NCBI RefSeq assembly: GCF_963576675.1
Contig: NC_088913.1
Coordinates: 19,666,001 to 19,730,000 of the forward strand
Direction: 5' to 3'
DNA: 64,000 bases
Source: Euphorbia lathyris
Taxonomy: Eukaryota > Streptophyta > Magnoliopsida > Malpighiales > Euphorbiaceae
In this document: positions 1 through 64,000 of the stretch, one piece after another
Layout: each line of letters starts with the position of its first letter
Position numbering within the stretch: position 1 is the first letter of the stretch
Program-made: the position numbers and the translations under genes
The notes under the pieces: generated by a model
The model's input: only the letters and a program-made list of their open reading frames with translations
Database searches by the model: none
Told to the model about the DNA's origin: nothing

Positions 1-2
1 AT

Positions 3-227
3 TATCACTTTGTTCGTGAACAAATTCATAATGGCTTTTTTAGTGTTCGATTTATTCCAATAGAAAATCAGATTGTTGATGTGTTAACTAAACCTTTATC
101 GAGTGCATCTTTTCAGACCTGCATGAGCATCTTAAGTTCAATCTCGGCATCGGCTTGTAGGAGTGTTAGCGACAATCTTTGGCTTATCCTTCAAGATAAT
201 TCAGAGATTATCCTTTATATATTTTAG
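3..227 (+). pseudogene. Copia RNase H C-terminal remnant, truncated by window edge
   Basis: The open frame from base 3 reads YHFVREQIHNG, then a stretch ending VDVLTKPLSS. This is the usual C-terminal end of Ty1/copia RNase H (the HFVRE and LTKPL blocks). The rest of the polyprotein lies outside the window to the left. The frame runs past the coding end into the LTR and stops at 225-227. It is the tail of a plus-strand Copia element, unrelated in sequence to the three Copia elements further right. Confidence 0.8.
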
Positions 228-408
228 AAAATACTCTCTTATTCTAATCACTCACTTTGTATAGTTTTCTTAGTTTTATGTTACTTCTTCTAGTTTGATT
301 AGATTTCTCCCTAGTTTTAAGTGTATATATAAATACTCTGTATCTTCTAATTCTATTTAAGAAAATTTTAATATATTTTTTATTTTTTTCCAAATTAGTG
401 TTACATCA
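164..408 (+). repeat. Probable 3' LTR of the truncated Copia element
   Basis: The segment begins TGTTAGCGAC just after the RNase H end and finishes at a TTACATCA-like terminus. It contains a TATA-like run (TGTATATATAAAT) near 322. The partner LTR and target duplication are outside the window, so the right edge is an estimate. Confidence 0.5.
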
Positions 409-904
409 ATTTGATGGTGTGGCGCTTACTTGTCTCCCCCAAAGCAAGCCACAAGAGGATTAGATCACTCTATCTGCAATAACCACACATAAAGGTTAGA
501 CATAAGCTATATATATGGGGTATAGTAGCATACATACGATACAATCATATAGGCAACCATTACATTCATACGCAAATCATGGACAACATATAAGACAAAC
601 AAGAATGAAGAATACATGGAAGATCTTATTCATATATAAGCAGCAGTGTTACATTCAAGAGGTCTAATCACGTAGTAGTAGGAGGACGACTACTAGATAG
701 GGTATAATGTCGTCATACCTAGTGACAAGTCCAATGTGACAGGTTACTCCCCTATAATGTTTCTTATACCAAGTCAGGGTCTACAGTCAATGAGCATTAC
801 AATGTTAGAATGCTACACTAGGGTTACTCTCCCCCATTACATAATATGATTACAAGGATACTCCCCCCTTACACTCTATGTTATTTAGTATTTTACGATT
901 TTTT
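409..904. other. Unassigned intergenic sequence
   Basis: No ORF of note, RNA gene or recognisable transposon terminus was seen. The base composition is more balanced than elsewhere. It could be an old LTR or UTR relic, but nothing in the sequence shows this. Confidence 0.3.
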
Positions 905-1334
905 TTCTTGGCTTAATACTTCCGCCCTCTTTTGGACTTGTCCTATTTTGTCAATTAGCTCTCTCTACTTAGTGGCTAACCTATCAACTCCCTCGACTAA
1001 AAAATTGGCATACATTTGACACCTTTTGTGCCTACATAGCATTGAGTACACCTCCAAAGATACCTTCTACATCCATTCCAAGACACTTTCTGCATTCTGA
1101 TGTGAACCCTTTCATTGTTTTGAAACAAAAATAAAAACTTAAGGGGTACGAAGTGTTACATTTGTTGAGTTGAGGGAGCTAATATGATGCACAAGATGAG
1201 TGCATGGAGCTAATTAGTGTCATGTAGGCACATAAAAGAGCATGAAGTATTAAATTTATTGAGTTAAGGAGGCTGATAGATTGTAGATGAGACTAAATGA
1301 AAAAATGGGACAAAATGGTGGAGGTATTGAGCTT
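905..1334. mobile_element. MITE-like repeat, family M1 copy 1
   Basis: The ends form an imperfect inverted repeat: the left end contains GGCTTAATACTTCCGCC and the right end, reverse-complemented, contains GCTCAATACCTCCACC. A second copy of the same sequence in the same orientation is found at 40180-40306 plus 44591-44885, where Copia-3 has split it. Shared blocks include AACTTAAGGGGTACGAAGTG. No clear target duplication was found. Confidence 0.55.
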
Positions 1335-1550
1335 TTTCTTTTACTCCCTCAATTTTAAAATAGTTATGACTAAATTGCAAATATCAAGAAAATAATTAAT
1401 TTACATTAAATATATAAAAAAAATTCTAAAATATTTTCCACTCATTAATTAAGATAATACTAGAGTAATTAATGTCACATTTATTAATAAGGTAAAATAG
1501 AAAAAAAATGTTTTAAAAACTAAACTTTTTTTTGAACCTGAAAGTGAAAC

Positions 1551-2038
1551 TCAAATAAATGATGGATTCGCATCCATATGAATAGTGTTCACAAGCCAAT
1601 CTGGCACGACAGTTGAAAAGAAATCGCTAGCATTGGAACAGGCGAGCCTAGCTACCAAATGAGCTGCACTGTTCGCTAAACGAGGAATAAAAACTAATTT
1701 AAAAGATGGGATGGATCTTAGAAGTACTCGACAGTCCTCTAAAATCATTCCGAACTCAGAGATATCCTGTTTATTTGAATGAATAACATCTACCACAAGT
1801 TTAGCATCAGATTCAAATTCAACAGCTGTAAATCCCATATTAGCAAGCCATAACAAGCTCGTACGGATATCAAGGGCTTCAATGACCCGTGGTTCCTTGA
1901 TACCTGGGACAAAACTGCTACTACATAGTAAAAATACTCCCCTTTCGTCTCTGATAACCGCTCCCATGCCGCTGCTCCTTAACTCTTTAAAGATTGCCCC
2001 GTCAATATTGCATTTGACAAAGCCTGGGCTAGGCGTGC
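1551..2038 (-). pseudogene. LINE-A RNase H domain
   Basis: This is an RNase H-like (RVT_3) domain: KCNIDGAIF, GMGAVIRDERG, VEFESDAKLVVDVIHS, then LANSAAHLVARLA. The Asp of NID, the acidic residues of ESD, and the terminal N-x-x-A-H-x-x-A block are where plant LINE RNase H enzymes carry them. In LINEs this domain removes RNA from the cDNA hybrid. It matches the last domain of LINE-B (61661-62161) closely. The 5' side ends exactly at the inserted LTR; the frame is open from the insertion point to the stop. Confidence 0.85.
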
Positions 2039-4154
2039 TGTTCTACATCAAATCACTAAATTAAACCAACCGATTTGCAGCATTTATCATGTTATTTCCG
2101 CATAAATTATAAATTGTGATGCACACAGCACAATCCCCACCCCCAAAAGAAAACAAAACATTGTCCTCAATGTTAATAATCACGGCAGCAGATTGTACAA
2201 GATAGGCGGAACAAAACATGAAAGAGTAAGGGTGTTAGAGGTTACCAGATGCTAGGACAGCGAATATTTGGTCAGATCAAGCGTGATGGGAAAGAGAGGA
2301 GTTAACCTCTCTATCCACAGGGGCAGGAATACCCTCCTCCTTCGAGGAGGCGGCAGCGTTAGCCTTAACATTGGCACTAGCAGGTGTTTCAGGCACTTGT
2401 CTTACCGGACTTTTCACAGAGAAACCAGAGGGACTTTCTTTGGCATGCTCCTCAATGCACATGCTCTTGAGCATATCGATCTCGCCCTGTTGCGATGAAT
2501 ACTTTTGCTCCATGGCGAATATCATTTCGCGGTTTGCCTGATTCTGGGCAAACAGGGCATTGAATCGATCCATCACATCCTCGCAGGTCATCTTTGCACA
2601 TTTCTTATAAAATGCCAAGTCTTTAGGCTTCTCGACTTGCTCGGAATCTGACGAGACTGAAAGGGTAGGCTCGCTTTTCCTTTTCCGGCTCTCAGTCTGC
2701 CGAGATGTAACAAAATCAGACATCCAAACCCATTTCCCATTCACAATCTTTCCGAATAACATCTTTTGGAGGCTCTTGAGATCAATGGGGTCAGGGTGAT
2801 TCACAATCGTGAGACGAGAGTGGTCTTCAGGTTTAAAAACCCTGATTGACTCCGCAATTCTGGTGACTATGCTTCCACAACAGATGATTGATACAAGTGC
2901 ATTAGATATAAGTAATAAAGTGATAAGTGAGTATCGTCTCCACAGGGATTGTGATACAAATAAATAAGAGAAATTGTTGCTAAACAGTGTGTGTTATACA
3001 AGTGGCTTCCTTTATGGTTGTTTGTTTGATATTGGTTGTTTTAGTGACTCAGGCAGGATACTCAATCAAGAAAATAAGGTTACTTTTCAACGATTAAAGG
3101 AAGAGAACAGGCTTTACATGACCGAACACGGTGTGTTACATCTTACAACATTCGATGAATAAAAGATAATGCCAACGAAGCCAAAGTATCAGTTTTTGAG
3201 TGAGTTTGAGTCAACTGTCGTGTGTTCTCAAACTCCTAAGATTTACTAACATCTTTAGCGTCCTAAAGATACGTTCTTTCTAGCATTAAGAACAAAACTG
3301 CATTTCTAGATGAGAAAACCCTCGACACAACCTTCTAACTTGTCAGCTTCGAAGTTGGGAGATCAATAAAGATATCGGTGAAGATGAAAGCAGTGTCCTA
3401 ACATTCATCTAACACATACATACATGCTTACGCAAGAAAGTTAAATCCTCATTGATCACAACATTGGCAAAATACTAAATATCATTAAAACGTTGTAAAA
3501 CTTACATCACCGGGCCGGCCATGCCATGCCCGTTCAAAATGTCTACTCACTCATATCGAGCAGTGAGCAGAGGAAGGTTGTTGTTACAGCTTGAGACTCC
3601 ATGAGAGCTCTCTTCTCCTTCTATTCTACTTGTTAAAAAAAACTAAAGCTAAGAAAAAATATCCGATGCCTAAACCTTCTCTGCTTTTCCTATTTAAAGG
3701 GAAAAGACCGAGACTGTCCAAAATTGGTACAACTTTCGTACCCTTCTTACAAACAAAGTCAACTACTTACTACAATTATCAAACTAAAGACATGATTAAC
3801 TTTTAGATTAACCCTTGAACACTCAAGGGGGTGAGACTTCAAATCATCATGCTACTTTGGGCAATCCCATCGCCACACACTTTCACCTGCTTTTCCTGCC
3901 GCTTTCCTTTCACTGCCACCAACGATCTATCGATGTCCGTCATTGGATAATCCGGCGTTTGACCGCTGGACACAAGTAAGGCTCCACTCCTCATTGGCAT
4001 TAGCGAAACAAGCTGTTTCCAGCGAGTTTAGCATTTTTCTTTGCTTATCTGCACAAGGACATTAATTAGCCCTTATTCCTTGCAAAATGATATAAAAATT
4101 ACCCGAATTCCCTTATAAATTATCTGTTAATCTTAGTCAATTTCATGCCTAACA
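2039..4154. mobile_element. Probable solo LTR or non-autonomous LTR element inside LINE-A
   Basis: The insertion starts TGTTCTACA and ends CCTAACA, so the termini are TGTT and AACA (TG...CA type). It is flanked by the 5-bp duplication CGTGC at 2034-2038 and 4155-4159. With it removed, the flanks align base for base with the same region of LINE-B. No second LTR, PBS, gag or pol is visible, so a solo LTR is most likely. It contains a 175-codon minus-strand ORF and a TGAGTATCGTCTCCACAGGG motif near 2929, a type of string I recall from plant LTR elements. Confidence 0.65.
2277..2804 (-). CDS. Unrecognised 175-aa ORF within the LTR-like insertion
   Basis: The product is a hydrophilic 175-aa protein starting MNHPDPIDLK. 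The central part is rich in charged residues (RKRKSEPTL, EQVEKPKDLAFYKK). A likely helical segment, DVMDRFNALFAQNQANREMI, is followed by a Ser/Pro/Ala-rich tail. It has no protease, RT or integrase motif and no membrane segment. Open reading continues slightly upstream of the Met. It may be a fragment of an accessory or gag-like protein of a plant LTR element, or a captured sequence. I cannot assign a function, and expression is not evident. Confidence 0.35.
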   Translation of the reverse strand: MNHPDPIDLKSLQKMLFGKIVNGKWVWMSDFVTSRQTESRKRKSEPTLSVSSDSEQVEKPKDLAFYKKCAKMTCEDVMDRFNALFAQNQANREMIFAMEQKYSSQQGEIDMLKSMCIEEHAKESPSGFSVKSPVRQVPETPASANVKANAAASSKEEGIPAPVDREVNSSLSHHA

Positions 4155-4159
4155 CGTGC

Positions 4160-5765
4160 TCCATCTCTGAACCACCACGGTGTTGTTTTCTGTCATTTCA
4201 GGGATGTTTGGCGGAATGTGATTGGCCCCAGTCGGCTCGCGTTGTGTGTGCGGGAACAGTTAGACGGCTTCCGCGCCCCGTTGCCGGTTCGAATCAGTCG
4301 ACGCCATCGTCTGCTGGGCAGAACTGGTCGCTCGCATTTCAGGCGGCTCGTAACAGTCAATGCGATGCCGCTGCCCCGCCTCACTATGTGATATTGACGT
4401 CCGTCTGTTGCTTCTAGTTAGCGCCTTCTGTTGATAGGCCCTCCAATCCTGAACTGCTTCCAAGTTAGTACGCCAACTTGTGTCTGCCGGCCACCATCTC
4501 ATATGCCAGAGTACTCTGTTTCTGTGGTCCTATATTGCTTTTAGAGCACAGCGAATTCTCACGATCACTTCCTAATTTGAGTCACGTAGAGCTTGCAAGA
4601 GCCACTCGTCAAAATTCAAATTGTCCACCATCGGAGTAGGAACTCCTGCAATACGCCAAATGTCACATGTGAAACAACAATCAACAAATAAATGGTTATC
4701 CGTCTCCTCTTGTTCCACACATACTGGACATTCAGTTGAAATAGAGACTCTTCTTTGGGCCAACTGAGCTCTAGTGGGTATACATTTCGAACACATGCGC
4801 CAAATAAATTGTTTAAGCTTAGGGGGAATCATCAACTTCCACAACCTCCTCCAAACTTCCTGAGCTCTGTTGGCTTCTGCAATACCCATACCAGACAAGT
4901 AGCCTGAATGAACATTATAGTGTCCATCCTTCGACCAATGCCAGATTCTCGTATCTTCCCCTGCATTATATGGAAAAATAATATCGCTAATGGCCTGCAC
5001 TTCCATTTCACTAAAGCACCCGTTTAGTCTTTGCATATCCCATCCTCTCCCATTCTCATGTAACAGGTCAGCAACTGTCAAGTTCTCCAATCCAGGTACC
5101 ATAAAGGAATTAATACAAAAACCCTCAAAGTTAGGGACCCATGCATCCTTCCATACTCTGATGGACCTGCCATTTTCCACTCTCCATCTAGTTCCTGTCT
5201 TCAAAATACTAAGGCCCTCCCATATACTTCTTCAAACCATGCTAGGTAGGATTATTGCCTAATTTAGAGAAAAGTAAGTCATCCCTAGGGAAATATTTAG
5301 CTTTGAACATTCTCCTTACTAAAGTATTTGGGAATTTTAGTAATTTCCATCCCTGTTTACCTAACATTGCTAGATTAAACATATGTAGATCCTTAAAACT
5401 CATCTACACAATTTACCCCAATCAAACCAATGAATGTTTCTTCTCCCATCAGGTTTCATACCCCACCAAAAGGAATTCATTAATTTTTGCAGCTCATCAC
5501 AGATAGATAAGGGTAAAAGGAACGTACTCATGCAAAAGGTTGGCAAGGCTTGAGCCACTGACTTGAGAAGCACCTCTTTCCCAGCCTGGGAAAGGAATTT
5601 AAGATCCCATGCACCAAATTTCTTGCGCAGTCTATCCACCAAAAACGTAAAAATCCTGCGTTTGGAACGCCCAATGAGTGACGGTAACCCCAGGTAATGG
5701 CCTGTATCTAGAGGAGTGCACACCCCAGTATCGTTTTAATCTCAGTTCGCACTGTCTCAGACACA
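4160..5765 (-). pseudogene. LINE-A RT C-terminal region and zf-RVT domain
   Basis: Minus strand, in order. At 5723-5400 is the end of the reverse transcriptase (YLGLPSLIGRSKRRIF, then the SFWWG block). At 5204-4572 is the zf-RVT domain, with CPVCVEQEETDNHLFVDC as the zinc-binding core. At 4502-4260 is a low-complexity linker rich in Arg and Gln. The RT catalytic FADD block is missing because of 5' truncation. Frames are broken between 5205 and 5399. Unlike LINE-B, the residues around ICDELQKLM and WFDWGKLCR are intact, so LINE-B's stops there were acquired separately. Confidence 0.8.
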
Positions 5766-5983
5766 TTTAAAAACTAAACTTGATAAATAATACGAAATAG
5801 AAAAATTTAGTAAACATGAAAATTATTTTAAAATAAAACAAGTATTTATTTAAAAAAAAGTTTAAAGAGAATTAAAATTGTAGCATTTAAATTCTAAAAA
5901 TACGGGTGACAAAGAATTGTCGAGTTTAAAATTTATTTGCCTAAGAAATTAATTTAATAATTATTTCCTATAAATAATGTTAC

Positions 5984-6020
5984 ATTATTATTATTACTAT
6001 TATTATTATTATTATTATTC
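5984..6020. repeat. (TTA)n microsatellite
   Basis: An imperfect run of TTA/TAT trinucleotides lies immediately left of the hAT-like element and overlaps its target site. Confidence 0.8.
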
Positions 6021-6021
6021 A

Positions 6022-6725
6022 CAGGGCCGGCCCTGGGCATAGGCCCGGCGTGCGCCGGCCTAGGGCCCAGGGCTGGAGGGGGGCCCAAAATTTTTTTTGC
6101 TTTATAAATAAATTACTTGTTTTTAAGTATAATGCATAAGTTTAAAATAGTAGAATGGTATTGCCTTGTGTTTCAACTAAAGAGAGCATGAGTTTGAATC
6201 CTATCGTTGTAATGTTTAAGATATTTTTAATATATAAATGATATGAATAGTCAAGAGTAAGAAGATAAGTTTCATTTTATTACCTTAGTTTCATTTTATT
6301 ATCTTAAATTGACTATATTTGAAAATTAAAAATTAATTTATACAATGATATGAATAAAAATCAATTTAAAATTTAATAATAAAAAACAATAAAAACAACA
6401 ATAAATCTAAAAAAATTTAATAATGATGCTGTAAATAATAACATTTTACGTTCTGTAGGAGAAAGCGTAGTTGTTTCCTATATTTCCTACAGATATACTT
6501 TTTGTAGCAGATTTTCATATTTTTCTTTTAGTGTATGAAAGTTAATTTTTCTTAATATAGACAGTGATAAAATCATATAAGATGGTCGAATTCTTTCTGA
6601 AAGCTCATTGATAAAAAAAATTAAAAGACATACCAAATCTTTATATTTTAATTAGTAAATTTTATATTAAAGGGCCCTTACTACTTATCTTGTCTAGGGC
6701 CACTAAATTACCAAGACCGGCCTTG
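6022..6725. mobile_element. Non-autonomous hAT-type element
   Basis: The termini are CAGGGCCGGCCCTG on the left and, reverse-complemented, CAAGGCCGGTCTTG on the right, an imperfect TIR. The flanks ATTATTCA and ATTATTAA agree at 7 of 8 positions, which fits the 8-bp target duplication of hAT elements. The ends are GC-rich (GGGCCC and CCGGCC blocks) and the interior is A+T-rich with no transposase ORF. CAGGGCCGG termini are a recurrent plant pattern. Confidence 0.75.
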
Positions 6726-6939
6726 ATTATTAAAAAAAATTGTTGAACAAGATTGTTGAACACGTAAGTATGGAAGACTGATGATGTGAAATATTTTGTT
6801 ATAAAATTGCTTAAAGATTATTTAATATTTTTTTTTTTTTTTGAGAAAGATAATTTAATAATTGAAAAGCCACTTGGTATTGAATATATAGTAAAGTCAG
6901 AATTGAAGAATGTAAGTAGAAATTAGAGGGTGCTGGATG

Positions 6940-7499
6940 GGGATTTTATATTAAGCACCAGGTGTTTCAACTCAATTAAAACACCTCTCATACAGATTTC
7001 GACACATGTCCACTTAATTTATATAATCAATTAAAAAAAGATTTTTATTATTTACAGAAAAGAAAGAATATCAGCCCATTATCTTCTTCCTCCTCCTTAA
7101 AGTTCAGTGCTACCATCGTCAACAAGCTTTTCCGGTACGGCTTCGGATCTTCACTGCCATCTTCCACCTCCTCCAATCTCCATTGTCCGAAGAGAGTTAA
7201 TGAATGAGTTTTGGAATTCAATGGTAAATTATAGAAGCTAATTACATTAAACCAAACTCCTAAATTCTAATTTCTTATTTGCAGACACTTATGGAGATGT
7301 TTTGGATTTAATAAAAAAATCCACTGCTTATGGTAAATTCAGTGAGAAGGAAGAAGGGAAGGCATTGATATTTATTTATTTTCTGTAAATAATAAAATCT
7401 TTTTTTAATTGAATATATAAATTAAGTGGACATGTGTCAAAATCTGTATGGGAGGTGTTTTAATTGAGTTGGAGCACCTGGTGCTTAATATAAAATCCC
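6940..7499. mobile_element. Long-TIR MITE (Mutator-like)
   Basis: The first 120 or so bases (start GGGATTTTATATTAAGCACC) recur as an inverted repeat at the right end with few mismatches. Both arms contain GACACATGTCCACTTAATTT. The total length is about 560 bp with no transposase. Long TIRs fit MULE-derived MITEs, but I could not find a convincing 9-bp target duplication. Confidence 0.75.
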
Positions 7500-7500
7500 G

Positions 7501-8830
7501 TAGGTGGCCAGTCAATGATGCTAGTGTTAGAGGTGGCGGTGGTTATTCTCAAGTGATAGTGGACGATTTTGATCTAGCAAAGACAGTCAAACTAATTGAT
7601 AATTATATTAACAATAATAACTGCTCAATTAAAAATGTAACTAATAATAATTTGGCAGTTAGCGTAACTGATAATTATAATGACAATAACCATTCAATTA
7701 AAAGCGTAATAAGGAAAACTGTAAATATGGAAGTTAGTTATATTAATATGGAGTTAATTAAGAAAGGAAATCAAAATGCAGTTTTGCAAATGGAAGGAAT
7801 AGTTATCTATGACCCAAAACGAGAAGGATGGATGTCTCATTAAATGAAGTAGTAGTTTTCGATACTAATTAATATTAATGATACCAGTTCAAAAAATGAT
7901 TCATATGTGGGTTCTATTGGACATGCCCACCAAGCATTATTAGTTACGTGCTTGGAACTGTCGGAGTCCTGGCAACCCTTGAGCGGTTCAGTTCTTATTG
8001 AATATTGTCCACATTAATAAATTTAGCATTGTTTTTCTTTATGAAATGCATATTCGAGAGGCTCACTTAGATGTAATCCGTAGAGCATTGGACTTTGAGT
8101 GTTGTGTTTGAGTTAGCAATATGGGCCAAGGTGGTGGGTTAGGCCTTCTTTGATTGAAAAAAGAGATGGTCTAAGTAACCCACTCGAGCAGAAACTTTAT
8201 TGATTCAAAAATTTCTCTGATGTGTGTAATTCCCTTTATGATTGGTAAGATGTTCAATTGGGCAGTTTGAACGTGTATGGGCAGAGCAGTTCCATTTCTG
8301 GTGTACTCTGTGGTTCAAGGTCTCTGTTGTGTCCTCTCTCTCTCATCGTATAAAAATTAATGTTGACAGTTGATTGTTAAGGGATCTGGTTTATTAGGCG
8401 TGAGAGCTATTATCTGGGACAAGAAAGACGTTTTCAATGGTACTTTCTCCAGTATTTTAATCTGGTAAACATAATCATAGAAAAAGGAAGCTATAGAAAT
8501 TATGGAGGCTCCGAGTTGGATACAAGGTAAATGATTGATGTGGTGATTGTGGAATTGGACACGGCTACAGGTATTAGGCATATTCATCAATTTCCTTTCG
8601 TTCTGCTTACGGTTTGATTATCAACGATGGTAAGAATTTGTTAGGTCTTTTAATACCGGTTCTATCATATATATTAGTTGTTCTGCGAACAGATTTGCTC
8701 ATAATCTTGTTAGATATTAGAGTATAAAGAGTAGTATTTGAATCCTCCTAATTTTATTGTTACTATTTTGTATTTCTCTTTTAATAGAAATTTATTTGTT
8801 TTTTAAATAAAAAAAAACACCCACTAAATT
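7501..8830 (+). pseudogene. LINE-F, strongly decayed LINE (ORF1 end, endonuclease start, RNase H)
   Basis: At about 7530-7843 an open frame ends IVIYDPKREGW, like the basic C-terminus of plant LINE ORF1. At about 7940-8180, across frames, one can read pieces such as NPRAVQFLL and INKFSIVFL, the start of the apurinic-type endonuclease. At 8335-8715 is RNase H-like sequence (KINVD, then AIIWDKKD, then ANRFAHNL), with many stops. It ends in an A-rich tail near 8810-8817. Most of the endonuclease, the RT and zf-RVT are deleted. The recognition rests on motif order in several frames. Confidence 0.6.
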
Positions 8831-9020
8831 TATTATAAGGAATCAAAATTCTGATTTATTGTTTTCTCATCCAATATTTAAATTCAGAAGGATATGCACT
8901 TTAAATTGACTGCAGGCTTACACACACGTCATTTCTTTGACTTGTGATAAACAAAAAATAATTTTAAATTTTTGGATATCCTTTGGTAGACAAATTATAA
9001 ATCAATTATAAATTGAATTA
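8815..9020 (+). repeat. Dispersed repeat, copy 1 (partner at 25755-25970)
   Basis: The blocks AATTTATTATAAGGAAT, AAGGATATGCACTTTAAAT, CACTGCAGGC/GACTGCAGGC, CATTTCTTTGACTT and TATCCTTT/TGTCCTTT occur in the same order at 25755-25970. Further shared blocks (GAGCTATTTATATAAATTGA; a stretch near 10310-10480 against 26280-26400) follow in the same order. This suggests an old segmental duplication or a dispersed element. Confidence 0.55.
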
Positions 9021-9185
9021 TCATCAAATACGCCATCCAAATAATTAATACCGTATGAAATAAGGTATGAAACCAACGTTGAATCAAAATGTTATCTGAA
9101 ATTGATAATGCAATTATCATTAAAATATTTAGTGAAAGAATTGTACTGTCAGCTTAAAAATATAATTGTTATTTAAAATTAAGAA

Positions 9186-9510
9186 TACAGTTTTTTTTTT
9201 CTGATGAAAATGCATATCTCTTCATTGAATTAGAAAAGAACAAGTACAACAAGAACAACAAACGAGTAAGATAAACAACCTTAAAAAATCCACATAGAGA
9301 CGAAAATGACTATAAAGAGCATATAAAACCATAAAAGGTATAAAACACACACAAAAAAAACCCATAAAACATATACTTCATAGAAATCCAAATCCGCAGA
9401 AAAGCAGCAGCAATCGAATCTTCATCATTTAGACCCTTCCGAATATTCGGATCTGAGTCCTTTTTTTTTGTTGCAACCACGTAGATATATTGATCCACGG
9501 ACAAAATAAA
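9186..9510 (-). mobile_element. 3' tail of a minus-strand LINE or other poly(A) retroelement
   Basis: A T-run at 9190-9199 is followed by CTGATGAAAATGCATATC and a stretch containing AAGTACAACAAGAA. The same arrangement (T-run, GATAAAAATGCATAC, CAAGTACAACAAGAA) occurs at 63779-63860. Read on the minus strand this is a retroelement 3' end with poly(A). A 64-codon minus ORF inside it shows no recognisable domain. Confidence 0.5.
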
Positions 9511-11080
9511 TCATTTCCGCTCTTGTTTATATAATTTATCGGATCTCTTTATCTGTTATAATTAAAATATTTAGTGGAAGAATTTTACTTCTCGATTAAA
9601 AATATGCTTTAATCTTTGATTAGTCTAAATTATCAGTTTAAAATACCAGATTGTCATACTAAAAAAAATGATAAAATGATTTTTTGAGCTATTTATATAA
9701 ATTGATTATGTTTTGTTTTTAAGTATTAGGTAAAGGCTATGTTTACTTTGTTTTTTACAAATTAAGTGTTATATTAATCTTTCTTAATGAAAAATAATTA
9801 TATATTTCTTAAGTTTTATTTTTATAAACTCTTCTTTTTTGTTACATATGAGGGATTTTATAAACTCTTCAATTTTGTTAGAAGTAATAGTCAAATTAGA
9901 TTAAATAACAACAAAACTACATTTTTATCCTATTTTATAATGATTAAATATATATTTTTAATTTTAATTTTAAGTTTCTGATTTAATTCTACATAATTTT
10001 AATCCCTCCAATATATAATAAATAAATTTTTTAATTTTTATATAATTATAGAAATTTAATTTATTGGCATAGGTTTTATTTTTCATTAAGAATATTTTAA
10101 AAATATTATATTAAAAATAAATAAAATGATATTATAAATTCATATATACATAAGAACTGATGAATTCATATGTACATAAGAACTAATTAATCCCTTACCA
10201 AAAAAAAAAAAAAAGAACTAATTAATTACATTTTGTTTTTGAAATATAAGTTTGATATTTCTATTTTTTGTATACATATAATTTTTCTCCTTTTAGAAAT
10301 GAGATAGTTGACCAATATATTGATTGATGATCGTAAATGAAAAATGAGATAGTTGACCAAATAAATTTATTAATAATCATAAATGAAAAATGGTTAGATA
10401 TTCAATTCACCCTCTTTATATCTTTCACCAACAATCTACTTTGAAATTCCAAACCCATTTTCACACCTCCTCAAAATCCTATTAGGATCATAACAGGATC
10501 GACAGAAACAATCAACTTCACTTGGCACGATTTACAGAAACAATCAAATTGGTGCCAATTTGATCTAATTTTCATTTTTTTACAAAATACTTTTGTTGCA
10601 TTTATACGAGTATCATATAACAATGAATTTAAACAACTATAGATTGAAACTTAACCATGTTTTACTGAGTCCAACTTCAGATTATCTACACTATAAACAG
10701 TTTGATTAACATAAATACGTCGGTAGATAATACGATTATCCGGTTAAACATGATTTCCAGTCAAAATTTCGTTAACTGATAAATAGAATCTTAATCAAAT
10801 CTGAGATATTCTAAGCTTTATTTGCGTCGAATATTCAAACACAACTCATCAAGTTAAAAATATAATTTCTCTATCCCAAAATTCAATACATATTATAATA
10901 TCAAATAACTGGAACAAATTAAACAAATAATTTGAGATTTTATAGAAACATTTGAATTCTGATTTCACTGTCAAGAAGAAGAAGAAATTACAGAGTTAAG
11001 CCTAACCCGAAACGGTTCCATTACCCAAAAAACCTTGCAATTATGAAGAGAGAGAGAGTAAAAACACAGAATCGTTAGGC
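9511..11080. other. A+T-rich intergenic sequence
   Basis: Low-complexity A+T-rich sequence with short A-runs; no gene, RNA gene or clear transposon end seen. A stretch near 10310-10480 resembles 26280-26400 (see the dispersed repeat). Confidence 0.4.
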
Positions 11081-11190
11081 AAATTCAAATGCCACAAAAC
11101 AAGATTAATTAATTTCTGAAATTACCTCTATACATGAACGACGACGACGACTTCAAACATATTACTAAAAAATTGATTTCGAAACGATGA

Positions 11191-11385
11191 TCAAGGAATG
11201 CTGCGCTTGCCAGGACGATCGGCGACTTGGAGAGTTTTGTCGATGAGCTTTTTCGCTTTTCTGCTACGGATCTCAACCTTGACGCTGGAGCTCTTGTCCA
11301 TTTTTACGTACGGTTTCTTCGATTTCTTCAGCGCTCTCACCTTTGATTTTATCGACTGTACGATATTATCTAGCTGAATCGCCAT
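11191..11385 (-). CDS. Small basic protein, 64 aa; only likely host gene
   Basis: The ORF runs from ATG at 11385 to a stop at 11191 and encodes a Lys/Arg-rich protein: MAIQLDNIVQ, then SKVRALKKSKKPYVKMDKSS, then VEIRSRKAKKLIDKTL, ending RPGKRSIP. There is no signal peptide, membrane segment or transposon motif. A TATA-like element lies about 160 bases upstream, followed by a CT-rich leader, as in many plant promoters. The codons look gene-like against the A+T-rich surroundings. I believe short basic proteins of this kind are conserved in dicots, but that is from memory. A nucleic-acid-binding or scaffold role would be guesswork. Confidence 0.6.
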   Translation of the reverse strand: MAIQLDNIVQSIKSKVRALKKSKKPYVKMDKSSSVKVEIRSRKAKKLIDKTLQVADRPGKRSIP

Positions 11386-11543
11386 CTAGAATTGAAATCG
11401 AGAATATCACGCCTGGAAATCTGAAGAAATAACTTGCTATTATCTCTTATGAATCTTGCGTTTTCTTTGTTGTTGATATGAAATAGAGAGAAGAAGAAAT
11501 GAGTTATGGTTCTTTCTCTGTATATTGATTTTGGGGTTTTGAT

Positions 11544-11553
11544 GTATTTATGC
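11544..11553 (-). promoter_or_regulatory. TATA-like box for the 64-aa ORF
   Basis: On the minus strand the sequence is CATAAATACA, about 160 nt before the ATG. A pyrimidine-rich patch (TTCTTCTTCTCTCTATTT) lies between 11470 and 11495. Initiation about 30 nt below the box would give a leader of roughly 130 nt. Confidence 0.45.
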
Positions 11554-11841
11554 GCAGTGTAGCGGTTTTGTATCCGGTTTCAGGTCACTTCTGTGGATTT
11601 TAAATGGACTCCATTTTGTAATGTATTACGAGATTGCCATTTGCTGTTATATCTCTTGACCATTCTTTATGTTTAGGTTAGGATCAGATGCGTTAAATGT
11701 AGGTTATTCATTCTGATGTTGGTTTTTTTCTTTTGAGAAGAATTTATTCTGATGTTGATGATACTTAAATTTTATTTATTTATTTAAAAAAAAAACTTTG
11801 CTTCAAACCAATATGTTTTGACCCAATTGTTTATAAATTTA

Positions 11842-12229
11842 TGCCTAATACACAAATAACCCCTGAACTTGTTCAAATATTGCAACTGCCCCCTCCAACT
11901 TTCAATTGTAAGAATTTACCCCTTAAACTTGTCCAATTGTAAAACATAACCCCAAATTAAAAAAAATTTTACCCCATACTTGAAGCAGTACTTGAAGCAA
12001 CCGTAAAAATGTTTCTCCGGATTCGCATCACGCCAAAGATCTGATTATCACACTCCACGAGTGTTGCAATTTTTGTATTTTACGTGTTTTTCAATTGCAG
12101 TCCATGTCAGCAATTTGAGATTATATTTTACAATTGGACAAGTTTGAGGGGTAAATTATTACAATTGAAAGTTCAGGGGGGCAGTTGCAATATTTGGACA
12201 AGTTCAGGGGTTGTTTGTGTATTAGGCCT
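11842..12229. mobile_element. MITE with about 110-bp TIRs
   Basis: The left arm starts TGCCTAATACACAAATAACC and the right arm, reverse-complemented, reads GGCCTAATACACAAACAACC. The arms stay similar for about 110 bp (CCCCTGAACTTGTTCAAATA against CCCCTGAACTTGTCCAAATA). The flanking bases are also near-palindromic (ATAAATTTA), so the exact ends and target duplication are ambiguous. No coding capacity. Confidence 0.75.
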
Positions 12230-12258
12230 AAATTTATATAATTGTTAGTTTTAATTTT

Positions 12259-12821
12259 GGGTAATTAATTTATTAGTCCCTATATTTTGATAAAACACAT
12301 TGTTTAGTCCCTGTATTTTCAAAAACACACGGTAAAGTCCCTAACATTTTTCTCGGTGAACAGTTTAGTCCCTAACGTTTTTCTCGTTGAACTGTTTAGT
12401 CCCTACCGTTAGACTCTCATGAAGATTTTGTTAGTCAATTTGGATTTGCGTTTTTCTTTTCCTTTATTTTCCTTTTATTTAAACTCTAATGCATCTGAAA
12501 TCAACTTTGAGTGTTCTTCTTCTTGATTTTCTTCTTAATCGTTTAAATTCGTAAGCATTGGGTCTGTTCTTTTTCTTGTTCTCCATACAAATAGCTTCTT
12601 CTTCTAAATTGGATTTCCTCTTCTGAAGTTTGAAAGTAAATATTAAAGGGTAATTTAGTCATTTCCGAAGTCATAAACGGTAAAAACAAAATCTAACAAA
12701 CAGACGGAAGGACTAAACAGTTCACTAAGAAAAAGGTTAGGACCTTAACATGTGTTTTTGAAAATACAGGGACTAAACAATGTATTTTGTCAAAATATAG
12801 GACCTAATAAATTAATTACCC
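12259..12821. mobile_element. Mutator-type MITE with 9-bp target duplication
   Basis: The termini GGGTAATTAATTTATTAG and CTAATAAATTAATTACCC form an inverted repeat that extends through TAGTCCCTGTATTTTCAAAA-type sequence. It is flanked by the exact 9-bp repeat TTTAATTTT (12250-12258 and 12822-12830), which is diagnostic of Mutator-like elements. The left arm also holds two short internal repeats of the GTTTAGTCCCTAACG type. Confidence 0.88.
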
Positions 12822-12830
12822 TTTAATTTT

Positions 12831-13360
12831 TAATAATCTCTCCTTTCATAATAATAAAAAAATAAATTAGTCTTTACCAAAAAAAAAAAATAGTCAATTT
12901 GAATCATTATTTTTTTGAAAAAAGTTAATTTGAATTATTTATTGTATCGTAGTAAAATATTTGAATAAATTTTAAAAATATTAGTACTATACTTTCTAAT
13001 ATTTCAAGATAGCAACCGACAATGTCGGTTGTCTATAGAGAAATTTATTCGAATAAACTAATCAGATATCTTATATAAAAAAATCAAAATATATAAAAAG
13101 ACCATAGTCATTTAGGAAATTAAATGCACAATTTTATCCAAGAAACTCTTATTTATTTTTCCAACGGCATTGTATTAAAAAAATTCATTAATTTCAAATT
13201 AATTTAATATATTTTGTTGTTACCAAATATAGCTCAATTGTTACTTTTTTTAATTTCAGAAGTAGAACGTTGGGTGTTACAATCTTCCTCTTATAAAAAA
13301 TATCAAAATACATTTATTTATTTATTTATATTATGCATAATACATTAAAAGATATAGTTA
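12831..13360. other. A+T-rich intergenic sequence
   Basis: No gene seen. A small perfect palindrome, CAACCGACAATGTCGGTTG, lies near 13014-13032; its meaning is unknown. Confidence 0.4.
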
Positions 13361-13909
13361 ATTTTTTTTTTTTAAATAATGCCAAGTTTTATTAACTTAA
13401 ATAAGATGAAGGAATATTGCTAAGAAATAGTGGTGGACATGCTCACTCATCCCGAACAGATATAGAATTGACCACTTTTGCTAGAGCATCGTTGAACATT
13501 TAATAAAGGATATAGAGCACTGATCTAAATCTCGTAATAAACGGATACAATCAGAAATAATGTGAACTAAATACAAATGACCTTCTAAACCCATTTGAAT
13601 TGTCTTAACTATGACGAGACAATCCGACTGAATTTGAATTTTCTCACTGGGGCGATGCATCTTAATCCAACTTAAAGCTTCTTTGATAACCATGACATCG
13701 GTTAGCTGAGGACTGAGATTTCCTTGAAAAACTCTCATCTTAGCTAGAATGCATTCTCTAGAGTGATTACTTAACGATGTCATAGATGGAAAAAGAACTT
13801 TTGATGCGAAAATTGAAAAGAAAAGAAGAAACTTGTCAGATGACAAGACCCATATCCATTGAACATCAACGGAGATGAAAGAACTCTGAATTCCCCTTTT
13901 AATCAACAT
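13361..13909 (-). pseudogene. LINE-E 3' fragment with RNase H
   Basis: A minus-strand open frame holds an RNase H-like segment: LTDVMVIKEALSWIKMH, then KIQIQSDCLVIVKTIQMG, then ISDCIRLLRD. These correspond to the EA helix and the SD catalytic region of plant LINE RNase H. The fragment ends at a T-run on the plus strand (13362-13373), the poly(A) of a minus-strand LINE. It is diverged from LINE-A and LINE-B. The N-terminal 40 residues are probably non-homologous read-through. Confidence 0.7.
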
Positions 13910-14188
13910 TGTTTAACTCATCTTCTTATCTATTGGCATTTTTCTGTTTTTCTTCCATCTGAATCAATAGTGCAGCGGATTAAAGAGAATCAGAGAATCA
14001 TCCCTAGGAGACCAAATGAAAGCTCTAATTTGATAAGGTGTTATGCACAAGAATTTTCAATCTTTTTTACTTTTCATATATTTAAAACTTTATTGAATAA
14101 TCTTTATATATATATATAAACTGTGTATAATTTGACATGAATTAAAATATGACAATGTGATTTATTAATTTAATATGGAATTTTTTTT

Positions 14189-14646
14189 AGAGAAAACGAA
14201 ACTTATTACGAAGAGTAAAAAGGATAACTACCAAGAGTAGTAGCTAACCAACTAGGACTAGCAGTAGAAAATAACCTGATAGCATTGGAATTAGAATGAC
14301 GAGCAACAATGTGAGATGCATCATTTAACTAAGTAGAAAACAATACTTTAACATTGTGTCTATTACTAATAAAATCACTACATTCTTGAATAACCTCCCT
14401 CCCCTATAGTATCATAAATATATTGTAGAAACTATTGACAATTGATTAAGCGTCGGTTTCAAATTTTACTATTCTGTTTTGGATTGACAAAGCCCAGGCG
14501 ATGTAATTTCGAGGCGCGACAGCTTCAACAATCTTGGTGTCCACAAACCTTCAAATCAATTGATATGGAAAGCGATAAAGCTACCATCCTCATTGCGCAC
14601 AACAGCTCCAAAACCTGTCATGCCCATGTCCTGAAACCGAACATCA
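14189..14646 (-). pseudogene. LINE-D RNase H domain
   Basis: Minus strand, in mixed frames: GMTGFGAVVRNEDGSFIA is the start of the RNase H fold, and DASHIVARHSNSNAI near the end is the H-x-x-A region. Several stops and frameshifts separate them. The 5' side is cut by the Copia-1 insertion at 14647. Confidence 0.75.
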
Positions 14647-14871
14647 TGTTGGATCAAGTAAATAAACTTTCACAGGTAACAGAGGAAGAGTATAATTGTT
14701 GGAAGAAATTCTCTTCTCTTACTACTTGTATTGATAGGTATTTATAGATTACAAACATGACTCTTAGTAAACAACATTAACTCTCTATAAATACAGATAC
14801 ATAAATGACTATTGGATAATACACTGAACCACATTAAAGACTCTATTAATTATAAGTTTATTATTTCAACA
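14647..14871 (-). repeat. Copia-1 3' LTR
   Basis: 225 bp. It matches the 5' LTR with two base differences seen by eye, but lacks a 48-bp segment present there. Confidence 0.93.
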
Positions 14872-14881
14872 CACCCCCTTA
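14872..14881 (-). promoter_or_regulatory. Copia-1 polypurine tract
   Basis: The minus strand reads AAGGGGGTG directly before the 3' LTR, the expected primer for plus-strand synthesis. Confidence 0.8.
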
Positions 14882-14895
14882 AACTTATAATTTTT

Positions 14896-17800
14896 TTATC
14901 CCTTAGTAACACCAAGAACAGCTCTCAATCTGCTGAAATCTTCCAACTTCAAAGCTTTAGTAAAAATATCCGCAACTTGATCTTTGGATGGTACATGCTT
15001 GAGTTGAATTTCTTTCCTTCCAATGCATTCTCTAATAAAGTGATACTTGGTGTCAATGTGTTTGCTTCTATCATGAAAGATTGGATTTTTAGCCAACGCA
15101 ATAGCTGACTTATTATCAACAAAAACATCAGTTGCTCCATCTAGAGAAAACTTCAAACTTTTTAACATCCGTCTCAACCATATTGCATGACAAACACAAG
15201 AAGCTGCTGCAACATACTCTGCTTCACATGTTGAAAGTGTAACAATTGCTTGTTTCTTAGAACTCCAAGCAAAAACAGCAGTTCCCATAAAAAACACAAA
15301 ACCAGTTGTGCTTTTTCTATCATCAACATCTCCTCCCCAATCACTATCGCTGAATCCATACAATCTGAAATTGTTCTGGGAAGAATAAAATAAACCATAA
15401 TCCAGTGTACCTTTGATGTATCTAAGTATTCGTTTTGCTGCCTCCATATGAGTTAAAGTTGGAACCTCCATGTAACGACTAATGAGTCCAACTCCATATA
15501 AGATATCTGGCCTTGTACATGTCAAAAATCTCAGCCTTCCAACCAACCTTCTAAACAAAGTTGGATTCACCTTTTCTTCATCATCATGCTTTGACAACTT
15601 ATTTCGACAATCCACTGGCGTAGAAGCTGAATTGCATTTATCCATCTTGAATTCTTTTAAAATAGCTTCTGCATATGACTTCTGAGACAAAAAGACACCT
15701 TCATCACTTTGCTTAACTTCAATGCCCAAATAATATGACATCAGCCCCAAATCCGTCATCTCATAATTATTTGTCATCAACTTCTTAAATTCTTCAATCA
15801 TCTTTTGATCAGATCCTGTGAAAATTAAATCATCAACATACAAGCATACATACATTATTTTTCCATCCTCATTCTCCTTGATATACAAAGCATGCTCATA
15901 TGGACATCTTGTGAAGCCATTCTTCTGGAAATAATCATCGATGCAAGAATACCAAGCCCTTGGAGCTTGCTTAAGGCCATACAAAGCCTTTTTTAACTTC
16001 AGCACCTTATCTTCTTGCCCTTTCACAGTATAACCCAATGGTTGATTGACATAAACTTCTTCTTCAAGAGTTCCATTTAAGAATGCTGATTTGACATCCA
16101 TTTGGTGAATTTTCCATCCTTGTTAAGCTACCAAAGAAATAACTAATCGAATTGTCTCGATTCGAGCCACCGGAGCAAAAACTTCTTCATAATCAATTCC
16201 GACCTTTTGAGAAAAACCTTTTGCAACAAGGCGAGCTTTATACTTCTCCACTTTTCCTTTGGCATTTTTCTTTATTTTGAAAATCCACTTCACTGCTACT
16301 GCTTTTTTTCCCTTTGGCAATGTTGTCAATTCCCAAGTGTCATTCTTCTTTATGGAATTTATTTCTTCATCCATTGCTTGTCTCCATTTCTTTTCCTGAA
16401 CAGCTTCTTCAAATTGTACAGGTTCTGTATCAGCAAACAAACAGAATGAAGTAGCGTTATCTACTTCTTCAGTTTCTGCATAAATCTCACTCAAGCTTCT
16501 CATTCGAGGCTGCCTTTTTGATGAACTTTCTGGGGATGAGTCTGTCACATTTGTCTGAGATGTGGAAGGTGAATTCGGTGGCGTGATAATTACATCTTCA
16601 TTTTGACCTGCAAAATCATCATCATATACAGGAAGAAAATCATAATTTTCATCTTCTGGAATCTTCCAATTCCAAGAGTTTTCTTCTTGAAATTCTGCAT
16701 CTCTACTTATCACAACTTTTCCATTCCGAGGATTATAAAATTTATAACCTTTGGAATTTTTTGCATAGCCAATAAACACCATTTTCTCACTTTTATCATC
16801 CAATTTGCTTCTCAATTCGTCAGCAACATGAACATAACCAAGACAACCAAATACTTTTACATGAGAAATATTTGGTTTCATTCCACACCATGCTTCATTA
16901 GGGGTCTTTTGCAGAAGCTTCTTTGAAGGACTTCTATTATTTAAATAGACTGCACATGTTACTGCTTCTACCCAAAATTCTTTTGGCATACCTTTGCACT
17001 TCATCATGCTTCGGGTCATGTTAAGAATGGTTCTATTTTTCCGTTCCACGACACCATTTTGTTGAGGAGATCTTGGAACAGTAAGCAATCGATGAACACC
17101 ATTATAATCACAGAACTGATTGAATTTCTCAGATGTGAATTCTCCTCCTCGATCAGTTCGCAATGATTGAATCTTCAAGCCGCTTTCATTCTCAACTAGT
17201 GCTTTAAAATTTTTAAACACTTCAAATGCTTCAGATTTTGCCTTCAAAAAATAAACCCATGTTTTCCGAGTATAATCATCAATAAATAATAAGAAATACC
17301 GGCTTCCTCCATGTGAACTCGGATTAATGGGACCACAAATATCTGCATGCACCAATTCAAGTGGCTTTGATGTGCTTGACAAAGACTCCTTTGGGAAACT
17401 CCTTCTGGATTGCTTCTCGTACATACATCCTTCACAAATCTGATTGGGATGATTTATAGAAGGTAATCCATGCACCATTTGTTGCTTGCACATTTGATCC
17501 AGTCCACCAAAATTCAAGTGACCCATCCTGAGATGCCACAACCATGCAGAATCTGACGAAGCTTTCAAACACATAGGACGATCAGTGCTGATTTTTAATT
17601 TGAACATCTTGTTTGCAGACATAGGAACTTTTGCAATAATTTTTTTCTTTCCTTCTTTCATAACCAGCCCATTCCTGTTCATCTCCACCTCATAACCTTT
17701 CTCCAAAAGTTGTCCAATACTCAAAATATTGGATTTCAAAGTTGGAACATAATAAACATGAGAAATAAATTGATGATCTCCATTCTTCAGTTTGATAAGA

Positions 17801-18357
17801 ATGTCACCGCTTCCCACAACTGGAACTTTTGTTTTGTCACCGAAAGAAATACTTCCTTTCTTAGATTCATCAAGCTTATAAAAAAGTTCTTTATTTCGCG
17901 TCATATGATTGCTTGCTCCCGAGTCTAGATACCAAGACTCCTTGCTCCTTGCTTCATCTTCGCTACATGTCAGTAACAAAGTTGATTCTTCATCGTCCGC
18001 CTCGACAAAATTGGCATGTTCGTCTTTAAAAGGTTCAGATTTGCACTCAGCAGCATAATGCCCAAATTCTTGACAATTGTAACATTGCACACGAGATTTA
18101 TCACGAGCATGCCAATTATTTCCATGGCCTTGGAAATTGTTGCCTCTACCACGTCCTCTTGCATTCCATTGCTGATTATTTGTGGCTTCATTATTGTGGA
18201 AATTTCTGCCACCTCTACCTCTTCCATTATATCCACGATTCCAGCCACGGCCTCTACCTCTTGATCTTCCTCTTCCTCTTCCTCTTCCTCTTCCATATCC
18301 ACCTTCAAATTGCTTCTTTTCTTTTTTATCATTCAAATCTAGTTTCGCCTGCAACAC
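14896..18357 (-). pseudogene. Copia-1 pol (NC, protease, integrase, RT, RNase H) with one internal stop
   Basis: In order: an Arg/Gly-rich tract ([15 protein letters not shown]); zinc knuckle [14 protein letters not shown] (CX2CX4HX4C); protease [15 protein letters not shown]-pre-integrase [11 protein letters not shown]; integrase core with [15 protein letters not shown] and [13 protein letters not shown] with [33 protein letters not shown] and YVDDL; RNase H with DSDWGGD, STCEAEY and HIDTKYHFIRE. The frame is open over about 1,150 codons except for one TAA at 16123-16125, between the two conserved RT blocks. The frame continues in register after it. The element could not make a full polyprotein without readthrough. 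Confidence 0.93.
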
Positions 18358-19046
18358 CTGAGCGACAGGTTCTTCTCTATTTTTTAATCTCTCCTAATGG
18401 GCTTGTAACGAACCCAAGAGTTGATCTACAGACATAGTCTCCAGATCTTTTGATTCTTCAATGGCAGTCACCACGTAATCAAATTTCTGAGTCAAAGAAC
18501 GAAGGATATTTTCTATCATAAGAACATCCTCCATTTTTTCTCCATATCCAATTTGTTGGATCAAATAAATAAACTTTCAAAGGTAACAGAGGAAGAGTAT
18601 AATTGATGGAAGAAAATTCTCTTCAACTGATTGACAATTACCAAAGTTCTATTAAAGAACTCATCAATTTTCTCTGACTCTTTCATCTTGAGTTTCTCAT
18701 ACTCACTTCTCAAGGTTTGCAAACGCACCTTGACTACTTTATCTTTCCCCTTAAAGGAATTTTCGAGAATCTCCCAGGCCTCCTTTGCTGTTGTTGCAGT
18801 CAAAATTTTCACGAACATATTCTCATCCAGACACATGTGGATTAGAGAGAGTGCTTGTTGGTCTTTCTTCCTTTTCACTTTTTGAGCATTCGTCAATTCC
18901 TCCTCATTCTCTGGTTGATAATATCCAGTTTCTACCATTTCCCATACATCTTGGGAACCTAACAAAGCCTTCATTCTAATGCACCAATTATCATAGTTTT
19001 CCTTTGATAATTGTGGATATTTGTATGGGATCATTCCATTCATCAT
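18358..19046 (-). pseudogene. Copia-1 gag, disrupted by an LTR-derived fragment
   Basis: Starts [21 protein letters not shown]. The DUF4219/UBN2-type capsid region follows ([35 protein letters not shown]). After VNQLKR the frame enters a 71-bp stretch identical or nearly so to the start of this element's LTR, and stops. Gag resumes beyond it (GYGEKMEDV). Because 71 is 2 modulo 3, the fragment shifts the frame; the two gag parts are in register without it. A further TAG lies at 18394-18396, shortly before the basic Gly/Arg region. Confidence 0.88.
18554..18624 (-). repeat. LTR fragment inserted in Copia-1 gag
   Basis: 71 bp matching the TGTTGG end of the Copia-1 LTR. The match extends a few bases past the LTR end into the CCAATT that precedes it in the element (LTR/PBS junction). 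This points to template switching during reverse transcription rather than an ordinary insertion. Confidence 0.85.
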
Positions 19047-19063
19047 TGTAGAGAATTTTTGCT

Positions 19064-19076
19064 GGCTCTGATACCA
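19064..19076 (-). promoter_or_regulatory. Copia-1 primer-binding site
   Basis: The minus strand reads TGGTATCAGAGCC, three bases inside the 5' LTR. It is complementary to the 3' end of plant initiator tRNA-Met. Confidence 0.9.
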
Positions 19077-19079
19077 ATT

Positions 19080-19352
19080 TGTTGGATCAAATAAATAAAC
19101 TTTCACAGGTAACAGAGGAAGAGTATAATTGTTGGAAGAAATTCTCTTCTCTTACTACTTGTATTGATAGGTATTTATAGATTACAAACATGACTCTTAG
19201 TAAACAACATTAACTCTCTATAAATACAGATACAGACATAGATACAGAAATGACTCTTGGACACTCTATAAATACAGATACAGAAATGACTATTGGATAA
19301 TACACTGAACCACATTAAAGACTCTATTAATTATAAGTTTATTATTTCAACA
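19080..19352 (-). repeat. Copia-1 5' LTR, 48 bp longer than its partner
   Basis: 273 bp. The extra 48 bp come from a direct repeat of CTCTATAAATACAGATACA and neighbouring bases. Either a duplication arose here or the 3' LTR lost one copy. Confidence 0.93.
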
Positions 19353-19368
19353 CATCATCCACATTACA

Positions 19369-19579
19369 TGTTAAGTAAGTTAAAATATAGGTGCTGTTTG
19401 TGTATTTTACCATACAGCTAATTGACAGCTAATTAATTTTTTATTGTTGTATTCTATAAATAGGAAAGATAGTTGTAGGTTTTAGGTACTTTTCATTTTT
19501 CTCCTGTAAATTGATTTCTTCTTTCCTTCTCTTTTTCATTAATAAAGACTTCTTCTTCTCTACTTCTTTATTATCAAGA
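19369..19579 (+). repeat. Copia-2 5' LTR
   Basis: 211 bp. It carries a TATA box (CTATAAATAGG near 19454) and an AATAAAG polyadenylation-type signal near 19550, giving the U3-R-U5 layout. Confidence 0.93.
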
Positions 19580-19591
19580 TGGTATCAGAGC
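19580..19591 (+). promoter_or_regulatory. Copia-2 primer-binding site
   Basis: TGGTATCAGAGC, complementary to initiator tRNA-Met, directly abuts the LTR. Confidence 0.9.
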
Positions 19592-19666
19592 TTTGATATT
19601 CTTTTCTTCCGCACATCTTCTTTCAATTTCTCTTTACTTTTTCAATTTCTATTTTTAATCACAATC

Positions 19667-20491
19667 ATGGCAAATCGCCGTGTTGACGAATCGAGTCCCT
19701 ATTATCTTCATCCTAGCAAAAATCCTTCTGTTGTTCTTGTATCACCAGTCCTGGCTAATTCAGGGAAGAATTATCATTCTTGGAGAAGAAACGTGAAGAT
19801 GGCTTTACTTTCAAAGAATAAACTGGATTTCATAGATGGAACCATCGAGAAACTCGTTCCTGGAGATCCCCACTTCGCCGCCTGGAGACGCTGCAATAAT
19901 ATGGTACTTTCTTGGTTAATTCGTTCTTTAGATTCTTCTGTTGCTCAATCGGTTGGATGGATTGATGATGCTAAAGATCTGTGGGATAATCTGAAAGAAA
20001 ATTTTTGTCAATCGGATGTTTATCGTATTGCTGATTTACAATCTGAGATTTATTCTGTTAGTCAAGGTGCTCATACTGTTACTGAATATCTTGCTTCTGT
20101 GCAATTATTATGGGATGAATTTCTTAGTTTGAAGCCTCTTCCTGCTTGTATTTGTCAAGGGTGTGTTTGTGATTTGGCTAGTGCTGTTCAACGCAATCAA
20201 AATTCTAGTCAGGTGATTGCTTTCTTGAAAGGCTTAAACAGTTCTTTTTCAACCATTAAGTCACAAATTATGGTGATTGATCCTTTACCCTCTCTAAACA
20301 AGGTTTTTTCATTGATTTTACAACATGAAAGGGAATTTGTTTTGCAAAATCAAGAAGTGCTCAAGCAAGATCTTGTGGCTTATGTTCGTAATAACAATAA
20401 TACTTCTGCACAATATAGTAACAATAACAAATCATCTAGTTCTCAAAGGCCATTCTTCCCTAATGGTTTGTTCTTACTGTGGTTTTCATAA
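19667..20491 (+). pseudogene. Copia-2 gag
   Basis: The start chosen is ATGGCAAATCGC, the first Met of the frame after the PBS that opens a gag-like N-terminus (MANRRVDESSPYYLHPSKNP). The gag_3/UBN2-type capsid follows: SGKNYHSWRRNVKMALLSKN, SWLIRSLDSSV, DLWDNLKENFCQ, FLKGLNSSF. An Asn/Ser-rich linker leads to the zinc-knuckle region, but the frame shifts near 20455-20470 just before the knuckle. The gag frame ends LLWFS while pol continues in the next frame. In relatives gag and pol are one frame, so this is probably a one-base indel. Confidence 0.88.
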
Positions 20492-23400
20492 CCACACTGT
20501 AGATTCATGCTACAAAAAGCATGGTTATCCACCTGGATATAGGAATAGAAAATTTGTCAAGGCAAATGCAGTTCAAGATTTAGGAAATTGTGATAATCAG
20601 TTACAAACTGCTATGGACAAAGGGATTTTAGGTTCTAGTCCAGATTTGTCTGAGTTTGGTAATAATATCGACCAAGGGCAGAATTTCCAAGAGCAAGGCC
20701 TCTTTACCCAGGCACAGGTTCGACAGATGTTTCAAATGTTACAGGCTCAGAACTCTCATAATCAGGGGACTCAGCAATTTGAAAAAGATCATATGACTTC
20801 AGTTAATGCTGTTGTTGCTCAAAATTCTCATACTCAACCTGCTCATCATGTTGGAGTTACAGGTTTTTCTTCTACACAATCTTCTATTAATAATTCTTGG
20901 ATTTTAGATACTGGTGCCAGTAATCATGTACTTAGTTCACTATCTTATTTTACAAATTCTAGACCAGTTGATAATTGGTTTGTCATCTTACCTAACAATA
21001 TGAAATTACAGGCTACTCATATTGGTAATGTTTATCTTTCTGAAGATTTGATCTTATATGATGCTGTCTTTGTGCCTTCTTTTAATTATAATTTGATTTC
21101 AATTGCTAAGTTGACTTCTACTTTGAATTGTTATGTGAATTTTTCTATGAATCAGTTTGTAATCCAGGCTGCACAAACCAAGAAGAGGATTGGTTTAGCT
21201 AAAGTGCAAGAAGGGTTATATCACTTGGCTGATCCTGTTTTTGGTTCTGCTTTTGCTTGTAATTCTGTTGATATTCCTGTTCATTCTCTTACCTATAATC
21301 AAGAAGATCTTTGGCATTATAGGCTTGGACACCCATCTTTTTCTAGGTTAGCAGAAATTACCAAACAATTTCCTGATATTGTAAGTAGTACTGACTTGGT
21401 ATGTGATGTTTGTTATAAGGCAAAACAACGAAAATTGCCTTTTCCTAAATCTGTTTCTTCTGCTAGTTCTGTTTTTCAATTAGTTCACATGGATATATGG
21501 GGACCAACCTATGTTTCAATGAATGGATATAGATATTTTCTGACCATTGTTGATGATTTTACCAGGTATACTTGGGTTTATATGCTTAAAACAAAATCTC
21601 AGGTACCTGATTTAGTTAAAGCTTTTGTTAAAATGGTAGAAGTACAATATACAGGAACAGTAAGGTGTATAAGGTCTGACAATGGTCCAGAGTTTGCTTT
21701 AAATAATTTTTATATGCAAACTGGAATTCAACATCAGTTGAGTTGTGTTGAAACACCACAGCAAAATGGGCTTGTTGAGCGCAAGCATCAACATATAATG
21801 AATGTTGCACGCTCGTTGAAATTTCAAAGTAATCTTCCTAATCAGTTTTGGCCTTATTTTGTTCTTTATGTTGTCTCTATAATTAATAGTATGCCCACTC
21901 CTTTACTTAACAATAAAACACCTCATGAAGTTTTGCATAAGAAAGTGCCTGATTATTCGATGTTCAAATCTTTTGGTAGTTTGTGTTATGTTAGTACTCT
22001 TGCTCGCAATAGAACAAAATTGGATCCACATTCTAGGAGGTGTATTTTTCTTGGGTATAGTTCAGGTATGAAGGGTTATAAGGTCTATGATATGGATAAT
22101 CATAAAGTATTAGTCTCTCGCAATATTATTTTTCATGAGCGTGTTTTTCCTTTTGATAGTCACAATGTTGAGTCTTTGGATGCTAGTGATTTTATACAGC
22201 CTGTACCAGTAGAGGAAAAAGGTTTACTAGAAACACATAATGTTCCTAGGAAATCAGGTAGAGTTCATAAGCAACCTCAGTACCTCAGAGATTATCATTG
22301 TGCTATGATGCAGAATAATGTTTTACCTGTTCCAGAAAAGGGAGTGAATCATCCTTTATCTAATGTACTTGATTATGCTAATGTGTCTGTTTCGCAACAA
22401 AATTTTTCATTTTCTTTGTACGCAGAGGAAGAACCTAAAACATACAAACAGGCTTCTCAATCTCCGGAATGGAAGCAAGCAATGCAAGATGAGTTAGCAG
22501 CTCTTGCTGTTAACCAGATATGGGAAATTTGTTCTTTGCCTATTGGGAAGAAAGCTATTGGTTATAAGTGGGTTTTTAAAATCAAGAGGAAGAGTGATGG
22601 TAGCATTGAGAGGTACAAGGCTAGGCTTGTGGCTAAGGGATATACACAACAACAAGGTTTAGATTATAATGAAACCTTCTCTCCTGTGGTAAAGGTATCT
22701 ACAATTAGAGTATTATTGGCTTTAGCAGCTGTCAAAGGATGGGATTTGCAGCAGTTGGATATCAACAATGCATTTCTCCATGGGGAATTAAAAGAGGAGA
22801 TATATATGGAGTTACCTGCTGGGGTGAAGACCGATGTACCTAATGCTGTCTGTAGGTTAACCAAATCTTTGTATGGCTTGAAGCAAGCCAGTCGACAATG
22901 GAACTCAAAGCTAAGGGCAACGTTATTGTTGTTAGGTTTTAAACAGTCTCAAGCAGACCCATCTTTATTTATAAGGGGAACTGGACAAGATTTTATGGCA
23001 TTGGCTGTCTATGTTGATGATATCATCATAGCTAGTTCTAATACTGAGGCTATACAAGACATTAAGGATCATTTACATAAGTGTTTTACAATTAAAGACT
23101 TGGGAAAGCTGAAGTTCATTTTAGGACTTGAGATTCTGAGAAATAAGTCAGGAATCCATATTAACCAGAGGAAGTATACTCTTGATTTATTGGCTGACAC
23201 AAGTTTTTTAGAAGCAAAACCATGTTCTACTCCTATTACACCAGAAAGCTTGGACGGTATACAGTCTTTACCTCTGTCAGACAACACGGAATATAGGAAA
23301 ATCATAGGTAAGTTACTTTATCTAACCAACACACGGCCTGATATATCGTTTGCTGTTCAACAGTTGTCTCAATACTTGGATAAACCAACAGAAAAGCATA

Positions 23401-23968
23401 TGGCTTTAGTGCACAGAGTTTTGAGGTATTTAAAGGGACAACCTGCTCAAGGTTTGTTTTATCCTGCTGCATCTTCATTACAACTACAAGCATTTACGGA
23501 TTCAGATTGGGCTAACTGTAAAGAAACAAGAAGGTCAATTACAGACTTTTGTGTTTTTTTAGGTAGTTCGTTAATTAGTTGGAAATCTAAGAAGCAGAGC
23601 AAACCGTTAGCAGATCTAGTTCTGAAGCAGAATATCGCGCCATGTCTTTCACAACATGTGAGCTTCAGTGGCTGTTTTATCTCTTGCAAGACTTTCAAAT
23701 TATTCATCCTCAACCAGCCTTATTGTTCTGTGATAATATATCTGCCGTTCATATTGCTAAGAATCCGGTTTTTCATGAAAGAACAAAACATCTCGAGATT
23801 GATTGTCATTTCGTGAGAGAAAAGGTTCAAGCTGGTGTGATACATTTGCTGTCAGTTTCAACTACAGATCAGTTAGCAAATTGTTTAACCAAGCCATTAC
23901 ATTCACCACTGCTGACTTCTTTCCTTTCACGACTTGGAGTTCTGAATGTTCAGCAGACAGCAAAGTAA
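20464..23968 (+). pseudogene. Copia-2 pol (NC, protease, integrase, RT, RNase H)
   Basis: In order: zinc knuckle CSYCGFHNHTVDSC; protease WILDTGASNHV; LWHYRLGHPSF; integrase core HMDIWGP, RSDNGPEF, TPQQNGLVERK; RT with [34 protein letters not shown] and YVDDIIIA; RNase H with DSDWANCKETRRS. A frameshift near 23607 (KSKKQS, then KPLADL instead of the usual SRSSSEAEY) sends the frame to a stop at 23816. The correct frame resumes and ends at 23968 ([22 protein letters not shown]). The rest of about 1,100 codons is open. With two indels and near-identical LTRs the copy is recent but defective. Confidence 0.93.
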
Positions 23969-23982
23969 TCACTGTCAGCTTG

Positions 23983-23989
23983 CGGGGGG
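23983..23989 (+). promoter_or_regulatory. Copia-2 polypurine tract
   Basis: A G-run (CGGGGGG) immediately precedes the 3' LTR. Confidence 0.8.
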
Positions 23990-24200
23990 TGTTAAGTAAG
24001 TTAAAATATAGGTGCTGTTTGTGTATTTTACCATACAGCTAATTGACAGCTAATTAATTTCTTATTGTTGTATTCTATAAATAGGAAAGATAGCTGTAGG
24101 TTTTAGGTACTTTTCATTTTTCTCCTGTAAATTGATTTCTTCTTTCCTTCTCTTTTTCATTAATAAAGACTTCTTCTTCTCTACTTCTTTATTATCAAGA
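23990..24200 (+). repeat. Copia-2 3' LTR
   Basis: 211 bp. It starts TGTTAAGTAAG directly after the G-run and ends CAAGA before the target duplication TTACA. Confidence 0.93.
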
Positions 24201-24205
24201 TTACA

Positions 24206-24740
24206 CTTAATGAACTTCGGCATAGGTCTTTTCATGTAAACAACATGCCTATTGCGCACACATACAGTAGCAGAAGGCAGAATTGGTGTCTTTTCCAGTC
24301 CTTGAAAAAACTGATTGGAGCAAGAAATCGATTGAATACTCGAAGTCAAGGTATTTTTCCATAATATGTTATTTCTTTGTTGCCATATTGTCTAAAGAAC
24401 CACAACCGCAGTACCAACTTTCTATAGAGGCTCTAAAGCACACATTTTCACAAACCATATATTAAGCTCATTACTTCCTTCTTAACTCAACGACACCCAT
24501 ATTACTTGTCAACATGCGATCACATAAGGAAAGTTTGCAAAAAGATGCCAGTCATGCTTGATATCCCCACTACAAAGAAGACATGTAAACAGAATATCCA
24601 TATGCTTAAATTTCAATCTCCATCTAGTAGGTAAACAAATAGAGCAAAGCCTTCCATAGGAAAACCTTAATCTTAGGTTAAAATCCACATTTCCTTCAAA
24701 ATACATAGTCTTGGTTTTTCATGTAGTGCAAAGATTCAAA
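24206..24740 (-). pseudogene. LINE-D zf-RVT region
   Basis: The minus-strand text includes GRLCSICLPTRWRLKFKHMD and FTCLLCSGDIKHDWHLFANF, the zf-RVT pattern of an LPTR block followed by C-x-x-C and H-LF-x-C/F. Further on is MPKFIKCN, the start of RNase H, cut by Copia-2. Several stops are present. Confidence 0.7.
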
Positions 24741-24891
24741 AGCTATAAGAATATGATAACATCCGGATATTATCCTTTCTTGATCTCCTCCCATGTTCCT
24801 TTTAAACATTACCAACATTTAATTTGATTTTGTTTTCTATTTTTAACAAAAAAAAAAGTTTTATGAGTTTAAAAATTTATATGTCCAGAGA

Positions 24892-24990
24892 TTTTTTTTT
24901 TTTTAATTAAAAGCGGATGACAGGACGAGAAGACCGGGAGATCCCAACCATGTTGGCACTCTCAGGAAACTCGAACCTGAACCCAAATGA
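24892..24990 (-). mobile_element. 5'-truncated SINE with target duplication
   Basis: On the minus strand a tRNA-like B-box match (GGTTCGAGTTTCC) is followed by about 65 bases and an A-rich tail. The flanks ATATGTCCAGAGA (24879-24891) and ATATGTCCAAAGA (24991-25003) agree at 12 of 13 positions, a target duplication with one later change. No A box is visible, so the 5' part is missing. Confidence 0.65.
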
Positions 24991-25003
24991 ATATGTCCAA
25001 AGA

Positions 25004-26430
25004 AATTAATTTCAATTATTTTACAAAGAAACTATAAGTAGTATTTAGTATTTCATATAAATTATAATACATTAGTACTACTATTATTGTTATTAAAAAA
25101 AAGGAAGATTGATCATAATAAATAATTGGATATAAAAGTGGTTGAAGATTATATGATAATTAAAATACCAATTAGAGTTAAAGGAAACTTTTTTTATATA
25201 TATATACTAGCGTATACTATTCCATTAAAAAATTAAAGTAAAAAGATGGATAAAAGAAAGAAAACTTTTATACAAACAAAATCTATAAAAGGAAAAAAAA
25301 AAACATAATATAAAAGGAAAAAAACCCATAAAATACAAACTTAACACAAGAAAATAAAATAACTTGCTTAAAAAAACAAGAAAATAAATCACATATATAT
25401 TTTCCACAAATTCACGGAAAGATAAATGCAATCTAAAATTTATCTATTTGAGATAAACAGATTTATATTAATTCTGCATAACTCGCATAGATATAAAATA
25501 TTTATGTCACACATGTCATGAGTTGTCGAAATAACTCGTTTCTATTTCTTCTAAACTTGGAAATAAATCAATGATTTTTTTTTATGGGTGATAGAAGATG
25601 TAGATCAAATTCTCTTTAAAAAATAAAAGACGGGTAGATGTTTTTTAAAAAGAGAAAGAAAAGAGAAATTTGAGCAAAATGCATCGATACGGGAATCAGA
25701 TTTTTTAGACAAAGTATAAACCACAATAAATTTAATTTTCCTACTAAATCATACTCCGACAGAATTTATTATAAGGAATTAAATTTTATTTATTTATTTA
25801 TTTTTCATTCACTATTTAAATCACAAGGATATGCACTTTAAATCACTGCAGGCCTATATATATATATATATACACACGCCATTTCTTTGACTTATGATTA
25901 AAATAAAATATTAATTTTAATTTTTTGGGTGTCCTTTCATAGACAAAGTATAAATCAATAACAAATTGAGTTTTTTGAGCTATTTATATAAATTGACAAA
26001 GATAAGCCACAAAAACCATAGCAAAAAGATTGACCTCTTAAGGGTTTTTATATGCCATATAATATTAATTAATTTCTCTAAAGTAAAATGGACTAATGGG
26101 AGCATTTGTAAATTGTAGACATTAATTCATATTGACTTTATCATAAAAAAAATCATATTGACAAATCTAAGTTTCATATCTAAGTGTTTACATTAATTTT
26201 TCAAGCAAAATTTTAATTCAAGTAAGGCTTTAAAGATTCCACATTAATTGTGTATTGGACTTCTTTTTCCCCCTTTTGGCTGCTTGACCAAATGTACTTA
26301 GTAATAATCATTTATAAATGAAATATTGTTAGAGTATTTAATCCACTTCTTTCTTTTACCAACAAAACAGAATTCAAATTTGGTTTCAAAATATATTTAT
26401 TGGTCTTATGACTTATCTGATTAGATATAA
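25004..26430. other. A+T-rich intergenic sequence with dispersed repeat copy 2
   Basis: No gene found. 25755-25970 matches 8815-9020 in the same orientation, and 26280-26400 resembles 10310-10480. A short (TA)n run lies at about 25855-25872. Confidence 0.5.
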
Positions 26431-26431
26431 C

Positions 26432-26506
26432 TAGATCTGTCCATAGGTCAGGTTGTACCGGATTCGGATTGGACTTAACGGATATCCGGCCCCGTGGACA
26501 TGTCTA
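26432..26506. mobile_element. Very short hAT-type MITE
   Basis: 75 bp with inverted ends TAGATCTGTCCA and, reverse-complemented, TAGACATGTCCA. It is flanked by GATATAAC and GATATTAC (7 of 8), fitting an 8-bp hAT duplication. Confidence 0.55.
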
Positions 26507-26607
26507 GATATTACTTGATTAACCATTTATTCGATTTAAAAAATATACAATAAATCATTAGATGTAGTTTGTAAAAAAAAATTCATTAGATTTGTTTCGA
26601 GGTTAAC

Positions 26608-27047
26608 CATTTTCTGAAAAGGAAAACTTAGGAGAGAACAGGGTACGCTTCTTTCAAGGTAGATATGGTGAAAGCTTATGATAAGTTTGAATGGCAGTTT
26701 TTGGAACAGATGATGCTCAAATTGGGGTTTGCTCCTCAGTGGGTACATCTCGTCATGTAGTGTGTAACAAAGGCAAAGTACCACATTGTCGATGGCCAAC
26801 ATGTCGTTGGCCTTATTACTCTAAAGCGAGACCTAAGACGAGATGATCTGATTTCTCCGTATCTCTTTCTCATATGTGTTGAAGGTCTATTGGTTTCCAT
26901 GTATGTGTTAGCTTTTGAGTAATTATACATGCCTGCTTTGTGGCATTATGGGCTCCCCCGATATCTCACATTTTTTTTGTTGACAATAGTTATCTGTTTT
27001 TCAGGGCTAATTTACCGAAGTATGATGCGATAAGGCAGTGTTTGTGG
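26608..27047 (+). pseudogene. LINE-C reverse transcriptase, 5' portion
   Basis: The plus strand encodes ASFKVDMVKAYDKFEW, the first catalytic Asp block of LINE RT. It is followed by LKLGFAPQWV, a degraded RQGDPLSPYLF-type block (RRDDLISPYLFLIC), then a degraded FADD region. Single stops break the frame. The domain is cut at 27047 by the Mutator-type element and resumes at 34240. Confidence 0.75.
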
Positions 27048-27298
27048 GGGTAAATTACATATGTGGTGTACAACCTTTGTCCTATTTCACACTTTGGTGT
27101 ACAATCTTCAATTTTGCACACAAAAGTGTACAACCTTTTGGTGACTTCCCACTAAAGTGTACAACCGATAATTGTGACCGGTCAACACGAAGTCAACGTG
27201 CCACATCAGCAAATTGACCTCTCTATAAGTCAAAAATTGACTAACTTAGTATGAAATTACTTTTATACCCATGATATTATATATTCTTCCTCCATTTG

Positions 27299-27535
27299 TA
27301 TGTAATTCCTCTCTCTATCCTTTTTCTCTCTAAGTCCTCTCTCTCTAAAGGTTTCAATCTCTCTCTTCCTTTTTCTCTCTAAGTCCTCTCTCTCTAAAGG
27401 TTTCAATCTCTCTCTACCTTTTCTCTCTCTAAGTCCTCTCTCTCTCTTTCGTCCAACTTTCTCTCTCTCTACCATGGCTCCTTTCTCTTTCTAACTCTTC
27501 TCCCTCTCTAACTCTTTCTCTCTCCAATTCAGTAG
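27299..27535. repeat. CT-rich simple repeat in the Mutator-element arm
   Basis: A (CTCTCT)n-like tract contains a repeated 55-60 bp phrase (CTAAGTCCTCTCTCTCTAAA, twice plus variants). The inverted GA-rich counterpart lies at 33936-33995. Confidence 0.8.
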
Positions 27536-27541
27536 CCATTT

Positions 27542-28052
27542 TGATGCAGACATCCTAACTGAGATCACTGATCACAGGCGCTCTGGCGAATCCCCAGACA
27601 TCAGACCCACGGAGGTTATACCTAGGAGGGCGGATCCCCAAGACAAGCAAGTTGGGCGAATCTAGGAGTACGCAAGGAGGCGTATCAACATCTACCCTGG
27701 GCGGATCTCTCGGCTTACTTCCTCCTGAAGTAATTCACCAACAACCCTGATAATCCGTACCTGTACCAATGTACTGTTTGTCGGGGCGTATCACCTATTT
27801 TACCCTTTTAGGGATAGCCTTATTGTAACCCTAGTAGGGGTAATCCTTGTCTTTTGTTATCATTAAGGGAAAGTATTTAAACCCTCATTTTGTAAGAGTG
27901 ACGACAACTTTTATCAATCAAACATCATTTCTCTTTGAGAACTTAAGGTTTATACCTTGTTATTGGGATTCACTCCTTCTAGTTTAGCTAGAGAAGAACC
28001 TCTTTGTTGGTTTACGATTAAAACATTCATTTATCGCTTTCAATCTGTATCA
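27542..28052 (+). repeat. Gypsy 5' LTR
   Basis: 511 bp. By eye about a dozen substitutions separate it from the 3' LTR, so it is older than Copia-2 and Copia-3. Confidence 0.92.
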
Positions 28053-28054
28053 GT

Positions 28055-28066
28055 TGGTATCAGAGC
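28055..28066 (+). promoter_or_regulatory. Gypsy primer-binding site
   Basis: TGGTATCAGAGC, two bases inside the 5' LTR, matches initiator tRNA-Met. Confidence 0.9.
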
Positions 28067-28099
28067 CGATCGTTTCCTGACCCGAAACTTCTTTTGGCA

Positions 28100-29500
28100 A
28101 TGGTTCAACCCCGACAACCGCAAGATTCCATGGAAACCAGTGACCGGATATATGAGGAGCTGAGGGAGCACCTCGCGGAACAAATCCAAGCCAGCCATGA
28201 ACGGCAGAGGCAAACCGATCAACGGTTCCTGGAGCTAACCACCTCCTTAGAAAACTTCAAGCTGGAGGTTCTGGCGCTAATCCGACCAAACGCGGGAGGA
28301 TCAACCCAGAGAAAGGAAGGAGTTCCTGAACAACAGCTTCCACAAATGGATCCTAGGGATCCTGAGGTAAGAAGACCCAACTTTGTCATTGTGCATAACG
28401 CTGATAGTGATAGTGATGACTTTGAGGGTATCGGAAATGATGATACCGTTAGAACTATGAGGAATGTTGGGCCTGTTGACAACCGTCGTGTGGAGGTTGC
28501 TAGGGGATACCCAGGTCTAGGGAACTTTGATAGAGATGATGCCTTTAAGCTAAAAATAGACTTACCGTCTTTTGGAGGCGAACTGGATATAGAGGGGTTC
28601 TTAGACTGGTTATCGGAAGTTGAACGTTTCTTTGAGTATGCTGGGATTCCTGATGAGAGGAAGGTAAGGCTGGTGGCGTATCGCCTGAAGGGTGGCGCAT
28701 CAGTTTGGTGGGATCAGATGAGGGAAGAAAGAAGAAGAGGGGGCAGAGATCCAATTCGATCTTGGCTACGGATGAAGGCGATGTTGAGGGAGCGGTTCTT
28801 ACCGCCGGATTATGAGCAGTATATTTACAGCTCCTACAGGGGATGCTCTCAAGGGGCCCGAAGTGTCCATGAGTATACCTCGGAGTTCTTGAGGCTATCA
28901 GCAAGGGCCAACTTGTCTGAAACTGAAAGCCAAAAGACCTTTAGGTATCTAGAAGGGTTGAGATACAACATCCAGGATCGTATTGGCACACAGATGGTGG
29001 TTCGAGTACAAGATGCTAGGAATTTAGCCCTCAAGGCTGAATCCCAACTGAGCGGGAGATCCAAGAGATCTGCCACTACTGAGTATACGCCTGGAGGAAG
29101 AGATAATGTGAAGTCTTATGACAAGGGCAAGCAGGTGGCGAGTGCCAGTGGGGCCAAGGTTAACAGTGTGGGAAGAGGATCTGTTGGAGATACTAGGCCA
29201 TACAAGGAAGCACATATACCACCTAAAAGCAACAATCCGTATGCGAGGCCAACACCTTTCAAATGTTTTCGGTGCAATGAGCCAGGCCATAGATCCAATG
29301 AATGTCCTAGGAGGAAGAGCGCCAACATGGTGGAGAGGTATGAGGATGACTATGACGAAGGGGATGAAGTATTTTGCGAACCCTTAGGAGAAGATGATGA
29401 TGAGGCGGATGAAGAGAGATACGCCATTCATGTGGTACGGCGTTTGTTAGTCTCCAGGGAGATCAGAGGCACCGACTATTCAGGACCCGCTGTCTTGTGA
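28100..29500 (+). pseudogene. Gypsy gag
   Basis: The start chosen is ATGGTTCAACCCCG, just below the PBS. The retrotransposon gag domain is at residues 145-270 (LKIDLPSFGGELDIEGFLDW, WWDQMREERRRGG, LRERFLPPDY, VHEYTSEFLRLS). The zinc knuckle CFRCNEPGHRSNEC (CX2CX4HX4C) is near residue 390, followed by an acidic tail. The frame ends at 29500 (SGPAVL). The protease frame overlaps this end in a different phase, so a frameshift lies at about 29455-29490. Programmed shifting is possible but a mutation is simpler. Confidence 0.9.
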
Positions 29501-31278
29501 AAGGTAGGCGATGCAACGTGATAATAGATAGTGGGAGCCAAGAGAACATTGTGAGCAGCAGTGTCGTTCAGAAGTTCGGGTTGTTGGCGGAGGCGCATCC
29601 CGACCCCTATAGAGTGGGGTGGATCAAAAACGTGGGTGAGCTTAGGGTGACCCAGAGATGCAGGGTACCTATTGTGATTGGTGATTACAGTGATGAAGTC
29701 TGTTGTGATGTGGTCGATATGGATGCCTGCCACCTATTATTGGGCCGACCCTGGCAGTTTGATAACGATGCCATCCATGCAGGAAGAGAGAACACTTACA
29801 GATTTGTGAAGAATGGGGTGAAGTTCGTCCTTACGCCAATGATAAGAGAGCCAAAGGCCGACGAGAAGTCTACCTTGGTAGTCTGTCCTACACACAAATC
29901 ATTTGTCAGCGAATGTGAAGAGAGCCAGATGGTGTATGTGGTAATGGTTAAGGCGAATCACGAATCCGCCAAAAAGGGCAAAAGGGAGATGCCAACTGAG
30001 GTGACCCGCCTACTTCGCGAATATCAAGATCTGTTCCCTGAGGAATTGCCAAGTGGGTTACCACCTTTGAGGGACATCCAACATCATATCGATCTTGTGC
30101 CCGGGGCTAGTTTACCAAGCCTCCCCCATTATCGAATGAGTCCAAAGGAAAATGACATCATGAGGCAGAAGGTGGAAGAGCTCATTGAGATGGGATACGT
30201 TAAGGAAAGTATGAGTCCATGCGCCGTCCCAGCCCTACTTACGCCCAAGAAGGATGGATCTTGGCGGATGTGTGTGGACAGCAGGGCTATTAACAAGATC
30301 ACTATCAAGTATAAATTCCCTATTCCAAGGTTGGATGATATGCTAGACCAACTTGGCGGATCCCGAGTCTTCTCCAAGATTGATCTCAGGAGTGGTTATC
30401 ATCAGATACGAATTCGATCTGGGGATGAGTGGAAGACGGCTTTCAAGACCAGAGATGGATTGTATGAGTGGTTAGTAATGCCATTCGGGATGACTAACGC
30501 CCCCAGTACATTTATGAGGCTGATGAATCAGGTGCTCCGCCCGGTAATTGGAAAATTTGTAGTTGTGTATTTTGATGATATTCTGATTCATAGCCAGACC
30601 TTGGCGGAACATGTGGAGCACTTGCGGACAGTATTTGACCTATTAAGGAAACACCAGCTATACGCCAACACTAAGAAATGTGATTTTGTCATGGAGAGTC
30701 TGGTTTTCCTTGGGTTCATGGTTAGTGGCGATGGGGTCCAAGTTGATGGAGAGAAGGTAAGAGCCATCCGAGAATGGCCTACTCCGAGGAATGTGGGGGA
30801 CATCAGGAGTTTTTATGGGCTAGCAACCTTTTATTGGTGATTCATTAAAAACTTCAGTTCTATAGTCGCCCCATTGACGGAATGTTTGAAGAAGGGAAAG
30901 GGGTTCGAGTGGGCAGACGCCCAATAAGAGAGCTTCGCCTTGATCAAGGAAAAGCTGAGTACAGCGCCAGTGCTGGCGTATCCCAATTTTGATAAGCTGT
31001 TCGAAGTTGAGTGTGATGCCACTGGAGTTGGGATTGGTGGTATCTTGATGCAAGAAAAGAGGCCCATTGCATACTTCAGTGAGAAGCTCTATGAGGCACG
31101 GCAAAAATGGGCAACTTATGATCAAGAGTTTTATGCTGTAGTGAGGGCGTTGAAAGTATGGGAGCATTACTTGGTGGGAAAAGAATTCATCCTCTACACT
31201 GACCATCAAGCTCTCAAGTACCTGGAAGTCAGAAGCAACTTCGAAGCTCCATGCATGCCCGGTGGCCCGCCTTCATAG
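29497..31278 (+). pseudogene. Gypsy protease, RT and RNase H, with two stops
   Basis: Protease IIDSGSQENIV; RT with FPIPRLDDMLDQLGG, FSKIDLRSGYHQIRI, FGMTNAPSTFMRLMN and VYFDDILIHS (YxDD-type site); then the connection FYW followed by TGA at 30838-30840 where relatives have FYRRFIK. A TAA at 30925-30927 follows in the same frame. RNase [39 protein letters not shown]. The frame is lost near 31250. CGA-to-TGA and GAA/CAA-to-TAA changes would explain both stops. Confidence 0.9.
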
Positions 31279-32772
31279 ATAAGTTCCCCTATAAGCTTAT
31301 CCATAAGGCTGGAAAACAGAACAAGGTGGCGGACGCCTTGAGTCGAAGGGTGTCACTAATCAAGACAGTAAACCTGGAGACCGATTGTTTTGAACACATC
31401 CGAGGAGAATACTTGGCAGATCCTGATTTTGGTAGTATCTGGGAAAAATGTAAGAACCAGCATGGAGATGGAGCGTATCACCTGATGGATGAGTATCTCA
31501 TGAGGGGCAACCAACTTTGCCTAACCTTGCACTTCCATTCGCGAGAAGGTTGTTCGGGATCTACATGGCGGATCCCTAGGAGGGCATTTTGGGCGAGATA
31601 AAACATATGAAGCAGTAAGTTCCCGCTATTTCTGGCCTAAGATGAGGAGAGATGTTGCATACTTAGTAGAACGATGCTATGTTTGCCAGACCGCTAAGGG
31701 ACGCACTACAAATGCGGGCTTGCAGTTACCTTTGCCTGTGCCAGAGACCATATGGGAGGATCTGTCCATGGACTTTGTCCTAGGATTACCCAGAACTCAG
31801 AGGGGCATGGATTCCATCTTTGTCGTGGTTGATCGGTTTTCAAAGATGGCTCACTTCATACCATGTCGCAAGACTAATGATGCCTCAACGACTGCTAAGC
31901 TATTCTTCAAAGAGATTGTCAGGCTACATGGCGTACCTAAGAGCATCGTCTCAGATCGTGATACGAAGTTCCTCAGTCACTTCTGGCGGACATTGTGGGC
32001 TTTGTTCGATATGTCTCTGAAGTTTAGTACCACCGCCCACCCTCAAACAGACGGACAGACAGAAGTGGTCAATAGAACCTTGGGAAACTTACTGCGCAGC
32101 AAGTGTAAGGATAAGTCCAGGGTGTGGGATGTGGTTCTAGCCCAAGCTGAGTTCGCCTACAACGGCTCTGTACATTCGGGAATCGGGGGATCTCCATTTG
32201 AGGTTGTATACACAAAGACCCCGAATCACGTCCTTGATATAGCCCATCTTCCTAGAGGAAACGTGACTGCCAACCAGCTGGCCAAGGATTATGTACAGAT
32301 GCACCAAGAGGTGAGAGAGACTCTTGAGCAGAGAAATCAGAAATTAAAGGCTAAGGCGGATGAGCACCGTAGGGACCTACAGTTTGAAGTCGGGGATGAG
32401 GTTATGGTATATTTGGGCAAAGAGAGACTCGCCAACGCCGCAAGTAGCAAACTTCGGCCTAGGAAATACGGGCCATATAAGATCACCAAGAAGGTCAATG
32501 CCAATGCCTATCATATAGCATTGCCGAACTGGCTTGGTAAAATCTCACCAGCATTCAACATCCGTGACCTTAGCCCATGGAAGCCGGATGGTCCTTTGGA
32601 GTTCAAACAGGGCGAATCGGTGCCGAGTTCTTTTAAAGAAGGAGAGAATGATGCGGACATCCTAACTGAGATCACTGATCACAGGCGCTCTGGCGAATCC
32701 CCATACATCAGACCCACAGAGGTTATACCTAGGAGGGCGGATCCCCAAGACAAGCAAGCTGGGCGAATCTAG
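31251..32772 (+). pseudogene. Gypsy RNase H end and integrase, two frames
   Basis: 31251-31601 continues RNase H ([27 protein letters not shown]), shifts out near 31545, and resumes by 31642. Integrase: zinc region CYVCQTAKG, core [47 protein letters not shown]. The C-terminal GPY-type block is [20 protein letters not shown], then FNIRDLSPW. No canonical chromodomain is evident. The last 40 or so residues are encoded by the 3' LTR (stop at 32770-32772). Confidence 0.9.
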
Positions 32773-33240
32773 GAGTACGCAAGGAGGCGTATCAACATCT
32801 ACCCTGGGCGGATCTCTCAGCTTACTTCCTCCCGAAGTAATTCACCAACAACCCTGACAATCCGTACCTGTACCAATGTACTGTTTGTCGGGGCGTATCA
32901 CCTATTTTACCCTTTTAGGGATAGCCTTATTATAACCCTAGTAGGGGTAATCCTTGTCTTTTGTTATCATTAAGGGGAAGTTTTTAAACCCTCATTTTGT
33001 AAGAGTGACGACAACTTTTATCAATCAAACATCATTTCTCTTTGAGAACTTAAGGTTTATACCTTGTTATTGGGATTCACTCCTTCTAGTTTAGCTAGAG
33101 AAGAACCTATTTGTTGGTTTACGATTAAAACCTTCATTTATCGCTTGTTATTGGGATTCACTCCTTCTAGTTTAGCTAGAGAAGAACCTCTTTGTTGGTT
33201 TACCATTAAAACCTTCATTTATCGCTTTCAATCTGTATCA
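32649..33240 (+). repeat. Gypsy 3' LTR with 81-bp tandem duplication
   Basis: 592 bp. The excess of 81 bp over the 5' LTR is a direct duplication of the segment starting CTTGTTATTGGGATTCACTC (about 33064-33144 and 33145-33225). The first 124 bases also encode the end of the integrase ORF. Confidence 0.92.
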
Positions 33241-33582
33241 CATTTTCACCATTATTTTCATGAAAATCTCTTTCTTTAATTAATACATACAAGCCTTTAA
33301 ATCTGTAAATTCGACATTCACGTTCAAAATTCCCAAAATCAAAACCTAAAATTAAATTACCCAAAAATTCTCATACTCTGGCCAAATTCAACATTAATTG
33401 TTCAATTTCCGAAATCAAAACCTAAAATCAAATTGCCCAGAAATTCTCAAGCTCTGGTTTTCAATTTGTTCAACAAATAAGCATTAGTGGAGGCTTTAAT
33501 TGGGAAAAAAATTGCCCAGAAATTCTACAAATTCCTATGCTTTGGTTTTTTTTATTTTCTTTTATTTTTCCATGCTTAAAAC

Positions 33583-33802
33583 CAAGCTTCAGGTATGGTG
33601 GAAGAAATCCCATCATATCACGCCAATAAATATTTAAAATGAGGAACGGAAGTGCGACAAATAAAATTGCTCCAAGAACAAACCCGAGGTTCAGCTCGAA
33701 GGCAGGAGTAAAAAAGCTTGACCGTAAACCTGCTGTCCATTGATGGTCTCCAAATGCAGTCATTAATGTCCCGCCGCTTTTCAACAGAGATAATACAGTA
33801 CA
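33583..33802 (-). pseudogene. Captured host exon inside the Mutator-like element
   Basis: A 220-bp minus-strand segment is open in one frame. It reads about CTVLSLLKSGG, then TLMTAFGDHQWTAGLRSSFF, TPAFELNLGFVLGAILFVAL and PFLILNIYWRDMMGFLPPYL. A hydrophobic stretch of about 22 residues (GFVLGAILFVALPFLILNIYW) looks like a membrane helix. It is preceded by a pyrimidine-rich AG acceptor (TTCTTTCTAGAATTTTAG) and followed by GT at 33582-33581. It has no resemblance to transposon proteins. I do not recognise the parent gene. This is the hallmark of a Pack-MULE: an exon with intron pieces between Mutator TIRs. Confidence 0.65.
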
Positions 33803-34239
33803 CTAAAATTCTAGAAAGAAAGGAAATGAAATGGAAGTTCAATAGTTTTACAAAGAAAAGAATAAATTTCAGAGAAAATAATTGTTTTGGATTTCTAAAA
33901 TTTCAAAAAACTAATTTTTCTTTTTGCTTTTTAGAGAGAGAGAGGAGTTACAGAGAGAGAGAGAGAGAGAGGGGACTTAGAGAGAGAAGAGAAAAGATAA
34001 AGAAATGAGTTGCAAGGAAGGAGCCATGGACATTTTAGTAATTTCATATTAAGTGGGTCAATTTTTGACTTTTAGAGCAGTCAAATTATTGAGGTGGAGC
34101 GTTGACCGGTCATAATTACCGGTTGTACACTTTAGTGGGAGGTCACCAAAAGGTTGTACACTTTTGTATGCAAAATTGAAGGTTGTACACCAAAGTGTGA
34201 AATAGGACAAAAGTTATACACCACATATGTAATTTACCC

Positions 34240-34860
34240 GTGTTTGTGGCAGTATGAAAAGTCCTCGGGTCAGAAGATCAACTTCAATAAATCTTTGATC
34301 CCCTTCAGTAGGAATGTCTCTCCTAAGGTGAGTAATATGTTGGGTGCTCGGTTGGGAATGAGTGTGGCTTCTAGTCCTTGAAAGTATCTGGGCCTCCTGT
34401 TTTTAATTGGCAGAAACAAAACATAAATATTCGGGTACCTGGAGAATATGTTTCGGGCCAGAATAAGCAGTTGGAAAGTCAAGTTTCTATCCAAAGCAGG
34501 AAAGGAGGTTCTCATAAAATTGATGCTTCAATCTCTCCCATTATATGTTATGAGTTTGTTCCTCATACTAGGCACTTTGTGTGATGACTTGGAGAGACTA
34601 TTGAATTTCTTTTGATGGGGCTCTGAGGATGGAAGTTGTAAGAAAATTCATTGGCAGGCCTGGGACAAGCTGCGTCCCAAAGAAATATGGAGGAATGGGC
34701 TTCAGACAGCTCCATAATTTCAACATTGCCCTCCTAGCTAAACAAGCGTGGCGTTTGCTCACAAAGTTGTCTTCCTTAGTGGCTCGGCTGTTTAAGGCTA
34801 AATAATTTCCACAGACCTCTATCCTAGATGCATAGTTGAAGGTTAACCTAATCTTCAATT
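34240..34860 (+). pseudogene. LINE-C reverse transcriptase, 3' portion
   Basis: Continuation of the RT after the Mutator-like element: GQKINFNKSLIPFSRNVSP, then KYLGL, WKVKFLSKAGKEVLIKLMLQ, LPLYVMS, then KIHWQAWDKLRPKE. These match the block after FADD in plant LINEs. Stops and shifts are frequent. No zf-RVT or RNase H follows, so the 3' end is missing. Confidence 0.78.
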
Positions 34861-34971
34861 GCCGTATTGTCTTGACGGGTCTGCCCCTCCTTAAAGAAGG
34901 CGCTCACTTGTTGGTTTACACTAATTTACATATTACATCATGTAATTTTATATAAAAGAATGACTGTGATT

Positions 34972-35361
34972 GTTGACATTAGCAACTCGCGAGTTTTCAG
35001 TTGACATCTAAAAAAACTGAAGGGGGCAGTTTTGTCCAATTCTTTTTTTCATTTTTAACTTTTCAAACTTGATTCTTCTTCTTCTTTTTCTTCAATTCTG
35101 AAATTTCCAGATTTGAAGAAGAGGAGGGGAAGAAAAAGAAAAATGAGAAAAGTGAAGAAGAATGAGAAGGAAGAGATGAGGAAAAAGAAGAAAGAGAAGA
35201 GAAAAAAAGTGGAAAAGAATATTATAATTTAAAAAAAAATTGTTAAAATTTATCTGTCAAGAGAGAGAGGACAATTTTCTAATAAAAACGCCCCTCACGG
35301 CGTCAACATTTTTTAGATGTTAATTGAAAATTCGCAATTTAGTAACTGTGACAATACAATT
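34972..35361. mobile_element. Probable MITE, imperfect long inverted repeat
   Basis: The left arm contains GAGTTTTCAGTTGACATCTA and the right arm, reverse-complemented, GAATTTTCAATTAACATCTA. Both continue into complementary (TTC)n-like and (GAA)n-like tracts meeting near 35110. The ends are not certain and no target duplication was found. Confidence 0.5.
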
Positions 35362-35427
35362 GTTTTTTTTTTTTTTTGAAAAGAAAAACTATAAAACAAC
35401 ATAATCACATAAGTTATTTTTCAAATT

Positions 35428-35531
35428 AAAAAAAATCAAGTAAGACTTACTTTGTCAAAAACAAAGTAAGCATAGCAGGCACATCATGCTTACTTTGTTT
35501 TTGACAAAGTAAGCTTTACTTGATTTTTTTT
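35428..35531. repeat. Near-perfect hairpin, 46-bp arms, 12-base loop
   Basis: The arms 35428-35473 and 35486-35531 pair at 44 of 46 positions around the loop AGCAGGCACATC. Each arm holds a shorter self-complementary block (CTTACTTTGTCAAAAACAAA). A third copy of the arm core lies at 38527-38555. Confidence 0.8.
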
Positions 35532-35747
35532 ACTATTAGATGATGAGATGTAAAATTCATCTAATGGTGAACAGGGGCGGAGCCAGAGGGGGCGGGGAGG
35601 ATCAGCCGATCTTCCGGCCCCGCCAGAAACCCCCTGGAAGGGGGTTTGGAACCCTGGCTCCGCCATGAGTGGAGCCCCTCCGACCATGGTGGCTGAAGAA
35701 AAAGAAGAGGATTCCTCTTCTTCTTCGTTCATACACTTACAGATAGA

Positions 35748-35865
35748 AAGGGCAAAATTGCCCTTTCCATCCTTAATTTTTTTTAACTTAACCTACATAA
35801 AATGACGTTGTTTTGTGTAGGTTAAACTTAAAAAAATTAAGGATGAAAAATGCAATTTTACCCCA
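35748..35865. repeat. Hairpin with about 50-bp arms
   Basis: GGGCAAAATTGCCCTTTCCA at the left pairs with the right end around 35815-35865. The arms share ATCCTTAATTTTTTTNAA and AACCTACA. It may be a tiny MITE. Confidence 0.65.
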
Positions 35866-35884
35866 TTCCATCTGTTAACCCACC

Positions 35885-36605
35885 TAGGGGTGCAACCGAG
35901 CCGAACCTTAGGTAGGCTCGGTATTGGCTCGTTAATATTTCGAGTCGAGCCCTCTCGAATCGAGCTTTGACGAGCTTTGACCGAGCCGAGCTTTGACCGA
36001 ATCTGACCGAGCCGAGCTTTTATCGAGCTTCTAACGAGCTTTAACCAAATTCATCATATACGCATAGAATAAGTAGCGTAAAAAATAGAAAAGCCTTATA
36101 ACATACTCCATATGAATTCAAAATATTTATAAAGAAAAACAATCATGTTATTGTCAAGATTCCAAAACAGTATATGGTATTTGTGATCGGAAAACACAAG
36201 CTCGGAGAAAAATTTCAAACAATGACATATATATTAAACTTTGTAATGTATTTTATTCCTTATCAAAACCTAATTGTCTCGCTAAAGACTCAAATGTCTA
36301 AGCTTTTTTTGTGTCATTTTTTGTATGGGTTAAATCTTATTTGATTTGTGAATTGTGATGAAAACTAATAACAACTAATGAAATATATATTAAATATATA
36401 TAATGAAATATATATATAGTAATTAAAAATAATCGAGCCTGCTCGCGAGCTTTCGAGCCGAACCTGAGGAAGCTCGGACTCAGCTCGTTAGTGCTCGAGC
36501 CGATCCCGAACTCGAGTCGAGCCATATCGAGCCGAGCTTTGATCGAGCTTTCACCGAGCCGAGCTCGAATAGTTTGCGAACTACCAAGGCTCGCTTGCAC
36601 CCCTA
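35885..36605. mobile_element. hAT-type MITE with CGAGC-rich ends
   Basis: The termini are TAGGGGTGCAACCGAGCC and GGCTCGCTTGCACCCCTA, flanked by the exact 8-bp duplication AACCCACC (35877-35884 and 36606-36613). About 150 bp at each end consist of degenerate GAGCCGAGCTTTGA-like repeats in both orientations. The middle is A+T-rich. This terminus is frequent in plant genomes. Confidence 0.88.
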
Positions 36606-36944
36606 AACCCACCATACATAGCTTTTTTTCTCTTTTTTTTCTTTCTCTTTTACGCATCCAGAAAAAAGAAAAAGAGAGAGGTTAGAAAAGGTGGGGATTT
36701 GGTCAAATTGCTACACATGTTTTTAAAAATTTCAATTATCCAACTATTTTCTACTCTGATTCAATTTCCAACTTTCTCATAACATCCGAAAAACACTCAA
36801 ATAGAAAAATGTTGGGAAATAAGTTTTTTTATTGATTATTTTATTTATAGATTTAGTTTTATGATTTCTAAACTAAAAATTTCTAATTTAGAGTATAATT
36901 TAGATATTTCTATTTACTTTAATTTAAATTATGATTTATTTAGG

Positions 36945-38033
36945 GTGTTATTATACTTAGCCACAAATTCCCACCCCTAACCCCGTGAAAGGACGAAAAT
37001 GCCATTTTATTGGTTTTGGGTGGAAAAAGCCTCTTTTTTTTATCTTCCCGACACACGGGCGTGTGGCTGTCACGCCTCACCGTGTGGTCGGGTGTGATAG
37101 CCACACGCCTCACCTTGTGGTCGGGCGTGTAGCTATCACGCCCGACCACACGGTGTGGCGTGTGGCTATCACGTCCGACCACACGGTGAGACGTGATAGC
37201 CACACGCCCGACCTCATGGTGGGGCGTAATAGGCATACGCCCGCATGTCGGGAGGGCAAAAAAAATTAGTCTGCTATTCAATTAAACCCGTAAATACATG
37301 TTACGTCTTCAAACTATACAATTTTAATTAAAACCTGCAAATAACATACAATTTTAATTAAAACCCGTAATAATAATATAAGTTAATGAATAAATATTAA
37401 CTAAAATTAACAAAATAAATTAGCAAAATAAAAATTTAGTTAAACAAAATAAAATTTACAACAACTAAACTTAAACAAATTAAATTTACTATATTAAAAT
37501 TTAGTTAAACTAAATTAAACAAATTAAAAATAACAAAAATTTAATTAAATTCAACTAAATTAAAAAAATTGTCCATATGCCACACGGGCGTATGGGCATC
37601 ACGTCGTCACCATTGTGAGGGCGTATGAACATCACGCCGCATCACAGTTGACGGCGTATGAATATCACGCCGTCACCTGTGGTGAGGCGTGAGGCTATCA
37701 CGCCTTCACCTGTGGTGCGGCGTGATGTTCATACGCTGCACCAGAGGTGACGGCGTGATCTTCACACGCCCCATGTCCCGATTCCAATTTTGAATAACAG
37801 CAAAATCCAATGAAAAAAAACGTCCAAAAAAACATCAAAATCAAACGGAAATATGTATCATAGGTCCCTTTCCTTTACCGATCCATGTTTTTATTGATAA
37901 ATTAGTTCGGATTAGATTAAAGAGAGTTTAGGTTGTTTGAGAGAATTTAAAAATTCTAATAATTATCTAAAGGGTATTTCGATCTTTTTACGAGGCTAGG
38001 GGTGGGAATTTGAGGCTGGGTATAGTAATTCAC
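36945..38033. mobile_element. Mutator-like MITE with GC-rich internal palindromic repeats
   Basis: TIRs of about 60 bp: the left contains AAATTCCCACCCCTAACCCC, the right the inverted AAATTCCCACCCCTAGCCTC. The flanks share TTTATTTA. Two interior blocks (37045-37250 and 37570-37775) consist of 20-40 bp units such as CACACGCC, CACGCCTCAC and GTGTGGTCGG in alternating orientations. They lie either side of an A+T-rich core that itself holds short TTAAACAAAATAAA-type repeats. Confidence 0.75.
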
Positions 38034-38109
38034 TTTATTTATTATGTTGTTTGTTTAGCGATTCTTTAGTAATTCTAATTAATTTAGGGATTTCTTATTT
38101 AGGGTTTAA

Positions 38110-38340
38110 TTCCCTAATTGAATTGTTGATATTTGTGAGTTTTTATTTAATTGAATTGATAATGTGATAGTTTAGGGTTTTAATGAAATTGAATTGGTGA
38201 TATTTAGGGACTTTAGTTTTGGGATTTTGATTAAATTGAGTTGAATTAGTGATATTTAGGGATTTTAGGCATTTTGATTGAATTGAATTGGATTCAATTG
38301 ACGAATTGAATTGAATTGGTGATGTTTAGGTATTTTTATA
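38110..38340. repeat. Degenerate short tandem repeat
   Basis: Several variants of TTGAATTGGTGATATTTAGG, spaced about 50-60 bases apart, with GGGATTTT between them. Confidence 0.6.
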
Positions 38341-38554
38341 TTTTAGCTCAATCAATTACTCGTGAATAGTGAACATACTGAAAAAAAAATCCAAAATAAC
38401 TTTTATATATAAATACCTTTACAGAATCAGAACCTTAAATCGTCGTACGAAAAAAAATTACATACAGTAGAGCCCCTCTAATGTTTGAGTCATGGCTCCG
38501 CCACTGAAGATGAAAACACATAAAATAAGACTTACTTTGTCAAAAACAAACTAA

Positions 38555-39721
38555 GAGGGTGTTTGTTTCATCTTTTCGGAGGAGCGATTAGCGTTTCACT
38601 CCAAACCGCAGGAAATATAGCGTTTGGTTAGATTTATATAACCACAGCGTTTAACATTTTCTCTGAAAATTGCAGCGTTTTGGAGCGTTTTGGAGCGTTT
38701 CACGAAAAACTCCTATTTGGAGCTTTTCATAAACAGCTGTTTATAGTTATTTGTTATTGACAAAATTATCCTTCTTATTTCCACAAAACATGTTTATTCT
38801 TATATTTTTACAACATAATTACCGGAAGAACAAAGTTTTGTTGCGTTCAATAAATTTTTTATATAAATTATTTTTATTAATTTGTGTAACATATTTTTTA
38901 TTTTATAATATGGTAAGGTGCAAAAAATACTCCTAACATTTATAGCTATGAGCAATTTTACCTTTAACGTCTAAAATGGTGCAATTATACCCCTAATGTT
39001 GGCAGCCAAAAGCAATTTTACACCTCACATTGACAAGTTGGGTCAATTTGAGAAATAATTAATTAAATTGTCTTCTTGGTCATGAATATTGTTATCTACA
39101 CTTCACATGTGTATCATTTTACCATTTTATCATCGTTAGTAACAAATCACAAACATATAATTAGACGTGAATTTTTTTTTAAGAAAAAAAATATACTGTC
39201 TTTTGTACGAGTTGGCAAAAAAAAATCAACTATTTCGTCGAATTTATAAATATTTATTTTGAATTTTATTATTAAATCACAAAAAAATATGAAATCTCTT
39301 TGTTAGAATTACGTATTGGTATGTGCAATTGATGTAGAATATGAAATAAAATATCTATGATTTCTAATAATATCTGAAATCGACTCAACTTGCCAGTGTT
39401 ATGGGTAAAATTGCTCTTAGCTGCCAGCGTTATGAAATTGTACAATTTTAGACGTTAAAAAGTAAAATTATTCCTAGTTGTAAACGTTATGTGCATTTTT
39501 TCATATTTTTCCTTTTATAATTTCATCGTTGATTAATTTAAAAACATGTCCATTTTAGACATTTTAAATCCGAACAGCAACAGCTCAATATAATTTTACC
39601 AAACACTAGTAATTAAACAGCTAATAACAAACAGCTAACATCAACAGCTAACAGTTTACTGCAACTACAAACAACTAACAGCAACCGCAACAGCTATTCA
39701 ATAGCCGAACCAAACATGCCA
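38555..39721. mobile_element. Harbinger/Tourist-like MITE, interrupted
   Basis: The left end is GAGGGTGTTTGTTTC and the right end reverse-complements to TGGCATGTTTGGTTC, with TAA on both sides (38552-38554 and 39722-39724). A related partial copy in inverse orientation lies at 47876-48115. The right part holds CAACAGCTAACAG-like repeats. A Mutator-type MITE sits inside. Confidence 0.65.
38910..39512. mobile_element. Mutator-type MITE nested in the Harbinger-like MITE
   Basis: Exact 9-bp duplication TTTTATAAT (38901-38909 and 39513-39521). The arms of about 120 bp are inverted copies sharing TTTTACCTTTAACGTCTAAA-type sequence and GGCAGC. No coding capacity. Confidence 0.82.
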
Positions 39722-39724
39722 TAA

Positions 39725-40179
39725 GTATAGAAGACACCATCTAATTTATATTAAGATACAATTTGTCTTCAACGTTTTCTTACCATAAAGTAATCTAGTT
39801 TTTTTTTTTTTCGGATAGAAGTAATGACTAGTACTTAGGTTATGAGTGATCGGATATTGTTTTTAACATATAAATCCTATAGAATGATATTATTCTTACT
39901 AATTAAAGGGAAATGGTGTACAAATATCGTATCATTACTCTACAATTTAAAAAATGAAAAAGAATAAATTATTCTTACAGAATTGTTTGATAAATTATAT
40001 ATCTATATTTCTAGTAAAGTAATCATGCAATAATAATATAAGAACATGGCATGACATGAAAGTGAAAGTGCCCATAATAATTAGTTTAAAAGAAGCACAC
40101 ACGTAGGTGCATGGGGATGAGATGCTTATCCCACTAAAACAACCATCAATTCATACAAGTGACCATGCTTTTTGTTTGT
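39725..40179. other. A+T-rich intergenic sequence
   Basis: No gene or repeat end recognised. Confidence 0.4.
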
Positions 40180-40306
40180 TCTTTTCTTCTTCTAAAATAT
40201 TAGGGTAGTGACCAAAATCTATCGGTTTCTTTAACTCAAAAATTATTTTATATTTAGCTTCTTGTGTATCTATATGACATTCAGTACACTTTTCAAGACA
40301 CATTCT

Positions 40307-40435
40307 TGATAATGTAGAATCCTTGCATTTCCATTCATTGATAATGTGATATATATACACAAGATATATGTGTGAACATGATAATTACAAATCAATTATA
40401 TTCCTAAATTACAGCAGAAATATCCATATCTAATA
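40307..40435 (-). repeat. Copia-3 3' LTR
   Basis: 129 bp. It supplies the stop codon of the polyprotein: the last sense codon and TAG are the first six bases of the LTR. Confidence 0.93.
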
Positions 40436-42265
40436 CACCCCCGTAGTCGAAACGGGAGGTGGTCGAACGTTGAGACTAGAGCGGAAGTCGTCGAAAAGAA
40501 TTTGTGGTAGACCTTTGGTGAAAATATCTGCAATTTGATGACGAGAAGGAACATGAAGTACCCTAACCTCTCCTTTAGCAACCTTTTCTCGAACAAAATG
40601 TATATCCATCTCAATATGCTTGGTACGTTGGTGTTGTACAGGATTACCAGTGAGGTAAACTGCACTCACATTGTCACAATATACCAAGGTGGATTTACTA
40701 ATAGGGCAATGAAGTTCAAGAAGAAGATTTCTAATCCAGCAAGTTTCAGATACGACATTAGCAACACCACGATACTCTGCTTCAGCACTAGAACGAGATA
40801 AAGTGGGTTGCCGCTTAGCAGACCAAGACAGAAGATTGTCACCAAGGAAAACACAATATCCTGAAGTAGAACGTCGAGTGTCAGGACATCCCCCCCAATC
40901 TGCATCTGTATAGGAGACCAAGGAATCTAGTGAAGAGGTTGTGAATGTAAGTCCGAACTCCAGGGTTCCTTTAACATATCGAAGAATCCGCTTGATAGCT
41001 GCCATATGAGACGTTTTGGGATCGTGCATGAATAAACAGACTTGCTGAACAGCATAACTGATGTCTGGGCGAGTGAGAGTCAAATACTGTAATGCACCAG
41101 CTAAACTTCGATACTCAGATGGATCATGATAAGCAGAACCAGATGAAGCACTCAGTTTTTGCTTAGTGTCAACAGGTGTTGTACAGGAATTTGCTGAAGA
41201 AAGACCGGCTTTAGAAATGATCTCAGTAGCATACTTCTTTTGAGACAGAAAAAGAGAGCCGGCGCTCCGAGTGACAGATATCCCTAAAAAATAACTCAAT
41301 GGGCCAAGATCTTTCATAGCAAATTCGGAACTCAATTTGTTGATAATTGACTCTCGTAGAGCAGTGGAAGAAGTAGCTAGAACGATGTCATCCACATATA
41401 AGAGTAGATATGCCATCTCTGCTCCCCGACGAAAGACAAACAGTGAATGATCAGATTTACTGTGAGAAAAACCCATGGTAGACAAGAAAGAGGCAAACCG
41501 TTGGTACCACGCCCGTGGTGCCTGTTTGAGACCATAAAGAGACTTTTGAAGAAGGCATACATGATCTGGATAGTTGGGATCCCGAAATCCCAGTGGTTGA
41601 TGCATATAAACAGTCTCATGAAGATCCCCATGAAGAAAAGCATTTTTTACATCCAGCTGATGTAGTGGCCAACCTTTAGAAAGTGCAATACTTAATACAG
41701 CTCGAATTGTTGCTGGCTTAACAACTGGACTGAAAGTATCACCACAGTCTACCCCAACAAGTTGATTCGCCCCATTTCCAACAAGTCTTGCTTTGTATCT
41801 TTCAAAAGATCCATCTGCATTAAATTTGTGCCTGAGAATCCACCAACTACGAAGAACATTAGCATTAGAAGGACGGGGTACGAGGACCCACGTCTTATTT
41901 TCAATAAGAGCCTTATATTCTTCAGTCATGGCTTGTTTCCAATTAGGGTCTTGTAAAGCAAGTGAGGGATTAGAAGGAATAGGAGAAATAGTGGTGGTGT
42001 GTAAGTTGAGCTTTCTTTGGGGTTTGAAAATTCCAAGTTTAGTTCGGGTTGTCATAGGGTGAGTCGGTTGGGTTGGGTTGGCGTGTATAGGATCGGGAGA
42101 AGGCGGGGAAGTGGGCTGTTGTGGGGAGGTGAGCTGTTGTGGGGAATTTGTGTTTGGGCCGTGTTGAATTGGAGAAGGAAAGGGACTGTCGAGAGGAGAA
42201 GGGGGAAGTGCTGGGCTGTTTTGGGAAGATGGGTTGGGACTGTTGGGCCGTGGTGAAACTGGGCT
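40430..42265 (-). CDS. Copia-3 reverse transcriptase and RNase H, intact frame
   Basis: This is in the same frame as the gag/integrase part, separated only by one TAA. After a Pro/Ser/Gln-rich linker, the first Met is at 42055. RT: WKQAMTEEYKAL, FERYKARLVGNGANQ, LDVKNAFLHGDL, YGLKQAPRAWYQ, LLYVDDIVLA. RNase H: YTDADWGGCPDTRRSTSGYC, RSSAEAEYRGVAN, YCDNVSAVYL, TKHIEMDIHFVREKV, IADIFTKGLP. The YVDD and the RNase H acidic residues are all present. It is probably made only if the stop is read through, or from an internal start. Confidence 0.92.
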   Translation of the reverse strand, partial: SPVSPRPNSPNPSSQNSPALPPSPLDSPFPSPIQHGPNTNSPQQLTSPQQPTSPPSPDPIHANPTQPTHPMTTRTKLGIFKPQRKLNLHTTTISPIPSNPSLALQDPNWKQAMTEEYKALIENKTWVLVPRPSNANVLRSWWILRHKFNADGSFERYKARLVGNGANQLVGVDCGDTFSPVVKPATIRAVLSIALSKGWPLHQLDVKNAFLHGDLHETVYMHQPLGFRDPNYPDHVCLLQKSLYGLKQAPRAWYQRFASFLSTMGFSHSKSDHSLFVFRRGAEMAYLLLYVDDIVLATSSTALRESIINKLSSEFAMKDLGPLSYFLGISVTRSAGSLFLSQKKYATEIISKAGLSSANSCTTPVDTKQKLSASSGSAYHDPSEYRSLAGALQYLTLTRPDISYAVQQVCLFMHDPKTSHMAAIKRILRYVKGTLEFGLTFTTSSLDSLVSYTDADWGGCPDTRRSTSGYCVFLGDNLLSWSAKRQPTLSRSSAEAEYRGVANVVSETCWIRNLLLELHCPISKSTLVYCDNVSAVYLTGNPVQHQRTKHIEMDIHFVREKVAKGEVRVLHVPSRHQIADIFTKGLPQILFDDFRSSLNVRPPPVSTTGVY

Positions 42266-44332
42266 TTAGTTAGGAGTGGACGCATTAGTGGGGAAGGGAA
42301 TAATGGGTTGGGTTGTTTGTGTAGGTGAGTTGGAAATAGAAGAAATGGGAGGGGAGGCCGAGACATGTTGAGTGGAAAATGGAAATTTGCTTTCATTGAA
42401 AATAACGTGACGAGATATAATTATTTTCCGCGCGGAGATGTCGTAACACTTATAGCCTCGATGATTGGATGGATATCCAAGAAACACACATGGAGAGGAC
42501 CTAGGTTGAAGTTTATTTCTAGAGGAAGAAGGGACAAGTGGGTAACAAAGACAACCGAAAGTGCGTAAGTGAGTATAAGAAGGAGTACGATTGTAGAGAA
42601 TTTGAGTCGGTGAAAGAAGACTAAGATTTTTGTGAGGGAGAATATTTAAAAGATAGGTCGCATGAGCAAGAGCATGAGGCCAGAAAGAATGAGAGCAAGA
42701 ATCATGTGTTAGAAGAGTGCGAATTATATTATTGATTGTTCGAATCGTTCGTTCAGATTTACCGTTTTGGGAGGAAGTATGTGGACATGAAAAACGGAAT
42801 TGCATACCATTATTGTTAAAAAAATCATGAAAATGACTATTGTTATACTCACCACCATTATCACACTGAAAAGTTTTGATATCTTTTTCAAATTGAGTAC
42901 GTACGTAATTTCGGAATGTGAGGAACACAGAAAAAACTTGAGATTTATTTGCTAAGGGAAAAGTCCACAGAAAATTAGAATAATCATCTAGGAAAAGAAC
43001 ATAATATCTATAGCCACTAGAACTTAGAACAGGAGATGTCCATATATCACTATGAATAATATCAAACGGCATTGATGACATATTTTTAGAAGCATAAAAA
43101 GGCAATTTAATATGTTTCCCAAGCACACAAGAATTGCAAATAGAAAAATCAACATTTTTAGGACAAGAAATAAAATTATTAGTTCGAAGATTGTCTAAAA
43201 TTTGAGGACCAGGATGGCCCAATCTATTGTGCCAAACTGAAGGAGATAAAACAGAAGCATTTAAAGCATAAGAAGACTCTGAAGAGGAGGATGTGACTGG
43301 ATATAAATCACCGGTGCTATTACATCTCATAATAGGGATCCCCGTGCGCAAGTCCTTCACAGAGAAACCAACAGGATCAAATTCAACGGACACATTATTA
43401 TCAATAGCAAATTTCCGCACAGATATAAGGTTTTTGATTAATCTAGGGGCATGTAAAACATTGTTCAATTCTAGGGTTTTGTTGTTTGTTTTTAAGGATG
43501 CATTACCAAGACCGCCTCTGCCACGGCGATAATAACCCCGGCCACCGCGAGCAGCGCCAGAATTTTGAGGGAAAGAAGGCCGAACGTGATTTGAATATGG
43601 AGGAGCTTGATTCGACGGGGACTGTTGGGCGATAGTAACGGCGGCAATTTCAGATCCGACGGTGGCGGCTGTGCGTTTTTTACGGGCAGATTCTTCCAAT
43701 AATAACATGGACCTTGCCTTTGTGAAATTGGGCAGAATGTCATTGTGGCGAATTTGTGTTCCGATTGTCTCGTAGGCGTCAGTGAGCCCCGAAATTAATT
43801 GAAGAACGAGACGATCGTTGGATACGACAGCCCCGACGTTGCTTAATTGGTCCGAGAGGGACTTCAAATGTTGGCAGTAGGCAGAGATATCATCAAAATT
43901 TTCAAGTCTAGCATTGGACAGTTCTTGTTGTAAATAAAGGGCTCTTGAATTTTTATTATCGGAGAATTGTTGTTCTAGGAGTTTCCAAGCGCCGGCGGCT
44001 GTTAAATTTGGTCCGATGATACTGTTGAGAAGGTCTGAAGATATGGTTCCATAAATCCATTGCAACACGATGGCATCAACACGAGACCATAAACCTGGAT
44101 TCTTTGCTTTCATAACCGAAGAAGAGGTTTCCGATTTATCGTCGGTTTCAGGAAGGATATGATCAAGAACTTGAAAAGCACGGGCATGTGTTTTAAAAAG
44201 TTCAGCCCAAGTGGTATAGAGGCCTTTGCCGGATTCGAGAGGATCACGAATAAAGGAGGTAATGTTGATAATGGAGAGGGCCGGATGAGTTGGTGCGGCG
44301 GCGGCACCATTGTTTTGTTCATTGTTTGGCAT
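42266..44332 (-). pseudogene. Copia-3 gag and integrase, protease region deleted
   Basis: The Met chosen is MPNNEQNNGAAAAP at 44332; the frame upstream is leader and LTR. Capsid: YTTWAELFKTHARAF, VLQWIYGTISSDLL, AGAWKLLEQQFSDN, LRHN-like end. After GYYRRGRGGLG the text jumps straight to KTLELNNVLHAPRLIKNLIS, which in relatives lies after the protease. The CX2CX4HX4C knuckle and the DSGA motif are absent, with no frame change (joint near 43500). Integrase: WHNRLGHPG, HSDIWTSP, QCDNGGEY, SSQNGKSERTIRT. It ends at a TAA (42266-42268), after which the frame stays open into RT. Confidence 0.92.
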
Positions 44333-44448
44333 GGTGGCAGTAGAGTTTTTAGGGATGAAGAACGGCAGAATGAGGAAGAGAGAAAGAAGAGATTTGGGTG
44401 GGATTAGGGAGAGAAATTTTAGGAGAGAGTTTTTAGGAAAGAAATTAG

Positions 44449-44461
44449 GCTCATGATACCA
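44449..44461 (-). promoter_or_regulatory. Copia-3 primer-binding site
   Basis: The minus strand reads TGGTATCATGAGC, directly abutting the LTR. It resembles the initiator tRNA-Met site but has TGAGC where GAGC is usual. Confidence 0.8.
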
Positions 44462-44590
44462 TGATAATGTAGAATCCTTGCCTTTCCATTCATTGATAAT
44501 GTGATATATATACACAAGATATATGTGTGAACATGATAATTACAAATCAATTATATTCCTAAATTACAGCAGAAATATCCATATCTAATA
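44462..44590 (-). repeat. Copia-3 5' LTR
   Basis: 129 bp; one A/C difference from the 3' LTR. Confidence 0.93.
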
Positions 44591-45039
44591 ATTCTGTGTC
44601 TATTCCAATAAACCTTTTCCATCTTGATGTGAATTTTTCGTTCATTACTTTGAAATAAACATAAAAACTTAAGGGGTACGAAGTGTTTCATTTTGTGAGT
44701 TAAGATGGCTGATAGGATGTACAAAATGAATTGAGTGAGCTAATCAATGTCATATAGGTACATAAATAGACACGAAGTATTTCATTTGTTGAGTTGGGAG
44801 GGCTAATAGGCTGGCAACTAAGTAGAGGGGACTAATGATAAAATGAGACAAATTCAGAGGACATCAGATGTATTAAGCTAAGATGTTTCATTAGTTCTCT
44901 TAATTTACTTAACGTGATCTATTCTATCGACCCACTTAAAGTGATATATTGGTCTTTTAAACTTGTTTAAAGTGATATATTACTCTCATGAATTTGGTCA
45001 AATTGATTTATCGTCCACTCAAGTTGGAACTTGGTTGAA

Positions 45040-45210
45040 CTTGAGAGTTTGGAATCTCAGTGACTTTTCATTAATTGAATGTACGTTTAAATAGAAAGTA
45101 TAGAGGAGGAAATTATAATAGAAAATAATTTGAAATACGTATATTCTAACTAACCACAATATTTACAAAATATGATAGTTATGACTTAGTCAATAATCGT
45201 ATATCTATCA
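45040..45210 (-). repeat. LTR relic of a decayed Copia element
   Basis: On the minus strand a purine tract (CTTGAGGGGGA) is followed by TGATAGATATACG, a plausible start of a 3' LTR. The other end is not defined. Confidence 0.5.
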
Positions 45211-45216
45211 TCCCCC

Positions 45217-46109
45217 TCAAGTTGATGGAGGATGAACCTTCAACTTATCGCGAATTGGAAGACACCGAGCCTTGGAAAGTGTTTTGGTGAAAATGTCAAA
45301 TGTTTGGTCTAGTGTGGAGATGTATGCAACCTTAAGTTCTTTTCTGGCGACCTTGTCTGTAACAAGGTAGAAATCAATTTTCAAATGTTTGGATCTCTCA
45401 TAAAAGATTGGATTGGCAGTGAGATATGTGGCATTTAAGTTGTCACGACAAAGAACAGGTGGGTTGGATGGGCAATACCTGATTTCAAGAAGAAGCATTT
45501 TTATCCAATGGATTTTAGAAGCAAGGGAGGCAAGAGCCTTATATTCCACCTCAGTGGATGATCTAGACACATTTCTTTACTTTTGATATTTCCAAGAGAC
45601 AAGGTTTGGTCCCAAGTAGACAGCAAAACCAAAAGTAACACAATATGCGCTTGACGACTTTCCAATGCTCAAGAGAGGGACCGTGCATAAATTGACTAAC
45701 TCGATTTACTGCAAAGCTAATGTTTGGACGAGTTATCGTAGCATATTGAAGACCCCTCCCCCAACTATGCTTCGATATTTGGTTAGATCACAGAAATGTT
45801 CACTGTCATGGAATGTCAACTTGGTAGAAGTACAAAAGGTCTGGATATATTGTTTTCTCTAATAATCTGTGCTCGATTAATGAGGTCCTTTATGTACTTT
45901 TGTTTATTTAGGTGCAACATGGTCGAGGTCCAAGTCTCCTCTAATCCAAGAAAATATGTGAGGCATCCTATGCCACGTATAGCAAAACATGGTTGAAGGA
46001 ATTCATGGTTAGAAGAGTGTTGATAGACATCGACAACTCCATCAATCCGCTCACAAGAGATATGATAGAGAAACTCTAAATCGATCCTATTTGGATCGGG
46101 GTGGTACAT
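45217..46109 (-). pseudogene. Decayed Copia RT/RNase H fragment
   Basis: 45570-45217 is an open RNase H end: MSRSSTEVEYKALASLASKI, CRDNLNATYLTANPIFYERS, KHLKIDFYLVTDKV, FDIFTKTLS. 46109-45816 contains CLTYFLGLE and LNKQKYIKDLI, the RT part after YVDD. The region between is in several frames with stops. The family differs from Copia-1, -2 and -3. Confidence 0.75.
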
Positions 46110-47089
46110 TTACCCGTGATCAGATTGAGCAGGTGCAACATCCCTGTAAGTTGTTGTGTTACCCTCAATTGCACTATCGGCGACAAAAATCTCATCTAGA
46201 TGGCAAATTGCGAATTTCTTATTGAAAATATATACTTATTATGGGCATATCTTTCCTAACTCATTCTGAGGAACTTATATCAATAAAAAAAAATGGGCTA
46301 TAAACATTCTTATAGACGGAGGCTCAATAATAGCTAGAGGAGGCTCTTAACAAGTAGAGGTGGTTCTAGTGGCCCTTCCAGAAGAAAACATAATGGAAGA
46401 GGATGAAGAACTTCGCAACACAGAACTCGGAAGAGAGATAGAAACCTTCGAGGTGGACGAGAACTAGATCCTTTGGATTACCAAAAACTTGGGCCCTAAA
46501 TGAAACATGTCGTGAAAAGGCTTCTAGAATAGGAGCATGAAGTATTTTCTTGGCAGATGGATGATATGAAAGGCGTCAATCCCAAAAGAAGAAAACATAT
46601 GAGTTAGATAGAAAACATGCAATTGACAAATAAATGGATCAATCGCAAAGATGATGGCTTTATCAACTAATGTCTCACAAGCACAAAAAAAAAAAAAAAC
46701 ATGCTTTGATAATTGCATTTATGAACAGACTATGAGATGGACAAATCAATCGTCAAGAGTCCGCATAACCTCCTTACCAGTCCTCATTTCTCAAAAAAAT
46801 CCAAAAATTATCAAAGCAATCCCCTCCTTCTACTTATCAGGAATCAACAAGTACAACGTTTCCCAAATGGGATGCTTTTTAATCCTAAAGAACGATAAAT
46901 TAGATCTAAGAGGGCATTTGACATTACGCCAATACAAACTCATCATATGATATTTACGAAACCTGAACCATCACTTGGAAAAGAGAACATATGGCGTCAC
47001 CATAACAAAACTAGTCAATATGAATCTGTATTAGAGACCTTGGCTCGGGAAATCTCAAAAGATAGTCAATGATCTAGCTGTTATAGCAA
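46110..47089. other. Unassigned, probably old retroelement sequence
   Basis: Base composition is more coding-like than in the surrounding spacer, and short open frames occur on both strands, but no motif could be recognised. It may be the upstream part of the decayed Copia element next to it. Confidence 0.3.
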
Positions 47090-47460
47090 TCATGTCGATC
47101 CCGTGAATTATGGGCCTAGTGGGCTTAAGGTATATGAAGCCCCGACAATCGGATGCACGTTCGCCTATCAACATGTTACACGTACCACATCTCGTTCCTA
47201 AATCCATAACCATATTCTACAACTCAATCATAGCATAAATAGAATAAGAACGGTACACTACCCCATTCATTTATTAAGTTTACATCTTAACTTTGATTTA
47301 CTGTTGTGTTCATCATCAAGTCTTACCTCAAACTGACTTAGACATCGAAGCGGGTTACCCGGACAACGGCCACCCTTTAACCTTGTTTCTATCCAATTGC
47401 AAGTTTCTACGTGAACTTACAGGATTCAACCACATCACATACCATCCTAAAATTTGTAAT
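47090..47460 (+). repeat. Possible Gypsy-type LTR relic
   Basis: GACTTAGACATCGAAGCGGG followed by a GC-richer stretch resembles the R/U5 text of plant Tat/Ogre-type LTRs as I remember them. A TATA-like GCATAAATAG lies about 100 bases upstream. The edges are unknown. Confidence 0.3.
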
Positions 47461-47875
47461 TTACTAATATTTAGTTTCTAACTGTAGATTAATTTTATAA
47501 CAAAAATACCGAATTGAACAATCAAATTGATGTTCAAAATTCAAAATTCATTGAACTTAGAAGCTAATTTGAAAAGGCCAAATTAATCCTTTATTAAAGA
47601 AAAACTTTACATTCCTAGTACTATACTAGAATGTGCTATATATATTATATGAAAAACCTCAAAAAAAAAAAAAAAATCAAAGATATAAGATCTGAATATC
47701 TCAGTCAGATATACTCCATATATTAATAGCACAACAGCAGCCGACCACGATTCATTAATTATATTAATATAAATATATAATAGGATAAATACACCGCAAT
47801 GCTTGGGAATCTCCAAGTCTTAAGTTAGGATTTCTCAAAAATAAATAAATAAAAAAAAAATTATAGAAATTTAGA

Positions 47876-48115
47876 GCTTGTTTGATTCAGCGGTTAATAT
47901 ATAATTGTTGCTGTTGTAGTAGTCGTTTACTGTTGCTGTTACTCATTTTATATGTACAAACAATTTTTCACAAAAACTCATATTCGGAGTTTTTTATGAA
48001 AAAGTCATTTCATTAAAAAAATGTTAAACTCTGTTGTTATATAAACCTAACCAAATGTTATATTTCATATTGTTTGGAGTGAAACACTATACCCTCTTCC
48101 GAAAAAGATTACATA
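47876..48115 (-). mobile_element. Partial copy of the Harbinger-like MITE
   Basis: Reverse-complemented, it matches 38560-38760: GTGTTTCACTCCAAAC, TTTGGTTAGGTTTATATAAC, AAAAACTCC. One terminus is degraded. Confidence 0.6.
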
Positions 48116-48465
48116 TATATATAAAAAGTATGAGGACAAATAAAATAAAATAAAGATTGAAATGCAAAGAAAATGGAGGCAAAACATCCCCTCGTAAATC
48201 TCAATTTGCTTACATTATCTCCTTTTCTTCCTGCGGGCATCATGCTACATTATCAAATTCCTAATTTAATAACTAAAACAAGTACACTTAATAATTAATT
48301 GAACTATAGAATCAAAATTAATATTAATGTAATATGCATTCCAACAAGATTCCATATATCTGATTCTAATGTTCAGATTTGATAAATAGTGATTTGCATA
48401 TCAAAAGGGAAAAAAGGTTTATTTTATTGGATTGTATAATATTCATTATTTTATGAATAATAAGC

Positions 48466-48521
48466 CTTAGGCTTGGAAAAATTGTATGTATTTAGTCCTC
48501 ATCTTTTTAATATATTTTTAT
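48466..48521 (+). repeat. 56-bp target-site duplication, left copy (LINE-B)
   Basis: Identical base for base, by eye, to 62204-62259. It begins CTTAGGCTTGGAAAAATTG. Confidence 0.93.
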
Positions 48522-48549
48522 CAAGAGGTTAGCTCTAATCTTTATTCCT

Positions 48550-49475
48550 TTGATTTCTTCTAATCTTTATTCCTTTGATAACTATGTGTTGATTATGAAC
48601 AAATGGAGCTTAGGGGTTAATGTGGATGATGTGCCTTTGTCAAACTATTCAATATGGGTTCAAATTTATGGCTTGCCAATGGGGACTATGTCTAAGATAG
48701 TGGGAAAACAATTAGGGAATTTCTTGGGAGAATTTGAGGAGTATGATGAAAATAATAACATTGGCATACATAGGCAATTTATGCGTATTAGAGTCAGCCT
48801 GAACAGTAGAATGCCGCTGAAAAGATTTAAGAAACTAAAAAGTGCTGGAAATATCTGGTCGTTGGCTACTTTCAAATATGAACGCTTGGGAATTTTCTGC
48901 TATATTTGTGGCTTGTTGGGACACACGGAACGATTTTGTGAAAAATTGTTTGACCTGTAGGGGGTGGAAATTCAGAGAGAGTGGGGGGATTGGCTTAAGG
49001 CCCCAATGAGAAGCGGGGGTGATCAGAGTGGGGCGAAGTGGTTGAGGGAGAGTAATGGAAGCGGTATGTCAGGAGGGGGTCAGAGAGGGCGTGGGAATTT
49101 CAGGGGTGGCTGGGCGGGAGCCCCGAGGGATGCTACTATTTTGGGAAGAGGGAGAGGGGAGAGAGTGCCACCTAAACAACTAGGGGGAGGGGAGAGGGAA
49201 GTGATGATATGCCCCTATTCAGGGCCTTTTTTAAGGCATCAGTAGAAACTGGGGGAGAAGTGAACGGGGGAGAGGAAGGGGGAGATAATGGGGTCTTAGA
49301 GGACACTGAGATGGAGTTAACTGAAGTAAGAAAGAGGAGAAGGGAGGGGCAGGGGAGAGAGAGGGGTAGGGAGAATGTGCAAGGAGAAGAAGTCTCTGTT
49401 CTTGGAAAGGATAAGGGGATTTCTACAGACAAAGATTCGGTGAGGCCTAGTGCACAGGGCCGCCCAGGGGAATGA
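48550..49475 (+). pseudogene. LINE-B ORF1, 5'-truncated
   Basis: Begins within the DUF4283 region (LIMNKWSLGVNVDDVPLS, WVQIYGLP), followed by the zinc knuckle CYICGLLGHTERFC (CX2CX4HX4C). A TAG at 48958-48960 interrupts. The same frame then continues with a Gly/Arg-rich tail to 49245, and a shift to the next frame (near 49209-49245) carries an acidic/basic tail to TGA at 49473-49475. The ORF1 stop and the ORF2 start overlap as ATGA. ORF1 proteins bind the element's RNA. A 21-bp repeat (TCTAATCTTTATTCCTTTGA) is duplicated at the 5' edge (48534, 48559). Confidence 0.82.
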
Positions 49476-50646
49476 GTTGTTTAAGCTGGAACTGTCGTGG
49501 TCTGAGAAATCATCGGGCAGTTCGTTCCTTAAAGGAGTTAGTTTCGTCCCAAAAACCGGTTATTTTATTTTTAATGGAGACTCTAGTAGAAGATCAGCGT
49601 TTGGGCTCTATAAAACAGCAGTTGAAGTTTGAAGGGGCTTTCTCTATAAATAGAAGAGGGCGTAGTGGTGGATTAGCAATGTTATGGAAAGCAGAGATAC
49701 AGGTGTCGATTAAAAGCTTCTCTGAGCATCATATCGACGCGATAATTTCTAACAATGTACATAGAGATTGGGGGCTTGTAGGTTTCTACGGGTTCGCTGA
49801 ACGCAGTAGGCATGGAGAATCTTGGGAGCTATTGAGGAGACTAGCTAGAGACTCCCAACTACCGTGGGTGGTGATAGGGGACTTTAATTGCATTATGAAC
49901 TCTGTTGAAAAGGCGGGGGGTGCTATTTCCCTACCTATTTAATGCAGGAGTTCGCTAAAGCTATTGAGGAGTGTGGATTGTGTGAACTGGAACTAAAAGG
50001 TAACCCTTTTACTTGGGAAAGAGGCAGGGGTTCTGAGTTGTGGGTTAGAGAAAAGCTTGACAGGGGCTTTGCTTCGACAGAGTGGTTGAACCGGTTTGCT
50101 AATTACCATCTTCAATCTTGCATGTCTAGGTATTCAGACCATCTACCAATCTTACTTGGTTTAGAAAGGGAGACGGGAAGAAGCAAGGCTAAAAGATTCT
50201 TTTTTGAGGAGAATTGGTTAAAGGAGCATGAGTTTAAGAAGCTTGTGATCAGTAATTGGATGGGACAGGGTAGCAGGCCTGTTCCTGAAAAGCTGAAGAA
50301 TTGTGTGAAGAAGATGGCTGAGTGGAGGAAGGGTTTTAATGTGCACTTTAAGAATCAGATAAGGAAATGGAGAAACCAAATAGAGAAATTACATGGTAAG
50401 AGTGATAAGGAGTCGATTACTCTATATTTCTTAGTCAAGAGAAAACTTAATGACACCCTGGAAGCAGAAGAAATCTATTGGAAGCATAGGGCTAAGGTCT
50501 TCTGGTTGACTGAGGGAGATAGAAATACACAGTTCTTCCATGCTAGCGTCAGAGCAAGGAGACAACATAATTCTATTGCATCGCTCATCAATGAGTTAGG
50601 GGAAGAGGTGGATAATCAGGGAGAGATGTTGGAGTTAGCACAATAA
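49472..50646 (+). pseudogene. LINE-B ORF2 endonuclease and N-terminal RT
   Basis: Start ATG at 49472: MSCLSWNCRGLRNHRAVRSL (the WNCRG motif). Then FLMETL (catalytic Glu), LAMLWK, VVIGDFNCIMN and, after a frameshift near 49915-49935 beside a G-run, the region ending SDHLPILL, the terminal S-D-H of the endonuclease. This enzyme nicks the target for target-primed reverse transcription. Next comes the connecting region: FFFEENWL, WLTEGDRNTQFFHASVRARR. A TAA ends the frame at 50644-50646 before YFQSVFSTSN, which continues in register. Confidence 0.9.
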
Positions 50647-51655
50647 TACTTCCAATCTGTTTTCTCTACATCAAACACGAATGGGGCCGAAACGGTTCAG
50701 GTTATTGACACAATGATTGATTCAGCTACAAATGATGCTCTCACGGCACCTTTTGAGATGGAGGAGTTTAAACAGGCCCTATTTTCTATGAGTCCGAACA
50801 AATCTCCTGGCCCTGATGGGCTAAACCCAGGATTTTTTCAAACCTTTGGGATACAATGGGTGTGGAATTGGGAGCGGCTTGTGCAAAATGGCTTAAAGAC
50901 GGGAATTTCCTAATGGGGTCAATGATACGACAATTTTCCTTATTCCTAAAATTGACAACCCTAGAATGTTGAAGGATTTTCGTCCTATCTCCCTGTGCAA
51001 TGTAATCTATAAGATAATTGCCAAGTCACTAGCAAATCGATTGAAGGGGGTCCTCCCTCAGATAATTGGAGAAACACAATCTGCTTTTGTCCCTGGAAGA
51101 TCTATATTTGACAATGTACAGGTGGCCTTTGAAAATATCCACTTCATGAAAAGGCTGAACAGAGGAAAAGAAGGACAACCTGCCCTTAAGATTGACATCA
51201 GCAAGGCCTATGACAGGGTGGATTGGGATTTCTTGAAACTGGTAATGATTCGCATGGGATTTCATGAGACATGGATTAATTGGATGATGTTATGCATTAC
51301 AACAGTGAAGTATAGGGTGGCTGTGAATGGAGAATGCACCGAGCAAATTGTCCCAGGCAGGGGGCTTAGACAGGGAGACCCGTTATCCCCTTACCTGTTT
51401 ATTCTATGTGCAGAAGTCTTATCCAAGTTAATAAGAAAAGCAGAAGGTGAGGGACTAATATCAGGTTGCCGAATTTGCCGCAGGGCTCCGGCCATTACAC
51501 ATCTTTTCTTTGCTGATGATAGTTTTTTGTTCTTTGGAGCAACGACAGATGAAGCTAGAAAGGTGATGAGCATTTTGACCGAGTATGAGGTCGCTTCGGG
51601 ACAGGCTGTGAATTTGAATAAATCTGGCATATTTTTTAAGTGCAAATGTGACTGA
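50647..51655 (+). pseudogene. LINE-B reverse transcriptase core
   Basis: SPNKSPGPDGLNPGFFQ, then a frame loss near 50830-50880. RT resumes by 50966: FRPISLCNVIYKIIAKSLAN, ETQSAFVPGRSIFDNV, LKIDISKAYDRVDW (first catalytic Asp), GLRQGDPLSPYLFILC, HLFFADDSFLF (FADD). A one-base slip at the T-run near 51634 ends the frame at 51655. The next frame carries on with EDVKVEIQGLLGV. The tandem array begins inside this domain, at 51355, just before RQGDPLSPYLF. Confidence 0.92.
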
Positions 51656-52775
51656 GGATGTGAAAGTTGAGATTCAAGGGCTGCTGGGGGTTAGCATTCC
51701 TCTAGACACGAGCCGATATCTAGGACTGCCTTCACTAATTGGACGTTCTAAACGTCGGATATTCATTTTCCTAGTTGATAGGCTGAGGAAGAAGTTTGGT
51801 GCTTGGGGGCTGAAATTCTTATCCCAGGCTGGGAAGGAGGTGTTGCTTAAGTCAGTGGCTCAGGCTCTGCCTACCTTCTGCATGAGTACGTTTCTTTTAC
51901 CCTTATCTATATGTGATGAGATTTAAAAGCTAATGAATTCTTTTTGGTGGGGTATGAAACCTGGGGGGGAAAGAAATATCCATTGGTTCGATTGGGGAAA
52001 ATTATGAATGCCAAAAGACCTAGGAGGAATGGGGTTCAAAGACTTACACATGTTTAATTTGGCAATGTTAGGAAAGCAGTGGAAACTTATAAAATACCCA
52101 AATAATATAGTAAGTAGAATGTTCAAAGCGAAATATTTTCCTAATGAAGACTTACTTTTCTCTAAATTAGGCAATAATCCTAGTATGGTTTGGAGAAGTA
52201 TCTGGGGAGGCATTAGCATACTTAGAAAAGGGCTAAGATGGAAGGTAGGGAATGGAAGATCTATTAGAGTTTGGGAGGATGCATGGGTACCTAATCTAGA
52301 TGATTTTTGTATAAACTCTTTTATGGTCCCTAGAATGGAGGATTTAAAGGTTGCTGATTTATTGCTTGAGAATGGTAGAGGGTGGGACTTGGATAGACTA
52401 AAGGGGTGCTTTAGTGAAGCTGAAGTGCATGTCATTAGTGATATTATCCTACCATTCAATGTTGGGGAGGATATGAGAATCTGGCACTGGTCTAAAGATG
52501 GGTTCTATAATGTGCGTTCGGGTTACCTGGCGGGAATGGGGATTGAATAGGGAAGCAGAGTGCAGGAGGGATGGAGAAGTCTATGGAAACTGTTGATTCC
52601 CCCGAAGCATAAACAGTTTATATGGCGGATATGTTCGAGGTGTTTACCAACTCGAGCTAGGTTGGCCTAAAGAAGAGTCACTATCACAGTTGAATGCCTG
52701 GTGTGTGTCGAGCAGGATGAAACAGATAACCATTTATTTGCGGGATGTTGTTTTGCAGGTGATATTTGGCGAATA
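51648..52775 (+). pseudogene. LINE-B RT end and zf-RVT, array copy 1
   Basis: From 51648: YLGLPSLIGRSKRRIFIF, FLSQAGKEVLLKSVAQ, FCMSTFLLP, then TAA. From 52008: MPKDLGGMGFKDLHMFNLAM, WRSIWGG, GNGRSIRVWEDAWV, RIWHWSKDGFYNVRSGYL, then TAG. After that, FIWRICSRCLPTRARLA, TAA, and CLVCVEQDETDNHLFAGC (zinc motif). The matching ORFs recur at 53315 and 53675, 54982 and 55342, 56649 and 57009, 58316 and 58676, 59983 and 60343. LINE-A has sense codons at the first two stop positions, so these stops are mutations fixed before amplification. Confidence 0.93.
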
Positions 52776-53021
52776 ACATGCACTAGAGATGGTCTAAAAA
52801 GCAAGATACCATCATCACCTAGTCCTAATATTCCATTTCCTTGAGATTTTTCTCACTCTGAAAGATACTATAAATACCAAAATTTGAGTTGCAAGTGTCA
52901 GACATATCTTACTTGCAAAAATGGAACTAGTCTTTGGACAACTCCTCAGCATCAGACCATAACATCAAAGTTGCCAAAAGCGCCATCGTCGCAGTTTCAA
53001 CACGCAGGCGAAGTGGTCCAA
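52776..53021 (+). repeat. 246-bp non-LINE spacer of the array unit (copy 1 of 5)
   Basis: Other copies are at 54443-54688, 56110-56355, 57777-58022 and 59444-59689. It begins ACATGCACTAGAGATGG and ends GCGAAGTGGTCCA. It contains a TATA-like box, then a 13-codon ORF (MELVFGQLLSIRP) starting at 52921. It is found nowhere else in the window and is absent from LINE-A. Its source is unknown; it reads like a fragment of a plant promoter and leader. Confidence 0.85.
52868..52877 (+). promoter_or_regulatory. TATA-like box in the array spacer
   Basis: CTATAAATAC, repeated in every spacer copy (54535, 56202, 57869, 59536). It lies about 45 nt above an ATG and about 150 nt above the next LINE segment, reading in the LINE's sense direction. 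Promoter activity is only inferred. Confidence 0.4.
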
Positions 53022-56000
53022 AGGCAGGGGGCTTAGACAGGGAGACCCGTTATCCCCTTACCTGTTTATTCTATGTACAGAAGTCTTATCCAAGTTAATA
53101 AGAAAAGCAGAAGGTGAGGGACTAATATCAGGTTGCCGAATTTGCCGCAGGGCTCCGGCCATTACACATCTTTTCTTTGCTGATGATAGTTTTTTGTTCT
53201 TTGGAGCAACGACAGATGAAGCTAGAAAGGTGATGAGCATTTTGACCGAGTATGAGGTCGCTTCGGGACAGGCTGTGAATTTGAATAAATCTGGCATATT
53301 TTTTAAGTGCAAATGTGACTGAGGATGTGAAAGTTGAGATTCAAGGGCTGCTGGGGGTTAGCATTCCTCTAGACACGAGCCGATATCTAGGACTGCCTTC
53401 ACTAATTGGACGTTCTAAACGTCGGATATTCATTTTCCTAGTTGATAGGCTGAGGAAGAAGTTTGGTGCTTGGGGGCTGAAATTCTTATCCCAGGCTGGG
53501 AAGGAGGTGTTGCTTAAGTCAGTGGCTCAGGCTCTGCCTACCTTCTGCATGAGTACGTTTCTTTTACCCTTATCTATATGTGATGAGATTTAAAAGCTAA
53601 TGAATTCTTTTTGGTGGGGTATGAAACCTGGGGGGGAAAGAAATATCCATTGGTTCGATTGGGGAAAATTATGAATGCCAAAAGACCTAGGAGGAATGGG
53701 GTTCAAAGACTTACACATGTTTAATTTGGCAATGTTAGGAAAGCAGTGGAAACTTATAAAATACCCAAATAATATAGTAAGTAGAATGTTCAAAGCGAAA
53801 TATTTTCCTAATGAAGACTTACTTTTCTCTAAATTAGGCAATAATCCTAGTATGGTTTGGAGAAGTATCTGGGGAGGCATTAGCATACTTAGAAAAGGGC
53901 TAAGATGGAAGGTAGGGAATGGAAGATCTATTAGAGTTTGGGAGGATGCATGGGTACCTAATCTAGATGATTTTTGTATAAACTCTTTTATGGTCCCTAG
54001 AATGGAGGATTTAAAGGTTGCTGATTTATTGCTTGAGAATGGTAGAGGGTGGGACTTGGATAGACTAAAGGGGTGCTTTAGTGAAGCTGAAGTGCATGTC
54101 ATTAGTGATATTATCCTACCATTCAATGTTGGGGAGGATATGAGAATCTGGCACTGGTCTAAAGATGGGTTCTATAATGTGCGTTCGGGTTACCTGGCGG
54201 GAATGGGGATTGAATAGGGAAGCAGAGTGCAGGAGGGATGGAGAAGTCTATGGAAACTGTTGATTCCCCCGAAGCATAAACAGTTTATATGGCGGATATG
54301 TTCGAGGTGTTTACCAACTCGAGCTAGGTTGGCCTAAAGAAGAGTCACTATCACAGTTGAATGCCTGGTGTGTGTCGAGCAGGATGAAACAGATAACCAT
54401 TTATTTGCGGGATGTTGTTTTGCAGGTGATATTTGGCGAATAACATGCACTAGAGATGGTCTAAAAAGCAAGATACCATCATCACCTAGTCCTAATATTC
54501 CATTTCCTTGAGATTTTTCTCACTCTGAAAGATACTATAAATACCAAAATTTGAGTTGCAAGTGTCAGACATATCTTACTTGCAAAAATGGAACTAGTCT
54601 TTGGACAACTCCTCAGCATCAGACCATAACATCAAAGTTGCCAAAAGCGCCATCGTCGCAGTTTCAACACGCAGGCGAAGTGGTCCAAAGGCAGGGGGCT
54701 TAGACAGGGAGACCCGTTATCCCCTTACCTGTTTATTCTATGTACAGAAGTCTTATCCAAGTTAATAAGAAAAGCAGAAGGTGAGGGACTAATATCAGGT
54801 TGCCGAATTTGCCGCAGGGCTCCGGCCATTACACATCTTTTCTTTGCTGATGATAGTTTTTTGTTCTTTGGAGCAACGACAGATGAAGCTAGAAAGGTGA
54901 TGAGCATTTTGACCGAGTATGAGGTCGCTTCGGGACAGGCTGTGAATTTGAATAAATCTGGCATATTTTTTAAGTGCAAATGTGACTGAGGATGTGAAAG
55001 TTGAGATTCAAGGGCTGCTGGGGGTTAGCATTCCTCTAGACACGAGCCGATATCTAGGACTGCCTTCACTAATTGGACGTTCTAAACGTCGGATATTCAT
55101 TTTCCTAGTTGATAGGCTGAGGAAGAAGTTTGGTGCTTGGGGGCTGAAATTCTTATCCCAGGCTGGGAAGGAGGTGTTGCTTAAGTCAGTGGCTCAGGCT
55201 CTGCCTACCTTCTGCATGAGTACGTTTCTTTTACCCTTATCTATATGTGATGAGATTTAAAAGCTAATGAATTCTTTTTGGTGGGGTATGAAACCTGGGG
55301 GGGAAAGAAATATCCATTGGTTCGATTGGGGAAAATTATGAATGCCAAAAGACCTAGGAGGAATGGGGTTCAAAGACTTACACATGTTTAATTTGGCAAT
55401 GTTAGGAAAGCAGTGGAAACTTATAAAATACCCAAATAATATAGTAAGTAGAATGTTCAAAGCGAAATATTTTCCTAATGAAGACTTACTTTTCTCTAAA
55501 TTAGGCAATAATCCTAGTATGGTTTGGAGAAGTATCTGGGGAGGCATTAGCATACTTAGAAAAGGGCTAAGATGGAAGGTAGGGAATGGAAGATCTATTA
55601 GAGTTTGGGAGGATGCATGGGTACCTAATCTAGATGATTTTTGTATAAACTCTTTTATGGTCCCTAGAATGGAGGATTTAAAGGTTGCTGATTTATTGCT
55701 TGAGAATGGTAGAGGGTGGGACTTGGATAGACTAAAGGGGTGCTTTAGTGAAGCTGAAGTGCATGTCATTAGTGATATTATCCTACCATTCAATGTTGGG
55801 GAGGATATGAGAATCTGGCACTGGTCTAAAGATGGGTTCTATAATGTGCGTTCGGGTTACCTGGCGGGAATGGGGATTGAATAGGGAAGCAGAGTGCAGG
55901 AGGGATGGAGAAGTCTATGGAAACTGTTGATTCCCCCGAAGCATAAACAGTTTATATGGCGGATATGTTCGAGGTGTTTACCAACTCGAGCTAGGTTGGC

Positions 56001-59000
56001 CTAAAGAAGAGTCACTATCACAGTTGAATGCCTGGTGTGTGTCGAGCAGGATGAAACAGATAACCATTTATTTGCGGGATGTTGTTTTGCAGGTGATATT
56101 TGGCGAATAACATGCACTAGAGATGGTCTAAAAAGCAAGATACCATCATCACCTAGTCCTAATATTCCATTTCCTTGAGATTTTTCTCACTCTGAAAGAT
56201 ACTATAAATACCAAAATTTGAGTTGCAAGTGTCAGACATATCTTACTTGCAAAAATGGAACTAGTCTTTGGACAACTCCTCAGCATCAGACCATAACATC
56301 AAAGTTGCCAAAAGCGCCATCGTCGCAGTTTCAACACGCAGGCGAAGTGGTCCAAAGGCAGGGGGCTTAGACAGGGAGACCCGTTATCCCCTTACCTGTT
56401 TATTCTATGTACAGAAGTCTTATCCAAGTTAATAAGAAAAGCAGAAGGTGAGGGACTAATATCAGGTTGCCGAATTTGCCGCAGGGCTCCGGCCATTACA
56501 CATCTTTTCTTTGCTGATGATAGTTTTTTGTTCTTTGGAGCAACGACAGATGAAGCTAGAAAGGTGATGAGCATTTTGACCGAGTATGAGGTCGCTTCGG
56601 GACAGGCTGTGAATTTGAATAAATCTGGCATATTTTTTAAGTGCAAATGTGACTGAGGATGTGAAAGTTGAGATTCAAGGGCTGCTGGGGGTTAGCATTC
56701 CTCTAGACACGAGCCGATATCTAGGACTGCCTTCACTAATTGGACGTTCTAAACGTCGGATATTCATTTTCCTAGTTGATAGGCTGAGGAAGAAGTTTGG
56801 TGCTTGGGGGCTGAAATTCTTATCCCAGGCTGGGAAGGAGGTGTTGCTTAAGTCAGTGGCTCAGGCTCTGCCTACCTTCTGCATGAGTACGTTTCTTTTA
56901 CCCTTATCTATATGTGATGAGATTTAAAAGCTAATGAATTCTTTTTGGTGGGGTATGAAACCTGGGGGGGAAAGAAATATCCATTGGTTCGATTGGGGAA
57001 AATTATGAATGCCAAAAGACCTAGGAGGAATGGGGTTCAAAGACTTACACATGTTTAATTTGGCAATGTTAGGAAAGCAGTGGAAACTTATAAAATACCC
57101 AAATAATATAGTAAGTAGAATGTTCAAAGCGAAATATTTTCCTAATGAAGACTTACTTTTCTCTAAATTAGGCAATAATCCTAGTATGGTTTGGAGAAGT
57201 ATCTGGGGAGGCATTAGCATACTTAGAAAAGGGCTAAGATGGAAGGTAGGGAATGGAAGATCTATTAGAGTTTGGGAGGATGCATGGGTACCTAATCTAG
57301 ATGATTTTTGTATAAACTCTTTTATGGTCCCTAGAATGGAGGATTTAAAGGTTGCTGATTTATTGCTTGAGAATGGTAGAGGGTGGGACTTGGATAGACT
57401 AAAGGGGTGCTTTAGTGAAGCTGAAGTGCATGTCATTAGTGATATTATCCTACCATTCAATGTTGGGGAGGATATGAGAATCTGGCACTGGTCTAAAGAT
57501 GGGTTCTATAATGTGCGTTCGGGTTACCTGGCGGGAATGGGGATTGAATAGGGAAGCAGAGTGCAGGAGGGATGGAGAAGTCTATGGAAACTGTTGATTC
57601 CCCCGAAGCATAAACAGTTTATATGGCGGATATGTTCGAGGTGTTTACCAACTCGAGCTAGGTTGGCCTAAAGAAGAGTCACTATCACAGTTGAATGCCT
57701 GGTGTGTGTCGAGCAGGATGAAACAGATAACCATTTATTTGCGGGATGTTGTTTTGCAGGTGATATTTGGCGAATAACATGCACTAGAGATGGTCTAAAA
57801 AGCAAGATACCATCATCACCTAGTCCTAATATTCCATTTCCTTGAGATTTTTCTCACTCTGAAAGATACTATAAATACCAAAATTTGAGTTGCAAGTGTC
57901 AGACATATCTTACTTGCAAAAATGGAACTAGTCTTTGGACAACTCCTCAGCATCAGACCATAACATCAAAGTTGCCAAAAGCGCCATCGTCGCAGTTTCA
58001 ACACGCAGGCGAAGTGGTCCAAAGGCAGGGGGCTTAGACAGGGAGACCCGTTATCCCCTTACCTGTTTATTCTATGTACAGAAGTCTTATCCAAGTTAAT
58101 AAGAAAAGCAGAAGGTGAGGGACTAATATCAGGTTGCCGAATTTGCCGCAGGGCTCCGGCCATTACACATCTTTTCTTTGCTGATGATAGTTTTTTGTTC
58201 TTTGGAGCAACGACAGATGAAGCTAGAAAGGTGATGAGCATTTTGACCGAGTATGAGGTCGCTTCGGGACAGGCTGTGAATTTGAATAAATCTGGCATAT
58301 TTTTTAAGTGCAAATGTGACTGAGGATGTGAAAGTTGAGATTCAAGGGCTGCTGGGGGTTAGCATTCCTCTAGACACGAGCCGATATCTAGGACTGCCTT
58401 CACTAATTGGACGTTCTAAACGTCGGATATTCATTTTCCTAGTTGATAGGCTGAGGAAGAAGTTTGGTGCTTGGGGGCTGAAATTCTTATCCCAGGCTGG
58501 GAAGGAGGTGTTGCTTAAGTCAGTGGCTCAGGCTCTGCCTACCTTCTGCATGAGTACGTTTCTTTTACCCTTATCTATATGTGATGAGATTTAAAAGCTA
58601 ATGAATTCTTTTTGGTGGGGTATGAAACCTGGGGGGGAAAGAAATATCCATTGGTTCGATTGGGGAAAATTATGAATGCCAAAAGACCTAGGAGGAATGG
58701 GGTTCAAAGACTTACACATGTTTAATTTGGCAATGTTAGGAAAGCAGTGGAAACTTATAAAATACCCAAATAATATAGTAAGTAGAATGTTCAAAGCGAA
58801 ATATTTTCCTAATGAAGACTTACTTTTCTCTAAATTAGGCAATAATCCTAGTATGGTTTGGAGAAGTATCTGGGGAGGCATTAGCATACTTAGAAAAGGG
58901 CTAAGATGGAAGGTAGGGAATGGAAGATCTATTAGAGTTTGGGAGGATGCATGGGTACCTAATCTAGATGATTTTTGTATAAACTCTTTTATGGTCCCTA

Positions 59001-61035
59001 GAATGGAGGATTTAAAGGTTGCTGATTTATTGCTTGAGAATGGTAGAGGGTGGGACTTGGATAGACTAAAGGGGTGCTTTAGTGAAGCTGAAGTGCATGT
59101 CATTAGTGATATTATCCTACCATTCAATGTTGGGGAGGATATGAGAATCTGGCACTGGTCTAAAGATGGGTTCTATAATGTGCGTTCGGGTTACCTGGCG
59201 GGAATGGGGATTGAATAGGGAAGCAGAGTGCAGGAGGGATGGAGAAGTCTATGGAAACTGTTGATTCCCCCGAAGCATAAACAGTTTATATGGCGGATAT
59301 GTTCGAGGTGTTTACCAACTCGAGCTAGGTTGGCCTAAAGAAGAGTCACTATCACAGTTGAATGCCTGGTGTGTGTCGAGCAGGATGAAACAGATAACCA
59401 TTTATTTGCGGGATGTTGTTTTGCAGGTGATATTTGGCGAATAACATGCACTAGAGATGGTCTAAAAAGCAAGATACCATCATCACCTAGTCCTAATATT
59501 CCATTTCCTTGAGATTTTTCTCACTCTGAAAGATACTATAAATACCAAAATTTGAGTTGCAAGTGTCAGACATATCTTACTTGCAAAAATGGAACTAGTC
59601 TTTGGACAACTCCTCAGCATCAGACCATAACATCAAAGTTGCCAAAAGCGCCATCGTCGCAGTTTCAACACGCAGGCGAAGTGGTCCAAAGGCAGGGGGC
59701 TTAGACAGGGAGACCCGTTATCCCCTTACCTGTTTATTCTATGTACAGAAGTCTTATCCAAGTTAATAAGAAAAGCAGAAGGTGAGGGACTAATATCAGG
59801 TTGCCGAATTTGCCGCAGGGCTCCGGCCATTACACATCTTTTCTTTGCTGATGATAGTTTTTTGTTCTTTGGAGCAACGACAGATGAAGCTAGAAAGGTG
59901 ATGAGCATTTTGACCGAGTATGAGGTCGCTTCGGGACAGGCTGTGAATTTGAATAAATCTGGCATATTTTTTAAGTGCAAATGTGACTGAGGATGTGAAA
60001 GTTGAGATTCAAGGGCTGCTGGGGGTTAGCATTCCTCTAGACACGAGCCGATATCTAGGACTGCCTTCACTAATTGGACGTTCTAAACGTCGGATATTCA
60101 TTTTCCTAGTTGATAGGCTGAGGAAGAAGTTTGGTGCTTGGGGGCTGAAATTCTTATCCCAGGCTGGGAAGGAGGTGTTGCTTAAGTCAGTGGCTCAGGC
60201 TCTGCCTACCTTCTGCATGAGTACGTTTCTTTTACCCTTATCTATATGTGATGAGATTTAAAAGCTAATGAATTCTTTTTGGTGGGGTATGAAACCTGGG
60301 GGGGAAAGAAATATCCATTGGTTCGATTGGGGAAAATTATGAATGCCAAAAGACCTAGGAGGAATGGGGTTCAAAGACTTACACATGTTTAATTTGGCAA
60401 TGTTAGGAAAGCAGTGGAAACTTATAAAATACCCAAATAATATAGTAAGTAGAATGTTCAAAGCGAAATATTTTCCTAATGAAGACTTACTTTTCTCTAA
60501 ATTAGGCAATAATCCTAGTATGGTTTGGAGAAGTATCTGGGGAGGCATTAGCATACTTAGAAAAGGGCTAAGATGGAAGGTAGGGAATGGAAGATCTATT
60601 AGAGTTTGGGAGGATGCATGGGTACCTAATCTAGATGATTTTTGTATAAACTCTTTTATGGTCCCTAGAATGGAGGATTTAAAGGTTGCTGATTTATTGC
60701 TTGAGAATGGTAGAGGGTGGGACTTGGATAGACTAAAGGGGTGCTTTAGTGAAGCTGAAGTGCATGTCATTAGTGATATTATCCTACCATTCAATGTTGG
60801 GGAGGATATGAGAATCTGGCACTGGTCTAAAGATGGGTTCTATAATGTGCGTTCGGGTTACCTGGCGGGAATGGGGATTGAATAGGGAAGCAGAGTGCAG
60901 GAGGGATGGAGAAGTCTATGGAAACTGTTGATTCCCCCGAAGCATAAACAGTTTATATGGCGGATATGTTCGAGGTGTTTACCAACTCGAGCTAGGTTGG
61001 CCTAAAGAAGAGTCACTATCACAGTTGAATGCCTG

Positions 61036-62161
61036 GTGTGTGTCGAGCAGGATGAAACAGATAACCATTTATTTGCGGGATGTTGTTTTGCAGGTGATAT
61101 TTGGCGAATAGCTGGAATTTCAGCTCCACAAGTGGGCGATCTGAACTTTGCTGATTGGCTATTAAAAGAGATTTGTGGTTCGAATCAGGATACCATTGTC
61201 CGGATTTGCTGTGCGCTAAAGACAATTTGGGATCACAGAAACAGAGTGTTGTCGCAAATGATTTGGTGGCCGACGGACACTAGTTGACGGATAGGATTGG
61301 ACGAGGTTCGTGACTGGAGGGCCTATCACCAAGGTATGCAGCCAAGAGACGGCAGACAACCGGATCAGCAAACCCGTGACACCATTACTGGGATGCAACT
61401 TGACGACGGATCCCAGCAACCGGTTCAGAAAGGCCTTGTTGAACTCGCGGTGTCCTTACCTTGCAGCACTATAGAGCGACGGCAGCAGCAGCATCATAAC
61501 AGCGGAATGACAGCGCCAGATCCCGGAACATCGTCGGCAGGTGCAATGAACGACGCGGAACAGCAGCGCCAGATCCTGAAACACCGTCGACCCCGGCCGA
61601 ACAGCAGCGATATATCCCACATAGCAGCACCCCCCCTATAGCAGACTCCCGATACGTACATTGGCTAATCAGAAATGGAAGCCACCTGATTCCGGTTCAG
61701 TTAAGTGTAATATTCACGGAGCCATCTTCAAGGAATTGGGGAGCAGCGGTATGGGAGCAGTAATTAGAGATGAAGTGGGAACATTCCTATTTTGTAGTAG
61801 CAGCTTTATCCCAGGTACAAAGGGGCCACGAGTAATCGAAGCACTGGCTATTCGCACTAGCATGATTTGGCTCGCTACTATGAGATACAGGAATGTTGAA
61901 TTCGAATTTGATGCTAAGATGGTTGTTGATGCAATTCATTCTGAAAAACAGGATATCTCTGAGTTTGGATCGCTTATTCATGATTGTCGAGCTATTTTAC
62001 GATCCAACTCTTCTTTTAAATTGTCTTCTCGTTTAGCGAACAGGGCGGCACATTTGGTAGCTAGGCAATCATGTTCCAATGCTAGCGATTTTTTGTCAAC
62101 TGTGGTACCAGATTGGTTATCAAACGTTATTGTTGAGGATGTCAATCCGAATTATATATGA
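61036..62161 (+). pseudogene. LINE-B zf-RVT end, linker and RNase H
   Basis: From 61036: CVEQDETDNHLFAGCCFAGD, then, outside the array, IWRIAGISAPQV and WDHRNRV. A Gln/Arg/Pro-rich linker (61297-61641) ends in a stop. RNase H is at 61661-62161: SVKCNIHGAIFKELGSSGMG, AVIRDEVG, VEFEFDAKMVVDAIHSE, ANRAAHLVARQS. The usual Asp of the first strand (NID in LINE-A) is His here (NIH), so a catalytic residue is lost. It stops at 62159-62161, shortly before the poly(A). Confidence 0.9.
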
Positions 62162-62178
62162 AATTCTTTCTTCAGGTT

Positions 62179-62201
62179 AAAAAAAAAAAAAAAAAAAAAA
62201 A
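62179..62201 (+). other. LINE-B poly(A) tail
   Basis: A run of 23 A's, 18 bases after the RNase H stop. Confidence 0.9.
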
Positions 62202-62203
62202 GA

Positions 62204-62259
62204 CTTAGGCTTGGAAAAATTGTATGTATTTAGTCCTCATCTTTTTAATATATTTTTAT
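62204..62259 (+). repeat. 56-bp target-site duplication, right copy (LINE-B)
   Basis: It starts two bases after the poly(A) tail and is identical to 48466-48521. Confidence 0.93.
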
Positions 62260-62627
62260 TGTTGCTTAAGTTATTCATATTCTGAACTCTCAATACATTA
62301 AAATTTTACTTGCTGGAAAAGTTAGCTGTACAGTTAAAAGAGTATTACTCATTTCATTTTAAATGAAATTTACTGTTTTTACAATTCGAAATGAGATTTT
62401 ATGATTTTCTTAGTGGACATATAAAATGCTAGCTTTTGAACTGTTAAAATGTAATTTCAAATGTTGATAAAATGAATAACATTCTTTTTAACCCACCTTT
62501 ATATTATATTTAACTTTCATGATAACCAAATTAAAGCCTTAATATTTACAATCATAATTGAAATATTGACAAATTAATTAATAATAATAAAAAATTCAAG
62601 ATCTCAAGATATTTTTTCTTAATAAAG

Positions 62628-63073
62628 GAGTAAATTACACACATTGCCACTGAAATTTAGTCATTTTTACGATACTTCAAAATGTAACATAAACGTTACT
62701 CAACTTTATATTTCTAATATTATGATCACCATACTTTAACTAAAGCCTCAAAATGACAATTAACGGTCTCAAAATGAAATATTCAAAAAGTAGAGTTGTT
62801 AAAATGACATTTACCATAAAACGACATTTTTTTTTCCAAAATCACTAATTCTAGAGTTTTCTGTCTCTAAAATATTGCTTCCTCTTCTAATCAAACAACA
62901 CATAAATAACCTCAAAACGAAAATTTTGAAAAATTAAAGTTGCTTAGCAGATCATTAATTCTTGGTCATAACATTAAATATATAAAAAGTGATTTTTATA
63001 TTACGTCTTTTAAGTTTAATGACTATACCTTGAAAATATGCAATGTTCAGTGTCCATAGATGTAATTTACCCC
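62628..63073. mobile_element. Mutator-type MITE with 9-bp duplication
   Basis: The ends GAGTAAATTAC and GTAATTTACCCC are flanked by TTAATAAAG (62619-62627 and 63074-63082). The TIR is about 35 bp and imperfect. The interior 62740-62955 resembles 63240-63470 outside the element. Confidence 0.75.
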
Positions 63074-63229
63074 TTAATAAAGGGTCCGAATTAGATAAAG
63101 AATTGGGATATAAAAAAGTCAACTGATAAACAAATAAGCCCAAACAAACATGACATATTGTTACAAGAATTTTTGACATGAAAACTTTAGTTTTAAATTG
63201 AATAATTTTATAGTACATTTTTAATATCA

Positions 63230-63480
63230 TATCCATTGAATTTCAATTAAGCCTCAAAATAACTATGGACAGCCTCAAAATGGAGTCATCCAAGAATTAA
63301 AAATGTTTAAAACCACATTTACCATTCGAAACATGTTTTTTATTTTTCAAAAATTATCATTTATGGAACTTTATCTGTCTAAACATTTATTTTCTTTTTT
63401 CTAATCAAACAATGACTTTAAAACGAAAACGTTTGAAAAATTAAAACTGCTTAAACTATCATCAACTCTTAGAAATTTTT
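63230..63480 (+). repeat. Partial copy of the neighbouring MITE interior
   Basis: Shared blocks in order with 62740-62955: AAGCCTCAAAAT, CCTCAAAATG, ACATTTACCAT, TTCTAATCAAACAA, AAAACGAAAA, TTGAAAAATTAAA. Confidence 0.6.
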
Positions 63481-63712
63481 GCTTTAAAGTCATCAACGTG
63501 TGGGGGTATTTAGATAGAAATAAAAGAAATGATTTAAACCATAAACAACAAGTCTATATATATGTTTTAGTAACCAATAATCTAAAAAAAAAAAAAAAAA
63601 AAAGTAACCAATAATCTATTTATTTGATAATAACCTCACTAATTAAAAACATTAATTTTTTTTTACCCCACTTAATTTGAATTAATATAATAATCCATTT
63701 TTACACTCTTAA

Positions 63713-63717
<5 letters not shown>

Positions 63718-63742
<25 letters not shown>
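63718..63742. repeat. (TA)n microsatellite
   Basis: About 12 perfect TA units, followed by T-runs. Confidence 0.85.
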
Positions 63743-63743
<1 letters not shown>

Positions 63744-63771
63744 TCTTTTTTTTTTTTTGAAGAACTTAATA

Positions 63772-63870
63772 ATTATAGTTTTTTTTTTTTTTTTTTTTTG
63801 ATAAAAATGCATACATCATTTTATAGATACGAAAACATCAAGTACAACAAGAAAAGTAAATAATTATGGT
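63772..63870 (-). mobile_element. 3' tail of a minus-strand poly(A) retroelement
   Basis: A T-run, then GATAAAAATGCATACATC and CAAGTACAACAAGAAAAG, the same layout as 9190-9270. The body, if any, lies past the window edge or is lost. Confidence 0.5.
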
Positions 63871-64000
63871 TAAAGAAGTCATTTTCTTGAAACAGACTCT
63901 ACTACATTTGCTTAAGCTACTGCCCAAATGTGAACCCAAATTTTTATGCTTTCATTTGACTTCTCATTTTCAACATTTCTTATTTTGCTTTCCTACTTAA

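Follow-up and report, generated by a model that had tools for sequence, protein, structure and literature searches.

How does a head-to-tail array of nearly identical units come to lie inside a single, decayed retrotransposon copy? The beginnings of satellites are usually hidden, because their first copies diverge or vanish. The window analysed here, 64,000 nucleotides of Euphorbia lathyris (contig NC_088913.1, positions 19,666,001 to 19,730,000; all coordinates below refer to the window), contains such an array, and at this one locus the LINE of origin, a copy that is probably the founder and the gene family that supplied the filler between the repeats can be recognized.

The LINE and the array within it

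Judged by its sequence, the host element is a plant L1-type LINE that is truncated at its 5' end, carries broken ORFs and is interrupted by the array. Its domains run in the order DUF4283/zinc knuckle (ORF1), then endonuclease, RVT_1, zf-RVT and RVT_3 (ORF2), an order that we take to define the class of plant L1 LINEs with RNase H; with these the element also shares an A tail and a target-site duplication, and from them it differs by its truncation, its broken frames and the interruption. The 5' part (48522..51354, plus strand) comprises about 50 bp of uncertain origin followed by Pfam matches to DUF4283 (2.5e-17, profile positions 43-124 only), zf-CCHC_4 (5.3e-17), Exo_endo_phos (2e-17) and RVT_1 (2.1e-34), the last covering the first part of the reverse transcriptase. 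The zf-RVT domain is split by a stop into one half above and one half below the curated Pfam cutoff, the piece from 61006 scoring 7.5e-05, below that cutoff. Beyond zf-RVT, the 3' part (61111..62178, plus strand) consists of a linker and an RNase H-like RVT_3 domain (1.7e-16), and it is followed by a tail of 23 A (62179..62201). The element is flanked by a perfect 56-bp direct repeat (48466..48521 and 62204..62259, plus strand, 56/56 identical), and such pristine repeats would place the insertion within the last few million years, which is only a bound. Named relatives of the LINE, among the matches listed, include dicots and grasses. Together with a Copia-type ORF in the window (see below), they point to a flowering plant, probably a eudicot.

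When the window was compared with itself at a lag of 1,667, positions 51355-61110 gave an unbroken match with a single mismatch. The array limits of an earlier preliminary description are thus exact, and its decomposition of the 1,667-bp unit agrees with ours: 1,421 bp of LINE (segment A), reaching from within the reverse transcriptase to the end of zf-RVT, and a spacer of 246 bp. There are six copies of A and five spacers, or 5.85 units, a copy number that comes from one assembly. The A copies lie on the plus strand at 51355..52775 (delimited by sequence comparison and Pfam), 53022..54442, 54689..56109, 56356..57776, 58023..59443 and 59690..61110 (all by self-comparison), and the LINE resumes directly after the sixth, in which the zf-RVT match ends near 61104. 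The spacers, annotated on the minus strand, occupy 52776..53021, 54443..54688, 56110..56355, 57777..58022 and 59444..59689. Highly similar units arranged head to tail are one mark of satellite DNA; another is great length, with many units that are abundant in the genome or occupy several of its loci, whereas the window holds 5.85 units. The output of Tandem Repeats Finder, in which the longest period listed was 500, did not contain the array. Eight kilobases of exact periodicity cannot have arisen by chance.

The copies are nearly devoid of divergence. All five spacers are 100% identical, and the sole difference among the A copies is at 51410 (base 56), which is G in copy 1 and A in copies 2-6, the one base by which unit 1 had already been told apart; A copies 2-6 and the five spacers together show zero differences over 8,335 bp. 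On this ground, the expansion of the array would date back at most some 30,000-70,000 years. Identity over more than 8 kb is also the easiest case for miscounting in a single assembly. Conceivably, one duplication or another number of units was over-unrolled from a loop in the assembly graph, or polishing made the units falsely identical. We consider such an error unlikely: a real LINE-spacer-LINE joint would be needed even so, position 51410 distinguishes copy 1 from the others, both ends of the array run into a LINE bounded by a matching target-site duplication, and self-comparison of the window revealed no other near-identical tandem duplication of at least 80 bp. Two diverged tandem duplications (70-73%) are present elsewhere in the window, at 33056-33457 and 62707-63470.

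The order of events can be read from the A copies themselves. In-frame stops occur at positions equivalent to 51924, 52005, 52548 and 52668 in all six of them, and amplification therefore came after decay of the LINE, as had been proposed from the shared stops. At its edges, segment A passes into the LINE without target duplication or loss, and the right edge is unbroken in an independent LINE relative (minus strand, 4429-5768), where the joined segment aligns in one piece; the array thus arose by duplication rather than by insertion of a finished element. One might also imagine that the array was already contained in the LINE RNA and was retrotransposed here as a 13.7-kb element, because the target-site duplication and the A tail are pristine despite the broken ORFs, so that the copy may already have been defective when it inserted. 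This we regard as very improbable, given that a very long transcript would be required and that the pristine 56-bp repeats allow a few million years, time enough for later decay and duplication.

Origin of the spacer

Previously described only as foreign, the spacer is, on the evidence of its protein homologues, the 3' end of an RsmE-type rRNA methyltransferase gene of the host, read on the minus strand. It holds the last 30 codons (53021-52930 in spacer 1), a TAG stop (52929-52927) and 151 bp of 3' flank (to 52776). A protein search returned 11 homologues (best E 3.8e-7), with agreement at 21 to 23 of 24 residues, and the stop position coincides with that of 8 of these 11 relatives. RsmE models were matched by 4 of the 11 homologues when they were scanned, whereas the short peptide alone matched PF04452 only weakly (E 0.24, below the Pfam cutoff). 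No match came from scanning the spacer against Pfam in six frames, from searching PDB with the peptide or from searching the whole window against Rfam at gathering thresholds. In all 11 homologues the reading frame continues upstream of the joint, so that a spliced and a genomic source would look the same.

Several other sources of the spacer were considered and rejected. A processed mRNA copy is not favored, since the spacer sequence lacks an A tail. A cut-and-paste transposon as carrier of the array is disfavored as well, because no terminal inverted repeats with arms of at least 9 nt join the two spacer ends; the inverted pairs found in that search (18 nt at 78% and 12 nt at 92%) do not connect both ends. 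Comparison with plasmid and phage collections gave zero matches in either, which argues against a bacterial plasmid or phage. Nor was the spacer taken from elsewhere in the window, which holds no second copy of it, the best match outside the array by E-value being 13 bp long.

A proposed route to duplication and expansion

How might a piece of LINE and a gene end have been joined and then multiplied? On balance, we favor as probable a template-switching break repair that produced a tandem duplication with gene filler, followed by expansion through unequal exchange. We envision a scenario whereby the already defective LINE was broken and met with a repair error. The nascent strand would have copied the LINE up to 52775, switched to the RsmE-type gene, whose 3' end served as template for 246 bp, and then returned to the LINE 1,421 bp upstream, at 51355, the direction of copying and the identity of the donor with its flanks being part of this reconstruction. 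The product would be a tandem duplication with ectopic filler, LINE A followed by gene followed by LINE A, in which the duplicated copy carried, or soon acquired, the G to A change at base 56. The direct A repeats might then have served unequal exchange between sister chromatids or homologues, and such exchange could have multiplied the 1,667-bp composite until six copies of A and five spacers were present.

A direct duplication whose joint holds ectopic gene sequence and which lacks a target duplication is what repair with filler is expected to leave behind. In rice, inaccurate repair of breaks has been named as the source of tandem duplications and of short stretches duplicated from an ectopic donor (PMC7407515), plant tandem duplications born of repair were reported by Vaughn and Bennetzen (2014, as described in PMC7407515), and filler DNA has been reported at plant T-DNA junctions (PMC8871565). 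Like the repair-born duplications described in PMC7407515, some of which include ectopic-donor sequence, the array would go back to break repair; the rice insertions given there measure 10-1000 bp, whereas the composite seen here is larger, at 1,667 bp, and was later multiplied. At the spacer-to-LINE joint, conserved codons predict GTCCAAG where the LINE has GTCCCAG, a single mismatch in seven, in donor DNA that is itself predicted from protein; 0.8% of 5,282 LINE positions match equally well, and the letters were picked after the joint had been seen.

Expansion by unequal exchange also accommodates the distribution of the single variant. Random exchange was simulated from a G/A duplicate, and six copies were reached in 26,911 of 200,000 runs, 24,484 of which (91%) ended with precisely the observed order, G,A,A,A,A,A. 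This fit is common to a model in which LINE segment and gene piece formed a chimeric extrachromosomal circle of 1,667 bp, rolling-circle replication turned it into a concatemer, and homologous recombination placed that concatemer in the LINE. Integration of this kind predicts the seamless edges, for most crossover positions it would leave G in copy 1 only, and the lack of differences among A copies 2-6 and among the five spacers suits one burst; moreover, satellite repeats have been documented in circular form in plants (PMC2543021). We nevertheless think a circle improbable, because a circle of two parts would have to form, replicate and find its way back to the very LINE of origin, because rolling-circle intermediates were not found in the plant circle study (PMC2543021), and because unequal exchange yields the same pattern circle-free. 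With one difference in 9.8 kb, stepwise exchange and a single burst would look alike. The preliminary description had reasonably named a circle, unequal exchange, a nascent satellite and an assembly error; a circle-free tandem duplication with copied-in filler, the origin that we favor, was missing from it.

The polarity assigned to the variant rests on its codon. In 120 relatives among the matches listed, the corresponding residue is Ala (the G allele) in 83, Thr (the A allele) in 11 and another residue in 26, and G is likely, though not certain, to be ancestral. Decay, duplication, one mutation and amplification can be read in sequence.

Relation to known satellites

Lacking any intact gene, the array is most plausibly an incipient, satellite-like structure without host function. 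LINE-derived satellites are described in animals (PROsat of Phodopus, Pvc20 of a seal and HinfI/CR1 of chicken; PMC9659126), and these, like the array, hold or resemble part of the LINE ORF2. It had been argued that head-to-tail arrays are not a usual product of LINEs, which is fair for the element itself and too broad for its derivatives; given that PMC9659126 describes satellites derived from ORF2, the array is less exceptional than it was first rated. Unlike those named satellite DNAs, it is a single small array that still sits within the parent LINE copy, it belongs to a plant, and its filler can be assigned to a host gene. In Lathyrus sativus, short tandem arrays inside Ogre retrotransposons are described as seeds of satellites (PMC7004042). 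Both cases involve tandem repeats within a plant retrotransposon; the Ogre repeats are subrepeats of an LTR retrotransposon 3' UTR in many dispersed copies, whereas here a coding LINE segment is repeated at one locus in one window. The dense LINE-1 arrays of mouse (PMC5848613) were dismissed as a parallel, since that source describes LINE-rich regions and not unit arrays. Among the matches listed in open-licence PMC text, judged by titles and the starts of abstracts, none concerned a LINE array of a plant in which a gene fragment forms the spacer.

Tentatively, and with somewhat less than even confidence, we suggest that the locus captures a plant satellite at birth: one template-switching repair event would have made a chimera of dead LINE and host-gene 3' end, which was multiplied to six copies over some tens of thousands of years, has stayed within its parent element and can be read at every step in one place, with founder copy (G at 51410) and donor family recognisable. 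The array is small enough to be followed in populations. As a corollary, part of a housekeeping-type gene now exists in several antisense copies, and these could in principle give rise to small RNAs directed at the donor gene. Apart from the array, the window contains a Copia-type ORF, the best match of which is from Euphorbia lathyris at 53% identity.

The array and its host LINE

Comparison of the window with itself at a lag of 1667 gives an unbroken match over 51355-61110 with a single mismatch, which confirms the array in the sequence as given. Six copies of A, a LINE segment of 1,421 bp, alternate with five spacers of 246 bp each; the preliminary description took A plus spacer as the unit and so arrived at five complete units plus a partial one for this same array. 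All five spacers are identical to one another, A copies 2-6 are mutually identical, and base 51410 is G in copy 1 and A in the others. Given the assembly, our most secure claim is the LINE-gene-LINE joint, seen in five instances on each side; the least secure is the unit number, which rests on one assembly.

The Pfam domains of the host LINE run from DUF4283 and zf-CCHC_4 through endonuclease, RVT_1 and zf-RVT to RVT_3, with no Pfam match in 4 of the 10 pieces scanned, and this is the order of plant L1 LINEs with an RNase H domain. The element has a tail of 23 A, and the direct repeat that flanks it (48466-48521 and 62204-62259) is perfect over 56 bp, which seems long for the target-site duplication of a LINE. 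Its reading frames are interrupted by stops and frame changes both within A and beyond it. A starts within RT and stops at the end of zf-RVT, and the host reads through when A is counted once. At the left array edge, the RT frame is continuous from the flank into A copy 1; a query containing this edge is covered to 98% by the best protein relative. The right edge, but not the left, is covered by a one-piece alignment at 75% identity with an independent minus-strand relative at 4429-5768. This diverged element is of the host's LINE type (1526-5768, minus strand, ~75% identity over two stretches), and its stretch that spans the right edge contains no array or spacer. At the host's 5' junction (48522-48580), a 21-bp direct repeat (TCTAATCTTTATTCCTTTGAT twice) lies immediately upstream of the ORF1 coding start and is perhaps another filler copied in at insertion.

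A gene end as spacer

What is the spacer? A Pfam scan of its six frames returned nothing, it is absent from plasmid and phage collections, and the window holds no further copy of it. A protein search with the minus-strand frame as query (limit E 10) retrieved 11 proteins (E 3.8e-7 to 3.4e-3), one of them named (Populus). PF04452 is present in the precomputed annotation of nine, and all four homologues scanned against NCBIfam match the C-terminal end of models for 16S rRNA (uracil-1498-N3)-methyltransferase (RsmE), below the full-protein cutoffs, as expected of fragments. The identification rests on these homologues, because the spacer peptide by itself is under the PF04452 cutoff (E 0.24). The peptide agrees with each of the 11 at 21-23 of 24 residues, and its stop falls seven residues past LWSD, as in 8 of the 11 (two residues past in the other 3). 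Judged by homologue agreement and stop position, the spacer is the 3' end of an RsmE-type gene: the final 30 codons with the gene's own stop, followed by 151 bp of 3' flanking DNA. The joint makes Phe at a position that is Leu in all 11 homologues, implying that it cuts a codon. The RsmE-type sequence is antisense to the LINE and has no A tail, and its coding part is undamaged, in contrast to the LINE.

Birth, expansion and age

How might such a unit arise? Both array edges are LINE-to-LINE junctions with nothing missing and nothing duplicated, which is what tandem duplication leaves if the spacer is filler at the joint. We envision a scenario whereby a LINE segment was duplicated in tandem and the filler joint formed through template switching in break repair. 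At the spacer-to-LINE joint, the donor predicted from the conserved residues Gly-Leu-Gly-Pro, together with those codons that the spacer retains, reads GTCCAAG, against GTCCCAG in the LINE; a comparable match lies within reach of 0.8% of 5,282 LINE positions, the seven letters having been picked after inspection. The actual joint has one A more than either LINE or predicted donor. This near-match would suit template switching. Duplications and ectopic-donor insertions in rice are attributed to break repair in the review literature, which also describes filler DNA where T-DNA has joined plant DNA (PMC7407515, PMC8871565).

The four in-frame stops of A recur in all six copies; A decayed before amplification, because all copies carry the same lesions. 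At 51410, copy 1 encodes Ala and copies 2-6 encode Thr; among 120 listed of 7,819 relatives the residue is Ala in 83, Thr in 11 and a different one in 26. The ancestral state is therefore probably that of copy 1. The change probably arose in the duplicated lineage, ahead of multiplication. In 200,000 runs of simple unequal exchange starting from a G/A duplicate, six copies were reached in 26,911, and 24,484 of these ended with the array's own pattern, G,A,A,A,A,A. The array may have expanded by unequal exchange from such a duplicate. Alternatively, a circle integrating by homology may have expanded it, which by reasoning should yield the same pattern, and the data therefore do not choose between the two. 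We prefer unequal exchange, because it requires fewer special intermediates.

At plant mutation rates of 7e-9 to 1.3e-8 per site per year, 95% Poisson upper bounds on amplification are ~28,000-51,000 years (0 differences in 8,335 bp) or ~37,000-69,000 years (1 difference in 9,756 bp), and are too low if units were homogenised by exchange or assembly polishing. Insertion of the host LINE is bounded only to ~2 to 4 million years, from the perfect target-site duplication.

Published work describes animal satellites with LINE ORF2 pieces (PMC9659126) and retrotransposon-borne tandem arrays of plant Ogre LTR elements as satellite seeds (PMC7004042). The array is likewise built on a LINE ORF2 piece and likewise retrotransposon-borne, and it joins these known arrays and satellites as a satellite-like array seen at one locus of the window. 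What sets it apart is that the parent LINE copy still surrounds it, that the gene origin of its filler can be recognised and that one of its A copies is probably the founder.

Other repeats in the window

The direct end repeats of a Copia-type element at 19369-24201 are 212 bp long and 99.1% identical; its open frame of 1,166 aa has its best relative in Euphorbia lathyris (53%). By the look of their frames, the element at 27542-33240 (~500-bp direct end repeats, 97.6% identical) is Gypsy-like and that at 40307-44590 (minus strand, 129-bp direct end repeats, 99.2%) Copia-like. Just downstream of the host LINE, a diverged direct pair (62707-62963 / 63214-63470; 70%, offset 507 bp) represents either two related repeats or the trace of an older duplication; another pair of this sort lies at 33056-33457 (73%, offset ~80 bp). 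Three inverted pairs of 113-157 bp and 89-91% identity (6940-7499, 11832-12238 and 12259-12821) are possible hairpin-forming or MITE-like elements.
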